Assembly: GCF_000177375.1 (NCBI RefSeq)
Contig: NZ_ADFR01000008.1
Span: 1 to 58,534, forward strand
Origin: Bulleidia extructa W1219
Lineage (GTDB): Bacteria > Bacillota_I > Bacilli_A > Erysipelotrichales > Erysipelotrichaceae
Direction of reading: 5' to 3'
DNA: 58,534 nucleotides
The notes under the pieces were generated by a model that was not told the origin of the DNA, made no database searches, and was given only the letters and a program-made list of their open reading frames with translations. This document shows positions 1-58,534 of this stretch, piece by piece; position 1 is the first letter of the stretch, and each line of letters opens with the position of its first letter. The position numbers were made by a program, and so were the translations under genes.

Positions 1-621
1 CGGATTGGAGATATTATCTATCTCTTTTCGAAAGAGGGTGTTTTACAAAAAAATGTAACAGTTGGGGATTGGAGAGTGGACGAAGAAGGGTATCATTACA
101 ACTATCGTCCTGTTTATTACAATCAAACCGATAAGGCATGGTCTTATAAAGTGTTTGGTCAGTATGGAAGTTTTGGATTAACCGGTTGTTGTCCGACAAC
201 AATTGCTATGATCGTATCGGGAATTAAAAAGCGAACAATATCTCCGTTGGAAGTTGGAACTTGGGCGTATGAAAAGACCATCTATTTTAACCGAACAGAA
301 GCTGGTGGCTTACCCGGTTTAATACCATTGGCAGCTCAAAAATATGGGGTTCATCACAAAGAAATTTTAACGTATCCAGATTTAGAAAAGGCTTTAAAAG
401 AAGGGAAATTAGTGTATAGTTCACAAAACAGTAAAAGTCCTTTAAATTTGTCACATTCAGGGACACATGCGGTAGCGTTGTATGGATATCAAAATGGGAA
501 AACGAATGCCTTTTCCAGTTCGTTTTATTCAACGAATGGCTCTTATTCATTGAAAAAATTATGGCATTATCAAGGTCATTTTGAGAAAGAAAGTGGGGTT
601 TCTTTCTTTGCGTTTTGGTAA
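1..621 (+). CDS. C39-like cysteine peptidase domain protein, 3' end only
   Basis: The reading frame is open from the first base, so the gene starts upstream of the window; the internal GTG at 76 is not a convincing start. About 206 C-terminal residues are visible. They begin with a WRVDEEGYHYNY-like segment resembling the aromatic/glycine repeats of secreted Gram-positive cell-wall proteins. A papain-like C39_2-type domain follows: a GCCPTTIAM segment holds the probable nucleophilic Cys and a GTHAVALYGY segment the probable catalytic His. Proteins of this type are exported and cleave peptides or act at the cell surface. The frame ends with FFAFW and TAA. No terminator is obvious before the glycan locus. 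The family is assigned from motif spacing; the substrate is unknown. Confidence 0.7.
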   Translation, partial: RIGDIIYLFSKEGVLQKNVTVGDWRVDEEGYHYNYRPVYYNQTDKAWSYKVFGQYGSFGLTGCCPTTIAMIVSGIKKRTISPLEVGTWAYEKTIYFNRTEAGGLPGLIPLAAQKYGVHHKEILTYPDLEKALKEGKLVYSSQNSKSPLNLSHSGTHAVALYGYQNGKTNAFSSSFYSTNGSYSLKKLWHYQGHFEKESGVSFFAFW

Positions 622-725
622 TTGAACATCAGTTTAATTTGGAAGTGGGTTTACTTGATAAAAGGGTTTTGAAAATTTGGGGTGTTTGAAAAAGCGAGAT
701 AGATAGAAAAATATGAGAAAAAGTT

Positions 726-731
726 TATAAT
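726..731 (+). promoter_or_regulatory. Possible -10 box ahead of the glycan locus
   Basis: TATAAT lies 32 bases before the aminotransferase start, in AT-rich DNA. No good -35 hexamer sits at 16-18 bases, so this is a weak call based on the -10 box and its position. Confidence 0.3.
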
Positions 732-762
732 GAAAAAGCAAAATTGAAAAACGGAGGTTCGT

Positions 763-1995
763 ATGGAAAATAACCAAGTGATGAAACCAAGAAAGGTTCT
801 CTTTAGTCCACCAGATATTACCGATCAAGAAATTAATGAAGTGATCGCTACTTTAAAATCCGGTTGGATTACAACCGGACCTCGGACAAAATTGTTAGAA
901 CAGAAAATTGCCGATTGGATTAAAGTGGAAAAAGCGGTTTGTTTAAACAGTCAAACGGCCTGTGCGGAAATGGCTTTGCGAGTCTTAGGTATTGGTGAAG
1001 GAGATGAAGTCATTACATGTGCTTATACGTATACCGCTTCTGCTTCCATCATTGATCACGTGGGAGCTAAGATTGTTTTGGTGGATTGCCAAAAAGATAG
1101 TAATTTAATAGATTATGATGCCTTAGAAGCAGCCATTACCGAGAAAACAAAGGCCATCATTCCGATTGATCTATGTGGAGTTCCTTGTGATTATGATCGC
1201 TTATTTGAAATTGTGGAAAAGAAGAAAGGCTTATTTCATGCGAATAATGACCTGCAAAAAGCCATTGGACGGGTGGCTATTTGTGCGGATGCAGCTCATG
1301 CTTTTGGATCCGTATATCATGGTAAGATGATCGGTTCAATAGCGGATTTTAGTTCTTTCTCATTTCATGCCGTTAAAAACTTTACTACTGCTGAAGGGGG
1401 CGCTTTAACTTGGAAGGATATTCCCGGTGTTTCAAATGAAGAAATTTATAAGAAGTTACAACTTCTTTCACTTCATGGACAAAATAAAGACGCTCTATCG
1501 AAGAGTAAACTGGGGGCTTGGGAATACGATATTATTGGGCCTTGGTATAAGTGTAATATGACCGATTTATTAGCGGCGGTCGGCTTGGCTCAGTTTGATC
1601 GTTATCCAGAGTTATTAAAGGAAAGAAGAGAAACCAATGAAAAATACGATGCGGCTTTTAAACCGCTAGGTATTCAAGTAGTGGAACATTATACAGAAAG
1701 CTATACATCCACCGGTCATTTGTATCTCATTCGTATACCTGGAATCAGTGATGAAATAAGAAGAGAAATCATTGAGCGTTTGGGTGAACAAGGAATTGCT
1801 TGCAATGTGCATTATAAGCCATTACCAATGATGACGGCCTATAAGAATATGGGCTTTAATATCCAAGATTATCCTAATGCTTATGATTACTACCACAACC
1901 TTATCACACTTCCAAATCACACCTTGATGAGAGAAGAAGATAAAGAGTATGTCATTTATTGGGTTAAGAAGATTGTGACTGATTATTTGAAGTAA
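763..1995 (+). CDS. DegT/DnrJ/EryC1/StrS family sugar aminotransferase
   Basis: A 410-residue PLP-dependent aminotransferase of the nucleotide-sugar type. Family members (ArnB, PglE, WecE and relatives) aminate 4-keto-6-deoxy sugars, normally UDP- or dTDP-linked, in the cytoplasm. Visible signatures are the N-terminal SGWITTGP segment, the ADAAHAFG aspartate region that contacts PLP, and SFHAVKNFTTAEGG, whose Lys near residue 205 should form the Schiff base. The ATG has a good site (GGAGG, 8 bases upstream). It sits 8 bases before a PglC/WbaP-like transferase and upstream of a PglF-like dehydratase, so the likely substrate is that dehydratase's UDP-4-keto-6-deoxy-HexNAc product (inference). 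No PglD-like acetyltransferase is present in the window. Confidence 0.9.
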   Translation: MENNQVMKPRKVLFSPPDITDQEINEVIATLKSGWITTGPRTKLLEQKIADWIKVEKAVCLNSQTACAEMALRVLGIGEGDEVITCAYTYTASASIIDHVGAKIVLVDCQKDSNLIDYDALEAAITEKTKAIIPIDLCGVPCDYDRLFEIVEKKKGLFHANNDLQKAIGRVAICADAAHAFGSVYHGKMIGSIADFSSFSFHAVKNFTTAEGGALTWKDIPGVSNEEIYKKLQLLSLHGQNKDALSKSKLGAWEYDIIGPWYKCNMTDLLAAVGLAQFDRYPELLKERRETNEKYDAAFKPLGIQVVEHYTESYTSTGHLYLIRIPGISDEIRREIIERLGEQGIACNVHYKPLPMMTAYKNMGFNIQDYPNAYDYYHNLITLPNHTLMREEDKEYVIYWVKKIVTDYLK

Positions 1996-2003
1996 GAGGA
2001 ATT

Positions 2004-2696
2004 ATGTTGGGACTTTTGAAAAAGTGGGATAACTTGCCGGTCGAATTTCAAAGAGCGGAAATAAAACCCTATTATGAACATTTACGTCATAAGCAATTTA
2101 GTTTGGTAGTAAAGCGATTGTTTGATATTCTTTTTTCACTTATGTTGTTAGTGTTGTTATCACCGCTTTTCTTGATTCTTTCTATTTGGATCAAATTGGA
2201 TTCGAAAGGGCCGATCATGTTTCGACAAGAAAGAGTCACACAATATGGGCGCATCTTTCGTATTCATAAGTTTCGAACCATGGTCAGTGATGCGGATAAA
2301 GGCAACATTCAAGTGACTACTTTACACGATTCACGGATTACTAAAGTAGGCTTGAAATTAAGAGGGCTTCGCTTAGATGAAATGCCACAATTGATTGATA
2401 TTTTCTTAGGGGATATGTCTTTTGTGGGTACTAGGCCGGAAGTCACTCGTTATGTTAAGCAGTATCAAACAGAAATGTTAGCTACTTTGTTATTACCGGC
2501 CGGGGTCACTAGTGAGGCCAGTATTACTTATAAAGATGAGGATACTTTATTAGCAAGTAGTACGGATGTTAATGAAACGTATGTCAACCGGATTTTACCG
2601 GAAAAAATGAAATACAATCTTCAGTATTTAAGAGAATTTAATGTGCTTAAAGATTTGAAATTAATGTTTAAAACAGTCTGGGCTGTGACAAAGTAA
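2004..2696 (+). CDS. Initiating sugar-phosphate transferase (bacterial sugar transferase family)
   Basis: A 230-residue phosphoglycosyl transferase of the PglC/WbaP/CapM group. It moves a sugar-1-phosphate from a UDP-sugar to undecaprenyl phosphate at the inner membrane face, starting a lipid-linked repeat unit. Seen: KRLFD at about 37-41 followed by one hydrophobic segment (42-63), then QERV, KFRTM (89-93), DEMPQL (125-130) and GTRPE (142-146), which are the conserved catalytic-domain blocks. The short form lacks the extra membrane region of WbaP, like PglC. It lies 8 bases after the aminotransferase, so the two are probably co-translated. The sugar cannot be read from sequence; an amino-deoxy-HexNAc is plausible from the neighbours. 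Confidence 0.9.
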   Translation: MLGLLKKWDNLPVEFQRAEIKPYYEHLRHKQFSLVVKRLFDILFSLMLLVLLSPLFLILSIWIKLDSKGPIMFRQERVTQYGRIFRIHKFRTMVSDADKGNIQVTTLHDSRITKVGLKLRGLRLDEMPQLIDIFLGDMSFVGTRPEVTRYVKQYQTEMLATLLLPAGVTSEASITYKDEDTLLASSTDVNETYVNRILPEKMKYNLQYLREFNVLKDLKLMFKTVWAVTK

Positions 2697-2730
2697 GGAT
2701 GGTTTGCGACGGGTTTAGAAGTTGAATGGT

Positions 2731-2759
2731 TTGTCATAGTACTGATAAAATCTTATAAT
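2731..2759 (+). promoter_or_regulatory. Sigma-A type promoter before the PglF-like gene
   Basis: TTGTCA (2731-2736), a 17-base spacer and TATAAT (2754-2759) lie 30 bases before the dehydratase ATG. This is a near-consensus housekeeping promoter, so the dehydratase and downstream phosphotransferases can be transcribed separately from the first two glycan genes. Confidence 0.7.
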
Positions 2760-2788
2760 GATAAGAGCATATTAGAAGGAAGTGTTAT

Positions 2789-4621
2789 ATGAATAGAATC
2801 TCCAATTGGATTAAAAAATACAGAGAGGTGTCCTTAGTGACAATTGATACAGTTTTAGTCATTGTTGCGTATGGACTGGCTTATTTTATTCGTACGGATT
2901 TAGGCCGTTTAAGTTATTTTTCGGCTGTCGATTCTTTATTAGGATTGATGGTAATTCCGGTGGTTTTAAATCTTTTTTCCTTCTTTTTATTTCATTTAAA
3001 TCGTTCTTTGTGGCAATATATTTCTTTGGATGAAGTCATTCATGTTGGTATGGCTTCTCTTTTAGGAAATATGACTTGGTTTTTGATTGTGATTACGGTC
3101 AATTTTAAGGATTATTTTCGTTCGCTTCCACTGATTGCCCTTGTTTTACAAATTCTTTTAATGGTAGGGGTTCGTATGGCGTATCGTTTATATCGCCGTA
3201 CGGCTCGTCTTCAAAAAAGGAATCATCGTGCTTTGATTTTGGGAGCTGGTCAAGCGGGGGTGATGGCTTTGCGGGAAATCATGAGTTCAAATCGTTATGA
3301 TTCTCGAATTGTTGGTTTTGTTGATCGCAATCCGCTTAAAAAGAAACAAATTTTAAATGGAATTTCAGTACTCGGAACGGATGATGATTTACCATCTATT
3401 GTTTCTAGCTACGAAGTTGATACGGCTTATATTGCAATTAAAAATATCACAAAATCCGATTTGAAAAATTTGATTGAAAAATGTCATCAATTGAAACTGA
3501 GAACTCGGATTGTTGGCTTTACTTTACAGGATGGAGCCAAAAAAGAAATGGCTTCAATCCGTAATATAAAGATGGATGATTTATTAGGTCGTGGAGAATT
3601 GGATTTAAATAGTGAAACGATTGGTACTTTTTTAACCGGAAAGACGGTTGTGGTGACAGGAGCCGGGGGATCCATTGGTTCGGAATTGGTTCGTCAGATC
3701 GTTACTTTTAATCCGAAACACATGGTTTTGATTGATATTTATGAGAACAATATGTATGATCTTCAGATGGAATTAAATATGAAGTATCATCCGGATAAAT
3801 CAAAACTGACTTGTTTGATCGGATCAGTTCGTGATCGCAAGAGAATGGATGAAATTTTTCAAGAAGTTCATCCGGATGTTGTCTTCCACGCTGCTGCTCA
3901 TAAGCATGTTCCGTTAGTGGAAGATTCTCCTTTAGAAGCGATTAAGAATAATGTTTTCGGCACAAAAAATGTTATTGAAGCTTCTATTCAATCCGGAGTC
4001 GATAAGTTTGTTCTGATATCAACGGATAAAGCAGTTCGTACAACCAATGTCATGGGAGCTACGAAGCGTATGTGTGAATTATTGGTGCAGGGTTATAAGG
4101 ACAATGGAGTGACTAAATTGTGTGCTGTTCGGTTTGGAAATGTATTAGGATCAAATGGTTCTGTGATTCCTTTATTTGAGAAACAAATTGAAAGTGGCGG
4201 ACCGGTGACGGTTACGGATCCTAATATCATTCGATATTTTATGACCATACCGGAAGCGGCTCAGTTGGTTTTACAGGCTGGAGCTTTTGCGAATACAGGT
4301 GAAATCTTCATTTTGGATATGGGAAAGCCGGTCAAAATATTGGATTTAGCGAAGAATTTAATTGAGTTGGCGGGGTACGTACCGGATAAAGATATTGAAA
4401 TTGTATTTACCGGTTTACGCCCTGGAGAAAAGTTGTACGAAGAATTACTTTTGGATCCAAAGAAATGTACAAAAACAGAAAATAATTTAATTTTCATTAC
4501 ACAACCGGAAGATATATCGATGGATTTGGTCAAGGATAAACTTTCAAAATTAGGCAATTTGTTGGAAACAAATCACTTTACAAATCAAGAAATTATTGAT
4601 TTGGTTACTATGTTAAAATAA
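2789..4621 (+). CDS. PglF/CapD-like membrane nucleotide-sugar 4,6-dehydratase
   Basis: A 610-residue polysaccharide-biosynthesis protein. Residues 1-135 contain about four membrane helices, followed by a first Rossmann-like region (GAGQAG, about 152-157) and then the catalytic short-chain dehydrogenase-like domain beginning with GAGGSIGSE near 291. STDKAV and NVMGATKR in the latter half are typical of the PglF/WbjB/CapD group, where the usual catalytic Tyr is replaced by Met. Family members dehydrate UDP-GlcNAc to a UDP-4-keto-6-deoxy-HexNAc, which feeds the DegT enzyme encoded upstream. The site is AGAAGGAAG before ATG 2789. A terminator-like hairpin overlaps the stop codon. Confidence 0.92.
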   Translation: MNRISNWIKKYREVSLVTIDTVLVIVAYGLAYFIRTDLGRLSYFSAVDSLLGLMVIPVVLNLFSFFLFHLNRSLWQYISLDEVIHVGMASLLGNMTWFLIVITVNFKDYFRSLPLIALVLQILLMVGVRMAYRLYRRTARLQKRNHRALILGAGQAGVMALREIMSSNRYDSRIVGFVDRNPLKKKQILNGISVLGTDDDLPSIVSSYEVDTAYIAIKNITKSDLKNLIEKCHQLKLRTRIVGFTLQDGAKKEMASIRNIKMDDLLGRGELDLNSETIGTFLTGKTVVVTGAGGSIGSELVRQIVTFNPKHMVLIDIYENNMYDLQMELNMKYHPDKSKLTCLIGSVRDRKRMDEIFQEVHPDVVFHAAAHKHVPLVEDSPLEAIKNNVFGTKNVIEASIQSGVDKFVLISTDKAVRTTNVMGATKRMCELLVQGYKDNGVTKLCAVRFGNVLGSNGSVIPLFEKQIESGGPVTVTDPNIIRYFMTIPEAAQLVLQAGAFANTGEIFILDMGKPVKILDLAKNLIELAGYVPDKDIEIVFTGLRPGEKLYEELLLDPKKCTKTENNLIFITQPEDISMDLVKDKLSKLGNLLETNHFTNQEIIDLVTMLK

Positions 4622-4658
4622 AAGAAAGTTTAAGCTTATCGGCTTAAATTTCTTTTTT
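4621..4658 (+). terminator. Intrinsic terminator or attenuator inside the glycan locus
   Basis: An imperfect inverted repeat (arms AAGAAAGTTTAAGC and GCTTAAATTTCTT, loop TTATCG) runs into six T residues. It begins at the stop codon of the dehydratase and is followed directly by the ribosome site of the first licD gene. No promoter is visible between them, so the downstream genes probably depend on read-through. Confidence 0.65.
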
Positions 4659-4673
4659 GAGGAGGAAATATCA

Positions 4674-5552
4674 GTGGATGTTAAAAATGAATATGGCATA
4701 AGAGATATACAAGAAAAATTGATCGGCATATTGATGTATTTTAAAGATTTTTGTCAGGAACATGATTTAAAATTTGTATTAGCCGGTGGTACTTTATTGG
4801 GAGCGGTTCGGCATCAGGGAATGATTCCTTGGGACGATGATGTGGATGTTTTTATGTTACGAGAAGATTATGAAAAACTGGAATCTTTATGGGAACAGTT
4901 TGCTGATAAAGAACGCTTTTCCTGTGTTCGTTCTAATGATAAAATGAACATTCACCATGCGGTCATTGAAATCAAGGATAATAACACTACTTTTATCAAT
5001 TACCATAATGAAAACAATGATATTCATCAAGGTATTATGATCGATGTAATTCCTTTGGATGATGTAGCGGCTAATCCGGTGAAACGTTTTCTACAAATAC
5101 CATACGCTATGATGTTTGCTTGTTTCAATTTTCAACGGTTACCAGCTCATAAAAGTCGGTTGATGTATTATTTGACGAAAATAGCTTTATCTACAGTTAA
5201 GTCTTTTAAAGCTCGCTATCGCATTTGGAAAAAATGTGAAAAAAGAATGTTGGCACTGGGGAAACATAGCAATGGTCAAGTGGCTTCCTTTGTCGAAGGA
5301 TTAACCATCATTCGCCAGCGTTTTCCGAAAGAATGGTTTGAACATCCGGAATCTTTGTTATTTGAAGGAGTACCAATGCCGGTTCCAAAGAACTATGATC
5401 AGTGGTTAACGGTTTCTTATGGAGATTATAAAACACCGCCAAAAGAAGAGGATCGGATATTAAGACATCATATTAAATTCTATGATATGAAACATAGTTA
5501 TAAAATGTACAAGGGTGTGCAATATTGTGTTCCAAAAGAAGAGGTGAAGTAA
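4674..5552 (+). CDS. LicD family phosphotransferase (first of two)
   Basis: A 292-residue LicD protein (nucleotidyltransferase fold). LicD enzymes transfer phospho-alcohol groups such as phosphocholine from CDP-linked donors to sugars of teichoic acid or surface glycans; relatives move other phospho-substituents. The hallmark block is clear at 38-59: AGGTLLGAVRH, then IPWDDDVDV, with the metal-binding aspartates. No signal peptide or obvious helix, so it is cytoplasmic or peripheral. The start is GTG at 4674, chosen because GAGGAGG lies about 8 bases upstream; the nearby ATG is out of frame. It precedes the second licD by one base. No licA or licC gene is in the window, so phosphocholine need not be the substrate. 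Confidence 0.88.
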   Translation: MDVKNEYGIRDIQEKLIGILMYFKDFCQEHDLKFVLAGGTLLGAVRHQGMIPWDDDVDVFMLREDYEKLESLWEQFADKERFSCVRSNDKMNIHHAVIEIKDNNTTFINYHNENNDIHQGIMIDVIPLDDVAANPVKRFLQIPYAMMFACFNFQRLPAHKSRLMYYLTKIALSTVKSFKARYRIWKKCEKRMLALGKHSNGQVASFVEGLTIIRQRFPKEWFEHPESLLFEGVPMPVPKNYDQWLTVSYGDYKTPPKEEDRILRHHIKFYDMKHSYKMYKGVQYCVPKEEVK

Positions 5553-5553
5553 T

Positions 5554-6516
5554 ATGGGAATTAGAGGGGCTTTATCAACTAGAAAAGCGATGCAAAGTGC
5601 ACCGCCGGTGAATATTGTTCATGAAGTAAATGATCAAGAGCTAAAACAGCTACAAAATTGTTTTTTGGAAATTTTGAAGGATGTTGATCGGGTCTGTGAA
5701 AAACACCATATTTGTTATATGGCGGCCGGGGGAACATGTCTTGGAGCTATCCGTCATAAAGGATTTATTCCATGGGATGATGATGTGGATATTTTGATGC
5801 CTCATGAAGATTTAAAACGATTTATTCAAATCTTTGATGAAGAACTGGGGGATAAATATGAGATGACCTCACCTAATTCTAAGTATTATTTAGAAAGTAT
5901 GATATCCGCCATTTATAAGAAAAACACCTTAAAAGCTAGTTTTTTTGATTATAATACGCCATTTCCAAAAGGGGTCCATATTGATATTTTTCCAATTGAA
6001 GCGGTTCCTATGAATCGGTTAGTTCGTTTTTGGAAGGGTTTTTCCGCTATGGTCATTCAATACATTGCTGTGTCCGCTTTGTTTTATCACTATCGCAGTC
6101 CGGAAAAGAAACAATTTTTCTATCAAACAACCGGTGGGAAGATCAATTATCGTATTCGCTGTGTACTTGGTTTCTTGTTTTCCTTTCGATCATATGAAAA
6201 ATGGGGGAATCTGTTTGACCGTTATGTACAATGGCATAAGGACTCAAATTTATGGGCTGTTCCAACGGATATGGGGCATTACTTCGGTCATATTATGCCC
6301 AAGGATGTCTATTATCCTCCTGTAAAAGCTGCTTTTGAGGATATGCAAATCAATATTCCTCACGATTATGACGCTTATTTAAAAAACCAATACGATGATT
6401 ATATGACCATTCCACCTGAGATGGATCGTGAAAAACACTATTCGGTTGGTTTTAGTATGGATTTGAAGAAAGATTTGGAAGAACACAACGATATTTATTA
6501 TCAAGGAGATTTATAA
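5554..6516 (+). CDS. LicD family phosphotransferase (second of two)
   Basis: A 320-residue LicD protein starting one base after the first one ends. The signature is at about 58-80: AAGGTCLGAIRHKG and IPWDDDVDI with the DDD metal cluster. Outside that block it clearly differs from its neighbour, with a longer N-terminus, so the pair is likely to act on different acceptors or donors and is not a recent duplication. Its TAA shares one base with the ATG of the Stealth gene (6514-6518), implying translational coupling. The role as a transferase of a phospho-substituent to the locus glycan follows from the family; donor and acceptor are unknown. Confidence 0.87.
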   Translation: MGIRGALSTRKAMQSAPPVNIVHEVNDQELKQLQNCFLEILKDVDRVCEKHHICYMAAGGTCLGAIRHKGFIPWDDDVDILMPHEDLKRFIQIFDEELGDKYEMTSPNSKYYLESMISAIYKKNTLKASFFDYNTPFPKGVHIDIFPIEAVPMNRLVRFWKGFSAMVIQYIAVSALFYHYRSPEKKQFFYQTTGGKINYRIRCVLGFLFSFRSYEKWGNLFDRYVQWHKDSNLWAVPTDMGHYFGHIMPKDVYYPPVKAAFEDMQINIPHDYDAYLKNQYDDYMTIPPEMDREKHYSVGFSMDLKKDLEEHNDIYYQGDL

Positions 6517-7511
6517 TGAACCCGATTGATGTGGTGATTCCATGGGTGGATGGAAGTGATCCTACTTGGATAAAGGTACATGATCAATATACATCAGATC
6601 GTTTATCCGATAATCATGTGTCTCGCTATCGGGCTTGGGACACATTTCGCTATTGGTTTAGGGCTATTGAAGAAAACGCACCATGGGTTAGAAAAATTCA
6701 TTTTTTAACCTTTGGGCATTATCCAAAATGGTTGAACATTCATCATGAGAAAATTCATCTGGTTCGACACGAGGATTTTATACCGAAAGAATATTTACCA
6801 ACGTTTAGTTCTCATGTGATTGAATTGAATTTACATCGCATTCCCGATTTATCGGAACAATTCATCTATTTTAATGATGATGTTTATTTGAACTTACCTT
6901 CTCAACCGGATGATTTTTTTGAGAATGGATTACCAAAGGATGCGGCTGTTCTGGGAGTGATTAAAAATAATCTAAGAGAAAATTTCATGCCATACATTAT
7001 GTTAAATATAATGGCATTGATTAATGAAAAATTTGATAAAAAAGAAGTGATTTCAAAACATTGGTCAAAGTGGATTAATGTCAAATATGGTCGTTTGGCT
7101 CTGAATAATCTGTATTTACTTCCGTTTGGTTGTTTTACAGGTTTTCGAAATTTTCATTCAGTTGTCTCTTATCATAAAAAGACATTCGAAGAAGTTTGGG
7201 AAGTCTATCCGGATGAATTGCGACAAACTTGTCAACATAAGTTTAGAAATAAAGCGGATGTGAATCAATATTTGTTCCGCTATTGGCAATTGGTGTCTGG
7301 TCGCTTTTCGGTGATGAAACCAAGTTCAGATTATTTTACGATTGGTCGGCAGGAGATCGATTCTATTCAATCCGCTATTATAAAGCCAACCAAGAGAGTG
7401 ATTTGTATCAATGATGATCCGGGTCATTTTGATATGGAACTTCAACAGAAATGGATTGATGAAGCGTTTCAACAGCGCTATCCAAATCCATCTTCATTCG
7501 AAATAAGGTAA
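6516..7511 (+). CDS. Stealth family sugar-phosphate transferase
   Basis: A 331-residue Stealth protein. Family members (for example SacB-type capsule polymerases and the metazoan GlcNAc-1-phosphotransferase) transfer hexose-1-phosphate from UDP-hexose to a sugar hydroxyl, giving a phosphodiester link. Conserved regions visible: CR1, IDVVIPWVDGSDPTW (4-18); CR2, RYRAWDTFRYWFRAIE with APWVRKIHFLT (37-65) and FIYFNDDVYL (116-125); later blocks with HSVVSYHKKTFEEVW and a C-terminal CINDDPGHF. It overlaps the upstream licD by one base and is followed after 3 bases by the flippase gene. With two LicD proteins beside it, it points to a phosphodiester-containing glycan. Confidence 0.9.
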   Translation: MNPIDVVIPWVDGSDPTWIKVHDQYTSDRLSDNHVSRYRAWDTFRYWFRAIEENAPWVRKIHFLTFGHYPKWLNIHHEKIHLVRHEDFIPKEYLPTFSSHVIELNLHRIPDLSEQFIYFNDDVYLNLPSQPDDFFENGLPKDAAVLGVIKNNLRENFMPYIMLNIMALINEKFDKKEVISKHWSKWINVKYGRLALNNLYLLPFGCFTGFRNFHSVVSYHKKTFEEVWEVYPDELRQTCQHKFRNKADVNQYLFRYWQLVSGRFSVMKPSSDYFTIGRQEIDSIQSAIIKPTKRVICINDDPGHFDMELQQKWIDEAFQQRYPNPSSFEIR

Positions 7512-7514
7512 ACT

Positions 7515-9047
7515 ATGAAATTAAATAGAACAAAAAATACAGTGCGTAATGCTTCTTGGGGCATGATTTATCGACTTGTGACGATACTTGGATCTTTTAT
7601 TGTAAAAACCGTTATTATTTATAAACTTGGTTCTGAATATAATGGTCTGGGAAGTTTGTTTACCTCTATTCTAAGTGTCTTGAATTTAGCGAATATGGGT
7701 TTTAGTTCTTCCTTGGTTTTTATGATGTATCGTGCGGTTGTAAACGATGATATGGACTCTTTTTGTGCTTTGCTGAACTATTTTAAGAAAGTGTATAAAT
7801 ACGTAGGTTTGATGATCTTATTTTCAGGATTATTATTACTGCCGTTTGTTAAAAATTTGGTGAGTGGAAACTATCCAGCCAGTATGAATCTGGAAATTTT
7901 ATTCTTGATTTATTTATTAGAAACATCGCTTGGCTATTTGTTGTTTTCCTATAATACAGCTATTTTTTCTGCGTATCAAAGGGAAGATATTGTTTTAAAG
8001 ATATCGGCCATCAAATCAATTGTCATGTATGTTTTACAAGTATTTTTCCTCTTTTTAGTGCCAAATTATTATATTTATATGATGATTTACTTGGCAATGG
8101 TGATTCCAAATAATATTGCCTTGGTTGTTAAGGCAAGGAAAGAATTTCCTGAAATCAGTTGTCGAGGAGAAGTGGATCAGGAAACGAAAAAAGTGATTCG
8201 AAATCGTGTTTTAACATTATTCGGTCACAAAGTAGGCAGTACAGTACTGGTCAGTATTGATAGTATTTTAATTTCTTCTTTTTTGGGTTTAGATATTTTG
8301 TCAAAATACAGTAATTATTATTATATTTTAACAGCTGTTAATGCTTTAATTGAAATTGTTACTAATGGCAGTATTGCTGGCATTGGGAATAAATTAATTA
8401 CTGATAGTGAAGAATCAAATTACAAAACATTCATCACCTTGACTTATGGGTGGATTGGTATCGTTGGTGCTGCCGCAGCGTGTATGCTATGTATGTATCA
8501 ATCGTTTATCGTTTTTTGGGTTGGAAAAGATTATCTTCTTAGAAATGATTTGATGATCCTGATTGTCGTGTATTTCTTTTCGTGGATGTTTAGAATTATG
8601 CAATTAACATACCGAGATGCGGCCGGTTTATGGACAAAGGATTGGTTAAAGCCTTATGTTGGACTGGTCATTAATTTAGTAGGAAGTATTCTTTGGATTT
8701 CAATGACGCGTGATATTTCCGGAGTCTTATGGCCAACCATCTTTGTGTTTATCTTTGTGTATTTTCCTTGGGAAGCGTGGGCTTTATTTGGCTTCCAATT
8801 CAGTTTCGGCTTGAAAAGGTATTTAGAAAAGATAGGGCTTTATGTTCTATGGGCGATTATCGGTTGCTTTGCGGCTTATATGGTGTCAGATCTTTTTATC
8901 AAAGAGTATGGAGCAATGGCTGTTTTATTACGATTTGGTATTGCCACTATGGTTTATGGTATCATTTGGGTTGGGATTAGTTTCAGAACGGTTGAATTCA
9001 AACATTTATGGGGTATTGTGAAGAGAACTTTGCATAGAAGAAAATAA
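7515..9047 (+). CDS. Wzx-like polysaccharide flippase (MOP superfamily)
   Basis: A 510-residue polytopic membrane protein with roughly 12-14 hydrophobic segments spread over its whole length and a short basic C-terminus. The N-terminus (NTVRNASWGMIYRLVTILGSF) and the YKLGSEYNGLGSLF region are typical of Wzx/RfbX-type repeat-unit flippases in Firmicutes. These move undecaprenyl-PP-linked repeat units across the membrane. It starts 3 bases after the Stealth gene and is followed by the Wzy-like gene, the usual Wzx/Wzy pairing. Fold and role are well supported; specificity is not readable. Confidence 0.88.
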   Translation: MKLNRTKNTVRNASWGMIYRLVTILGSFIVKTVIIYKLGSEYNGLGSLFTSILSVLNLANMGFSSSLVFMMYRAVVNDDMDSFCALLNYFKKVYKYVGLMILFSGLLLLPFVKNLVSGNYPASMNLEILFLIYLLETSLGYLLFSYNTAIFSAYQREDIVLKISAIKSIVMYVLQVFFLFLVPNYYIYMMIYLAMVIPNNIALVVKARKEFPEISCRGEVDQETKKVIRNRVLTLFGHKVGSTVLVSIDSILISSFLGLDILSKYSNYYYILTAVNALIEIVTNGSIAGIGNKLITDSEESNYKTFITLTYGWIGIVGAAAACMLCMYQSFIVFWVGKDYLLRNDLMILIVVYFFSWMFRIMQLTYRDAAGLWTKDWLKPYVGLVINLVGSILWISMTRDISGVLWPTIFVFIFVYFPWEAWALFGFQFSFGLKRYLEKIGLYVLWAIIGCFAAYMVSDLFIKEYGAMAVLLRFGIATMVYGIIWVGISFRTVEFKHLWGIVKRTLHRRK

Positions 9048-9069
9048 ATCTTAAAAAAAGGGGGTTAAT

Positions 9070-10500
9070 ATGGTAAAAAAAGAATGGATTGATAAAATGA
9101 TTCTGCATTATATTTGGATGACGATCGTCATTTTTACATTGATGATGATCTCCCCAGTGCTATCTTTTTTAACAAAAACTCCGTTTTATCATATACAAAC
9201 GTATTTGGGGTTATTCGGCATAGTTCTTTTGGGAATAGATGTGTTGACGCAAAGAAAGAGTTTTAAATCAAAATATGTTTTCTTGTTGTACGGTATCGCT
9301 TTAGTTGCTTTGATGGCGGCGATTAAAACGAGGGAATTTGGGTTGAAAGATAATCTATTTTCAATCACTTGGGCCATCTTGAATTTCTCTCTTTTTTATT
9401 CTGTATCGACTAGAATAGCGAAAGAAAAATGGATCAAGACAATGGATTTTTATTTGAATGTATTGTTTTTGATATGGGGAATCGCTTGTTTGGTTTCGAT
9501 TGCTCAGTTTTTCATGAATATTGGATACACCTATGTCATTAATCCTTTATCTAAAGATGTTTCTGTAGCAAGGCAAGGATTTTTACAGAATCGATTATTC
9601 GGTATTTTTGATCCCATTAACCATGCGGCTTATATTTCTCTGATGTTGTTTATTTTATCTATTTTTGAATTTAGAAAGAAGACCAAGTTTAGATGGGTAT
9701 ATCCGATTTCTTCCGTTGTTTTTTTCATGCACATCGTTCTATGCGGTTCCAGAAGCGCTGGAATTTCATTGGTGGTTTGTTCATTTATTGCTTTCTTTCT
9801 GTTTTATCGGAATCGGTTAGAAAATATTAATTTCAAAAAAAATGTCATGGCATTAGCTTTAAGCGTTTGTTTTATGTTGGTCGTCAATTATTCTCTAAAA
9901 CTGTCTTCAACAGGTCTTTCCTATCTTTCTTCGACATTAAATTTAGGAAGTGAAACTCATTTAGAAAAGAATCCGGATATATTGAATCGAGAGGATGATT
10001 TGAAAGGTAATTTTTCTAATAATCGTTTGGATATTTGGAAAGATTATTTAAACATTCATCAAGAATTTGGGGCGATAGGTCTATCTCCTGGGAACTATAT
10101 GAAATATATAGCCAAACATCATCCTAATTTGTACATTGTAGAGTATATAAAAACAAATTTTCCAAAAAAATTTGCGGCAGGCTCTATTTATCATACACAT
10201 AACGGTTATTTGAAAGTATTTGTTAGTACAGGATATGTCGGAATTCTGACTCTGGTTGCCTTTTTGATATTATGTCTAAAAGATAGTTTTATATATATGA
10301 AAAAGAATCTTCGTTTAAGTGATTTATATGTGTTTTCTTTTTTGATTGTAGTGTCCGGTTTAATTTCTGCTATTTTTGATCAAGGAATTTTCTTCATGGA
10401 AAATACACCGTCCTTTCTTTTCTGGCTATTTGCAGGGATGGTGATGAATAGTTGTATTTCTGAAGGTTCTCCTTTGGAAAAAATGGTAGTCAGTGAATGA
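9070..10500 (+). CDS. Wzy-like O-antigen polymerase/ligase family protein
   Basis: A 476-residue membrane protein with about 10-12 helices. A large extracytoplasmic loop in the second half (around SETHLEKNPDILNREDD through NRLDIWKDY) is typical of the Wzy_C/O-antigen ligase superfamily, including the FGAIGLSPGNY and HNGYLKVFVSTGYVG stretches where such proteins carry conserved residues. It would polymerise repeat units on the outer membrane face. The ATG follows AAAAAAAGGGGG. A terminator follows shortly after the stop, ending the main glycan operon. Confidence 0.83.
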   Translation: MVKKEWIDKMILHYIWMTIVIFTLMMISPVLSFLTKTPFYHIQTYLGLFGIVLLGIDVLTQRKSFKSKYVFLLYGIALVALMAAIKTREFGLKDNLFSITWAILNFSLFYSVSTRIAKEKWIKTMDFYLNVLFLIWGIACLVSIAQFFMNIGYTYVINPLSKDVSVARQGFLQNRLFGIFDPINHAAYISLMLFILSIFEFRKKTKFRWVYPISSVVFFMHIVLCGSRSAGISLVVCSFIAFFLFYRNRLENINFKKNVMALALSVCFMLVVNYSLKLSSTGLSYLSSTLNLGSETHLEKNPDILNREDDLKGNFSNNRLDIWKDYLNIHQEFGAIGLSPGNYMKYIAKHHPNLYIVEYIKTNFPKKFAAGSIYHTHNGYLKVFVSTGYVGILTLVAFLILCLKDSFIYMKKNLRLSDLYVFSFLIVVSGLISAIFDQGIFFMENTPSFLFWLFAGMVMNSCISEGSPLEKMVVSE

Positions 10501-10523
10501 ATATTAAAGTGATGCTTTATGGT

Positions 10524-10560
10524 AAGAGATAGGGGGTTATATCCATATCTCTTTATTTTA
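10524..10560 (+). terminator. Terminator after the wzy-like gene
   Basis: Inverted arms AAGAGATA (10524-10531) and TATCTCTT (10546-10553), with possible extra pairing in the loop, are followed by a T-rich tail. Confidence 0.6.
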
Positions 10561-10595
10561 TAGACTGATTTGAAAAACGTAAGAAAGATGGGCGG

Positions 10596-10624
10596 TTTAA
10601 GTGATATTGGAGATGTGGTATAAT
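10596..10624 (+). promoter_or_regulatory. Extended -10 promoter for the CDP-alcohol gene pair
   Basis: TATAAT at 10619-10624 is preceded by TGG (extended -10), with TTTAAG 17 bases upstream as a weak -35. It lies about 77 bases before the aminotransferase ATG, so the pair has its own promoter. Confidence 0.6.
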
Positions 10625-10700
10625 TTCAGCGTTAATAACAAACAATACTAAATATTTTTAATCTTTGCTATTAATTCAATAAAAAAGAAATGGAGATATT

Positions 10701-11774
10701 ATGTTAAATTTTACAGTTGGTCCTGTTCAATCCAGTGAAGGTGTTCGTGCTATTGGAGCGCAACATGTTCCTTATTTCAGAACACCTGAATTTTCTAAAA
10801 TTATGTTGGAAAATGAAGAATTATTTAAGGAATTTGCAGGTTCTGGGGATAAATCTAGAGTTTTATTTTTGACCGGTTCTGGTACAGCTTCTATGGAAGC
10901 TTCTGTGATGAATTTATTGACGGAGAAAGATAAAGTTTTAGTGGTTAATGGTGGTAGTTTCGGTCAACGTTTTGTGGATATTTGTAAGATTCATGACATT
11001 CCTTATACCGAAATTGTTCCAACAGAATGGGTAGGCTTGAAAAAGAAGGATTTAGATCCGTTTGAGGGGAAAGATTATACAGCATTTCTTGTGAATATTG
11101 ATGAAACATCAACCGGCGTTTTGTATGATATTCAATTGATCTCCGATTTTTGTCGAAGAAATCATTTATTCTTACTGGTAGATTCCATTAGTTCCTTTTT
11201 ATGTGATCCATTGAATATGCAAGAGTGCGGTGTGGATTGTTTGATAACCGGCTCCCAAAAAGCACTGGCTTGTCCACCGGGTATTTCAGTCATGGTTTGT
11301 TCTGAAAGAGCCGTTCAAAAGATTGAAACCAATCAGGTCAAGAGTTTGTATTTTGATTTAAAATTGGCGTTATCAAATGGAAAACGTGGTCAAACACCAT
11401 TTACGCCAGCTGTTGGTACTCTATTACAAATTAACCAACGCTTAAAAGAAATCAAGGAAGCGGGTGGGGTAGAGTCTGAAATTGCTCGTATTCATGAATT
11501 GGCTACGGATTTTAGAAAAAAAATTAAGGACTTTCCATTTGAAATTATTTCAAAATCATTGCCGAATGCCGTAACAGCTTTAAGGCCGACAACGGCTAAC
11601 GCCAGAGATATTTTTAGAATTTTGAAGGATGAATATCAAATATGGGTTTGCCCGAATGGTGGACCTTTAGGGGATATAGTGTTCCGTGTTGGTCATATCG
11701 GGGCTTTGACAAAAGAAGATAATACAACCTTGATCAATGCGTTATCCGATATGAAAAGTCGTCACTTAATTTAA
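10701..11774 (+). CDS. Class V (SPT/AGT/PhnW-type) PLP aminotransferase
   Basis: A 357-residue small-subunit aminotransferase of the alanine–glyoxylate / serine–pyruvate / 2-aminoethylphosphonate group. Seen: the N-terminal FTVGPV segment, [13 protein letters not shown] (59-71) for cofactor phosphate binding, the VDSISS aspartate near 161 and [11 protein letters not shown], whose Lys near 187 should bind PLP. The gene ends directly against the cytidylyltransferase fusion gene. Capsule loci of other bacteria use PLP enzymes to make small phospho-amino-alcohols (ethanolamine or serinol phosphate types) that are then CDP-activated. A comparable role is my inference here; 2-aminoethylphosphonate metabolism is less likely because no other phosphonate gene is present. 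Confidence 0.8.
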
Positions 11775-11786
11775 ATGGAGAAAGCT

Positions 11787-13112
11787 ATGAAAAAAGTAAT
11801 CACTTATGGAACCTACGATCTATTGCATTTTGGTCATATTCGTCTTTTGGAAAGAGCCAAAGCTTTAGGAGACTATTTGGTTGTTGGAGTTACTTCAGAT
11901 GGTTTTGATAAAATTCGTGGAAAAATCAATGTTCAACAGTCTTTGATGGAAAGAATAGAAGCTGTAAAGGCAACAGGGATTGCGGATGAAATTATTGTTG
12001 AAGAATATGAAGGTCAAAAAATTGATGATATTCGTCGCTTAGGAATTGATATATTCACGGTTGGATCAGATTGGGTCGGCTACTTTGATTATTTGAAAGA
12101 ATATTGTGAAGTGGTTTATTTGGATCGAACCAAGGGTATTTCCAGCACAGAAATTCGACAAAAGGATAGAAATGTCCGGCTTGGTTTTGTTGGTGGAAGT
12201 GCTCATAATATTTTAAATAAATATTATATGGAAAGCTTAGTGGTTAATGGTGCTGAAGTGGCCGGTATTTATAATATGGGTCAATCTTTAGAAACATTGA
12301 AAGATAAAAAGGTTCAATTGTTTGAAAGCTACGATACTTTGTTGGATCATTGTGATGCGTTGTATATTGTCTCCAAACCCGAGTTGCATTATGAACACGT
12401 GAAGAAAGCTTTATTGGCAGGGAAACATGTTTTATGTGAAGCTCCGATGGCTTTGCATGTTGAAGAAATTGAAGAGCTTGAAAAATTGGCTGGTGAAAAA
12501 CAACTGATTTTGATGGATGCGATTAAAACAGCTTATGCGACGGCCTATAATCGTCTTTTATTGATTGTGAAGTCAGGGAGAATTGGAGATATTGTGTCGG
12601 TTGATGCCACTTGTACAAGTCTATCTAATTTTGAAGATAAGGAAAAGTATGTTTCGGAAAATTGGAATAGTATTTGTGCTTGGGGTCCAACAGCACTATT
12701 ACCGGTTTTTCAATTGTTAGGCACAAAATACCAAAAAATGCATATGAAATCCTTATATTTGGATCAACATAAGAAATTCGATTCATTTACAAGAATGAGT
12801 TTTGACTATCCGACGGCGGTGGCTAATATTAAAGTTGGTGTTGGTGCTAAATCTGAAGGAGAACTTGTTGTTTCCGGTACGAAGGGGTACATTTATGTAC
12901 CGGCACCATGGTGGAAGACGGATTATTTTGAGATTCGCTATGAGGATCAAGAAAAAAACAAACGATATTTTTACCAATTAGATGGGGAAGGTATTCGGTA
13001 TGAGCTTTCAGCTTTCATCAAGGCTATTTCCTCAAGAACACAAAATAGATTTGTTGATTTTAATGTTAGTAAAGAAATTGTGAAAATGATGGATTATTTC
13101 TATCGCCAATAA
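11787..13112 (+). CDS. Cytidylyltransferase–Gfo/Idh/MocA oxidoreductase fusion
   Basis: A 441-residue two-domain protein. Residues 1-127 match the glycerol-3-phosphate cytidylyltransferase (TagD/GCT) fold: ITYGTYDLLHFGH with the HxGH nucleotide-binding motif at 14-17, VGVTSD, and ISSTEIR near 118-124. From about residue 130 a Rossmann oxidoreductase of the Gfo/Idh/MocA family follows (LGFVGGSA, later AGKHVLCEAP). The usual EKP motif reads EAP, so the family's conserved Lys is absent. The protein could reduce a keto intermediate and load the alcohol phosphate onto CMP. ATG 11787 is chosen because GGAG lies 6 bases upstream; an in-frame ATG at 11775 touches the previous stop but has no good site. 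Substrate unknown. Confidence 0.82.
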   Translation: MKKVITYGTYDLLHFGHIRLLERAKALGDYLVVGVTSDGFDKIRGKINVQQSLMERIEAVKATGIADEIIVEEYEGQKIDDIRRLGIDIFTVGSDWVGYFDYLKEYCEVVYLDRTKGISSTEIRQKDRNVRLGFVGGSAHNILNKYYMESLVVNGAEVAGIYNMGQSLETLKDKKVQLFESYDTLLDHCDALYIVSKPELHYEHVKKALLAGKHVLCEAPMALHVEEIEELEKLAGEKQLILMDAIKTAYATAYNRLLLIVKSGRIGDIVSVDATCTSLSNFEDKEKYVSENWNSICAWGPTALLPVFQLLGTKYQKMHMKSLYLDQHKKFDSFTRMSFDYPTAVANIKVGVGAKSEGELVVSGTKGYIYVPAPWWKTDYFEIRYEDQEKNKRYFYQLDGEGIRYELSAFIKAISSRTQNRFVDFNVSKEIVKMMDYFYRQ

Positions 13113-13156
13113 GGATAGAATGACTATCTTGATAAGAATGAAAATCAAATGAAAGG

Positions 13157-13190
13157 CTAGAATGTTGTAGTTTAAATGTTCTAGTTTTTT
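13157..13190 (+). terminator. Weak terminator after the fusion gene
   Basis: CTAGAA and TTCTAG arms separated by a 16-base loop are followed by a run of six T. The stem is short, so confidence is low. Confidence 0.35.
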
Positions 13191-13306
13191 ATAACTGAAA
13201 ATAAAGAAATAAAACAGATTTGAATTATTTTTTAGAGAATAGAAACTAATGATTAAAAAATGGTAGACTTGGTCGATGTGTTAGAAGAAGGATGATAGAT
13301 CATGCG

Positions 13307-13333
13307 GAAATCCTATTTTTGTCATAGGATTTC
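13307..13333. repeat. 10-bp perfect inverted repeat, no U-tail
   Basis: GAAATCCTAT (13307-13316) and ATAGGATTTC (13324-13333) are perfectly complementary around TTTTGTC. No T-run follows on either strand, so it is not a classic terminator; it could be a protein site or a remnant element end. Confidence 0.6.
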
Positions 13334-13677
13334 ATAAACAAATTGAATGGAAAATTGTCTTATAAGAAGAAAAATTAGGAATAGATGAGAAAAGTCTGTA
13401 AGTAGTTATATTATAGTGCGAGGAAATTTTATTGGAATAGTGGAAATAAAACCTACAACGATTGTTTTGCAAAAAATGTTGAAAATACAGTATTCAAATG
13501 ATTTTGGAGACAGAAAAACAATCTTTCTGCGATACTGGTCTGACACTCAAAACTTCCTAAAGCAAGTTCAAACAGTAGTTGTTGTATGGAGCGAGGCTGT
13601 GACTTACAATGATTGAATGAAAACAAATAAGGTGATAGACTGATTGCAGAGACTTCCATTATTGTGGCGAATGGCTT

Positions 13678-13706
13678 TTGTAGAAATAATAAGTCAATTT
13701 TATAAT
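13678..13706 (+). promoter_or_regulatory. Promoter before the 118-aa protein gene
   Basis: TTGTAG, a 17-base spacer and TATAAT (13701-13706) lie 24 bases before the ATG at 13730. Confidence 0.5.
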
Positions 13707-13729
13707 ACTGATGAGGAGGAAGATTATCA

Positions 13730-14086
13730 ATGAGTTACACAATTTGTCTGTTCACTGTGGGTACAAAGCAGAAAGAACAACAGTTAGGACAACCCGATTT
13801 TTTTGAAAAGGATGAAAATCTGGAAAAATTCACACCGGAGCAACGATTAGAATTGGAAAACCGTTTGTTAAAATATCAATATCAACCAGCAGGAAATCAC
13901 AGTGACGGTAAACTGTTTGAACATCCTGATTTTGGAGAAGCGTTTTTGACAGACAGTGCATTGTATTTTTCAACTTCAAACGACTTTGATTGTATCTTTG
14001 AAGTAGGAATGACAGCATCTGAATTTACAGATACCGGTGAGTTTGCAAAATATGATGTGCAAGAAGGAGGCTGGGAAGAAGTATAG
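13730..14086 (+). CDS. Small acidic cytoplasmic protein of unknown function
   Basis: A 118-residue protein with no signal peptide or membrane segment and a clearly acidic composition (many Asp and Glu). GAGGAGG lies about 9 bases before ATG 13730 and a plausible promoter sits just upstream, so the gene is likely real. I do not recognise the family. Small, acidic, solitary proteins with this look are common among immunity-like or accessory genes, but no partner toxin is visible nearby. The first 30 residues include TVGTKQKEQQLGQPDFFEKD; the C-terminus ends EEGGWEEV-like. It is isolated between a gene-poor spacer and a convergent LCP gene. Confidence 0.65.
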   Translation: MSYTICLFTVGTKQKEQQLGQPDFFEKDENLEKFTPEQRLELENRLLKYQYQPAGNHSDGKLFEHPDFGEAFLTDSALYFSTSNDFDCIFEVGMTASEFTDTGEFAKYDVQEGGWEEV

Positions 14087-14238
14087 AACTGTTCCACGTC
14101 TATGGAGTTGAAATATATTTGTTTAACCGGTTGTGGAATTTTAGAAACAAGAGAACATAAAGGTTATTTAAATTCTTTTACTCTGCCTAGGATGAGAGAT
14201 ACTGAAGGTGTAAGACAAAGTCTTTCCTATATTTTAAG

Positions 14239-14268
14239 AAAAAGCACATATGATAGAATGTGCTTTTT
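14239..14268 (-). terminator. Terminator of the LCP gene (possibly bidirectional)
   Basis: AAAAAGCACA (14239-14248) and TGTGCTTTTT (14259-14268) form a 10-bp perfect stem five bases beyond the LCP stop codon. A-runs on one side and T-runs on the other suit termination in both directions, so it may also end transcription from the 118-aa gene. Confidence 0.8.
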
Positions 14269-14272
14269 AAAG

Positions 14273-15796
14273 TTATTGTTTGGTAGATGTTTTTTTAGAA
14301 GGATCTTTAATGATTTTATCATTTTCCATATCTTGGATCATTTGTTTCAATTTAGAAACTTGATTTGAATCCGGGAAGACGCAAGATAATGGTGTGCCCG
14401 GCAAAGAGGCTGTTCTAAACAGACCGGTAGTACCGGTTAGGCGGTAATTAATGATTTCCCATGATTTATCAGTTGCTAAAGTTTCTGTTCCTAATTGATA
14501 GAAATAGTTAATGTCAGTATCGGTTAGTAAAGATCCGGACAATGATTTCATAATGGCCGGGAATTTTGTGATGGAAGAAGGAGAAGTCACTTTTCTGATA
14601 ATAGCGTTAAGAACCAAGGTTTGGTGCATACCTCTACCAAAGTCGCCATCTTTTAGAGAATACCGTTCCCGAACATAGCCTAAGGCTTCATTACCGTTTA
14701 GATGAATCACACCTTTTGGATAAGTATAGCCACCGGCATTCGTTGCTACAAACCGATATGGATTATTTACATCAATTCCTCCTAAAGCATTAATAATATT
14801 GGAGAAAGTAACGAAATTAACAATCGCATAGTTGTCAATTTTCATATTTAACCAGTTGTTCAAAGACTTCATTGTATTATTGACTCCTTGAACGCCTAAG
14901 TGTGTTAGTTTGTCTTTACCACCACCTAAAGCAAGATTAGGAATCAAAGTATCACGAGGAATGGAAGTAATTAAAACCTGATGAGTTTTGGGATTCACTG
15001 TAACAATCATATTGACATCAAAACGATCTTTTAAAGACAGCTTACCACTTCGAGTATCACTACCTGCTATATAAACAGAGAAGGTACCGTCTTCTAAAGT
15101 GCGACGTTTAATTTCAGGGAGTTTTTCCGTCTTCTTAAAGCTATAGACAACTTTTGTGTCTTTTAGGAATGATTTATATTTATCGTTTGTGGCTAGTAAC
15201 TTCGCTACATCTTCAGGAAGCACCAGTGCTTGTCCTTGATTAGTATAAAGAGCACTAGCGGCTTCTTCGGCAGAAGTTTTTTCAATCAGTTTTATTTCTC
15301 CAATTTGAGATTTAATGGCTTCTAAGCCGGATTTTGTGTCTTCTAAAGAAGTGTTTGTCTGATCCAAAAAAGTCTTATCTTTATAATTCAGTAAGTTATC
15401 GTAAAAGGTAGTATCTTTGAAAATATCTTTATGGGCGGACTTATATTCACTGGTTAAAGCATAGACATTAATGATGGTACTTTGTTCGGTCACTCGTTTA
15501 AAAATTCCTTGAATGTTACTTTGTAAATAAGGCAAAAAACAAGATACCAAAATCATACAAATAGAAAAGAACACATTGAAAAATACGGTTATCTTAGAAA
15601 ACCAATAACGCTTTTTAGTGGTGGATAATAATAATCGATACAATAAGATAGCTGAAACAACTAACACAGAGAAAACCCACCATCGAAAGGGGATGAAAGG
15701 GAAAAACTTTAATACTATAAGAGCTACAATGGAACATAGCAGTAATAAAATCCAAGTTACTCTTCGAAAATCAATACGATTTTTCTTTTTAGCCAT
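14273..15796 (-). CDS. LytR-CpsA-Psr (LCP) family glycopolymer–wall ligase
   Basis: A 507-residue LCP protein. These membrane enzymes transfer undecaprenyl-linked glycopolymers (teichoic acid, capsule) to peptidoglycan on the outer face. The N-terminus is basic, followed by three hydrophobic segments in the first ~90 residues. The LCP domain starts near residue 240: VYIAGSDTRSG, FDVNMIVTVNP, ITSIPRDT with the conserved Arg/Asp, the DNYAIVNF segment, GGIDV, and ALGYVRERY with later GDFGRGMHQ. GGAG precedes the ATG on this strand. It faces the glycan genes across a spacer and is a good candidate for attaching their product to the wall (inference). Confidence 0.92.
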   Translation of the reverse strand: MAKKKNRIDFRRVTWILLLLCSIVALIVLKFFPFIPFRWWVFSVLVVSAILLYRLLLSTTKKRYWFSKITVFFNVFFSICMILVSCFLPYLQSNIQGIFKRVTEQSTIINVYALTSEYKSAHKDIFKDTTFYDNLLNYKDKTFLDQTNTSLEDTKSGLEAIKSQIGEIKLIEKTSAEEAASALYTNQGQALVLPEDVAKLLATNDKYKSFLKDTKVVYSFKKTEKLPEIKRRTLEDGTFSVYIAGSDTRSGKLSLKDRFDVNMIVTVNPKTHQVLITSIPRDTLIPNLALGGGKDKLTHLGVQGVNNTMKSLNNWLNMKIDNYAIVNFVTFSNIINALGGIDVNNPYRFVATNAGGYTYPKGVIHLNGNEALGYVRERYSLKDGDFGRGMHQTLVLNAIIRKVTSPSSITKFPAIMKSLSGSLLTDTDINYFYQLGTETLATDKSWEIINYRLTGTTGLFRTASLPGTPLSCVFPDSNQVSKLKQMIQDMENDKIIKDPSKKTSTKQ

Positions 15797-15822
15797 ACAA
15801 AACTCCTTTTTTTATCTCTCTA

Positions 15823-15851
15823 ATACTACCATAGAAGAGAAATTGCTGGAA
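15823..15851 (-). promoter_or_regulatory. Possible promoter for the LCP gene
   Basis: On the minus strand TTCCAG, 17 bases and TAGTAT preceded by TGG (extended -10) lie 27 bases before the start codon. The -35 is weak. Confidence 0.4.
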
Positions 15852-15919
15852 TTTAAATTTTCAGGAATAGGATTCTCATTTTCCAGAGTAATACTAAAAA
15901 CTTTTAAAATCAGCAAATT

Positions 15920-15947
15920 AAAAAGAGAAATGTGTATTTCTCTTTTT
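15920..15947 (-). terminator. Terminator overlapping the stop of the NrdI-like gene
   Basis: AAAAAGAGAAA (15920-15930) and TTTCTCTTTTT (15937-15947) form an 11-bp stem whose outer end includes the stop codon of the minus-strand gene; it reads into a T-rich stretch on that strand. Confidence 0.7.
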
Positions 15948-16326
15948 ACAATTGATTCAATTTAGCTTCTAACGCAGAAATCATTTCTTTGATTTTCGTT
16001 TCATCCGCATTACTTCCGCTACCATTGATGATCGCTAAAATAGGGACGTGGTATTCTTGTGAAATTTTAACACCGGCATAACCGTATGTTTTATAGTGAC
16101 GTTCAATAGAACCGGTTGCGACAACCGCCTTTAAGTATTCCTGATTTTTTTGTAAGAATTTTTCAACCATTTCAGGTATTTCTCCAACTTTATCAGAATA
16201 AGTCACCAGTACAAACGGTTCACTGACTTGTTCAGAACCGTCCACGATCTTAAGAGTGGATTCATATCCTAATGCATTCACTAAAGCTTCTGTTTTGCCT
16301 TGACGGCTTGCATAGACAACCAACAT
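15946..16326 (-). CDS. NrdI-like flavodoxin
   Basis: A 126-residue single-domain flavodoxin-like protein. MLVVYASRQGKTEALV matches an FMN phosphate loop, PFVLVTYSDKVGEIPEMVEKFL matches the second loop, and LKAVVATGSIERHYKTYGYAG with ISQEYHVPILAIINGSG resembles NrdI, the flavodoxin that helps assemble the Mn(III)2-tyrosyl cofactor of class Ib ribonucleotide reductase. No nrdE or nrdF is in the window, so it is an orphan here. The start has AAGGAG 8 bases upstream and a clear promoter at 16359-16387. A general flavodoxin role is the alternative. Confidence 0.75.
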   Translation of the reverse strand: MLVVYASRQGKTEALVNALGYESTLKIVDGSEQVSEPFVLVTYSDKVGEIPEMVEKFLQKNQEYLKAVVATGSIERHYKTYGYAGVKISQEYHVPILAIINGSGSNADETKIKEMISALEAKLNQL

Positions 16327-16358
16327 ATTTTTTTCTCCTTTATTCTTTATGTGACTCC

Positions 16359-16387
16359 ATTATAAGAAAGAAAAATCATACAAACAA
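16359..16387 (-). promoter_or_regulatory. Promoter of the NrdI-like gene
   Basis: On the minus strand TTGTTT (16382-16387), a 17-base spacer and TATAAT (16359-16364) lie about 33 bases before the start codon. Confidence 0.65.
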
Positions 16388-16513
16388 AAGATATGCCCAA
16401 CATGAATGACTCAATGGAGAAGGATGGTTTTGAGGTCAATTTTTTAGTGGTGATTAGGAATATCAGTCATAGAATGTTTTATAATAAAATATATCAGAAT
16501 AGAAAAAGGAGAA

Positions 16514-16774
16514 ATGATGAAACCAAAGACACTGAAAATGATGGGATGGATAGCAACGGGTACGGCTATGCTTATGTACATCTCTTATTTACCTCAAATC
16601 ATTCATAATATACATGGGGTTAAAAGTGGGTTCTTACAACCTATGGTTGCGGCAATCAATTGTGTTTTATGGGTTAGTTATGGCTTTTTTCAAGAGAAAA
16701 AAGATTGGCCTATTGTGATTGCCAATTTGCCGGGTGTGATACTTGGCACTATCGCTGCGATGACTGCTTTATAA
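16514..16774 (+). CDS. SemiSWEET family sugar transporter
   Basis: An 86-residue membrane protein with three hydrophobic helices, the size of a bacterial SemiSWEET half-transporter, which works as a homodimer to carry sugars. The PQ-loop signature is present (YISYLPQIIHN, with PQ at about 27-28), followed by a GVKSGFLQPM turn, the NCVLWVSYG helix and a final helix with LPGVILG. AAAGGAG lies just upstream; ATG 16517 is an equally possible start with better spacing. It stands alone, divergent from the NrdI-like gene. The substrate is not readable. Confidence 0.87.
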   Translation: MMKPKTLKMMGWIATGTAMLMYISYLPQIIHNIHGVKSGFLQPMVAAINCVLWVSYGFFQEKKDWPIVIANLPGVILGTIAAMTAL

Positions 16775-16782
16775 GCGGAAAC

Positions 16783-16845
16783 AAGAAATATATGATACTT
16801 CAAATCTTTAGTGATGTGTTCGCTTGAAACTGAAAGAAGTAAATA
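16783..16845 (+). repeat. Leader copy 1 (upstream of the 319-aa orphan gene)
   Basis: The 63 bases before ATG 16846 align with the 64 bases before ATG 17993. They share an exact 18-mer, AATCTTTAGTGATGTGTT (16803-16820), about 33 of the first 38 bases, and a similar purine-rich ribosome-site region. Confidence 0.75.
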
Positions 16846-17805
16846 ATGGAGAATCAGGACATGGAAAAAATATTTTTTGAATATGGTGAGAACAGTATTA
16901 CATTATATGAAGCATTGAAAAAGGCTGATCCGCCAAGTAATATAGTTGAAATTTTTAACCGACTTCAAAAACAGCTATATTCATATACAGATTTTGAAAT
17001 AAAAAATTTTACAAAATTACAAAAATTTTCCACCAATAAACAATTGGTCAATTTTTTATGTGACTTATTAAAAAGAGTTTGTCCTCATCATGAAAATAAA
17101 GAGTTTTATTATCTTTTGGTAGTATTGAGTTATTCCCAAGAGCCAAAAGCAATTGAATATTTGGGACGGCTAACAGAATTTGTGATTGCTAATCAGCTGA
17201 ATCTTTGTCATGTTTTACTGATTGTTTTTAATGAAATCAGTGCTTCACAGTTATTGTTCCATAAAGGAAAATTAGAGCAATATTTTTCAGAACTTTATGA
17301 GCAAAGTGATTATTTTGAGTTGGTGAAACAAATAGGAATTGATATTTCAAAAATGGAGTTTAAGAAAATAGGAGGGGAAGGATATTTTAGATTTGACTTG
17401 ACTAATATGGAAGGAGTTAAATATGAATTTCAGTTGGATAATGACATAGATAAAAGAAATTTTTGCAAACTGAATATTTCTATTTTTACTCCCAAGGGGA
17501 TGAAAACCTGTTTTGATGTGTCATTATCAAGCGAACAATTCTTGCTCTATCACCATCATAAAGATTATTATGTGTCTTCTAAAGAAGAGATGAAACTGTT
17601 TAATAAAGAAACGAAGAAGGAATTTTATATAGAAAACAGCATGAATGCATTAGAACTTAAGAATATAGTAAGGCAGATTGAGGATGTTTTACAGACAAAA
17701 TTTGTTTCAAAAATAGCGGATTCTTATTTTTCAAAGCCTTTAAAGGGGAAGAAAGAATTACAAAAATGGTGGGAAGATAACACCACAGTCACAGGAGAAA
17801 ATTAA
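16846..17805 (+). CDS. Orphan protein of unknown function between duplicated leaders
   Basis: A 319-residue soluble protein with no signal peptide or membrane helix. It is Lys/Phe/Tyr-rich and AT-richer in codon choice than its neighbours, which hints at foreign origin. I do not recognise the family. The first ~150 residues look helical, with repeated hydrophobic heptad-like patterns (LVNFLCDLLKRVC, FYYLLVVLSYSQEP). The rest is more mixed and contains KIGGEGYFRFDLTN and an FDVSLSSEQFLLY segment. It lies between two copies of a ~64-base leader, the second serving the alcohol dehydrogenase gene, so it seems to have entered or been duplicated with that upstream DNA. Confidence 0.75.
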   Translation: MENQDMEKIFFEYGENSITLYEALKKADPPSNIVEIFNRLQKQLYSYTDFEIKNFTKLQKFSTNKQLVNFLCDLLKRVCPHHENKEFYYLLVVLSYSQEPKAIEYLGRLTEFVIANQLNLCHVLLIVFNEISASQLLFHKGKLEQYFSELYEQSDYFELVKQIGIDISKMEFKKIGGEGYFRFDLTNMEGVKYEFQLDNDIDKRNFCKLNISIFTPKGMKTCFDVSLSSEQFLLYHHHKDYYVSSKEEMKLFNKETKKEFYIENSMNALELKNIVRQIEDVLQTKFVSKIADSYFSKPLKGKKELQKWWEDNTTVTGEN

Positions 17806-17928
17806 TCATTTTTAAAGAGAGATACAAAAAGCTGATCAAACCATAGTGAAAGAAGAATTTCATTAGCTTGATGAGGATTGGAAATCATTATTAAGAGATT
17901 TCCTACTTAAAAATACCTAATCAAAAAT

Positions 17929-17992
17929 AAGAGATATAGGATACTGAGAATCTTTAGTGATGTGTTAAAATGAAGCTAAAAGAGGTGAAACT
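17929..17992 (+). repeat. Leader copy 2 (upstream of the alcohol dehydrogenase)
   Basis: Homologous to 16783-16845, with the shared 18-mer at 17949-17966. This copy continues into TTAAAAT, a possible -10, and a GAGGTGAAA ribosome site directly before ATG 17993. Confidence 0.75.
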
Positions 17993-19156
17993 ATGGAAAA
18001 CTTTGTGCATCATATTCCAACAAAACTGTATTTTGGGAAAGGAACGATTTCGCATTTAGAAGAATCACTACGACCATTGGGACAAAAAGTTCTATTGACA
18101 TATGGAGGAGGCTCAATTAAGAAATCGGGATTATATGATGAAGTCATCGCCATATTACAGAAGGGCGGTTTTGAAGTATTTGAATGTGCCGGAATTGAAC
18201 CGAATCCTCGTGTAGAATCAATCGCTAAAGGAGCAGAACTATGCAAGAAAGAAAAAGTGGAGGTTATTTTATCCGTTGGTGGTGGAAGTACCCTAGATTG
18301 TTCAAAAGCGATAGCGGTCGGTGCTTATTATGTGGGGAATGATTATTGGCAAATGGTTCTTGAATCGAATGAACAAAAGAAAGCTTTACCCATTGTGGCT
18401 GTTATGACAATGGCTGCCACCGGTTCTGAGTTGGACAGTTGTGGAGTGATCAGTAATATGACTTTACATAAAAAGATTGGTCGTAATTTTACCTTTCCGA
18501 CCGTTTCCATTTGTGATCCATGTTATACGTTCACACTTCCAGCTAAACAAAGTGCTGCCGGAGGAGCGGATATGATGTCGCATATTATGGAAGGCTATTT
18601 CTCACGGACAATGGATTCTGATTTATCTGAAGCCATTGAAGAGGGAATTTTAAAGTCGGTCATTCATCATCTACCCATTGTTTTACAAGATCCAAAGAAT
18701 TATGAGGCTAGAGCTAATCTGTTTTGGAATTCTTCAATTGCCTGTTCTGGAATGCCAGAGTATGGAAAATTGAAAACAGGATGGCCGTGTCACGCGATGG
18801 AACATGAATTATCAGCTTTTTATGATATTACCCATGGTGTTGGGTTGGCTATTTTAACACCTCGCTGGTTGCGTTTTATTTTGAAAAAAGATCCGAGTAT
18901 TACACCAAGATTGGTCAAGTTTGCGAAAAATGTGTGGGGCTTGGAAAATCAAGATGACACCGAGTTAGCGAAAGCAGGGATTCAAGCGCTATTTGATTTC
19001 TTTGTTTCAGTAGGAATTCCAATGAATTTAAAAGATCTGGGTATTGATGAAACGCATTTTGAAGAAATGGCTGAATCTTGTACTCGTCCATCATTTTCCG
19101 GTTTTGTAGATTTAAGCAAAGAAGATATTGTGCATATTTTTAAAATGTGTCTTTGA
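17993..19156 (+). CDS. Iron-containing alcohol dehydrogenase (BdhA/YugJ-like)
   Basis: A 387-residue group III alcohol dehydrogenase, probably NADPH-dependent and reducing butyraldehyde-type or other aldehydes in fermentation. Visible: the N-terminal FVHHIPTKLYFGKG, the nucleotide site GGGSTLDCSKAIAVG near 96-110, GGADMMSHIMEGYF with metal ligands (Asp and His), and AMEHELSAFYDITHG carrying two further His ligands. Length is typical. GAGGTG precedes the ATG. The upstream ~64 bases are duplicated ahead of the previous gene. A terminator follows immediately. An aldehyde dehydrogenase lies 6 kb downstream but is not in the same operon. Confidence 0.92.
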   Translation: MENFVHHIPTKLYFGKGTISHLEESLRPLGQKVLLTYGGGSIKKSGLYDEVIAILQKGGFEVFECAGIEPNPRVESIAKGAELCKKEKVEVILSVGGGSTLDCSKAIAVGAYYVGNDYWQMVLESNEQKKALPIVAVMTMAATGSELDSCGVISNMTLHKKIGRNFTFPTVSICDPCYTFTLPAKQSAAGGADMMSHIMEGYFSRTMDSDLSEAIEEGILKSVIHHLPIVLQDPKNYEARANLFWNSSIACSGMPEYGKLKTGWPCHAMEHELSAFYDITHGVGLAILTPRWLRFILKKDPSITPRLVKFAKNVWGLENQDDTELAKAGIQALFDFFVSVGIPMNLKDLGIDETHFEEMAESCTRPSFSGFVDLSKEDIVHIFKMCL

Positions 19157-19160
19157 TCAG

Positions 19161-19186
19161 AAAGAAGGGATTTCCTTCTTTTTTTT
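19161..19186 (+). terminator. Terminator after the alcohol dehydrogenase
   Basis: AAAGAAGG and CCTTCTTT arms around a 5-base loop, ending in a long T run. Confidence 0.75.
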
Positions 19187-19243
19187 CCGGCTGAAAACCA
19201 GTACAATAAAACTATCTTTTTGATGGGTAGAAAGTAGGTTTTT

Positions 19244-19816
19244 ATGGCAAAATTATATTTTTATTATGGAGCGATGGGCTCTTCTAAAACAGCGAATGCA
19301 TTAATGGCGGAATACAATTATCATGAACGTGGTCAAAAGGCATTGTTAGTAAAAACCAATACCGATACCCGTGATGGTCAACATGTGATTCGAAGTCGTA
19401 TGGGTTTGGAAAAGGAATGTGTTTTATTAACAGAAGTTTGTCAGATGAAAGAAGAGGAATTAAAAGCTTATGATGCTGTTATTGTGGATGAAATTCAGTT
19501 TGCGACAGTATCTGAAATTGATTTCTTAGCTCATGTGGTGGATGATTTGAAAGTGCCGGTTTTATGTTATGGACTTCGTACGGATTTTCAGCTCAATTTG
19601 TTTGAAGGTAGTGCTCGTTTGATGGCGATTGCGGATACCATTGCGGAAGTTAAAACGGTTTGTTGGTGTGGGCATAAAGCCATTTGTAATGCCCGTTACA
19701 ACCAACAAGGGATTGTGCGTGAAGGATCACAAGTTTTATTAGGAGCTAATGATGATTATATTGCTCTTTGTCGTAAACATTTCTTAGAAGGCAAATTGCG
19801 TAAAGAGGAAGAATGA
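19244..19816 (+). CDS. tdk: Thymidine kinase
   Basis: A 190-residue type II thymidine kinase that phosphorylates thymidine for salvage. The N-terminus LYFYYGAMGSSKTANAL is the family P-loop region, with Ser where many members have Gly before the Lys; VIVDEIQF gives the DExQ Walker B, and CWCGHKAICNARY supplies Cys residues of the zinc-binding lasso domain. Length is typical. TAGAAAGTAGG-type purine DNA precedes the ATG. Its last codons overlap the MATE gene start by four bases (ATGA), so the two are translationally coupled. Confidence 0.93.
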   Translation: MAKLYFYYGAMGSSKTANALMAEYNYHERGQKALLVKTNTDTRDGQHVIRSRMGLEKECVLLTEVCQMKEEELKAYDAVIVDEIQFATVSEIDFLAHVVDDLKVPVLCYGLRTDFQLNLFEGSARLMAIADTIAEVKTVCWCGHKAICNARYNQQGIVREGSQVLLGANDDYIALCRKHFLEGKLRKEEE

Positions 19817-21168
19817 TGCGCTCTCATAATATGCTAAAAGGGCCCATTTGGAAGGAAATCTTGATTTTCTTTTTTCCGATTCTATTGGGTTATTTATTTC
19901 AACAACTTTACAATACCGTTGATGCGATGGTGGTCGGTAACTTCGTTGGAACAATTGCCTTAGGAGCGGTTGGTGGTTCAACCTCTATCATCATCAATTT
20001 AATTATCGGTTTTGTGGTTGGTTTAAGTGCTGGTGCCACTGTGATTATTGCTCAATTTATAGGAGCTAATGAAAATCAAAAAGTTCATTTAACCGTTTCT
20101 ACAACCATGATCATGAATATTGTTTTAGGGATGATTCTTATGGTGATAGGGCTTATTTTTTCAAAGGATATGTTAAAACTATTATCAGTACCTGATGAGA
20201 TGATGAAAGATGCCTTGGTGTATCTTCGTCTTTATTTGTTGGGGCTTGTCCCAACTATGATTTATAATGCGGGAGCGGGAATTTTAAGAGCGGTTGGAGA
20301 TTCAAAAAGACCGTTGTATTTCTTAATAGCGGCTTCCATCACGAATATTGTTTTAGATATTCTTTTGGTGGTATATGGGCATATGGGCGTTGCCGGAGCG
20401 GCGATGGCGACCATAGCTTCACAAGTGGTCACTTGTGTATTAACGTTGTATGTTTTCCAAGATAAAGATGAAATCTACTACTTGGATCTAAAACACATGA
20501 ATTTTGACTATGCTCTATTCAAGCGAATTATTGGAATCGGCTTACCAACAGCCATTCAGGGTTCTGTGTATTCTTTTGCGAATTTGTTTATTCAAGCCAG
20601 CGTGAATAGTTACGGAACCATTTCGGTCGCTTCTTTTACGGCTTTTGGAAAAATCGATATGTTTTTTTGGAATTTTTCAGGAGCGATGGGGGCTTCTTGC
20701 CTGACTTTTGTTGGGCAAAATTTCGGAGCCAAACAATTTGAACGTGTCAAAAAAGGCATTCGTATAGCACTGGTCATGTTCTTGATCGGCTCCATTGGAA
20801 TCACGATTTTATCCATTTCATTTGGGGAACATTTTTATCGTTTATTTACTCAAGATCCGGAAGTTTTGAAGGTAGGTATGCAGATATTATGGTTGGTTGG
20901 ACCGTTTTGGAATGTGATTTCTTTTTTGGAAATTTATTCCGCTTCTCTAAGAGCGATGAACGTCATTTTAGCTCCTATGTTGATGTCTTTATTTGGTGTG
21001 GGTGTGATTCGTATTTTTTGGGTTCTTTTTTATCCGGGAAAGTCCATTTTAGATACTTTATTGGTGTACCCACTATCGTGGTGTTTAACGTCTTTCTTTT
21101 TCATAGTATTTTATAATAGTGGTCTTTGGAAGAAGAAAAGAAAGTCATCTCAAAAAAAGGAGCGATGA
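19813..21168 (+). CDS. MATE family efflux transporter
   Basis: A 451-residue multidrug and toxin extrusion family protein with about 12 membrane helices in two homologous halves. Typical blocks: LLGYLFQQLYNTVDAMVVGNFVG at the first helix pair, GGSTSIIINLIIGF, and the mid-protein GIGLPTAIQGSVYSF start of the second half. Members use Na+ or H+ gradients to export cationic compounds. It starts at ATG 19813 within the tdk stop (ATG 19816 is an in-frame alternative) and ends inside a hairpin shared with the convergent DUF1846 gene. Confidence 0.9.
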   Translation: MMRSHNMLKGPIWKEILIFFFPILLGYLFQQLYNTVDAMVVGNFVGTIALGAVGGSTSIIINLIIGFVVGLSAGATVIIAQFIGANENQKVHLTVSTTMIMNIVLGMILMVIGLIFSKDMLKLLSVPDEMMKDALVYLRLYLLGLVPTMIYNAGAGILRAVGDSKRPLYFLIAASITNIVLDILLVVYGHMGVAGAAMATIASQVVTCVLTLYVFQDKDEIYYLDLKHMNFDYALFKRIIGIGLPTAIQGSVYSFANLFIQASVNSYGTISVASFTAFGKIDMFFWNFSGAMGASCLTFVGQNFGAKQFERVKKGIRIALVMFLIGSIGITILSISFGEHFYRLFTQDPEVLKVGMQILWLVGPFWNVISFLEIYSASLRAMNVILAPMLMSLFGVGVIRIFWVLFYPGKSILDTLLVYPLSWCLTSFFFIVFYNSGLWKKKRKSSQKKER

Positions 21169-21177
21169 GCTCCTTTT
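21155..21177. terminator. Shared bidirectional terminator between MATE and DUF1846 genes
   Basis: AAAAGGAGC (21155-21163) and GCTCCTTTT (21169-21177) form a 9-bp stem with loop GATGA. The MATE stop codon is in the loop and the DUF1846 stop touches the far arm. Confidence 0.8.
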
Positions 21178-22664
21178 CATTTTCCATGGTATAACTTCTT
21201 TTGTGTGTATTGAGGATCAAAAGTCACATCTACGCCTAATTTTCTAAAGACATTCCCATCTTCTTCCGGTAGGATGACAGTACTATGAGCTTGACATCCC
21301 TTTAATTGACTTAATTGTTCAAGAGCCTTAGTGATGGTTTGGTTGTCTTTGGAAATAATGACCAAAGCCATCAAAAGTTCATCCGAATGGAGACGGGGAT
21401 TATGATTTCCCAGATATTCGGTTTTTAATTTTTGAATCGGTTTGATGAATTCAGGTTGGATTAATAAAGTTTTTTCATCAATATTCGCCAATGATTTTAA
21501 AGCATTGATGATTAAAGCGGCACTTGGTCCGAATAAAGAAGAAGTCTTACCTAAAACAATACGACCATCATTCAATTCCAAAGCCATGGCGGGAGCTTTT
21601 GTTTCGTCGGCTTTTATTCTGGCCTTACTAACAACTGTCCGATCTTCTGGCCTGGCTTCGATATGATTGAGCAATAATTCCAACTTACTGACCGCATTGG
21701 AAGAGACTTTTCCTTGTGCCTTCGCCACTAGTGTTTGAAAATAGCGACGAAGAATTTCTTGTTTCGCAGCCTCTGTGGCGGCTTCATGGTCGGTAATACA
21801 AAAGCCAACCATATTGACCCCCATATCAGTAGGAGAATGATAAGGACAAGAGCCTTGAATTTTAACAAATAGTTGCTTTAAAACAGGGAAAATTTCAATA
21901 TCTCGGTTATAGTTTACAGCTTGCTCACCATAGGCTTCTAAATGATAAGGATCTAACATATTGACATCGTCTAAATCAGCCGTAGCCGCTTCATATGCTC
22001 GATTAACGGCATGAATTAAAGGTAAATTCCAGACTGGGAAAGTCTCAAATTTCGCATAACCGGATTTAATGTGATGTAAATGATCATGGTATAACTGTGA
22101 AATACAAGTGGCCATCTTACCCGATCCGGGTCCGGGAGCAGTGACGACGATTAAATTACGGCTAGTTTGAATATAATCGTTTTTTCCTAACCCTTCTTTA
22201 GAAACGATTTTTTCCACTTCTACAGGGTAGCCTTCAATAGGGTAGTGTAAATAAGAAGGAATACCATGTCGTGTGAGTGATTGACGAAAGGCATCAGCAG
22301 CCGGTTGATTCTGATAGCGGGTGATCACGACAGAACCTAAGTACAAATTCAAGGAACGGAAAGCATCAATCAAGCGAAAGACTTCTTGATCATAAGGAAT
22401 ACCCAGATCCTGCCTTTCCTTACTATTAGCAATATTATCTGCGTTAACAGCAATAATAATTTCCACTTGGTCTTTTAATTCTGTTAATAAATGGATCTTG
22501 TTATTTGGATCATAGCCCGGTAAAACACGGGCGGCGTGGAAATCTTCAAACAGTTTACCTCCGAATTCCAAATATAATTTTCCATCAAAAGTGGAAATAC
22601 GTTCTAAAATTTTATCCTTTTGTTTCTGTAAGTACTTTTGTGAGTCAAATGCCTTTTTAAACAT
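21177..22664 (-). CDS. DUF1846 domain-containing protein
   Basis: A 495-residue member of the DUF1846 family, a conserved cytoplasmic protein common in Firmicutes and fusobacteria with no firmly established function. Characteristic stretches: the N-terminal [45 protein letters not shown] (178-187, P-loop-like) and [14 protein letters not shown]. Start at 22664 chosen because GGAGG lies 7 bases upstream on this strand; a frame extending 24 bases further lacks a site. It shares a terminator with the convergent MATE gene and is divergent from pepF. A nucleotide-binding role is only suggested by the GPGSGK segment. Confidence 0.88.
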
Positions 22665-22756
22665 AAAAAATCCTCCATTGTCTATCATAGCACCTTGGTT
22701 TATAAAATTAAGGAAAAAATGTTAAAATAAACAATAAATGAAAGGATTATCAAAGA

Positions 22757-24538
22757 ATGGATCGGAAAGAAATTGCTTTAGAAGATAAATGGGATTTAAA
22801 GACACTTTTTAAGAGTGATCAAGATTTTGAAATAGCGCTAAAAGATGTACAGGAAGAGATGAAACATCTAGGCAAGTATGTTGGTCAATTAAAGGATGCT
22901 ATTTGTTTAAAAGAGTACTTGGATTTGTATTATGAAGTAGAAGGAAAGTTAGATAATGTTTTTACCTATGCGGCTTTAAGAGAAAGTGAAGATACCCGAC
23001 AATCTATAGCCAGTGATATGTATGCTCGAGCGTATGGAGCTTATGTGGAATTAATGAGTTTGATTTCTTATGTTCAACCGGAATTGTTGTCATTAAGTAT
23101 TCAAGAATTGGAACTCTTGATGAATCGAGAAATCTTAAAGAAATATCGCTTTGTTTTGGAGAAGATGGTTCGGGAAAAAGCCCATACCTTAAGTGAGAAG
23201 GAAGAAAATATCTTAGCTTCTTTGCAAGAAGTATTGGGAGCTTCTTCGCAAATCAGTTCGAAATTAATGGATGCGGATATGTCCTTTGATTCTATTTTGG
23301 ATCAAGAAGGGAACCGACATGAATTGAATGCGACGAATTACATTCTTTACCAAACCAGTCAAGATCGTGTGTTAAGAGAAAACGCCTTCCGTTCTTTCTA
23401 TAAATCTTATAAGCAATTTAATCATACGTTAGCTCAAACATATAGCACTTGTGTGAGTGCCGCTACTAAAGAGGCGAAGTTGCGTCATTTTGACAGTTCT
23501 TTAAAGGCTTCTTTATATAGCGATGCAATTCCTCAAACCGTCTATGATCAATTGATTGAAACGATTCATGAATATATGCCGGTGATGTATCGTTATGTCG
23601 CATTGCGAAAGAAAATTTTAGGGGTGGATGAACTTCATTATTACGATTTATACACGCCATTAAGCGATTTAGAAATGAAATATGATTTGCAACAAGCCAA
23701 AGAAATGGTGATTGAAGCTGTGAAACCAATGGGAAATGATTATCAAGACATTGTTCGCCAAGCTTTTAAGGATCGTTGGATGGATGCTTATCCAAATGAT
23801 GGCAAGCATTCCGGGGCTTTCTCTAGTGGTACTAGAACATCGAATCCTTTTATTCTAACCAATTTTACAGGGACTTTGGATGCGGTTAGTACTATTGCTC
23901 ATGAAATGGGTCATTCGATGCATACTTATTTCACCAGCCATCATCAAGAACAACCATATGCGAACTATTCTTTATTTATTGCGGAAGTGGCTTCGACGGT
24001 TAATGAAAATCTATTGATTGAACAATTGTTGGAAAAAGAAACAGACCCTAAGAAACGTCTTCATCTGTTAAATCAATACTTAGAAGGTTTTAAGGGGACA
24101 ATTTATCGTCAAACTATGTTTGCGGAATTTGAAAAAGAAGTGCATGCTCATCGGGAACAAGGTCAATCCTTGACGACGGAATACCTAAATGGTTTGTATG
24201 AAAAACTGGTGAAGGAATACTTTGGAGACGGGTTAGTTATGGATCCTGAGGTTCAGTATGAATGGTCACGTATTCCTCATTTCTATCGTCCTTTCTATGT
24301 CTATGTGTATGCGACCGGTTATAGTTCAGCGGTAGCGATTTCAGAAAAGCTCCGCTTAGGCAGTCAACAGGATAAGGACAATTATCGCCGTTTCTTAAGT
24401 GTCGGTTCTTCTGTTTATCCGCTTGAAGCATTAAAGATTGGTGGGGTGGATCTGACCAGTCGAGAACCAATTCGTTTGGCGTTAGAAAAGTTTAAACAAA
24501 TTGTGGAAGAAGCCGAAAAAATAGTGGATAAACTTTAA
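22757..24538 (+). CDS. pepF: Oligoendopeptidase F
   Basis: A 593-residue M3B zinc metallopeptidase that degrades short peptides in the cytoplasm. The catalytic HEMGH (HExxH) starts near residue 382, with the downstream Glu ligand expected in the SLFIAEVASTVNENL segment. The N-terminus EDKWDLKTLFKSD and the GTRTSNPFILTNF stretch are typical of PepF. Length matches the family (about 600). AAAGGA lies about 11 bases before the ATG. It is divergent from the DUF1846 gene and followed by a small membrane protein gene in the same direction. Confidence 0.95.
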   Translation: MDRKEIALEDKWDLKTLFKSDQDFEIALKDVQEEMKHLGKYVGQLKDAICLKEYLDLYYEVEGKLDNVFTYAALRESEDTRQSIASDMYARAYGAYVELMSLISYVQPELLSLSIQELELLMNREILKKYRFVLEKMVREKAHTLSEKEENILASLQEVLGASSQISSKLMDADMSFDSILDQEGNRHELNATNYILYQTSQDRVLRENAFRSFYKSYKQFNHTLAQTYSTCVSAATKEAKLRHFDSSLKASLYSDAIPQTVYDQLIETIHEYMPVMYRYVALRKKILGVDELHYYDLYTPLSDLEMKYDLQQAKEMVIEAVKPMGNDYQDIVRQAFKDRWMDAYPNDGKHSGAFSSGTRTSNPFILTNFTGTLDAVSTIAHEMGHSMHTYFTSHHQEQPYANYSLFIAEVASTVNENLLIEQLLEKETDPKKRLHLLNQYLEGFKGTIYRQTMFAEFEKEVHAHREQGQSLTTEYLNGLYEKLVKEYFGDGLVMDPEVQYEWSRIPHFYRPFYVYVYATGYSSAVAISEKLRLGSQQDKDNYRRFLSVGSSVYPLEALKIGGVDLTSREPIRLALEKFKQIVEEAEKIVDKL

Positions 24539-24577
24539 AACCAATTGAAAAAATGGCTTGGCTTAGAAGGAGGTTCT

Positions 24578-24982
24578 ATGAAGAATAACGATATGTTTTT
24601 CCATGTTTATGTGCCTTTAATCATGATTCTTTTGTTGGTTATGATCTTTTTCCATAGATTCCATCGTCTTAGGTATTTATATTTAACCACTTTCTTTGTT
24701 TGGTTTGTGACATTAATCGCTTATTTCATTTTTAGTAAACAACCTGTCGGATACAAAGATCCTAGACCATGGATGCACGTCATACCATTTATTTGTGTCT
24801 TTGGATCTTTTGGTGGTAGTGCTCTTTCTATTTGGTCAGTTTCTAAGTTTGTGCTTGAATTTTCACAAAGAGAACTATGGGCGAAAGGGCTGGTAGCGGT
24901 GGCTTGTGTGGCCATGATGCTATGGTATGTCTGGCTAATTCATTGGATTGTAATAGGCATTTTGTCATTGAAGAGCGGATAA
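24578..24982 (+). CDS. Small integral membrane protein of unknown function
   Basis: A 134-residue protein with four hydrophobic segments: around HVYVPLIMILLLVMIFF, LTTFFVWFVTLIAYFIF, VIPFICVFGSFGGSAL and VAVACVAMMLWYVWL. The start at 24578 is chosen for its AGGAGG site; upstream in-frame TTG codons are not supported. It begins 39 bases after pepF and probably shares its transcript. No family is recognised and no catalytic motif is visible. Confidence 0.7.
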   Translation: MKNNDMFFHVYVPLIMILLLVMIFFHRFHRLRYLYLTTFFVWFVTLIAYFIFSKQPVGYKDPRPWMHVIPFICVFGSFGGSALSIWSVSKFVLEFSQRELWAKGLVAVACVAMMLWYVWLIHWIVIGILSLKSG

Positions 24983-25018
24983 TCGTTTACCAAATCGGGG
25001 AAAATAATAAAAAGATGG

Positions 25019-25050
25019 TAAAAACCTTAGCTGAAAAAGCTGAGGTTTTT
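25019..25050 (+). terminator. Terminator after the pepF transcript
   Basis: AAAACCTTAGC and GCTGAGGTTTT arms (one G-T pair) around a short A-rich loop, ending in five T. Confidence 0.6.
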
Positions 25051-25089
25051 AGTATTGAGAAGATAGGTGTTTCGTCTTAGGCATATTCA

Positions 25090-25131
25090 TTGTTGCCTAT
25101 AAAGGATTTTGATAGTATGAAGCTATCAAAA
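25090..25131 (+). promoter_or_regulatory. Candidate promoter with overlapping operator-like inverted repeat
   Basis: TTGTTG (25090-25095), 17 bases and TAGTAT (25113-25118) form a modest promoter. A 9-bp perfect inverted repeat, TTTTGATAG (25107-25115) and CTATCAAAA (25123-25131), overlaps the -10 and start region, as an operator would. A hairpin in the leader RNA is the alternative. Confidence 0.4.
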
Positions 25132-25155
25132 GATATATTCAAAGGAGGAAATCAT

Positions 25156-26646
25156 ATGAATAGACCTGAAATTAAGATTCAAGATACTTATGGATTATAT
25201 ATTGGTGGACAATGGCTACCTGCTTCGGATGGAAAAACGTTTAAAACATATTCTCCAGCGGATTCCAGCTTTTTAGCTAATGTGGCTGAGGCAACGAAAG
25301 AAGATGTGGATCAAGCCGTTAAAGCAGCTTGGGAAGGGTTTGAAGTCTGGAAGAAAACCACTCCTGCTCAAAGAGCGAAAGCCCTTAATCAGATTGCGGA
25401 CATCATTGAAGAGCATGCGGACTTTTTAGCTTTGTTGGAAACGTTAGATAATGGGAAACCCATTCGAGAAACCAAAGCACTGGATATTCCGTTTGCGGCA
25501 GAACATTTCCGTTATTTTGCAGGAGTGATTCGAGCCGATGAAGGATCGGCGGTCATGTTAAATGAAACTACGATGAGTTTAGTTCTGCATGAGCCAATTG
25601 GGGTTGTCGGTCAAATTATTCCTTGGAATTTCCCGTTTTTAATGGCGGCTTGGAAGTTAGCACCGGTGATTGCGACCGGTAATGCGACGGTTTTAAAACC
25701 ATCCAGTTCAACTTCGTTAAGTGTTCTTGAGTTGACTAGAATGATTGATGAAGCCGGCATCCTTCCGAAAGGGGTATTAAACGTTATCACAGGTGCCGGT
25801 AGTCGATCAGGACAGTATATCTTGGATCACAAAGGATTTAGTAAATTCTCATTCACCGGTTCTACCGAAGTGGGATATAACGTGGCTAAAGCCGCTGCTG
25901 AAAAGATGATCCCAGCGACATTGGAGCTTGGTGGAAAATCAGCGAATATCATTTTCCCGGATGCGAAGATGGATATGGCTGTTGAGGGGGTTTTGACAGG
26001 GATTCTATTTAACCAAGGACAAGTATGCTGTGCCGGATCAAGATTATTTATCCACGAGGATATTTATGACGAGTTCTTAAAAAAACTGGCTGAAAAATTT
26101 GAAACGGTCAAGGTAGGTATGCCTTGGGATCCGGAAACTCAAATGGGAGCACAAGTGAATGAAGGACAATTAAAGAAAGTTCTAAGATATGTGGAACTTG
26201 GTGTCAAAGAAGGAGCAGTGATTACAGCAGGTGGTGAAAGAATCACAGGCGGTGTGATGGATCGAGGCTTCTTTACCAAACCAACCATTTTATCCAATGT
26301 GACCAACGATATGACGATTGCTCAGGAGGAAATCTTCGGACCGGTTGTGGTAGCGATTAAGTTTAAAAACGAAGAAGATGTGATTCAGATGGCAAATGAT
26401 AGTGAATATGGTTTAGGTGGTGCTGTTTGGACAAGAGATATCAATACCGCTATGCGTGTTTCCAGAGGAATTCAGACGGGGCGTATGTGGGTGAATACGT
26501 ATAACCAAATCCCGGAAGGAGCACCGTTTGGTGGATATAAGAAATCCGGTATTGGTAGAGAAAATCACAAGATGATGATTGCTCATTATACCCAAGTTAA
26601 GAACATTATGATTAACTTGAGTGAAGAGTTGAACGGTTTGTATTAA
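25156..26646 (+). CDS. NAD(P)-dependent aldehyde dehydrogenase
   Basis: A 496-residue class aldehyde dehydrogenase that oxidises an aldehyde to the acid. Seen: the N-terminal GLYIGGQWLPASDGKTF, PWNFPFLMAAWKLAPV cofactor region, the glutamate in LELGGKSANI, the catalytic Cys in NQGQVCCAGSR (C291) and EEIFGPVV. The ATG at 25156 follows AAAGGAGG with ideal spacing; a longer frame from 25090 lacks a site and would cover the inverted repeat. Betaine- or propionaldehyde-type substrates are possible; sequence alone does not decide. It has its own terminator. Confidence 0.93.
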   Translation: MNRPEIKIQDTYGLYIGGQWLPASDGKTFKTYSPADSSFLANVAEATKEDVDQAVKAAWEGFEVWKKTTPAQRAKALNQIADIIEEHADFLALLETLDNGKPIRETKALDIPFAAEHFRYFAGVIRADEGSAVMLNETTMSLVLHEPIGVVGQIIPWNFPFLMAAWKLAPVIATGNATVLKPSSSTSLSVLELTRMIDEAGILPKGVLNVITGAGSRSGQYILDHKGFSKFSFTGSTEVGYNVAKAAAEKMIPATLELGGKSANIIFPDAKMDMAVEGVLTGILFNQGQVCCAGSRLFIHEDIYDEFLKKLAEKFETVKVGMPWDPETQMGAQVNEGQLKKVLRYVELGVKEGAVITAGGERITGGVMDRGFFTKPTILSNVTNDMTIAQEEIFGPVVVAIKFKNEEDVIQMANDSEYGLGGAVWTRDINTAMRVSRGIQTGRMWVNTYNQIPEGAPFGGYKKSGIGRENHKMMIAHYTQVKNIMINLSEELNGLY

Positions 26647-26651
26647 AAATC

Positions 26652-26682
26652 AAAAGGATTGGACACGATACAATCCTTTTTT
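26652..26682 (+). terminator. Terminator after the aldehyde dehydrogenase
   Basis: AAAAGGATTG and CAATCCTTTT arms with a 9-base loop and a T run. Confidence 0.8.
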
Positions 26683-26765
26683 ATGATATTCATTTGGTGG
26701 TTTTTCGACTAATTCTAATTCGAAATCATATAAAGAAAGAAAAAGAATCAAGAAGTAAAGAAAAG

Positions 26766-26794
26766 TTGACTTTCTGCTTATTTCAGTCTATTTT
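26766..26794 (+). promoter_or_regulatory. Promoter for the AI-2E/glutathione peroxidase genes
   Basis: TTGACT (26766-26771), a 17-base spacer and TATTTT (26789-26794) lie 24 bases before ATG 26818. Confidence 0.5.
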
Positions 26795-26817
26795 TTAAGA
26801 AAAAGAAAGAAGAAGAT

Positions 26818-27915
26818 ATGAAATTTAAAAACAATCCAATCAATCAAAGTATTTTCTTGGTTTTTATATTAGTGATGATTGTGTTGAAAATCGACTGGAT
26901 TTTCTGGTTTATTCAACATTTTTTATCAGCTTTTCATTCCCTATTGCTTGGTGCAATATTGGCCTATTTAGTCAATATTACCTATGTTTTTTTAGAAAAG
27001 AAGAAAGTTCAAAAAATAGTTGCGTTGGTATTGGCTTATTTCTTAATTGTATTAGTGCTGGTGACTCTTCTGTTTGTGATCATTCCGGAAGTATCCAATT
27101 CGATTGGATCTTTAGTGAAGAATCTACCGGCAACCATTCAATCTTTGGGTGAAAATGATCATCTGAAAAAGTATGCCCCAATGGTGGTCGAACAGATCCA
27201 AAAAGTAAACTGGCAAAGTTATGTAGAAAGTATGGTTCACTTTGTAAGGACTAATGTTTTTAACTTAGCCAGTGGTACGTTGAATGTAGTGAATTCGTTT
27301 GTCGGCCTTTTATCCAATGGTTTAATTGCTGTGATTTTCTCTATTTATCTGTTGGCCAATAAATCTTATTTGAAGAAAGAAATTTCTAAAATAGTTCATC
27401 ATTTCTTAAAACCAACTTGGGTTTTAAAGATGAAATATGCTTATGGACTCTTGCATCAAAACTTTCATAATTTTATCGTTGGACAATTATTAGAAGCTTT
27501 TATTCTTTCTGGTTTGTGTATGATCGGTATGTTCATCTTCCGTTTTCCATATGCCTTATCCGTTGGTATTTTAGTGGGTTTTATCAATATCATTCCCATT
27601 ATAGGGGCCTATATCGGAGGAGTGATTGGCGCTTTTATGGTTTTTACGGTACAACCGATTCTTTCTGTTTTCTTTATTCTTTATCTGGTCATTCTTCAAC
27701 AGATTGAAAGTAATTTGATTTATCCAAAAGTAGTAGGGGCTAAAATTGGCTTACCGGCTATTTGGGTTTTTGTGACGGTAGTGATTATGGGGTCTTTATT
27801 TGGAATTGGTGGTATGTTAGTGGGAATTCCACTAGTGGCGACTTGCCATCAAGTTCTGCAAGAAGAATTGAAGAAAGATTCTATTATGACAATTAAAAAG
27901 GAAGAAGGGAGATAG
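26818..27915 (+). CDS. AI-2E family transporter (PerM/UPF0118)
   Basis: A 365-residue membrane protein with about eight helices: two near the N-terminus, one at LVLAYFLIVLVLVTLLFVII, then a soluble helical stretch (about 90-150), and a C-terminal bundle. FPYALSVGILVGFINIIPIIGAYIGG-type sequence is the family signature around 240-275. Members are exporters of small molecules or ions; transport of autoinducer-2 is shown for only a few. AAAGAAGAAG precedes the ATG. The glutathione peroxidase gene begins 4 bases after the stop, so they form an operon. Confidence 0.87.
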   Translation: MKFKNNPINQSIFLVFILVMIVLKIDWIFWFIQHFLSAFHSLLLGAILAYLVNITYVFLEKKKVQKIVALVLAYFLIVLVLVTLLFVIIPEVSNSIGSLVKNLPATIQSLGENDHLKKYAPMVVEQIQKVNWQSYVESMVHFVRTNVFNLASGTLNVVNSFVGLLSNGLIAVIFSIYLLANKSYLKKEISKIVHHFLKPTWVLKMKYAYGLLHQNFHNFIVGQLLEAFILSGLCMIGMFIFRFPYALSVGILVGFINIIPIIGAYIGGVIGAFMVFTVQPILSVFFILYLVILQQIESNLIYPKVVGAKIGLPAIWVFVTVVIMGSLFGIGGMLVGIPLVATCHQVLQEELKKDSIMTIKKEEGR

Positions 27916-27919
27916 TTTT

Positions 27920-28462
27920 ATGAGTATTTATGATTATGTGATAGAAAATCGTCAAGGCGAATCGGTTTCTTTAAGTCGATATCAAGGAAAAGTGTTATTG
28001 GTGGTGAATACGGCGACCGCTTGTGGATTTACACCACAATATAAGGACTTACAAGAAATGTATCGTTCTTTTCATGAGAAAGGATTGGAAATCATTGATA
28101 TTCCTTGCAATCAATTTGCTCATCAAACCCCCGGTAATGATGAGGAAATTCATGAATTTTGTACGTGGAAGTACCACACAAGTTTCGATCAATTTCATAA
28201 GTCAGATGTCAATGGAGAACAGGAATTGCCATTATTTACATTCTTAAAAAGTCAAAAGGGGTTTAAGGGGTTCGGTAAAGGTCCAAAGGCATTGGCCATG
28301 TCATTAATGTTAAAGAAGTTACACCCTGATTATCAAGAAACCTCGGATATTAAGTGGAATTTCACGAAATTCTTAGTGGATCGTCAAGGAAATGTGGTGG
28401 AACGTTTTGAACCGACGATTAGTATGAAAAAGGTATCAAAAGTGGTGGAAGCGTTACTTTAA
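27920..28462 (+). CDS. Glutathione peroxidase family thiol peroxidase (Cys type)
   Basis: A 180-residue peroxidase that reduces hydroperoxides in the cytoplasm, normally with thioredoxin as electron donor in Firmicutes. VVNTATACGFTPQ places the peroxidatic Cys at residue 35 with no selenocysteine; CNQF (63-66) and KWNFTKFLV supply the Gln and Trp/Asn of the catalytic tetrad. Length is typical. GGGAG precedes the ATG. It is directly downstream of the AI-2E family gene and ends in a terminator that overlaps the stop codon. Confidence 0.93.
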   Translation: MSIYDYVIENRQGESVSLSRYQGKVLLVVNTATACGFTPQYKDLQEMYRSFHEKGLEIIDIPCNQFAHQTPGNDEEIHEFCTWKYHTSFDQFHKSDVNGEQELPLFTFLKSQKGFKGFGKGPKALAMSLMLKKLHPDYQETSDIKWNFTKFLVDRQGNVVERFEPTISMKKVSKVVEALL

Positions 28463-28482
28463 TCCTCAAAAGAGGATTTTTT
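28461..28482 (+). terminator. Terminator after the glutathione peroxidase
   Basis: AATCCTC and GAGGATT arms with a 4-base A loop and a T run; overlaps the stop codon. Confidence 0.75.
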
Positions 28483-28498
28483 CTTTTATACTTATAAT

Positions 28499-28759
28499 AT
28501 GATCACTAAGAAAGTCTTATTGAAAACGATTTTGTTTCAGAATAAACCGAATGAGATATTGAAACAATCCATCTTACAAAGAGGAATGGCTATTCCGGTT
28601 CGAGTGAATGAAGTGGAAGAGGGCTATGTTTGTTTGGATGGGCATCAACGGTTAACTTGTTTAAAGGAGTTAGGCAAGCAAGAAGCGATGGTTTGTATTG
28701 AAAATAATTTTAAGAAAGCAGGGAGTGGATTTTGGGGCCATACTCAGAATCACCACTAA
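28499..28759 (+). CDS. Small ParB N-terminal-like domain protein
   Basis: An 86-residue protein matching the core of the ParB/Srx nuclease-like fold: a hydrophobic strand, GMAIPVRVNEVEEGY, then LDGHQRLTCLKELGKQEA, whose GHQRL corresponds to the GxRR/GHRR phosphate-binding box. It lacks the helix-turn-helix and C-terminal domains of partition ParB. A TATAAT sits directly before ATG 28499 with no ribosome site, so the start is uncertain; translation may be weak or begin further in. It ends 10 bases before rluB. The function is unknown; stand-alone domains of this type bind nucleotides or DNA. Confidence 0.55.
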   Translation: MITKKVLLKTILFQNKPNEILKQSILQRGMAIPVRVNEVEEGYVCLDGHQRLTCLKELGKQEAMVCIENNFKKAGSGFWGHTQNHH

Positions 28760-28769
28760 AAGGAGGAAT

Positions 28770-29498
28770 ATGCAGCGGTTACAAAAAGTGATTGCGCAAG
28801 CAGGCATTGCGTCAAGAAGAAAAGCCGAGGAGCTGATTGCTCAGGGAAAAGTAAAAGTGAATGGAAAAGTCGTGAAGGAAATGGGAGTGCAGGTTTCTTT
28901 TGATGATGAAATTATGGTTAATGGACAGTCTATTCAAAAAGAAGAAAAGGTGTATTTCCTGTTGAATAAACCAAAGAAAATGATTAGCACGGTTCACGAT
29001 GATTTGAAAAGAGCGACCATCATGGATTGTTTTCGAGATGTAAAACAACGGATATTTCCGGTAGGCCGTTTGGATTATGAAACCACGGGCTTATTATTGG
29101 TCACAAATGATGGTGAATTTGCGAATGCAATGATGCATCCAAGTCATCATATGGATAAAATTTATGAAGTCTATGTGAATGGATATTTAGAAGACCACAT
29201 GTTAACAAAATTAAAGAAGGGGATTCCTTTGGAAGACGGGATGACGTTACCGGCAAGTGTAGAAGTGTTGGAAAGAAGTCGTAAAACAAATAAAACACGC
29301 ATTCGCTTAACGATTCAAGAAGGAAAAAATCGAGAAGTTCGAAGAATGATGGCCTATTTTGGTTTTGAAGTGCATACCTTACAACGAATTGGATATTCTT
29401 TTTTGAATCTAGGTAATCTTAGACAAGGAGAATATCGGCGCTTAAAGAAATTTGAAGTAAAAAAGCTGCTCACTATTGCAGCAGCTGGTAAGCGTTAA
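28770..29498 (+). CDS. rluB: 23S rRNA pseudouridine synthase, RluB/RsuA family
   Basis: A 242-residue pseudouridine synthase. The N-terminal S4-like RNA-binding domain (QRLQKVIAQAGIASRRKAEEL, VKVNGKVV) is followed by the catalytic domain: VGRLDYETTGLLL with the conserved Asp, then GKNREVRRMM. B. subtilis RluB modifies helix 89/90-region uridines of 23S rRNA; whether this protein acts on 23S or 16S rRNA cannot be settled here. Start at 28770 is set by AAAGGAGG; a longer frame upstream lacks a site. Its last 26 bases overlap the convergent rqcH reading frame. Confidence 0.9.
   Translation: MQRLQKVIAQAGIASRRKAEELIAQGKVKVNGKVVKEMGVQVSFDDEIMVNGQSIQKEEKVYFLLNKPKKMISTVHDDLKRATIMDCFRDVKQRIFPVGRLDYETTGLLLVTNDGEFANAMMHPSHHMDKIYEVYVNGYLEDHMLTKLKKGIPLEDGMTLPASVEVLERSRKTNKTRIRLTIQEGKNREVRRMMAYFGFEVHTLQRIGYSFLNLGNLRQGEYRRLKKFEVKKLLTIAAAGKR
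29458..29486 (-). terminator. Terminator of rqcH inside the end of rluB
   Basis: On the minus strand GCTGCT-type arms (29465-29470 with 29480-29485) around a 9-base loop are followed by a T run; the rqcH stop codon lies in the loop. The element sits within the last codons of rluB. Confidence 0.6.
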
Positions 29499-31111
29499 GC
29501 TCTTCTTCATTGGGATCAATATAAATGGTTTTATAAGAACTTAATTGAACCATGCCCGGTTTTGAACCGGGTATTTTTTTGAGTTCTTTGATGAAACAAT
29601 AAGTCACCGGAACGGAGGAAGAATAACGACCGGAAGAGAAGTAAGCAGCAATATTAGCGGCTAAACGAAGCGTTTCTTCATCCGGTTGATTTGATTCAAT
29701 CACCACATGAGCCCCATGATAATCCTTTGCATGAAGCCAAGTGAATGATTTAGGGCTATGCCAAGTGACTTCTTCGTTTTGAAAACTGTTTTTCCCAAAT
29801 CGAATTCCGATACCTGTTTTGGAAACAAGGGTATGGATCGGAATTTTTGAATCTTTTATTTTTTTTGGTTTTTTTGGTTTTACGCTTTAAATAACCTTGT
29901 TTGATTAATTGTTCTTGAATTTGCCGGGCAGATTCGACCGTCGCATAAGACAATTGTTCTTCAAGGGATCGAAAATAATCTCGTTCAATCATGGTTTTTT
30001 GAATTTGATCCTGCAAGTAACTTTGTCCTTTTTTACGTTTGTTGTACATTTGGAACATTTTTCGGGCGTTAGCCTTGCCATCCAGTTTTGGATCCAAAGG
30101 AATCGTTATGGGTTCATTAGTTTCATAGCTTTTTAAGGTAATGGTTGGTAGTCCTTTTGTGACTTGGGGAAAATAGGCATACAATAAATCTCCATAAATA
30201 CGATACCGATCACAATCTAGAGCTTCTTGATACTCTTCTTGTAAACGAGGAAGTTTTCTTTCTTGGTGTTTTCTTTCTCTTTGAATGAATTTCATCACAT
30301 CGTTGGTTAATTGTTTGATTCGATCTTGTTCTTCCAGATCTTTGTATAACTGATGGAGACCTTTTTCTAAAGGAAATTCTTGACTGGTTCCTAAATGATT
30401 TAAGGCGATGGTATGAAAATGATTGGGGTTATGATCGTTAGAAAAATAAAGAAATGTTGAAGCTTCTATTTCCTGCATAATAGAGGAAAAAGATTGACCA
30501 TGATCCATCCGATATTCAATTTCGTGACTTAATAGAGGAGAAAAGCCGGAAAATTGGGCGGTTAAACTTCTTTCTGGATCCCACTTAAAATCTTGAAAAG
30601 GGTTCTTTTTTTTCTGAGTTTCAATGGGGATAAATGTCGCTCCTGGTTGAATGGTTCTAATTTGATTGGCAAAGGGAGGAATGCGTTTTAAAGCATCTAA
30701 GATTTTTTGATCGGGTGAAACCAGAATGCAGTTGGCGTATTTTCCCATAAGTTCGACAACCAATCGGTAATAAACGATATCTCCCAATTCATTACTGGCT
30801 TTAATGTTCATTTGTAGCCAACGATCCAATTCCATTTGTTCAATGCTTTCAATAATGCTTCCTTCCAGATATTTTCTAAGAAGCATCACAAAAGAAATCG
30901 GCTCTTCCGGGGTTGAAAACTTGTTGGTAGTCAATTGAATTCGATTGTATAGGGAATGGGTACTAATCAATAATTGTTTTTTACCATTTTTTCCATGAAC
31001 TTGAAATAAAAGATCCGTCTTAGATACATTCCAAATTTTTTGGATTCGAAGAGGTAAATCTTCTTGAAGAAGGGGAATGATTTTGTGTAATAGAATGCCG
31101 TCAACTGCCAT
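29473..31111 (-). pseudogene. rqcH: rqcH (NFACT/Rqc2), interrupted by a frameshift
   Basis: Together two frames give a ~545-residue RqcH, which binds 50S–peptidyl-tRNA complexes and adds C-terminal alanine tails to stalled chains. The 5' frame (31111 to 29756) begins MAVDGILLHKIIPLL and covers NFACT-N, the HhH region and the coiled coil. The C-terminal NFACT-R domain lies in another frame: IPIHTLVSKTGIG, WHSPKSFTWLHAKDYHG, then SNQPDEETLRLAA, KPGMVQLSSYKT, stop at 29473. The frames meet at A-runs of 7 and 8 bases (plus-strand T7 29869-29875, T8 29859-29866); removing one A restores a single frame. Total length is 3n+1. Could be mutation, transcriptional slippage or a sequencing error. Confidence 0.8.
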
Positions 31112-31227
31112 AAAAAGACCTCACTGGTTATTATTTTAACACAAGCTAATATGAATCATGACTTTTCAAAGCCCTATACTTTAAAGGTTTTGAACTCATA
31201 GTATAATAGTCAAAAAGGAGGGAGTTT

Positions 31228-34200
31228 ATGTTACAAATACAGAATATATCCAAGCAATATAGGACAGGTAGCTTAATCCAAAAGGCGTTGGATCGTGTTT
31301 ATTTAAATCTAAGAGATAACGAATTTGTGGCGATTTTAGGCCCTTCCGGTTCGGGAAAAACGACACTTTTGAATATTATCGGTGGGTTAGATAGTTATGA
31401 TTCTGGTGATTTGATGATTAACGGTATTTCAACAAAACAATACAAAGATCGTGACTGGGATAGTTATCGTAACCATACCATCGGTTTTGTGTTCCAATCC
31501 TATCATTTGATTCCTCATCAGTCTATTTTATCCAACGTTGAAATTGCATTGACTATATCCGGTATTTCTGGAACGGAGCGTAAACAAAGAGCAATAAAAG
31601 CCTTGAAGAAAGTAGGCTTGGAATCGCAAATGCACAAAAAACCAAACCAAATGTCAGGCGGTCAGATGCAAAGAGTGGCCATTGCCCGTGCGTTGGTGAA
31701 CGATCCGGCTATTTTATTGGCGGATGAACCAACAGGGGCTTTAGATTCAGAAACGTCGGTTCAGGTGATGGATTTATTAAAAGAAGTGGCGAAAGATCGT
31801 TTAGTGGTCATGGTAACGCACAATCCACAGTTGGCAGAACAATACGCCACTCGTATTGTGAATTTGAAAGATGGTCAGATTCTTTCTGATAGCCATCCCT
31901 ATCAGGTAAGTTCGTTAGATCATTCAGTGGTTCATCAGAATATGGGAAAAGCTTCCATGTCTTTTTTGACTGCTTTATCCCTTAGCTTTCATAACTTATT
32001 AACCAAGAAAGCCAGAACTTTGTTGGTGGCCTTTGCGGGTTCTATCGGTATTATTGGGATTGCTTTAATTATGGCGATATCGAATGGAGTCAATCAGTAT
32101 ATCAAAGATACGGAAGAAAAAACCCTATCACAATACCCGATTGAAATTGTAAAACAAGGAATCGATTTATCTTCCTTAATCGGTGAAACGAACACTTCTT
32201 CATCCAACCAACCCAATTCAAAAGGGGTGAAGGAAAGAAAAATAGTATCAAACATGTTTTCAAAGATTTCTAGCAATGATTTAAAATCGTTTAAGAATCA
32301 CTTAGAAAGTCAATCGAAGGAACTTGAGAAATATGCGAATGCGATCGAATATCGGTTTCATCTGGAACCTATGATTTATCAAATGAAAAACGATACCATT
32401 CATCAAGTAAATCCTTCTCAATTTTCAAATCGAAATGCGTATGCGAGTGCCTTAATGCCCTCGTCTATGTCTAATAGTGCTTTTCATCAAATGCCGGAAA
32501 ATAAGAAATTGTATCAAGATGCGTATGAGTTGAAGGCGGGCAGATGGCCCAAACACTCCCATGAATTGGTGTTGGTGTTAAGTTCAAATGGAACGATGAG
32601 TGATTTGACAAGTTATGCTTTGGGATTAAGAAATTATGAAGAGTTAAAGGAGATGTTTAAAAAATTCAGTCAAGGAGAAGCAGTAACCTCTAAAGAAGAA
32701 ACCGCAGTTTATTCATATGATCAGATTTTAAAGCAGAAATTAAAAGTATTACCGGCGTTTTCCCTATATAGCTATGATGAAACCTTAAAATCTTGGTCAA
32801 ATCATTCTGATGATCCGACTTACTTGAAAAAAGTTTTAAATCAAGCACCGGATTTGAACATTGTAGGGATTGTTCAACCAAAAGGAAATCAAGAGACAAC
32901 TATTTTATCGCCGGGCCTTAATTACCCGTCCAGTTTGACACGTGAGTTGATTCAAGAAGCTAAACATTCGAAGATTGTTCAAGCTCAATTGGCCGATAAG
33001 AAGACCAATATTTTCACGGGAAAAGCCTTTGGGGAAGATAAAAAACCTTCTTTTGATATGAAATCTTTATTTAAAATAAATCCAAAGAAGTTACAATCTG
33101 CTTTTCAAATCAATCCAAATGCCTTGAAATTGGATCTATCTAACTTGCAGGGAGTCAATATGAATCCAGCAAAGGTGAGTGCAAAGGATTTACAAGAAAT
33201 TTTTTCACAAATACGGTGGGATTTCTCTAAGATTCAGTTCATTTCTTTATCTAAAAATTTAATTTCTGATTATTTAAAACAATATCCCGAAAGTCAAAGA
33301 GCTTTGAAGGATTTGGGGTCTTATCTTACCTCAAGCGAAGCCAGAAGGGTTGTTCAACAGTATCTGCAACAACAATACCAAAATCATCCTGCTTTGTCTC
33401 AAATACAAACGAAGATGACCAATTTGTACAACACGTTGATGCAAGAATACATAGCTTCTTTGCATGGTCATCTTCCGGCTAATCAAGCTGAAATGATGAA
33501 AGGGTTTGTGCAATATGTAAAAACCCATGGTCAAAATCGTGTGAATCACTTGCTTCAAGAATCGATGCGTTCTCTTGCATTATCGAAAACACAAATTCAA
33601 GGTTTACTAAAAGTTGTTGAAAACGATTATCAAAATTATATTCAAAATTATCATAAAAAAGAGATAGCTTTGATTCGTAAAAATTTGGCGGCTTACTTAA
33701 ATAGTTCAAGGGGGCAAGCCAAGATCATGAGTGAACTTTCTAAACAAATGGATGTTAAAGATTGGCAAAATCAACTGTCCAAAGCCATCCTCAAGCAATT
33801 GGGGAAAAAAGGGTTAGGTAGTTCTAAAGTGATGGAACAACTATTTTCTCAAATAATGAGCCAAATGGCCACCCAAATGAAGACGGCTGTTCGATTTGAT
33901 CCTGTTGTTTTTTCAAAAGCCATTCAAATGAACCTTGATCCGCAACAGTTAAAGAATGTGTTCGCTTCCATGTTGAATCAAAAGAATTCCAGCTATGAAG
34001 CCAACTTGAAGACGTTGGGTTATGTCGATGAAGAAGAGCCTAGTGAAATTGTGATTTATCCAAAGGATTTTGAGGCTAAAAATGAAATTAAAGCGATGAT
34101 CCATCGCTATAACGTTGACCAAAGAGCGGCGAAACAAGAGGATAAGGTTATTAGGTATACTGATCTTGTGGGAACTTTGATGAGTTCAGTGACGAATATT

Positions 34201-34614
34201 GTGAATGTGATTTCTTATGTATTGATAGCGTTTGTGGCCATATCTTTAATGGTGTCCTCGATTATGATCGGTGTGATTACATTTATTTCTGTTCTGGAAA
34301 GGAACAAGGAAATCGGAATTTTACGGGCTATTGGAGCTTCAAAGCATAATATCTCACAAGTTTTTAATGCAGAAACTTTTATAACCGGTTTATTGGCTGG
34401 CTTGATAGGGGTTCTGGTGGCATTATTGTTGCAGATTCCAATCAATCAAGCAATTCATCACTTGGCAGGTAGAACGGATATCCATGCGTTTTTACCGGTG
34501 AAAACGATGATTGTCTTAGTGGCTTTATCGGTGTTCTTAACGATTTTAAGTGGTCTATTTCCAGCTAGAAAGGCAGCGAAATCCGATCCGGTATCGGCTC
34601 TTCGTTCAGAATAA
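31228..34614 (+). CDS. ABC transporter with fused ATPase and FtsX-type permease
   Basis: A 1128-residue fusion. Residues 1-225 are a LolD/MacB-type ATPase: Walker A GPSGSGKT (38-45), signature MSGGQMQRVAIARAL, Walker B LLADEPTGALD. A first membrane helix follows near 265-285 (FAGSIGIIGIALIMAIS), then a very large extracytoplasmic region (about 300-960) rich in Gln, Lys, Asn and Ser with helical repeats, and three C-terminal helices of the FtsX domain (ISYVLIAFVAISLMVSS, ERNKEIGILRAIGAS). Such MacB-like proteins usually act in mechanotransmission, antimicrobial-peptide resistance or envelope processes and not in import. GGAGGG precedes the ATG. A TATAAT lies at 31202. Confidence 0.9.
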   Translation: MLQIQNISKQYRTGSLIQKALDRVYLNLRDNEFVAILGPSGSGKTTLLNIIGGLDSYDSGDLMINGISTKQYKDRDWDSYRNHTIGFVFQSYHLIPHQSILSNVEIALTISGISGTERKQRAIKALKKVGLESQMHKKPNQMSGGQMQRVAIARALVNDPAILLADEPTGALDSETSVQVMDLLKEVAKDRLVVMVTHNPQLAEQYATRIVNLKDGQILSDSHPYQVSSLDHSVVHQNMGKASMSFLTALSLSFHNLLTKKARTLLVAFAGSIGIIGIALIMAISNGVNQYIKDTEEKTLSQYPIEIVKQGIDLSSLIGETNTSSSNQPNSKGVKERKIVSNMFSKISSNDLKSFKNHLESQSKELEKYANAIEYRFHLEPMIYQMKNDTIHQVNPSQFSNRNAYASALMPSSMSNSAFHQMPENKKLYQDAYELKAGRWPKHSHELVLVLSSNGTMSDLTSYALGLRNYEELKEMFKKFSQGEAVTSKEETAVYSYDQILKQKLKVLPAFSLYSYDETLKSWSNHSDDPTYLKKVLNQAPDLNIVGIVQPKGNQETTILSPGLNYPSSLTRELIQEAKHSKIVQAQLADKKTNIFTGKAFGEDKKPSFDMKSLFKINPKKLQSAFQINPNALKLDLSNLQGVNMNPAKVSAKDLQEIFSQIRWDFSKIQFISLSKNLISDYLKQYPESQRALKDLGSYLTSSEARRVVQQYLQQQYQNHPALSQIQTKMTNLYNTLMQEYIASLHGHLPANQAEMMKGFVQYVKTHGQNRVNHLLQESMRSLALSKTQIQGLLKVVENDYQNYIQNYHKKEIALIRKNLAAYLNSSRGQAKIMSELSKQMDVKDWQNQLSKAILKQLGKKGLGSSKVMEQLFSQIMSQMATQMKTAVRFDPVVFSKAIQMNLDPQQLKNVFASMLNQKNSSYEANLKTLGYVDEEEPSEIVIYPKDFEAKNEIKAMIHRYNVDQRAAKQEDKVIRYTDLVGTLMSSVTNIVNVISYVLIAFVAISLMVSSIMIGVITFISVLERNKEIGILRAIGASKHNISQVFNAETFITGLLAGLIGVLVALLLQIPINQAIHHLAGRTDIHAFLPVKTMIVLVALSVFLTILSGLFPARKAAKSDPVSALRSE

Positions 34615-34694
34615 AAACAATAGGTGGTTTCTTGTGAAATAGATTGCAGAAGGGCTTATTTTGTAATAAAGTATTTAAAAAGGGAGATGTATTT

Positions 34695-35255
34695 ATGACC
34701 AAGGGTTTATTAATTGTTTTATCTGGTCCTTCTGGTGTTGGCAAGGGTACGGTATTAAAAGAATTCATTCATGATGCTGATTTAAATTTATCCTATTCGG
34801 TTTCTTTAACGACGCGGAAACAAAGACCCGGTGAAGTGGATGGAGTGAATTATTTCTTCGTATCAAAAGCGGAGTTTGAAAGAGCTCAGAAAGCGGGCGA
34901 ATTGTTAGAGTCGGCTGAATTTGTCGGTAATTACTACGGAACTTCTTTGAAACAAGTTGAACAATTACGCAATCAAGGTAAGAATGTGATCTTGGAAATT
35001 GAAGTGCAGGGTTGTCAACAGGTTCAAAAGAAGGTGGAGGATGCGTTGACTATTTTCATTGTGCCACCTAGCATGGAAGATCTTGAAAAGCGAATTCGAG
35101 GTCGCAATACAGAACCGGAAGAAATTGTTCAAGAACGCTTGGCAAAGGCAGCTCGGGAAATGGATTTGATTGGGATGTATAAGTATGTGGTTTGTAATGA
35201 TGATCCACAATTGGCTGCCGATATTATTCGTATGATTATTAAAAGACACATGTAA
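34695..35255 (+). CDS. gmk: Guanylate kinase
   Basis: A 186-residue guanylate kinase that converts GMP to GDP with ATP. The P-loop GPSGVGKGT is at 11-19; SLTTRKQRPGEVDGVNYFFV is the GMP-binding region; RGRNTEPEEIVQERLAKA is the lid. Slightly short for the family but complete. Start at 34695 follows GGGAG at 8 bases; a longer upstream frame has no site. No rpoZ follows, unlike in many Firmicutes. A terminator overlaps its stop codon. Confidence 0.95.
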   Translation: MTKGLLIVLSGPSGVGKGTVLKEFIHDADLNLSYSVSLTTRKQRPGEVDGVNYFFVSKAEFERAQKAGELLESAEFVGNYYGTSLKQVEQLRNQGKNVILEIEVQGCQQVQKKVEDALTIFIVPPSMEDLEKRIRGRNTEPEEIVQERLAKAAREMDLIGMYKYVVCNDDPQLAADIIRMIIKRHM

Positions 35256-35277
35256 AAAGAGGAGAAATCCTCTTTTT
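35254..35277 (+). terminator. Terminator after gmk
   Basis: AAAAAGAGGA (35254-35263) and TCCTCTTTTT (35268-35277) form a 10-bp stem with a GAAA loop; begins in the stop codon. Confidence 0.85.
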
Positions 35278-35373
35278 GATAGGTCAAATCATACAACATT
35301 GAAATCTAAATTTGTTTAGAAGGATTTCAAGATGTTTGTTAGAGTAAACTGGGATAGAAACGATAGGTGAAGT

Positions 35374-36624
35374 ATGAATCCGTTGACGCAATTATTAAAA
35401 AAAGAATTGGTTTGTGCTTTGGGGTGTACAGAACCCATTGCGATTGCTTTAGCTAGTGCGAAGGCAAGGGAAATTTTGGGTGGTTTACCAAAAGAAACGA
35501 TCGTTCGTTGTTCAGGAAATATCATTAAAAATGTTAAAGGAGTGACCGTTCCAAATACCCATGGTTTAAAAGGGGTTAAAGCGGCAACCGCTATTGGTTT
35601 GATAGCAGGAGAGGCCCATAAGGGATTGGAAGTTTTATCTAAAGTGAACGACTATGATATTGCTTGTGCAAAAGAAATGTTGAAAGAAAACCAAATCAAG
35701 GTAGAGCTTAAAGAGGGAGTGGAAAACCTAGATATTGAAATATGGGTTCGTGATGATCGGGGTAATGATTGTTTAGTTGAAATTCAAAATAAACACACCA
35801 ATTTTTTTCGTATGATAAAAAATGGAAAATTCATTTATCAAGGGAAATTGGTAGAAGATCAACAAGATCAATATTTAGAACAATTATCCATTCATTCTAT
35901 TATTCAATACGCTCAAACGGTTCCACTAGAAGAAGTGGAAGAAATGATTCATCAACAAATTGAACTGAATCAAGCCATCGCCAAAGAGGGTTTAAAAGGA
36001 AATTGGGGAGCGGAAGTAGGAAAACTTCTATTATCAGAAGAAGAAAGTCTTCGGTCAAAAGTGAAAGCGTATGCGGCGGCGGGTTCAGATGCTCGAATGA
36101 GCGGTTGTCCTTTACCGGTGGTGATTAATGCCGGTTCTGGTAATCAGGGCATCACTTGTTCGTTACCGGTCATTATTTATGCTAAAGAAAAGAAAAAATC
36201 ACACGAACGATTGATTCGAGCTTTATTGGTATCCAATTTAGTAGCTCTTCATATTAAACGATATATTGGACGCTTATCCGCTTTTTGTGGAGTGACTTCG
36301 GCTGGAGTGGCGGCTGGTGCAGCGTTAGCTTATTTAGAAAATCCGGATGAACAACTGGTTTGTGATACGATATCCAATTCTTTGATGATTGTATCGGGCA
36401 TGGTTTGTGATGGAGCGAAACCCTCTTGTGCTGCCAAGATTGCTTCGGCAGTCGATGCGGGTTATACAGGCTTCCAAATGGCTCTTCATCAGCGTACTTT
36501 CCAAGTGGGGGAAGGTCTTATGAAAAAGGATGTGGAACAAACCATTCAAGCGATTGGTCATCTAGGAAAAGTGGGCATGAAACAAACAGATCTGGAGATC
36601 TTGAAAATGATGTTGGAGTCATAG
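35374..36624 (+). CDS. L-cysteine desulfidase / serine dehydratase alpha-like protein (UPF0597)
   Basis: A 416-residue member of the YhaM/CyuA (UPF0597) family, relatives of iron–sulfur serine dehydratases; characterised members break L-cysteine down to pyruvate, ammonia and sulfide. Seen: ALGCTEPIAIALA (Cys18), VRCSGN, AGSDARMSGCPLPVVI, AGSGNQGI and FCGVTSAGVAAG, with conserved Cys residues likely holding an Fe–S cluster. The stop is followed by a stretch without promoter or gene until an IS remnant. The ATG has GGTGA-type purines upstream. The exact substrate (cysteine or serine) is not decided by sequence. Confidence 0.83.
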   Translation: MNPLTQLLKKELVCALGCTEPIAIALASAKAREILGGLPKETIVRCSGNIIKNVKGVTVPNTHGLKGVKAATAIGLIAGEAHKGLEVLSKVNDYDIACAKEMLKENQIKVELKEGVENLDIEIWVRDDRGNDCLVEIQNKHTNFFRMIKNGKFIYQGKLVEDQQDQYLEQLSIHSIIQYAQTVPLEEVEEMIHQQIELNQAIAKEGLKGNWGAEVGKLLLSEEESLRSKVKAYAAAGSDARMSGCPLPVVINAGSGNQGITCSLPVIIYAKEKKKSHERLIRALLVSNLVALHIKRYIGRLSAFCGVTSAGVAAGAALAYLENPDEQLVCDTISNSLMIVSGMVCDGAKPSCAAKIASAVDAGYTGFQMALHQRTFQVGEGLMKKDVEQTIQAIGHLGKVGMKQTDLEILKMMLES

Positions 36625-36702
36625 TGATAGACCTTTTATTTGTCATGATGGGAAGATATCGATTTCAAGAGAGGTTTTGGATATATGGAAAAGATTAAGA
36701 TC

Positions 36703-36731
36703 AAAAAGGATACCGTTCAGGTATACTTTTT
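36703..36731 (+). terminator. Hairpin directly before the IS remnant start codon
   Basis: AAAAAGGATACC and GGTATACTTTTT arms (one mismatch) end one base before ATG 36732. It would terminate transcription from the desulfidase gene and shield the transposase fragment from read-through. Confidence 0.55.
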
Positions 36732-36926
36732 ATGAGTAAATATTCGTATGAAGAAAGACTAGAAGCTGTTTTAAGAGTGGTTGAAGAAGGCATGAGTTAC
36801 GAAGCTAGTTCAAAAGTCCTGAAAACTGTTCAAGGTCAGGTGCAAAGATGGGTTAACCGTTATGAAAAATATGGTCCTGAGGGATTGCTATTGCACGATG
36901 ACACATATACTGGCGAGTATAGGTGA
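36732..36926 (+). pseudogene. IS3/IS150-type transposase OrfA remnant
   Basis: A 64-codon frame whose helix-turn-helix (YSYEERLEAVLRVVEEG, then VQRWVNRYEKYGPEGLL) matches the start of IS150-type OrfA/InsJ transposases, which are about 170 residues with an OrfB integrase partner. The frame stops after the first HTH, no OrfB and no clear terminal repeats are seen, and no ribosome site precedes it. It is probably a decayed insertion sequence. It lies between a terminator hairpin and the rpsD gene. Confidence 0.6.
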
Positions 36927-37120
36927 TCAGGTAATGAAAATGGCCATTAATAGAATGGACTTTGAATGAGAAGGGGAAGAAGGCTTTCTTTCGACAACAA
37001 TGAAGAAAATTAGAAACATTAGATTTAGGGTATGAAGCAACAAACTGAAAAGAATTGTTGCTTTTTATATAGAGTTAAGAAAATTGAAAAAGATCATCAG
37101 AAATGGGAGAAAGAATGTCC
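36927..37120. other. Non-coding spacer after the IS remnant
   Basis: No gene is supported. It contains a terminator-like hairpin at about 37033-37067 (AGCAACAA and TTGTTGCTTTTT) reading rightward; the rest is AT-rich and may be IS debris. Confidence 0.5.
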
Positions 37121-37150
37121 AAAAATAAAAGAAGCCATTGAAATGGCTTC
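37121..37150 (-). terminator. Terminator of rpsD
   Basis: On the minus strand GAAGCCATT and AATGGCTTC arms with a 3-base centre are followed by a T-rich tail. Confidence 0.8.
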
Positions 37151-37162
37151 TGAATAAACGGA

Positions 37163-37765
37163 TTAACGGTTGTAGTATTCGACAACTAATGCTTCATTGA
37201 TTTCTTGGTTTAATTCATTACGATCCGGAAGACGAATGAATTTACCTTTTTTGTTGTCTTTATCAACTTCCACAAAAGCAGCAGTACTGATTTGAGATTC
37301 AAGAGACTCTTTAACAATAGCTAAGTTTAAGCTCTTTTCCTTCAAAGAAATCTCTTGCCCAGGTTTGATTAAAGCAGAAGGGATATTCACTTTCTTACCA
37401 TCCACTAAAATATGACCATGGTTGACCAATTGACGAGCCGCTTTACGAGTGCGAGCAAATCCCATGCGGTAAACAATATTGTCTAAACGGCTTTCCAGTA
37501 ATACTAAGAAGTTTACACCAGCCATACCATCCATCTTAGATGCCTTGACAAATAAGTTATGGAATTGACGTTCGTTTAACCCATACATGTTTCTGATTCT
37601 TTGTTTTTCACGTAATTGAGTTCCGTAACCGGATAACTTGATACGCTTAGTAGGACCATGTTGTCCTGGAGCATAAGTTCTCTTTTTTAATTCTTCACCT
37701 GTTTCTAAAATGGAAAAGCTTAATCGTCTAGCTTTCTTCCAGACAGGTCCTGTGTAACGTGCCAT
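37163..37765 (-). CDS. rpsD: 30S ribosomal protein S4
   Basis: A 200-residue S4, a primary 16S rRNA-binding protein and early assembly factor of the small subunit. [17 protein letters not shown] starts the protein; the S4 domain ([31 protein letters not shown]) is intact. Start at 37765 is set by GGAGG 8 bases upstream; an in-frame extension of 26 codons has no site and does not match S4. The gene is on its own on the minus strand with a strong promoter and a ~150-base leader, divergent from ezrA, whose neighbourhood also carries rpsD in B. subtilis. Confidence 0.97.
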
Positions 37766-37917
37766 ACTATTTTTCCTCCTATTGGCTAAAAACTCGCTAT
37801 AGGGATAGATCAATTCTAGGGGTGTTTGAATAAGCCTTTTCACACAAGCAGCTGGCTACTAAGGGAATCACGACTCCAAACGCACACTAAAAAACTCTAT
37901 CTGCTGCAAAGTTTTCC
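37766..37917 (-). promoter_or_regulatory. Long rpsD 5' leader, possible S4 autoregulatory RNA
   Basis: About 150 untranslated bases separate the promoter from the ribosome site. On the minus strand AAAACT and AGTTTT can pair around a GCAGCAGAT loop, and GCAGC can pair further on with GCTGC, allowing alternative folds. S4 represses its own operon through such leaders in other Firmicutes; that it does so here is inference. Confidence 0.4.
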
Positions 37918-37923
37918 TAGAGA

Positions 37924-37952
37924 ATAGTACCACTCAAAGTCCATCTCGTCAA
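37924..37952 (-). promoter_or_regulatory. rpsD promoter
   Basis: On the minus strand TTGACG (37947-37952), a 17-base spacer and TACTAT (37924-37929) form a strong housekeeping promoter. Confidence 0.75.
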
Positions 37953-38002
37953 TTAAAGAAATTATGGTAAAATAAAATGGCAGTAGAAGGGTGGCCCTTT
38001 AT

Positions 38003-39733
38003 ATGAGTGAATTTTTAAGTTTTATTTCGGATATCCGATTTATTATAGCTGTTGCCGTTTTAGTCGTGATGGCCTGTATTTGGTTGATTTGGACGGCTAT
38101 TCGTGGTCGGCATTTTCAAAGAGAATTAAATGAGTTAAGAGTGCGTTTTGAATCGGTTCGGATGATCCCGATTTCTTTAAAGATGAATAAAGTCATTAAT
38201 GTGGCGAATGCCAATGAAGACATCAAGCCACAAGTGGATGAGGCTCATGAACGCTATGATCAAGTCATTTCAACTATGAATGGCTTTGAGGATAGTTTAA
38301 AAGAGATGGAAGAAAATATTCAAACCAATCATTTAAGAGGGATGAAAAAGTCCATTTCGACTTTACGTGATGAAGTTCAAAAGTTGGAAGTTGACACAAA
38401 AGAAGTGGAACATGGCTTAGATGGTTTTTTGGCGAAAGAAACAGCTCAACGGCAAGAAGTGACTGCTCTTAAGAATCGTTTTAGAGCCATGAAAGCCCAA
38501 ACTATGGAAATGGCGAATCGTTTATCGTTTGCTTGGCCAATGATCGAACAGAAATTATCGGATACTGAAAAGATGTTTAGTACGTTTGAAGAATGGATGT
38601 TTAATGCGGACTTTGATAAAGCCAATAAAGAATTGTTCCGGATTAAGCTAAGTATACAAGATTTGGATCGTGCTTTAGAACAAATGCCCGGTTTGGTTCA
38701 TGATGGTCAAGGCACCATTCCAAAATTAGCGGAAACTCTTCAAAAAGATTATGTTCACCAACGAAATCGGGGTGTTTATCTAAAACATTTGGAAGTAGAA
38801 ACCAATTTAAAAATCATGACAGAGTCTTTAAAAGAAGACTTGCGTTTATTAAAAAGCGGATCGGTGGATGGGGTTCGGGAACATTTAGATGATATGATGG
38901 CACGTATTAAACAAATGGATACCGCTGTCAAAAAGGAAGGAAAAGCTTTTGAAGAAGTTCATCTATTGACGAAGGATTCTTTATCTTTACGGGATGAAAC
39001 GGAAAAAACATCTGCTTTTGTGATTGATCAATACGAAAAAGTGTCGGATCGTTTTGGTATGGAAGAAATGAAGTCTAAAATGGATGCTGAAAAGGAACGA
39101 TTTGCGAAATTAGTGGAAGTGATGCCATCGGTCATTGATACGGTAAAAAATCAACAGACACCTGCTACAGAAGTTTTGATTGGCTTGCGAAAATTAATCG
39201 ACGATTTGAACGAGTCATATTCTTCTTTTAAAGCGATGAAAGAAGAGTTGGAAGTGGCAACGGGTGAAGAAACAAGGGCTAGAGAGCAACTTGTCAAGTT
39301 GCAAGTCACCATGTCCATTGTGCAATTGAAGCTGCGAAAAGCGAAATTACCGGTGATTTCCGTAAAATATGAAGAAGATGTTAATCGTGCGTATGATTAT
39401 TTTTATCGTATGAATGGTTTGTTAGAAGAAAAACCATTGAAGATGACTTTAATCAATTCAACCATTCAAGAAGCGGTTCCGTTTGTCTATCGACTATTTA
39501 GAGAATTAAGCAATGTTTTAGGAACGGCACAAATGGTGGAAGATACGATTGTCTATGGGAATCGTTATCGTTCTACGTATGCGGATATTGATTCGGATCT
39601 TAGTCGTGAAGAATTGGATTATCGAAATGGAGAATATACAGCCGCACTGCATAAAGCTATCTCAACGATGGAAAAAATTGTGCCGGGAAGTTATGAATCC
39701 ATGATGAAGAAGAGTCGTGCTTTAGATGCGTAG
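38003..39733 (+). CDS. ezrA: Septation ring formation regulator EzrA
   Basis: A 576-residue membrane-anchored protein. The N-terminus has one helix (IIAVAVLVVMACIWLIWTAI) preceded by a short outside segment; the remainder is an almost continuous alpha-helical, charged coiled-coil region, as in the spectrin-like EzrA of Firmicutes, which restrains FtsZ ring assembly and links division to wall synthesis. ATG 38003 is preferred; GTG 37991 would start inside the GAAGGG site. Order ezrA–cysteine desulfurase–thiI is conserved in Bacilli and supports the call. It overlaps the desulfurase start by 8 bases. Confidence 0.88.
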   Translation: MSEFLSFISDIRFIIAVAVLVVMACIWLIWTAIRGRHFQRELNELRVRFESVRMIPISLKMNKVINVANANEDIKPQVDEAHERYDQVISTMNGFEDSLKEMEENIQTNHLRGMKKSISTLRDEVQKLEVDTKEVEHGLDGFLAKETAQRQEVTALKNRFRAMKAQTMEMANRLSFAWPMIEQKLSDTEKMFSTFEEWMFNADFDKANKELFRIKLSIQDLDRALEQMPGLVHDGQGTIPKLAETLQKDYVHQRNRGVYLKHLEVETNLKIMTESLKEDLRLLKSGSVDGVREHLDDMMARIKQMDTAVKKEGKAFEEVHLLTKDSLSLRDETEKTSAFVIDQYEKVSDRFGMEEMKSKMDAEKERFAKLVEVMPSVIDTVKNQQTPATEVLIGLRKLIDDLNESYSSFKAMKEELEVATGEETRAREQLVKLQVTMSIVQLKLRKAKLPVISVKYEEDVNRAYDYFYRMNGLLEEKPLKMTLINSTIQEAVPFVYRLFRELSNVLGTAQMVEDTIVYGNRYRSTYADIDSDLSREELDYRNGEYTAALHKAISTMEKIVPGSYESMMKKSRALDA

Positions 39734-40859
39734 AGTGGATTTTGATAGTGCCAGTACTACCAATGTTCAGGCACAGGTATTAAAGACCTATATTGATTTA
39801 TTACAAAAAGAGTATGCAAATAGTGAATCTCTTTATGATGAAGGAGTAGCGATGCACTTGAAGCTTGAAAAAGCAAGGGCGGCCATCGCTTCTTTATTGC
39901 AAGTACAAGCACAAGAAATTATTTTTACGTCCGGAGCTTCAGAATCCAATAGTGCTGCCATCAAAGGGGTTTGTTTTGCCCAAAGAGATAAAAAACACAT
40001 TTTGACGACATCGATAGAACACTCTTCCGTTCGTTATGCAGTGGCACAAATGGCTGAGATTTTTAACTATGAGGTCACCTATTTATCAGTGAGTGAAAAA
40101 GGGGTTATTTCTTTGGAAGAAATGAAAAAATCCTTGAGAGAAGATACGGCTATTGTTTCAATCATGGCTGTCAATAATGAAGTGGGTTCGATACAACCCA
40201 TTCAAGAAGTGGGTGAATATGTCAAGAAACATTCCCATGCCTATTTCCATGTGGATTTAACGCAAGCCATTGGAAAAGTGGAGTTAGATATGAAATACAT
40301 AGATTTAGCTTCCATGTCCGCGCATAAGATGAACGGGTTGAAAGGATCGGGTATTTTAGTAAAAAAGAACCACGTTCCCTTTGTTCCATTGATCAATGGG
40401 GGTGAACAGGAATTCGGGTTAAGAGGAGGGACGGCGAATGCGTTGGTGGATTTAGTATTAGCTAAAACGCTTCGTTTGTATTTGGAAGAACAAAAGAAAA
40501 AACGTCCCCATATCCAGGCTTTGAAAGAAAGACTGGTGACCGGTCTAAGAAAATTAGAAGGAGTATGGATCAATAGCCCATCTGAAGGAATTGCCAACAT
40601 TGTGAATTTCTCATATCCGAAAATTCCTAGTGAAGTGATGCAAAATGCGTTGAACAAGAAAGGATTTATGGTTTCTGCCAAGAGTACCTGTGATTCGAAA
40701 TCGAGTGAACCATCGGAGGTATTAATGGCGATGGGCTTGGGAAGAGATAGAAGTTTATCGTCCATTCGTGTTTCTTTTCATGAGGAAAATACTTTGGAAG
40801 AAGTGGATTCCTTTTTAAAAGCTTATAGGGAGGTGATTCAACAGTATGGTTCATTATGA
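39726..40859 (+). CDS. Cysteine desulfurase (NifS/NifZ-like, partner of ThiI)
   Basis: A 377-residue class V PLP enzyme that releases sulfur from cysteine onto its own Cys and passes it to ThiI for tRNA 4-thiouridine. Seen: GASESNSAAIKG, the PLP Asp/His region TTSIEHSSVRYA and VDLTQAIGKV, the Schiff-base Lys in SAHKMNGLKGSG, and the persulfide Cys in STCDSKSSEPS. It overlaps ezrA by 8 bases and thiI by 14 bases (start 40846), so the three are translated together. The gene order is that of B. subtilis nifZ-thiI. Confidence 0.9.
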   Translation: MRRVDFDSASTTNVQAQVLKTYIDLLQKEYANSESLYDEGVAMHLKLEKARAAIASLLQVQAQEIIFTSGASESNSAAIKGVCFAQRDKKHILTTSIEHSSVRYAVAQMAEIFNYEVTYLSVSEKGVISLEEMKKSLREDTAIVSIMAVNNEVGSIQPIQEVGEYVKKHSHAYFHVDLTQAIGKVELDMKYIDLASMSAHKMNGLKGSGILVKKNHVPFVPLINGGEQEFGLRGGTANALVDLVLAKTLRLYLEEQKKKRPHIQALKERLVTGLRKLEGVWINSPSEGIANIVNFSYPKIPSEVMQNALNKKGFMVSAKSTCDSKSSEPSEVLMAMGLGRDRSLSSIRVSFHEENTLEEVDSFLKAYREVIQQYGSL

Positions 40860-42264
40860 TACAGTGTTGATTCGTTTTGGGGAGTTGACGACGAAGGGAA
40901 AAAACCGGAAGAATTTTATTCATCGTCTATACCAAAATATTTTGTATGCTTTACGGAAAGTACCGCAATTGGAATATCGCACCACTTATGATCGCATTTA
41001 TATTACTTTAAATGGAGCGGATCATGAGTATGTGAAAACTCAATTAAAAAAAGTGTTTGGAATTTCCTCTTTTTCCTTTACGGAAGCGGTTGTTTCAACC
41101 ATGGAAGAAATTCAAAAAACTTGTCTTAGAATTGCGAAAGAAAGCCATAAAAAAACGTTTAAAATGATCACGAAGCGGCATGATAAAAAATTTCCGGTGC
41201 ATTCCGATACAGTGAATCGTGAAGTGGCTTCACATATCTTGGAAGAAACGGATTTAAAAGTGGATGTCCATCATCCTGAATTGGCCATTCAAGTGGAAAT
41301 TCATGAGGAAAAGACGTATATCACCTATGATAAAATTGCCGGTATTGGCGGTTATCCTGCCGGTATTAATGGAAAAGTGATGATGTTATTATCCGGCGGT
41401 ATTGATTCACCAGTAGCGACGTACCAATTGATTAAACGTGGTTTGAAGGTTGAGGCCGTTCATTTTGCGGCACCTCCTTATACTTCCGAGGCAGCTAAAA
41501 ATAAGGTTTTGAAATTGGCTTCAATGATTTCGGACTATCAAGGCGGTATGAAAGTTCATGTGGTTCCTTTTACAGAGTTACAATTGGATATTTATCGAGT
41601 GGCTAAAGATCCATATGCGATTACTTTGATGAGAAGAATGATGTTTCGGATTGCCGAGAAATTAGCGATAAACAATCGTTGTTTGGCCATCGGTACAGGG
41701 GAAAGCTTAGGGCAAGTAGCCAGCCAGACTTTGGAATCCATGGTTACCATCAATGATGTTGTGCATATCCCTGTTTTAAGACCACTAGTGTCTATGGATA
41801 AGGTGGAAATTATTCAATTAGCTCGTGAAATAGGCACCTATGAAACTTCTATTTTGCCATATGAGGATTGCTGTACTATTTTTGATCCGAAAAATCCGGT
41901 TACCAAACCGACTATTCAGAAGTCCGTTTTCTTTGAAAGTAAATTCCCATGGCAAGAGTTATTAGAGAAGGCGGTGCAAGAGACTTCTAGTTCAATCGTG
42001 TATCCAGAAGAAGAGGAGGATTTTTTTATGAGTCATAAAACACAAGATATCAAAGAGGAATTCAGAGTTAATTTAGAAGGATGTAAAGAGTTTACGGTAG
42101 AAAAACTTTTAGAGGAAATCAATAAAACCACGATTCGAGTGGAAAAATGCGATTTTTATTCGATTAATTTGAAATTGAAAATTTATGCCGGATTGAGCTT
42201 GTTAAGTAATTGTGAGCCAAATACACGGATGAGAAATTATAAGAAAATTCTAAGGTTACTATGA
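40846..42264 (+). CDS. thiI: tRNA 4-thiouridine synthase ThiI, fused to a 78-aa tail
   Basis: A 472-residue frame whose first ~394 residues are ThiI: ferredoxin-like domain and THUMP, then the PP-loop SGGIDSP near 183-189, and the AANH-type core ending CCTIFDPKNPVTKPTI. It thiolates U8 of tRNA using sulfur from the neighbouring desulfurase and lacks a rhodanese domain, as in Firmicutes. The usual Firmicutes length is about 400, so the last 78 residues are unexpected. They begin at an in-frame ATG (42028) with its own GAGGAGG site after a T7 tract. With T6 the frame would end TTA TGA overlapping that ATG, so this looks like two genes joined by one base. Confidence 0.9.
   Translation: MVHYDTVLIRFGELTTKGKNRKNFIHRLYQNILYALRKVPQLEYRTTYDRIYITLNGADHEYVKTQLKKVFGISSFSFTEAVVSTMEEIQKTCLRIAKESHKKTFKMITKRHDKKFPVHSDTVNREVASHILEETDLKVDVHHPELAIQVEIHEEKTYITYDKIAGIGGYPAGINGKVMMLLSGGIDSPVATYQLIKRGLKVEAVHFAAPPYTSEAAKNKVLKLASMISDYQGGMKVHVVPFTELQLDIYRVAKDPYAITLMRRMMFRIAEKLAINNRCLAIGTGESLGQVASQTLESMVTINDVVHIPVLRPLVSMDKVEIIQLAREIGTYETSILPYEDCCTIFDPKNPVTKPTIQKSVFFESKFPWQELLEKAVQETSSSIVYPEEEEDFFMSHKTQDIKEEFRVNLEGCKEFTVEKLLEEINKTTIRVEKCDFYSINLKLKIYAGLSLLSNCEPNTRMRNYKKILRLL
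42028..42264 (+). CDS. Likely separate 78-aa protein downstream of thiI
   Basis: ATG 42028 is preceded by GAGGAGG at 7-8 bases, an excellent ribosome site in the middle of the thiI reading frame. The encoded 78 residues (MSHKTQDIKEEFRVNLEG, later CDFYSINLKLKIYAGLSLLSN) contain three Cys, no membrane helix and no resemblance I recognise. It ends inside a terminator hairpin. Whether it is made separately, as a ThiI tail, or both cannot be told from this sequence. Confidence 0.45.
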   Translation: MSHKTQDIKEEFRVNLEGCKEFTVEKLLEEINKTTIRVEKCDFYSINLKLKIYAGLSLLSNCEPNTRMRNYKKILRLL

Positions 42265-42278
42265 TCTTAGATTTTTTT
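42245..42278 (+). terminator. Terminator after thiI
   Basis: TCTAAG (42249-42254) and CTTAGA (42266-42271), with flanking A/T pairs, are followed by seven T. The stop codon lies in the loop. Confidence 0.65.
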
Positions 42279-42341
42279 GAGCATCTGAGTGGTTGAACTT
42301 AAAAAACGATGATACATTTTGATGGAAAAGAGGAATGAAAT

Positions 42342-43250
42342 ATGAAAGATATGATTATAGTAGGAGCTGGTACAGCCGGTTTATCAGCTGCCATTTATGC
42401 CCAAAGATCCGGGTTGAAGGCTTTGGTATTAGAAGGAAATGCTTATGGTGGTCAAATTGTGAATACACCGGATATTGAAAACTACCCCGGCATTGCTCAT
42501 ATCAGTGGCTTTGATTTTGCTACGAATTTGTATCAACAGGCTTTAGATTTAGGAGCTAAGGTGCAATATGAAAAAGTAGTGGAAGTGATTGATGATGGAG
42601 AAATTAAAACGGTGAAAACAACAAAGAATGAGTATCAAACCAAGGCTCTTATTTTAGCAACGGGACTGGTTCGTCGTCATATTGGTCTTCCGAATGAGGA
42701 TCGGTTTATGGGAAAAGGAGTCAGTTATTGTGCCACTTGTGATGGGGCTTTCTTTAAAAATAAAGTAGTGGCTGTCAATGGTGGTGGTAATGTGGCTTTG
42801 GAAGATGCGCAGTATTTAGCAGATTTGTGTGAGAAAGTATATATTATTCATCGCCGTGATGCTTTTCGGGCTGAACAGGCTGAAATCAATCGTATTTTGG
42901 AAAAGAAAAACATTGAATGTGTGTATGATTCAACAGTGACTAAGCTAAATGGTAATGATCATCTAGAGTCAATTGAAGTGAGGGATAAAGAAGGAAATAC
43001 GCGTCAATTGGATGTGGCGGCTTTATTTGTGGCTATTGGTCAAATTCCTTTAAATGAAGCTTTTAAGAATATTGTTGATTTGGATGAAAGTGGTTATATC
43101 AAGGCAGATGAATTGGGATATACCAACCATCCTGGTATTTTTGCGGCTGGAGATTGTCGTGTGAAGAGTCTTCGCCAATTAGCAACGGCTGCTAGTGATG
43201 GAGCTAATGCAGCGACAAGCGCTTATCATTATTTATTGACTTTAAAATAA
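42342..43250 (+). CDS. trxB: Thioredoxin-disulfide reductase
   Basis: A 302-residue low-Mr thioredoxin reductase (FAD, NADPH). GAGTAGLSAA near the N-terminus binds FAD, the redox pair is CATC at residues 130-133, GGGNVALEDA binds NADPH and AAGDCRVKSLRQLATAASDG is the C-terminal FAD motif. Length is typical. It keeps thioredoxin reduced and may thereby supply the glutathione-peroxidase-type enzyme encoded elsewhere in the window. GAGGAATGAA precedes the ATG. Confidence 0.95.
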   Translation: MKDMIIVGAGTAGLSAAIYAQRSGLKALVLEGNAYGGQIVNTPDIENYPGIAHISGFDFATNLYQQALDLGAKVQYEKVVEVIDDGEIKTVKTTKNEYQTKALILATGLVRRHIGLPNEDRFMGKGVSYCATCDGAFFKNKVVAVNGGGNVALEDAQYLADLCEKVYIIHRRDAFRAEQAEINRILEKKNIECVYDSTVTKLNGNDHLESIEVRDKEGNTRQLDVAALFVAIGQIPLNEAFKNIVDLDESGYIKADELGYTNHPGIFAAGDCRVKSLRQLATAASDGANAATSAYHYLLTLK

Positions 43251-43333
43251 CGTAAAAAAGGACGATATATATTGGCTAGAAATCAGCGGATTTATTCATC
43301 CATTTCTTTGATTTTTATGATGATTTATAGTGT

Positions 43334-43361
43334 TTGAAAAAAGGTGTGAAGAGATTATAAT
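43334..43361 (+). promoter_or_regulatory. Promoter before the 262-aa orphan
   Basis: TTGAAA (43334-43339), a 16-base spacer and TATAAT (43356-43361) lie 43 bases before ATG 43405. Confidence 0.6.
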
Positions 43362-43404
43362 TGGATTATGGATCATCATATAAAGTGCAGAAAGGAAGAT
43401 GAAA

Positions 43405-44193
43405 ATGAAGAGAGTTTTTGAAAACGCAGCGTTTAACTGTGATAGTCAAGGGAAATATCGGTTACAGGTGGATAGTGAGGGAGTCACGTATGCCTCAGCC
43501 GATGGGAAAAAGTCGGTGGATATCAAATTTACAGAAGTTGGATCCATTCTTCCCCTTACTTATTGCAATTCAAATCAGCATTATTTAGTGACTTTTCGTG
43601 ATTTGGATTGGAAGAATATGGAAGAAATTGATACGGATGTGTCGGTAAGGCCAGAACGGACGATTCAAGGGAATAATATTGTAGAAACCAAATCCATTCT
43701 GATTGCGTTTGCTGAGAATAAATTAACCGAAGCATTTCCAAACAATTTAGATAGTCTTGATTTAGAAGTTGCTTTTTCCCTGAAAGAAAAGAAAATCAGG
43801 CTTAAAGAAGGGGCGCTGATCGGAGCTAAGCATCAGGTGAAACTGTCGGATATCCGTAGGGTTCAATGTGCTTCTAATGGAACTTTAAGTTATCTTTTGG
43901 TTTATACGAAGGAAAAAGGCGGATTTTGGGATATGCCTGATATGAAAGTTCCGGTCAATGAACTCACATTGCCGATTTTGGAAGCGGTGATGGCTAAAAA
44001 TACCGGTAGAGGGATTGACTTTAGTAAAGGAAATGGGTTTGACCAAAAAACTAGTGAATATATCCTGGAACGATATATGAATTCTACGTTTTTTATGAAC
44101 AAAGATGGAAGTGTGAGTGATGATTGGCATAAAGTGGCTTTTGAACATATTGCTTTTTATCAAGCGGATTTGCTTATGCCTGAGGAATCATAA
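43405..44193 (+). CDS. Unrecognised soluble protein, possibly two beta-rich halves
   Basis: A 262-residue protein with no signal peptide or membrane segment. Residues 1-170 look like two similar beta-rich segments (VTYASADGKKSVDIKFTEVGSI and a later IRLKEGALIGAKHQVKLSDIRR), each strand-rich with a KxSDI/FTEV turn, as in PH-like folds; the C-terminal part is helical. This is a visual impression, not an assignment. ATG 43405 is chosen over 43399 because AAAGGA is then 8 bases away. It has its own promoter and terminator, so it is monocistronic. Confidence 0.65.
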   Translation: MKRVFENAAFNCDSQGKYRLQVDSEGVTYASADGKKSVDIKFTEVGSILPLTYCNSNQHYLVTFRDLDWKNMEEIDTDVSVRPERTIQGNNIVETKSILIAFAENKLTEAFPNNLDSLDLEVAFSLKEKKIRLKEGALIGAKHQVKLSDIRRVQCASNGTLSYLLVYTKEKGGFWDMPDMKVPVNELTLPILEAVMAKNTGRGIDFSKGNGFDQKTSEYILERYMNSTFFMNKDGSVSDDWHKVAFEHIAFYQADLLMPEES

Positions 44194-44229
44194 ATACCAC
44201 CTATAGTTGAATATTTTCATATAAATTAA

Positions 44230-44268
44230 AACAATCAGTGCCTTAGTGGACACTGATTGTTATTTTTT
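44230..44268 (+). terminator. Terminator after the 262-aa orphan
   Basis: AACAATCAGTG (44230-44240) and CACTGATTGTT (44251-44261) form an 11-bp perfect stem followed by a T run. Confidence 0.85.
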
Positions 44269-44382
44269 GTGGATAGAAAATCTCAATCATCTAGGAGCTT
44301 GATAGCGGTCACTTACCATTTTTCTGATCCAGATTTTCTAAAAGAATTTGCAGGAAAAATGAATCATAGGTACTTTTAAATG

Positions 44383-44446
44383 GTGTCATATAAAAGGAAT
44401 TAGTGTATAATCAATAATAACATTATCAATAACGTGATTATTGATA
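44383..44446 (+). promoter_or_regulatory. Promoter and palindromic operator of the TetR/ECF operon
   Basis: GTGTCA (44383-44388), 17 bases and TATAAT (44406-44411) form the promoter. Just downstream TATCAATAA (44424-44432) and TTATTGATA (44438-44446) are a perfect 9-bp inverted repeat with spacer CGTGA, and a third half-site ATCAATAA starts at 44410. The position suits autorepression by the TetR protein encoded 23 bases later. Confidence 0.6.
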
Positions 44447-44468
44447 TAACCATTACGGAGAAGTAGGT

Positions 44469-45089
44469 ATGGCAAATAAAAATCATGAATTAGATCATCC
44501 AATCATTGAAGCGGCTAAACAGGAATTTTTACAAAATGGGTTCCAATCAACTTCAATTCATCAGATAGCTAAAAGAGCGAAAGTAACCACCGGAGCTATA
44601 TATACAAGATATCAAGGAAAAGATGAACTTTTTTGTAGTTTGATAGAAGGTTTTTTACAAGCTTTGGAGAAAGAAAGAAAAGATAATAAAAAAGCATATA
44701 TCCGTTATTGTGTGGATAAAAATTTTGATCGTTTTTTGAAGGATATAGAGAAAGAAATTGCCGGATATATTGATATTTTATTTGCACATTATGATGAATG
44801 TAGACTGTTGTTGTGTTGTAGTAAAGGTAGTTCGGTTGAAATGATGCTTCATGAAATGATGGAGAACAAAGTGTCTGAAACAAAAAAATTTATCAAGCAA
44901 AATATGGTTTCAGATATTAGTGAGATAAAACTAGATTTAGTGGAATTATTAATAAAACAACAATTTAATGTATATACCTTAGTGATAGAAAAAGGGTATA
45001 GCAAAGATGAAACTGTTGAATATATCAGAATGTTAGGGGAATTCATTGAAGCCGGTTGGGAAAAAACATTCAAAGATTTTATGAAATAA
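44469..45089 (+). CDS. TetR/AcrR family transcriptional regulator
   Basis: A 206-residue TetR-type repressor. The N-terminal DNA-binding domain is clear (FQSTSIHQIAKRAKVTTGAIYTRYQGKDELF, residues about 21-51, split here across the helix-turn-helix), followed by an all-helical ligand domain. A perfect 9-bp inverted repeat lies just upstream. The gene is 11 bases before the fused ECF ABC gene, so it likely controls that transporter in response to a ligand the S-component may carry (inference). AGAAGTAGG precedes the ATG. Confidence 0.9.
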   Translation: MANKNHELDHPIIEAAKQEFLQNGFQSTSIHQIAKRAKVTTGAIYTRYQGKDELFCSLIEGFLQALEKERKDNKKAYIRYCVDKNFDRFLKDIEKEIAGYIDILFAHYDECRLLLCCSKGSSVEMMLHEMMENKVSETKKFIKQNMVSDISEIKLDLVELLIKQQFNVYTLVIEKGYSKDETVEYIRMLGEFIEAGWEKTFKDFMK

Positions 45090-45100
45090 GGATGAATTCT

Positions 45101-47275
45101 ATGGATAAGGTAAATGAAATAGGTGAACCCGTTTTAGATTTTAAAATTGATTTTTCATATGAATTAAAGAAAGAAAAAGCTTTGAGTCATGTGAAGGGCA
45201 GTATATCAAAAGGAAGATGCGTGGTTCTTTGTGGTGGAAGTGGATCAGGAAAATCGACATTGCTCAGATGTCTAAATCATTTGATTCCTGAATTTTATGA
45301 GGGTATCTTTAATGGGTATATATTAGTCAATGATAAGAATATAAGTCATAAAAATATGGGTGAAGTTGGTGAACTGATTTCATCTGTTTTCCAGGATCCA
45401 AGAAGTCAATTTTTCACAATGGAAAGTGATACAGAAGTTTCCTTTGGTTTGGAAAATAAAGGGTTGTCTTTTGAAAAAATAAGAGAAAGAACAAAAGAAG
45501 CCTTTTCGAAATTCAACTTGGAATATTTAGAAAATCGAGAAGTTTTTAAATTGTCGAGTGGAGAACGGCAACTAATAGCCATTATGGCTGCTTGGGCAAT
45601 GGATACCGATATAATTTTATTCGATGAACCGACCGCAAATTTAGATTATTTGGCCATCGAAAAGTTGAAAGAAATTTTGTTACTACTTAAGAAAGAAGGG
45701 AAAACACTCCTAATAAGTGAACATAGACTCTATTATTTACAAGGCCTAGCAGATGAATTTTGGCTCATGAAAAATGGTTCTATATATGAAAAATATGAGC
45801 AGAATCAATTGCTGGCATTTTCGCCAAGCGAATTGAATGATTTGGGTTTAAGAGTGACTGATTTGAAACAGATACAAATACAAAGCGGACAATCAGATAT
45901 AGGAAGTGACAAATTGGAAGTCAGAAATTTATCTTTCAGCTATCAGAAACAAAAAATTTTAAAGGATATATCTTTGACGACATCTTCAGGAGAAATTACT
46001 TGTCTTATTGGAAAGAATGGCTGTGGGAAAACAACTTTAGGAAAATGTATATCCGGATTACTTAGGTCTCCAAGTGGAAGTATATTTCTAAATGGGGAAG
46101 AAATGTCTTCTAAAAAATTAGTACAAGAAAGTTTATTTATTATGCAGGAAGCCGAATTTCAGTTTTTTACAAATTCCGTATTGCTTGAACTGAAATATGG
46201 TTTGAATCCATCCAGATATGTGGAAATAGAACCCTTGCTTAAAAAATTTGATATGTGGGAGTATAGGAATAGACATCCTTTTTCTCTTTCCGGCGGTCAG
46301 ATGCAAAAATTAACTTTAATGATGGCCTATCTTTCAGATAAGAGGATGATTGTGTTAGATGAGCCGACCTCGGGTCTGGATAAAAAAAGTCTAGATACGA
46401 TAATAGAGCTGATCAAAGAAATGAAGAAACAAAAGATAGTGGTGGTAATCAGTCATGATTTAGAATTGATTGCTGCGGTTTCGAATAAGTGCTTAGAGAT
46501 TCATGATGGTGTTATACAACGGATTTGTGAAATCAACAGTCATGAAAGCATTAAAAATATGATTGAAATTTTTGAAACAAATGATTTTGAAAATAGGAGT
46601 TCCCCTAAAAAAAGAAAGAAATGGTTGGATCCGAGAACTAATTTATTGTTTTTATTTTTTTGTATGATAGCGGTGGGAATTGATCATAAGCAGCTGATTT
46701 TTGAATACAATCTGTTAGCACTTCTGTTTTCGATCGTCAATAGAAGATACAAGAGTTTTATAGTCACTGCAAGCATAATAAGTACTATCTATGGCTTTGA
46801 GAGGATGTTTCCTTGTGAAATGACATGGTTTATGGCAAATCTGTTACCGAGGTTTATTCTTTTATTTTCTCTGTTTCCTATTCTTTTAGGAGGGCGTGGA
46901 GCCACTTATATGCTTGCAGGATTACGAAAAATAGGAGTACCTGAGAGAATATTATTGATTTTGTCTGTTTCATTTAGATTTTTTCCAGTACTTCAAAATG
47001 ACTTTAATTTATCGAGGCAGGTTTTAAAAATGAGAGGAAGTGGTACATGTAAAAACATCATTCAAAAAAAACTGGCGTATTTGGAAGCACTTGTTATTTC
47101 CTTAGTTTTCCGAGTGATCAGAATAGGAGAAACATTATCAGCTTCCGCCGAAACTAGAGGAATAGGCTTAAAACACAAGAAAGGTTCCTATATCTCTTTG
47201 CGATTTAACTTATTTGATTATTTGTTGATGATTGGTATGACATTCATTTTAATAATCAATATATTTGAAAAATAG
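45101..47275 (+). CDS. ECF transporter energizing module as one fusion (EcfA-EcfA-EcfT)
   Basis: A 724-residue protein joining parts usually encoded as three genes. Domain 1 (about 15-240): ABC ATPase with CGGSGSGKST (44-53), SSGERQLIAIMA, LFDEPTANLD. Domain 2 (about 275-490): second ATPase with GKNGCGKTT (304-312), SLSGGQMQKLTLMMA, VLDEPTSGLD. Domain 3 (about 505-724): EcfT-type membrane subunit with five helices and the coupling motifs KMRGSG and SAETRGIG. It energises vitamin or small-molecule uptake with an S-component. ATG 45101 is used because AAGGA is 8 bases away; the frame extends upstream through the tetR end. An S-component gene follows by 11 bases. Confidence 0.9.
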   Translation: MDKVNEIGEPVLDFKIDFSYELKKEKALSHVKGSISKGRCVVLCGGSGSGKSTLLRCLNHLIPEFYEGIFNGYILVNDKNISHKNMGEVGELISSVFQDPRSQFFTMESDTEVSFGLENKGLSFEKIRERTKEAFSKFNLEYLENREVFKLSSGERQLIAIMAAWAMDTDIILFDEPTANLDYLAIEKLKEILLLLKKEGKTLLISEHRLYYLQGLADEFWLMKNGSIYEKYEQNQLLAFSPSELNDLGLRVTDLKQIQIQSGQSDIGSDKLEVRNLSFSYQKQKILKDISLTTSSGEITCLIGKNGCGKTTLGKCISGLLRSPSGSIFLNGEEMSSKKLVQESLFIMQEAEFQFFTNSVLLELKYGLNPSRYVEIEPLLKKFDMWEYRNRHPFSLSGGQMQKLTLMMAYLSDKRMIVLDEPTSGLDKKSLDTIIELIKEMKKQKIVVVISHDLELIAAVSNKCLEIHDGVIQRICEINSHESIKNMIEIFETNDFENRSSPKKRKKWLDPRTNLLFLFFCMIAVGIDHKQLIFEYNLLALLFSIVNRRYKSFIVTASIISTIYGFERMFPCEMTWFMANLLPRFILLFSLFPILLGGRGATYMLAGLRKIGVPERILLILSVSFRFFPVLQNDFNLSRQVLKMRGSGTCKNIIQKKLAYLEALVISLVFRVIRIGETLSASAETRGIGLKHKKGSYISLRFNLFDYLLMIGMTFILIINIFEK

Positions 47276-47286
47276 GAGGATGAAAG

Positions 47287-47880
47287 ATGAATAAAAATAG
47301 TTTGAAAGTGAAAGACATAGTTACGGTTACATTATTATCGTTATGTAATATTTTGATTTTTTCGTTAGGGACATTTATGTATGCGACACCGATGACCATA
47401 CTACTGACTCCGGTGATGTATTCATTATTGCAAGGGGTAGTTTTTTTCGTGATTGGAGTAAAAGTGAGAAAGAAGGGAGCATTTCTGATCTATTCTTTTA
47501 TTCAAGGAGTGATAGCGTTTTATCCGCCATATATCTTAATGTTTATGATTTCAGGTTTAATAGCTGAGTTGTTATTATACAAACATGGATATGGAAATTT
47601 GACATCAATTGGTATTAGCTATGTGATTCAGCAAACTTTGGCTTCTATAGGAAGTGTGATTTATCCCTATACCGTTGCTTTAAATAAAACGTTAGGAAGT
47701 ATCAAGGGAAAAGAATTGGTTTCAAATATCACAAAAGCCGGTGAAATGATTGCTTCTTGGGGATCGCTGATACTACTTGTTTTGGTGATAGTAGCTGCTA
47801 CTATAGGTGCTTATATAGGAAATAAAGTGGTCAAGAAACATATTTTGGAAAAAGAAGTGAATACACAGGAATTGTTATAA
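47287..47880 (+). CDS. ECF transporter S-component, Trep_Strep family
   Basis: A 197-residue membrane protein with about five to six hydrophobic helices and a basic C-terminal tail, resembling the Trep_Strep / MptD-like family of integral membrane proteins that serve as substrate-binding S-components. Blocks: FMYATPMTILLTPVMYSLLQGVVFF, GAFLIYSFIQGVIAFYPPY, and the GAYIGNKVVKKH end. It follows the fused energizing module by 11 bases with GGAGGA as site. The substrate is unknown. Confidence 0.75.
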   Translation: MNKNSLKVKDIVTVTLLSLCNILIFSLGTFMYATPMTILLTPVMYSLLQGVVFFVIGVKVRKKGAFLIYSFIQGVIAFYPPYILMFMISGLIAELLLYKHGYGNLTSIGISYVIQQTLASIGSVIYPYTVALNKTLGSIKGKELVSNITKAGEMIASWGSLILLVLVIVAATIGAYIGNKVVKKHILEKEVNTQELL

Positions 47881-48034
47881 AAAAGAGAACGGATAGTCAA
47901 TATGTGACAAAAAATTCATTTGGTCAAATAAGTTTAACTACAAACAAAAATGATCAGGAAGAGGTTTTCTGTGAAAATGGGTATAACAGAAGAAATTAAA
48001 ATGGGCATCCAGTTGAAGAATAAGCCATTTAAAA
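47881..48034. other. Spacer before rplU
   Basis: No convincing gene. A 23-codon GTG-start frame (47971-48042) with an AGGAAGAGG site upstream reads MGITEEIKMGIQLKN-like and overlaps the rplU promoter; it may be a remnant of a truncated gene. Confidence 0.4.
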
Positions 48035-48063
48035 TTGACTAAAAGTATATTTTTCTGTATCAT
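48035..48063 (+). promoter_or_regulatory. rplU operon promoter
   Basis: TTGACT (48035-48040), a 17-base spacer and TATCAT (48058-48063) fit the housekeeping consensus well. Confidence 0.75.
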
Positions 48064-48158
48064 ATTTACGTTATCGCCTCTTGAGTCGGTAACCGCACAG
48101 AAAAGGGTTTGAAATAAATGCGTAAGCTCCCTTAATGGCGCGTCTTAAGATAAGAAAT
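48064..48158 (+). promoter_or_regulatory. L21 leader RNA
   Basis: The transcribed region before rplU contains CTTGAG and CTTAAG arms (one G-U pair) enclosing GGTAACCGC-type and GGG/CCC inner pairings, as in the L21 leader described for Firmicutes. It is the probable site of autoregulation of the rplU-rpmA operon. Assigned from position and pairing only. Confidence 0.6.
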
Positions 48159-48171
48159 GGAGGTATGTAAA

Positions 48172-48483
48172 TTGTACGCAATTATCGAAACAGGCGGAAA
48201 GCAAATCAAGGCTGAAGTTGGTCAATCTATCTTTGTTGAAAAGTTAGCTGGGGAAGCCGGGGACAAGGTTGTCTTAGACAAGGTTGTGTTGGTTTCTGAT
48301 GCTGAAACAAAGATTGGGGCTCCTTATGTTGATGGGGCTAAGGTTTCTTGTGTTATTGAAAAACAAGGAAAAGAAAAGAAGATTATGATCTTCAAATACA
48401 AGGCCAAGAAGGGCTCCACTCGTCGTAAACAAGGTCACCGTCAACCATACACCAAGTTATTAGTTGAATCCATTGAAGCCTAA
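48172..48483 (+). CDS. rplU: 50S ribosomal protein L21
   Basis: A 103-residue L21, which binds 23S rRNA. It begins at a TTG codon read as Met (M)[23 protein letters not shown] lies 8 bases upstream and no ATG gives the known N-terminus. The frame could be extended upstream to 48157 but that has no site. [20 protein letters not shown] is the typical basic C-terminal part. TAA overlaps the ATG of the next gene by one base. Confidence 0.95.
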
Positions 48484-48797
48484 TGATTCAAATTCGGATT
48501 CGAGAAGTGGATGGTCATTTCATCGGCTTGCACTTTTCCGGTCATGCGGGTAGTGATGAACCGGGAAGGGATCTTATCTGTGCCGCTATCAGTAGTATTG
48601 CTTTTGGGACGTTGAATGCGTTAGAAACCATGAAACCTCAACAAAAGTTATCGGTGGAAGAAAATGAAATTGATATTGAGGTTTTAAATCCTGATCAGGT
48701 AACGGATACGATATTACGAACGGCTTATATTCAATGTGAGACGGTTCGTGATCAAAATCAAGAATTTATTCAAATTAAGAAGGAGAAAGTCAAATGA
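48483..48797 (+). CDS. prp: Ribosomal-processing cysteine protease Prp
   Basis: A 104-residue small Cys protease that removes the N-terminal leader from ribosomal protein L27. [24 protein letters not shown] carries the catalytic His (HAG) and Cys (LICAA), here quoted in two parts for clarity. It sits, as in other Firmicutes, between rplU and rpmA, with a one-base overlap before and a 4-base overlap after. The adjacent L27 has the expected cleavable N-terminus, which strongly supports the call. Confidence 0.93.
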
Positions 48798-49087
48798 AAC
48801 TTAAGTTTACATTAGATATTCAGTTCTTTGCTAGTAAGAAAGGGGTATCTTCCACAAAGAATGGTCGTGACTCAGCCGGTCGTCGCTTGGGCGCTAAGAA
48901 GGCGGATGGGCAATTCGCTACTGCCGGTTCAATCATTTATCGTCAACGTGGTACCAGAATTTATCCAGGCAAGAATGTCATGCGTGGTGGGGATGATACT
49001 TTATTCGCGACATGCGCCGGTATTGTGAAATACGAACGTTTAGGTCGTGATAAGAAACAAGTCTCTGTGTATCCACAAGCGGCTTAA
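48794..49087 (+). CDS. rpmA: 50S ribosomal protein L27 with Prp-cleaved leader
   Basis: A 97-residue L27, which lines the peptidyl-transferase region. The N-terminus [17 protein letters not shown] has the extension typical of Firmicutes L27; Prp cuts after the QFF, leaving ASKKG. The body ([32 protein letters not shown]) is standard. It overlaps prp by 4 bases and is followed by a terminator hairpin before obg. Confidence 0.96.
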
Positions 49088-49097
49088 TGAAACGAAT

Positions 49098-49121
49098 GCT
49101 CCTGGAAACAGGAGCTTTTTT
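49098..49121 (+). terminator. Terminator between rpmA and obg
   Basis: GCTCCTG and CAGGAGC arms around a GAAA loop, then seven T. The obg ribosome site follows at once, so obg needs read-through or another promoter. Confidence 0.75.
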
Positions 49122-49138
49122 AAAGAAAGGAGTCTGGC

Positions 49139-50413
49139 ATGATTGATGTTGTGAAAATAGCTTTAAAAGCAGGTGATGGCGGTAAAGGGGCTGTTGCATG
49201 GCGACATGAGAAATTTTATCCAAATGGTGGTCCGTTTGGTGGCGATGGGGGTAAGGGAGGAGATATTTATTTCCAAGTAGATACCAACGAAACAACTTTA
49301 ACCAAACTTCGCTTTACCAAATCGATCAAAGCGGGCAACGGGATGCCGGGCTTAACTAAAAAAATGCACGGAAAAAGTGCGGATGATGTCATTGTTTCAG
49401 TTCCCTTAGGAACCATGATTCGTCATGCAATCAGCCACGATTTATTGGCTGATTTAACAGAACCGGGTCAAAAAGTATTGATCGCTAAAGGTGGAAAAGG
49501 CGGGCTAGGTAATCAGCACTTTGCGACGGCTCGTAATGATGCCCCAGAATTTGCTCAACCGGGGGAAATCGGGGAAAGTTTGACCGTTGTGGTGGAACTT
49601 CGTTTGTTGGCGGATGCCGGTTTGATTGGCTATCCGTCCGTTGGTAAGAGTACCTTTTTAAGTGTGGTGACCAATGCTCGACCAGATATCGCCGAATATC
49701 CTTTTACAACCCTTGAACCGAATATAGGAGTGGTTTCTTTACCGGATGGAAGGGGTTTTGTGTTAGCCGATATGCCGGGATTGATTGAAGGGGCGAAAGA
49801 AGGTAAGGGTTTGGGGCATGAATTCTTACGTCATATTCAGCGTTGTCGGGTGCTGATTCATGTCATTGATATGTCAGGAGAATGGCGTAATCCGGTGGAT
49901 GATTATCGCATTATCAATGAAGAATTGTTTCAATACGACGACTCTTTAAAAAAACGTCCACAAATTGTGGTCGCAAATAAAATGGACGATGAATACGCTG
50001 TTTTTCATTTGGAAGAATTTAAGAAAGCCTATCCTGATTTAAAGGTATATGAAGTATCCGCAATCACTCATAAAGGGCTAGATCCGGTTCTTTATGACAC
50101 GATGAAGATGATTGAAGCCAGCAAACAGGAAGAAATCAAGGAAACCCCGACGGCTTTAGGCGAAGTGGTGTATCGCTTTGAACCTAAGAAACCGGATTTC
50201 AAGATCGTGAATATGGGCCATGGGAAATTCCGTGTCGATTCCGCAAAAGTGGATCATTTATGCGATGATGTGGATTTTGAAAAACCAGAAGAGGTCTATC
50301 AATTCGCTCTTACTTTACAAAAAATGGGAGTGGATAAGGCGTTAAAAGAAGCCGGTGCTCAGCCTGGTGATTCCGTCATTGTGGGAACGTATATTATGGA
50401 ATATAGTGAATAG
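49139..50413 (+). CDS. obg: GTPase Obg
   Basis: A 424-residue Obg/CgtA, an essential GTPase in 50S assembly. The glycine-rich Obg fold (AGDGGKGAVAWRHEK, GGPFGGDGGKGGDI) is followed by the G domain: GYPSVGKST (G1), DMPGLIEG (G3), NKMD (G4), and an Obg C-terminal domain (OCT) ending YIMEYSE. AAAGGAG precedes the ATG. Position after rpmA is conserved in Firmicutes. Confidence 0.96.
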   Translation: MIDVVKIALKAGDGGKGAVAWRHEKFYPNGGPFGGDGGKGGDIYFQVDTNETTLTKLRFTKSIKAGNGMPGLTKKMHGKSADDVIVSVPLGTMIRHAISHDLLADLTEPGQKVLIAKGGKGGLGNQHFATARNDAPEFAQPGEIGESLTVVVELRLLADAGLIGYPSVGKSTFLSVVTNARPDIAEYPFTTLEPNIGVVSLPDGRGFVLADMPGLIEGAKEGKGLGHEFLRHIQRCRVLIHVIDMSGEWRNPVDDYRIINEELFQYDDSLKKRPQIVVANKMDDEYAVFHLEEFKKAYPDLKVYEVSAITHKGLDPVLYDTMKMIEASKQEEIKETPTALGEVVYRFEPKKPDFKIVNMGHGKFRVDSAKVDHLCDDVDFEKPEEVYQFALTLQKMGVDKALKEAGAQPGDSVIVGTYIMEYSE

Positions 50414-50437
50414 CACACATAGTGCTATTTTCTTTTT
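50409..50437 (+). terminator. Terminator after obg
   Basis: AATAGCAC (50409-50416) and GTGCTATT (50422-50429) arms, then a T-rich tail; contains the stop codon. Confidence 0.7.
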
Positions 50438-50471
50438 ATGATATGATTAATAGGAAATTGTGAGGTAAACC

Positions 50472-51050
50472 ATGATTGCTTTTATTCAAGGTGTGATTAC
50501 AGAAATCGGGGATGATTACATTGTTATCAATCATCAGGGATTGGGATGGCTGGTGTATTATCCTCATAGCCTAGAAGTCCATGTAGGAGAAGAACTACAA
50601 GTGTTCACACACATGTCTGTTTCAGAAAATGATATGCGTTTATACGGCTTTTCTTCCTCTAAGGAAAAAACATTATTTTTAAATTTAATATCCGTTAAAG
50701 GACTAGGACCAAAAACAGCGATGACCATGCTACAAAAATCGGGTTATGCCTTGATTACAGAGGCTATTTCAAAAGGAGATGTGGCAGCTTTAAAGAAGTT
50801 ACCGGGAATTGGGGCAAAGAGTGCCAGCCAGATTGTGCTTGATTTACAAGGGAAATTAGTGGCGGTTGAAGTTAGTTCTACGAAGATGATGAACTATCCA
50901 TTAGAAATTCAAGAAGCACTAGAAGCTTTGAAAAATTTCGGATATAAAGGTGGAGATTTGAATGTGGTAGGGAATAAGATGTTGGAACAACCATCTATGA
51001 AAACGGAAGAATACATTCGTTTTGGATTGAAGTTCTTTGCGTCTCGTTAG
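50472..51050 (+). CDS. ruvA: Holliday junction helicase subunit RuvA
   Basis: A 192-residue RuvA that binds Holliday junctions as a tetramer and recruits RuvB. N-terminal OB fold ([21 protein letters not shown]), helix-hairpin-helix motifs around [11 protein letters not shown] and [13 protein letters not shown], and a C-terminal RuvB-contact domain ([14 protein letters not shown]). The end overlaps the upstream frame of ruvB; ruvB begins 14 bases after ruvA. Typical ruvAB pair. Confidence 0.96.
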
Positions 51051-51063
51051 AAAGGATGATGTG

Positions 51064-52077
51064 ATGGAGGATCGTTTAGTAACAGCCGATCGTTTGGCCA
51101 TGGAGCAGGAAGAAGAAAGTCTTCGTCCAATCAGTTTGCAAGAATATATTGGTCAAGATCGTTTAAAGGAAAATTTACGAATTTATATTCAAGCTGCTTT
51201 GGCCAGAGAAGAATCTTTAGATCATGTCCTTTTATATGGCCCACCGGGTTTGGGAAAGACAACCTTGGCGCATATTTTAGCAAATGAAATGAACTCTAAA
51301 ATTAAAGTGACCAGTGGACCAAGTATCGCTAAGGCTGGTGATCTGGCTTCTATTTTATCCGTTCTAGAACCGGGTGATGTTTTGTTCATTGATGAAATTC
51401 ATCGGCTACCGAAGGTGGTGGAAGAGGTATTATATCCGGCAATGGAGGACTTTGTGTTGGATGTGACCATTGGTGGAGATAGTGGTTCTGTTCGTAGTTT
51501 GCGACTGGATTTACCGCCATTTACTTTAGTGGGAGCTACGACACGAGCTGGTGATTTAAGTTCTCCTTTGCGAGATCGTTTTGGTATTACTTCTAAATTG
51601 GAATATTATACCCAAGAACAGTTGGCTAAAATTGTGGCACGAACGGCTAGAGTATTGGATACCCCGATTGAGGAGAAAGCCGTGATTGAGATAGCTAAGC
51701 GTTCCAGAGGAACCCCTCGTATTGCCAATCGATTATTGCGACGTATTCGTGATTTTGCTCAGGTGTTGAATCATGGCTATTTGAGCTATGAAATCGCAAG
51801 AGACGCTTTACAACGGTTGCATGTCGATGAATTAGGCTTAGATGAAGTGGATATTCGTTACTTAAAAGGAATTATCGAACGTTTTCATGGTGGTCCGGTC
51901 GGCTTGGATTCTTTGGCAAATGCCATCAGTGAGGAAACAACCACATTAGAAGATGTCTATGAACCGTATTTGATTCAAATCGGTTTTGTGAATCGAACGT
52001 CCAGAGGTAGAGTCGTGACAGAAAAAGCTTACGAACACTTACATATTCGTCAACAAGGAAGTTTATTTGATTTATGA
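51064..52077 (+). CDS. ruvB: Holliday junction helicase motor RuvB
   Basis: A 337-residue AAA+ ATPase that drives branch migration with Ruv[20 protein letters not shown] starts the ATPase domain; Walker [10 protein letters not shown] and Walker [10 protein letters not shown] are clear; [18 protein letters not shown] is sensor 1 / arginine-finger region; a winged-helix domain ends the protein ([12 protein letters not shown]). Start at ATG 51064 follows AAAGGA at about 8 bases; a frame starting at 51037 overlaps ruvA without a site. It overlaps the next small gene by 4 bases. Confidence 0.96.
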
Positions 52078-52331
52078 CACAAAAAGAAGAAAAATGGTAT
52101 TTGTTGTCCATGAAACTGCGGTATTTCATGGCGAGTTTCTTTAGCTTTGTGCTGTTATTTTCCGGACTGGCTTTTTTCGTTTGGTTGTTGGAGTTATTTA
52201 TCACCATAGGGCCATGGATGAATCTGACTTTGGCTATTTTGGGTTTATGTCTTAGCGCCTACTTTTGTCCAAGAATTTTAAGAATTCCAGTCATGAAGCA
52301 TTGGCTGAGTTACGATTTAAGTCAAAGATGA
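52074..52331 (+). CDS. Small two-helix membrane protein of unknown function
   Basis: An 85-residue protein with two membrane helices (around [21 protein letters not shown] and [16 protein letters not shown]), cytoplasmic short ends. Its ATG overlaps the ruvB stop (ATGA), so translation is probably coupled. It ends at the valS promoter. No family recognised. Confidence 0.65.
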
Positions 52332-52360
52332 TTGAATTTATGAAGAAAGTTACCTATAAT
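52332..52360 (+). promoter_or_regulatory. valS promoter
   Basis: TTGAAT (52332-52337), a 17-base spacer and consensus TATAAT (52355-52360) start the T-box leader. Confidence 0.8.
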
Positions 52361-52366
52361 ACTGTT

Positions 52367-52570
52367 AAAGCTGTGATGGGAAGTAAGTAAAGAAACTGGT
52401 GGTAGAGAGTCTTTGGTGGGTGAAAAAAGATACGAGTCTTTGCGTCGTCGTCCCGGAGTTATTTTTCTGAACTCAAGTAAGAAAAATCGGTGCAATCCGT
52501 TATCGAAGACAAGAAGTAAATAAGGTGGTACCACGTTTGTTTGAACGTCCTTTGTGAAAAGGACGTTTTT
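52367..52570 (+). promoter_or_regulatory. T-box leader (tRNA-Val sensing) of valS
   Basis: The leader holds the T-box antiterminator sequence AAGGTGGTACCACG (52522-52535), AGAGAG and GGTGGGTG elements of stem I, and a terminator (AACGTCCTTT and AAAGGACGTT, 52544-52567, then T run). A GGGA/TCCC pairing at 52378/52451 brackets a loop holding AGTA on one side and GTC repeats (52444-52452) on the other; a GUC (Val) specifier agrees with the downstream gene. Uncharged tRNA-Val should favour antitermination. Confidence 0.88.
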
Positions 52571-52587
52571 ATTTGGAAAGGATTTGT

Positions 52588-55203
52588 ATGAAACATCAAC
52601 TAAACACAAAATATGACCATCATCAAGTAGAAGAGGGTTGCTACAATCAATGGTTAAAAAAGGGGTATTTTACAGCCGGAGATAAACACAAAGAGCCGTT
52701 TACTATCGTGATTCCCCCACCAAATGTCACGGGAATTTTACACATCGGCCATGCTTTTGATACTACGATTCAAGATATGATTGCTCGTTATAAACGCATG
52801 CAAGGATATGATGTGCTATACTTGCCCGGAATGGATCATGCCGGTATTGCCACACAAGCAAAAGTAGAGGCTAGACTCAAGAAACAAGGTTTGAATCGCT
52901 ATGATCTTGGTCGTGAAAAATTTTTAGAACGCGCTTGGGCTTGGAAGGAAGAATACGCTGCAACGATTCGTTCGCAATGGGCTAAATTAGGTTTGTCATT
53001 AGACTATACAAGAGAAAGATTTACGATGGATGAAGGCTTAAATGAAGCTGTGCGTAAGGTTTTTGTACAACTGTATCATGAGGGCTTGATTTATCGTGGC
53101 AAAAGAATCATCAACTGGGATCCACAAGCTAAGACAGCTTTAAGTAATATTGAAGTGGTGTATCAAGATGATCCGGGAAAAATGTTCTATTTTTCGTATG
53201 ATGTAAAAGATAGTCAAGACAGTTTTACGGTGGCGACCACTCGTCCGGAAACGATGTTTGGGGATGTTTGCGTGGTGGTGAATCCAAAAGATGAACGTTA
53301 TCAGCATTTGATTGGTCAATATTGCATCAATCCGGCCAACGGGGATGTGATTCCTGTGATTGGAGATGAGTATGTGGATATTGAATTTGGAACGGGAGCT
53401 ATGAAATGTACACCAGCACACGATCCGAATGACTTTGAAATTGGTAAACGGCACCAGTTAGAAGCGGTTTTGGTAATGAATCCGGATGGTACGATGAATG
53501 AAAAAGCCGGTTGTTATCAAGGAATGGATCGCTACGCTTGTCGAGAACAATTAGTGAAAGAAATTGAAAAAAATGGTCATCTTGTGAAGATCGAAGAATT
53601 CGTTCATTCAGTCGGTCACTCGGAAAGAACCAATGCGGTGGTGGAACCGTACTTAAGTGAACAATGGTTTGTGAAGATGAAGCCATTAGCTCAGGATGTT
53701 TTAAAGACTCAAGCTGATGAAAACGAAAAAATGACTTTCTATCCACCCCGCTTTGAAAAAACCTTTAACAATTGGTTAGAAAATATTGAAGATTGGTGTA
53801 TTTCTCGTCAGTTATGGTGGGGACATCGTATTCCGGCTTGGTATCATAAAGACACAAAGGAGATATACGTTGGACAAGAAGCCCCTCAAGATATTGAAAA
53901 TTGGAGACAAGATGAAGATGTTTTAGATACTTGGTTTTCCAGTGCTTTATGGCCGTTTAGTACCCTTGGTTGGCCTAAGGAAACGGAAGACTTCAAACGG
54001 TATTATCCAAACAGTATGATGGGTACCGGTTATGATATTATCTTCTTTTGGGTGGCTCGTATGGCTTTTCAAGCTCGTCATTTTACCGGTCAAGCTCCTT
54101 TTAAAGATGTCGTGCTTCATGGCTTAATTCGCGATGCTAAAGGAAGAAAGATGTCAAAATCATTAGGAAACGGGATTGATCCGATGGAAGTGATTGATCA
54201 ATATGGAGTGGATGCTCTTCGCTATTTCTTAACGACTAATTCCACTCCTGGTCAAGATTTGCGGTATATTCCTGAAAAAGTAGAAGCCGCTTGGAATTTT
54301 ATCAATAAAATTTGGAATGCGTCTCGCTTTGTGTTGATGAATTTAGAAGACACAACAGATTTTCGTTTAGAAAATAAATCATTAAACTCCATTGATAGGT
54401 GGATTTTGACCAAGCTTAACAAAACAATTGAACAGGTGACTTTGAATATGGATAAGTATGAATTTGGCTTGGCAGGCAGTGAATTATATGGTTTTGTTTG
54501 GGATGATTTTTGTTCGTGGTATCTTGAATTAGCTAAGTCAAATTTAAGAAGTGAACATCATGAAATACAAGCCGCTACTAAGGCAACATTAGCGTATGTT
54601 CTAAAGGCTGTTGTTTGCTTATTGCATCCCTATATGCCTTTTGTGACAGAAGAAATCTACTTAAATCTTCCGGAACATTTAGAATCCATTCAACAAGAAT
54701 CTTGGCCAATTCCAATGGCAGTACCTGATTTTAATATGGAGTCCATGGAGCGAATCGTCAGTACGATTTCAAGATTGAGGGAAGTGAAATCCATTCACGA
54801 CTTAAAACCCAATGTCGTTCTACATTTCTGTTTAAAAGATTTGGATGGAAACAAGGTTGAGAAACAAGCTGATTTTGCGTCAATGATTCAAACGATGACC
54901 AAGTGTGAATGGGTGGAAGAGATTTATGGTGAACCATCTATTGAAACTCTTCGTGAAGGAAGCTTGATGTTGGCCATGAAGGAATTAAGCGATCCGAAAG
55001 AAGAAAAAGTAAAACTGGAAAAAGAAAAAATTCGTTTAGAAGGAGAAATCAAGCGAAGTAAAGGTATGTTATCCAACCCTAACTTCATTCAAAAAGCTCC
55101 CAAAGAAAAAGTTGAGTTGGAACAACAGAAACAAGAAACCTATAGGAAACAATATGAAGTGGTGTTAACTCGTTTGAAAGAATTGAAAGATATAGAGGAA
55201 TAA
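52588..55203 (+). CDS. valS: Valyl-tRNA synthetase
   Basis: A 871-residue class I synthetase charging tRNA-Val. Signature motifs: PPPNVTGILHIGHAF (about 43-57, HIGH) and KMSKS at residues 521-525; the editing domain lies between (TVATTRPETMFGD and GTGAMKCTPAHDPNDFE). The C-terminal coiled-coil arm (KEEKVKLEKEKIRLEGEIKRSKG, quoted as short pieces KEEKVKLEKEK and GEIKRSKGML) is typical. Start at ATG 52588 follows AAAGGA; a longer frame from 52573 lies inside the terminator tail. Preceded by its T-box. Confidence 0.97.
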   Translation: MKHQLNTKYDHHQVEEGCYNQWLKKGYFTAGDKHKEPFTIVIPPPNVTGILHIGHAFDTTIQDMIARYKRMQGYDVLYLPGMDHAGIATQAKVEARLKKQGLNRYDLGREKFLERAWAWKEEYAATIRSQWAKLGLSLDYTRERFTMDEGLNEAVRKVFVQLYHEGLIYRGKRIINWDPQAKTALSNIEVVYQDDPGKMFYFSYDVKDSQDSFTVATTRPETMFGDVCVVVNPKDERYQHLIGQYCINPANGDVIPVIGDEYVDIEFGTGAMKCTPAHDPNDFEIGKRHQLEAVLVMNPDGTMNEKAGCYQGMDRYACREQLVKEIEKNGHLVKIEEFVHSVGHSERTNAVVEPYLSEQWFVKMKPLAQDVLKTQADENEKMTFYPPRFEKTFNNWLENIEDWCISRQLWWGHRIPAWYHKDTKEIYVGQEAPQDIENWRQDEDVLDTWFSSALWPFSTLGWPKETEDFKRYYPNSMMGTGYDIIFFWVARMAFQARHFTGQAPFKDVVLHGLIRDAKGRKMSKSLGNGIDPMEVIDQYGVDALRYFLTTNSTPGQDLRYIPEKVEAAWNFINKIWNASRFVLMNLEDTTDFRLENKSLNSIDRWILTKLNKTIEQVTLNMDKYEFGLAGSELYGFVWDDFCSWYLELAKSNLRSEHHEIQAATKATLAYVLKAVVCLLHPYMPFVTEEIYLNLPEHLESIQQESWPIPMAVPDFNMESMERIVSTISRLREVKSIHDLKPNVVLHFCLKDLDGNKVEKQADFASMIQTMTKCEWVEEIYGEPSIETLREGSLMLAMKELSDPKEEKVKLEKEKIRLEGEIKRSKGMLSNPNFIQKAPKEKVELEQQKQETYRKQYEVVLTRLKELKDIEE

Positions 55204-55230
55204 AGAGAGAAAAATCTTCTCTCTTTTTTT
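55203..55230 (+). terminator. Terminator after valS
   Basis: AAGAGAGAA and TTCTCTCTT arms with an AAATC loop and a T run; it starts next to the stop codon. Confidence 0.8.
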
Positions 55231-55339
55231 GGGAAAAAATCATTTATTTTTTTTGTAAATATCGAGATAGTGCAAGATAAATATTGTGAAATGAAAGCGG
55301 TTATACTAAAATTTCAGTAGTTAGTAGTGGAGGTCTTTT

Positions 55340-57982
55340 ATGACAAATCAGAAATATGTCTATCAATTCCAAGAAGGAAATGGATCTATGCGTGCTTTAT
55401 TAGGTGGTAAAGGGGCTAATTTGGCCGAAATGAGAAACCTCGGCATGCCAGTACCGGAAGGTTTTACAGTGACCACAGAAGCTTGTACAGCTTATTATGA
55501 AGATGGGAAGAGAATCAATGAATCCATCTTAGAGGAAATTAAGAAAAATGTTCTTTGGTTGGAAGAAACCACCGGAAAGAAATTAGGTAGTCGAGAAAAC
55601 CCATTGTTGGTTTCCGTTCGTTCGGGTGCTCGAGCTTCAATGCCGGGGATGATGGATACCATCTTAAACTTAGGAATCAACGATGAAGTTGTTCAGGTGA
55701 TTGAAGAAAAATCAAATAATACTCGTTTTGCGTATGATTCTTACCGTCGTTTTATTCAAATGTTCTCAGACGTTGTGATGGGCTTAGATAAATCTAAATT
55801 TGAAAAGATCATTGATGAAGTGAAAAAGCAACGTGGTGTTGAATTAGATATTGATTTGAATGGCGAAGACATGAAGGAATTAACGGCTCGTTTTAAGGCT
55901 TTCTACGAAGAAAACTTACATGAAACTTTTCCACAAGATCCTCATGTTCAATTGGAAAGATCGGTGGAAGCTGTGTTCCGTTCTTGGAATAATGAACGAG
56001 CAATTTTCTATCGCCGTATGAATGATATTCCGTCCAGTTGGGGAACGGCTGTGAATGTGATGGAAATGGTGTTTGGCAATATGGGTAACGATTGTGGAAC
56101 AGGGGTTGCCTTTACGAGAAATCCGGCCACTGGCGAAAAGAAGCTGTTTGGGGAATTTTTAATGAATGCCCAAGGAGAAGATGTGGTAGCCGGTATCCGA
56201 ACTCCTCAACCAATCGCTGAATTAGCGAAGACCATTCCAAACGCTTACCAAGAGTTTATTGAAATTTGCAATCGTTTAGAGAAACATTATCACGATATGC
56301 AAGATATGGAATTTACCATTGAGCATGGCAAGTTATTTATGTTACAAACCCGTAATGCCAAGCGGACGGCTACGGCGGCTTTAAAGGTTGCAGTGGATAT
56401 GGAAATGGAAGGTCTTGTCACAAAAGAACAGGCTCTTTTGATGGTGGAACCAAAACAATTGGATGATTTATTACATCCTCAATTTGATCAAAAATCCTTG
56501 GCGGCGAAATCCGGTGACATTATTGCAAAAGGATTGGCGGCCTCTCCTGGGGCAGCGTGTGGGGAAGTGGTCTTTACGGCTGAAGATGCGAAAAATAAGG
56601 CTTCTTTAGGTCGCAAAGTCATCTTGGTTCGTTTAGAAACAAGCCCGGAAGATATCGAAGGGATGCACGTTTCACAAGGTATTTTAACTGTTCGTGGTGG
56701 TATGACATCACATGCGGCAGTGGTGGCGCGTGGGATGGGAACTTGTTGCGTATCAGGAGCCGGCATGATTCAAGTCGATGAAGAAGCTGAAACATTTACA
56801 GTAGGTCAGGAGACTTATAAGGTAGGAGATATCATCTCTCTAGATGGGTCAACCGGTAATGTGTATCGGGGACGTATTGAAACGGTTCCGGCTACGATTT
56901 CAGGCGACTTTAAGACCTTTATGACTTGGGCAGATGAAACCCGCACGATGAAAGTACGTACGAATGCCGATACGCCAGAAGATGCACGCAAAGCTCTTGA
57001 ATTCGGTGCGGAAGGTGTCGGCTTGGTTCGTACAGAACATATGTTCTTTAACTCGCAAGAAAGAATCAATGCGATCCGCGAGTTGTGTATTTCCACGAAT
57101 GATGAACAAAGAGAAAAAGCGTTAGCCTTATTGGAACCAATGCAGCAAGCGGACTTTGAAGGCATTTATGAAGCGATGGAAGGAAGAAGTGTGACGATTC
57201 GTTTATTAGATCCGCCTTTACATGAATTTTTACCTAAGACAGCTCAAGAAGCGGAGCAAGTGGCAAAAGATTTGGGCGTGACGGTTGATGAAATCATCAT
57301 GGCTTCCGCAAACTTACATGAATTTAACCCGATGATGGGTCATCGTGGTTGTCGTTTGGATGTTACTTATCCGGAAATCGGTCGTATGCAGGCACGCGCC
57401 ATTATGAAAGCAACCTTAGCCGTTAACAAACGTCATCCGGAGTATCACCTAGTGCCGGAAGTGATGATTCCTTTGGTTGGAGAAAAGAAGGAATTGGATT
57501 ATGTGGCGGATGTGGTACGCAGTACGTTTGATGAAGTGATCCAAGAAGCTGGTGTTAAACAAGACTATCAAGTAGGTACGATGATAGAAATTCCTCGTGC
57601 CGCCTTAACAGCGGATCAATTGGCTGAAACAGCGGAATTCTTCTCCTTTGGAACCAATGACTTAACACAAATGACTTTTGGGTTCTCAAGAGATGATGCC
57701 AGCAAGTTCTTGACGGATTACTATGATAAACATGTTTATGAATCCGATCCGTTTGCTCATGTAGATCAAGTGGGCGTTGGACAATTGATTCAAATGGCTT
57801 GCGAAAAAGGGCGCTCGACTCGTCCTGATATTCATCTAGGTGTTTGTGGAGAACATGGTGGAGATCCGGCAAGTATTAAGTTTTTCCAAAAAGTTGGATT
57901 GACTTATGTGTCTTGTTCACCATACCGTGTACCGATTGCTCGCTTAGCTGCTGCACAAGCTGCTATTTTAGAGAAACAATAA
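55340..57982 (+). CDS. ppdK: Pyruvate, phosphate dikinase
   Basis: An 880-residue PPDK that interconverts pyruvate, ATP and Pi with PEP, AMP and PPi; in anaerobic Firmicutes it usually runs in the glycolytic, ATP-forming direction. N-terminal ATP-grasp (FQEGNGSMRALLGGKGANLAEM), the phosphohistidine in GGMTSHAAVVARGMG (His458), and the C-terminal TIM barrel with VCGEHGG (Cys836) are all present and of normal length. GGAGG lies 8 bases before the ATG. No PPDK regulatory protein gene is adjacent. It has its own terminator. Confidence 0.97.
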   Translation: MTNQKYVYQFQEGNGSMRALLGGKGANLAEMRNLGMPVPEGFTVTTEACTAYYEDGKRINESILEEIKKNVLWLEETTGKKLGSRENPLLVSVRSGARASMPGMMDTILNLGINDEVVQVIEEKSNNTRFAYDSYRRFIQMFSDVVMGLDKSKFEKIIDEVKKQRGVELDIDLNGEDMKELTARFKAFYEENLHETFPQDPHVQLERSVEAVFRSWNNERAIFYRRMNDIPSSWGTAVNVMEMVFGNMGNDCGTGVAFTRNPATGEKKLFGEFLMNAQGEDVVAGIRTPQPIAELAKTIPNAYQEFIEICNRLEKHYHDMQDMEFTIEHGKLFMLQTRNAKRTATAALKVAVDMEMEGLVTKEQALLMVEPKQLDDLLHPQFDQKSLAAKSGDIIAKGLAASPGAACGEVVFTAEDAKNKASLGRKVILVRLETSPEDIEGMHVSQGILTVRGGMTSHAAVVARGMGTCCVSGAGMIQVDEEAETFTVGQETYKVGDIISLDGSTGNVYRGRIETVPATISGDFKTFMTWADETRTMKVRTNADTPEDARKALEFGAEGVGLVRTEHMFFNSQERINAIRELCISTNDEQREKALALLEPMQQADFEGIYEAMEGRSVTIRLLDPPLHEFLPKTAQEAEQVAKDLGVTVDEIIMASANLHEFNPMMGHRGCRLDVTYPEIGRMQARAIMKATLAVNKRHPEYHLVPEVMIPLVGEKKELDYVADVVRSTFDEVIQEAGVKQDYQVGTMIEIPRAALTADQLAETAEFFSFGTNDLTQMTFGFSRDDASKFLTDYYDKHVYESDPFAHVDQVGVGQLIQMACEKGRSTRPDIHLGVCGEHGGDPASIKFFQKVGLTYVSCSPYRVPIARLAAAQAAILEKQ

Positions 57983-57993
57983 TCAAACTACAT

Positions 57994-58023
57994 AAAGGGG
58001 ACTTTTTAAAGGTTCCCTTTTTA
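57994..58023 (+). terminator. Terminator after ppdK
   Basis: AAAGGGGAC (57994-58002) and GGTTCCCTTT (58011-58020), with one G-U pair, form a stem over an AT-rich loop and end in T. Confidence 0.7.
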
Positions 58024-58068
58024 TGACAAAATGAACTTAATACAATAGATTCTGGGGAGAATGAAAAG

Positions 58069-58534
58069 ATGATGAAGACATTACAACGTTGTGGAGTGCT
58101 TGTACTAACGCTTGCTTTATTGATCGGTATTTTACCGGTGGATACGATTCTTTATGCCAAAGCACAACCAACCAAGAAAGAGACTGATGTATCCAATAAA
58201 AAAACAAGCGGTCAAATGACCACTTTAAAATATCCGATGCACCAATTACAAAAGATGACTCAGCATAGAGGACAAGTGATGAGAAAAACTAGTGCCTTGG
58301 ATAAACATGGGAATCTTATTTATCCGGTTGAAAATGGGAATATTTACTTTAATAAAACTAAGAATACGATTGTAAAAGCAGATCAAACCATCACTTCAGC
58401 CATAATTCCATCAAACATCGAAGGAATACCTGTAAAAGCGATCGGAAATGAAGCGTTTCGGGATTGTTCTAAATTAAAGACAGTCAGTTTACCGAAGGGA
58501 TTAGAAGGGATAGGCAACAAAGCATTTTCATACT
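58069..58534 (+). CDS. BspA-like leucine-rich-repeat surface protein, 5' end only
   Basis: The first 155 codons of a gene cut by the window end. Residues 1-32 look like a signal peptide (basic start, hydrophobic VLVLTLALLIGILPV, then AKA as possible cleavage region). A linker rich in Lys, Thr and Gln follows. From about residue 115 the LRR_5 (BspA/TpLRR-type) repeat begins: IPSNIEGIPVKAIGNEAF, RDCSKLKTVSLPKGLEGIG, NKAFS. Proteins of this family are secreted surface adhesins, often large and repetitive. ATG 58069 or 58072 may start it; GGGGAG lies 13-16 bases upstream. Confidence 0.8.
   Translation, partial: MMKTLQRCGVLVLTLALLIGILPVDTILYAKAQPTKKETDVSNKKTSGQMTTLKYPMHQLQKMTQHRGQVMRKTSALDKHGNLIYPVENGNIYFNKTKNTIVKADQTITSAIIPSNIEGIPVKAIGNEAFRDCSKLKTVSLPKGLEGIGNKAFSY

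Follow-up and report, generated by a model that had tools for sequence, protein, structure and literature searches.

How two similar stretches of DNA came to flank a gene without recognizable relatives in Bulleidia extructa W1219, one standing before that gene (the orphan) and the other before the iron-containing alcohol dehydrogenase (ADH) gene that follows it, is the question raised by this locus. An earlier note, made from the sequence alone, had pictured a gene acquired into, or duplicated with, a promoter-leader segment, and had suggested that the similar DNA may be a common regulatory site controlling both genes. The window analysed is the whole stretch of 58,534 nucleotides (contig NZ_ADFR01000008.1, positions 1 to 58,534), which belongs to a 16-contig assembly of 1,419,583 bases with a completeness of 97.9% (genome G000); the features of the locus are collected in Table 1.

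Table 1. Features of the orphan-ADH locus, numbered from the first base of the window.
Feature	Position	Strand	Remarks
nrdI-like gene	15946-16326	-	left neighbour of the variable slot
Variable slot	16406..17960		flanked by nrdI-like gene and ADH; without BLAST homology to G095
SemiSWEET-like sugar transporter gene (MtN3_slv)	16514..16774	+	86 aa; Pfam PF03083, E 5.5e-7
Leader copy 1	16772-16843	+	upstream of orphan; 55/72 matches to copy 2
Orphan gene	16846..17805	+	319 aa; coding by codon score; no credible homolog
Spacer	17806..17917	+	112 nt, between orphan and copy 2; broken 34-codon frame, hairpins
Leader copy 2	17918-17989	+	upstream of ADH; 3' part (17961 onward) taken as native ADH leader
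Candidate ADH promoter	17944..17971	+	CTGAGA-16-TAAAAT, extended -10 TG; consensus match only
Iron-containing ADH gene	17993..19156	+	387 aa; Pfam PF00465, E 1.1e-43; PF25137, E 2.7e-36

The two leader copies, at a spacing of 1146, align over 72 nt without gaps at 76% identity, and a BLAST search within the genome returns the pair trimmed to 65 nt (78%, E 2e-9). Their local alignment score of 60 is far above that of 2000 dinucleotide shuffles (mean 16.1, maximum 31), and the alignment of about 64 bases that had been claimed, with its exact 18-mer and its ribosome-site region, is thereby confirmed. The 18-mer, AATCTTTAGTGATGTGTT, occupies 16803-16820 and 17949-17966; the window has no other site for it even when three mismatches are allowed, and at least two sites are found in 1 of 100 shuffles. 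On the 5' side of the 18-mer, 22 of 31 positions match in register where 10.5 are expected, a count reached in 0 of 20000 shuffles, and this part has a local score of 44, which none of 2000 shuffles reaches (maximum 26). On the 3' side the in-register matches are 15 of 23 (8.2 expected, p 0.0013); the 3' third of the repeat is above chance in register only, its free local alignment, copy against copy, being at chance level (360 of 2000 shuffles). The first triplet of copy 1 is the TAA stop codon of the SemiSWEET-like gene, and the copies stop 2 and 3 nt short of two ATG codons, so that the ribosome-site region is inside the repeat (AGAAGTA in copy 1, a poorer site than AGAGGTG in copy 2).

The leader is not a common dispersed repeat, a possibility that the earlier note had regarded as fatal to its proposal. 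With two copies in 1.42 Mb it differs from dispersed intergenic repeats (REP, MITE-like), a third copy being absent from the assembly in a mismatch search (up to three) and in BLAST with copy 1. Searching the genome for the 18-mer with up to three mismatches gives the two leaders and one further site, with three mismatches, and the reversed control pattern gives two sites; beyond the pair, BLAST with copy 1 returns short pieces only, of which the best is 17 nt on contig 1 inside a MutS-domain gene. Among 69 other genomes of the genus there is no credible match to copy 2, five of them yielding pieces of 17-32 nt (E 0.005-0.05). A longer query, consisting of copy 2 with its flanks, matches G049 (E 2.4e-4) and G045 (E 8.9e-4) among 40 relatives, the former in a promoter and ribosome-site stretch before a gene that by eye is plsX-like. 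The exact 18-mer was not found in viral contigs. The idea that the leader is the end of an insertion sequence, which was based on 23 nt of copy 1 (87%, E 0.3) matching at 11 places in the genome G090, was rejected as a chance resemblance; the one place inspected adjoins an IS110-type transposase gene (PF01548, PF02371) and has AATCTTTAGTGAT in common with the 18-mer. The repeated stretch of G090 (L091 around 1500, and ten other places) has at the inspected place a sequence that by eye is hairpin-like and contains AATCTTTAGTGAT.

The orphan is judged to be coding because its in-frame codon score (+0.059 per codon) is far above that of 500 shuffles of itself (-0.42 +/- 0.06); its other five frames score between -0.27 and -0.48. 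The AT-richer codon use that had been ascribed to it is borne out: among 34 window genes picked from the list of open reading frames, it has the lowest GC content (29.2%; mean 36.8, standard deviation 3.0, the orphan included) and the poorest codon fit (the median of the 34 being 0.21). Translation may in fact begin at a second in-frame ATG, at 16861 with GGAG upstream, given that copy 1 has a poorer ribosome site than copy 2. No homolog is found in 59 other relatives (1 match in 60, the genome itself) or in 394 other genomes of the class (1 in 395, again itself; the set overlaps with that of the relatives). At the level of the order, two of 314 other genomes give matches (L055 and L056, E 0.005 and 0.009), both judged to be due to chance, the former being antisense in a coiled-coil-like gene and containing two stops, and the latter lying in a reading frame that by eye resembles a PTS regulator. 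No relative of the orphan was found in phages or plasmids, and none was confirmed in GTDB contigs or viral contigs, in which a prefilter of short peptide patterns makes close relatives alone detectable. Scans against Pfam, NCBIfam, PADLOC and PHROGs give nothing useful, the matches to PHROGs (E 0.014 and 0.037) and to Pfam (E 0.035-0.11) being too weak to use; a match in the PDB to protein F93 (E 0.0037) was rejected, having 19.8 bits and an alignment that ends on a histidine run. A resemblance by eye between the first codons of the orphan and those of the ADH was likewise rejected, equally good shuffles numbering 1140 of 2000 for the DNA, 282 of 2000 for the first 40 residues and 20 of 300 for the full proteins. 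The single-sequence structure model (pLDDT 37.7) is unusable. Coding and with no detectable homolog, the orphan is an ORFan, and to all appearance an ordinary AT-rich, lineage-specific gene.

The interval that holds the orphan varies. G095, the only close relative found (one contig of 1,545,033 bases, 76-83% identical to the DNA of the window in aligned blocks), has the nrdI-like gene and the ADH gene enclosing a gene for a 177-aa methyladenine glycosylase (PF03352, E 2.9e-57); the SemiSWEET-like gene, the orphan and the full leader are all absent from its interval, and neither of the two genes has a match anywhere in its genome. Homology resumes at 17961, within the last third of copy 2, so that the last 32 bases of the leader are common to both genomes. 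Relatives had been expected to have this locus without the orphan; G095 does lack the orphan here but has, in place of an empty site with one leader, the glycosylase gene and the last 32 nt of the leader only. The glycosylase gene of G095 (C1:564431-564961, L081) has no match in G000 (eight genomes searched, five with a match), and G000 may have lost this repair gene. The slot is defined by one relative only, and in G090 and G105 the ADH genes have other upstream neighbours. The SemiSWEET-like gene is patchily distributed, being present in two of 70 genomes of the genus, its own included (E <= 1e-8): G000 and G090, where the counterpart is 76% identical and at an unrelated site. The ADH is assigned to its family well above the cut-offs (149.2 bits against 31.3, and 125.5 against 27). 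The spacer between the orphan and copy 2 contains a broken frame of 34 codons (17816-17917, one in-frame TAG) that ends exactly at the first triplet of copy 2; as a possible remnant of a known gene it was compared with 99 other genomes, none of which gave a match better than E 0.05. The spacer hairpins are strong: the fold of 17800-17945 has z -2.27, and 6 of 200 shuffles reach its stability.

Five stretches in the aligned part of the window, each of 150 nt or more, are without homology to the matching 60 kb of G095, and the slot is one of them. The other four (13139-14273, 24538-26765, 36618-37126 and 43254-48034) include genes for an unknown protein of 118 aa, and an aldehyde dehydrogenase (PF00171), together with a cluster of TetR, ABC-transporter/CbiQ and Trep_Strep genes, the third having no open reading frame of 90 aa. 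The TetR-family gene (44469-45089, PF00440), inside one of these variable intervals, has a GC content of 29.5%, nearly as low as that of the orphan. At these four intervals no direct flanking repeat pair is above shuffles and the inverted pairs, found at two, are weak (6 of 200 and 14 of 200 shuffles); therefore, no common mechanism of insertion is seen. The slot itself has no transposase or integrase, its only open reading frames of at least 80 aa being the SemiSWEET-like gene and the orphan, neither of which matches such families, and no terminal inverted repeats stand out at its ends (taken as 16406 and 18011), the inverted score being 24, with 37 of 200 shuffles as good.

Comparison with the leaders of other ADH genes bears on where the repeat came from. 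Upstream regions were tested for 81 of 85 ADH loci (79 distinct sequences), among which G095 is the best in register with the ATG: 24 of 32 positions of 17961-17992 match (10.4 expected; 0 of 20000 shuffles), the next two regions having 18, and the local score of this 3' part of copy 2 with G095 is 30, reached by 1 of 1000 shuffles. Copy 1, in the register of the repeat, which here lies closer to the ATG by one base, matches the same leader of G095 at 19 of 31 positions where 9.6 are expected; of the shuffles, 9 of 20000 do as well, and this register was one of two tried. With strict anchoring on the ATG the matches of copy 1 are 9 of 32, and in free local alignment it is at chance level (374 of 1000 shuffles). 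In the free local comparison of copy 2 with the 81 regions, G095 scores 25 and L112 (Lachnoanaerobaculum) 33, against a shuffle maximum of 26. Occurrence of the leader before other ADH genes was dismissed, this best score of 33 comparing with 60 for the leader pair; by eye, the L112 match consists of the end of the preceding gene and a -10-like stretch. Because both copies match the ADH leader of G095 and copy 1 stands before a different gene, the repeat is taken to stem from an ADH leader; all in all, such a leader is the likely source of the 3' part in both copies, copy 1 being the displaced one. The copied segment would already have had its present left part, since the similarity of the copies crosses 17961, where homology to G095 starts. 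On the assumption of roughly neutral change, the duplication looks old, because the copies differ by 24%, a figure similar to the 17-24% by which G000 and G095 diverge along the window.

The sequence is less favourable to common control of the two genes. In copy 2 the 18-mer fills the spacer of the candidate ADH promoter, at the position of which G095 has TGTGCTAAAAT; promoter-like consensus matches are not enriched in the region (11, against 13.4 in shuffles). Copy 1 reads TTCGCT at the -10 position of copy 2 and appears to have lost the promoter-like -10, and the orphan is probably transcribed from another start, for which a weak consensus match (TTTATA-17-TATGAT, 16768-16796) is a candidate. 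When the matches are permuted at this identity, 6% (72 nt) or 8% (65 nt) of the arrangements contain an exact run of 18, and the 18-mer therefore needs no special constraint. Rfam has no match on the leaders, the one match in 16300-18100 being inside the orphan (E 2.2, below the gathering score), and the leaders fold no more stably than shuffles (z -0.51 and 0.35). The common regulatory site of the earlier note thus goes unsupported, a shared operator being a possible candidate to which these results lend no support.

Taken together, the evidence leads us to favour, with moderate confidence, the view that the ADH promoter-leader (about 65-72 bp) was duplicated in direct orientation long ago, at a variable slot where a lineage-specific orphan now stands between the two leaders. 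Copy 2 would be the native ADH leader and copy 1 a diverged duplicate that would have lost its -10 and would now be only the 5' leader of the orphan, transcription of which would start elsewhere, perhaps at the weak candidate given above. In keeping with such a duplication, the content of the slot differs between relatives, as the glycosylase gene of G095 and the location of the SemiSWEET-like gene at another locus in G090 illustrate; against it, a genome with one leader was not found, the 3' third of the repeat is at chance level in free local alignment, and L112 exceeds G095 in the free local comparison with copy 2. An alternative that we consider unlikely but worth weighing is insertion by recombination at the leader, DNA of a sister lineage having brought the orphan together with its own version of the leader and left one leader on each side. 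The extreme composition and codon fit of the orphan among the window genes, its want of a credible match in the other genomes searched and the variability of the slot are all as this would predict, and a comG competence locus is reported for a relative, Bulleidia extructa PP_925 (PMC12786226); however, neither a donor nor a one-leader site was found in the genomes searched, and the divergence of the copies gives no sign of a recent event. The proposal that a gene was acquired into, or duplicated with, the promoter-leader accordingly holds in part: the duplication of the leader, the AT-rich and lineage-specific character of the orphan and its absence from G095 agree with it, but the empty site with one leader that it predicts did not appear. 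The gene may have arrived with its leader, or the leader may have been copied around the gene, no intermediate genome having been found.

A single regulator acting at both genes through the 18-mer as its operator is less probable still. The exact 18-mer is present in both leaders, filling the promoter spacer in copy 2 and lying in copy 1 just downstream of the weak candidate promoter, but the frequency of such runs in permutations, the reach of the similarity well past the 18-mer, the single further genomic site against two for the reversed control, the want of an Rfam family and the failure of copy 1 to keep the -10 all tell against it. Slighter yet are the chances that two ordinary leaders have come to look alike through promoter and ribosome-site elements. 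Ribosome sites and extended -10 boxes can indeed resemble each other without common descent, as the match of G049 exemplifies, and the 3' part of the repeat resembles such generic sequence before other genes; the 5' part, outside these elements, is nevertheless where the similarity is strongest, and convergence is nearly refuted. The least probable reading makes the product of the orphan a regulator, of a new family, that binds an element of the leader before its own gene and before the ADH and controls both, the repeats allowing the unit to be lost by recombination to leave an ADH with a single leader. The importance of the locus would grow only if the element common to the leaders were an operator for the product of the orphan itself. 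Most likely the locus reflects an old local duplication of an ordinary kind and is neither a new genetic system nor a shared switch; at most it illustrates, on a small scale, how a gene that lacks relatives may reach a variable slot and be preceded there by a copy of the leader of its neighbour.

Three known situations invite comparison. Transposon insertion leaves target-site duplications, which are likewise direct repeats flanking a gene, whereas the repeat here is 65-72 nt long and 76% identical, with no transposase or integrase in the slot, and is the leader of a gene rather than the remnant of a target. The orphan resembles other ORFans, or taxonomically restricted bacterial genes, in being coding, AT-rich, without detectable relatives and situated in a variable interval, and differs in having a two-copy leader repeat on both flanks, which hints at how the site changed. 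In the duplication of leaders or promoters and in horizontal regulatory transfer, a promoter-leader segment is likewise copied before another gene, but here the copy is without a -10 and any regulatory role would be putative.
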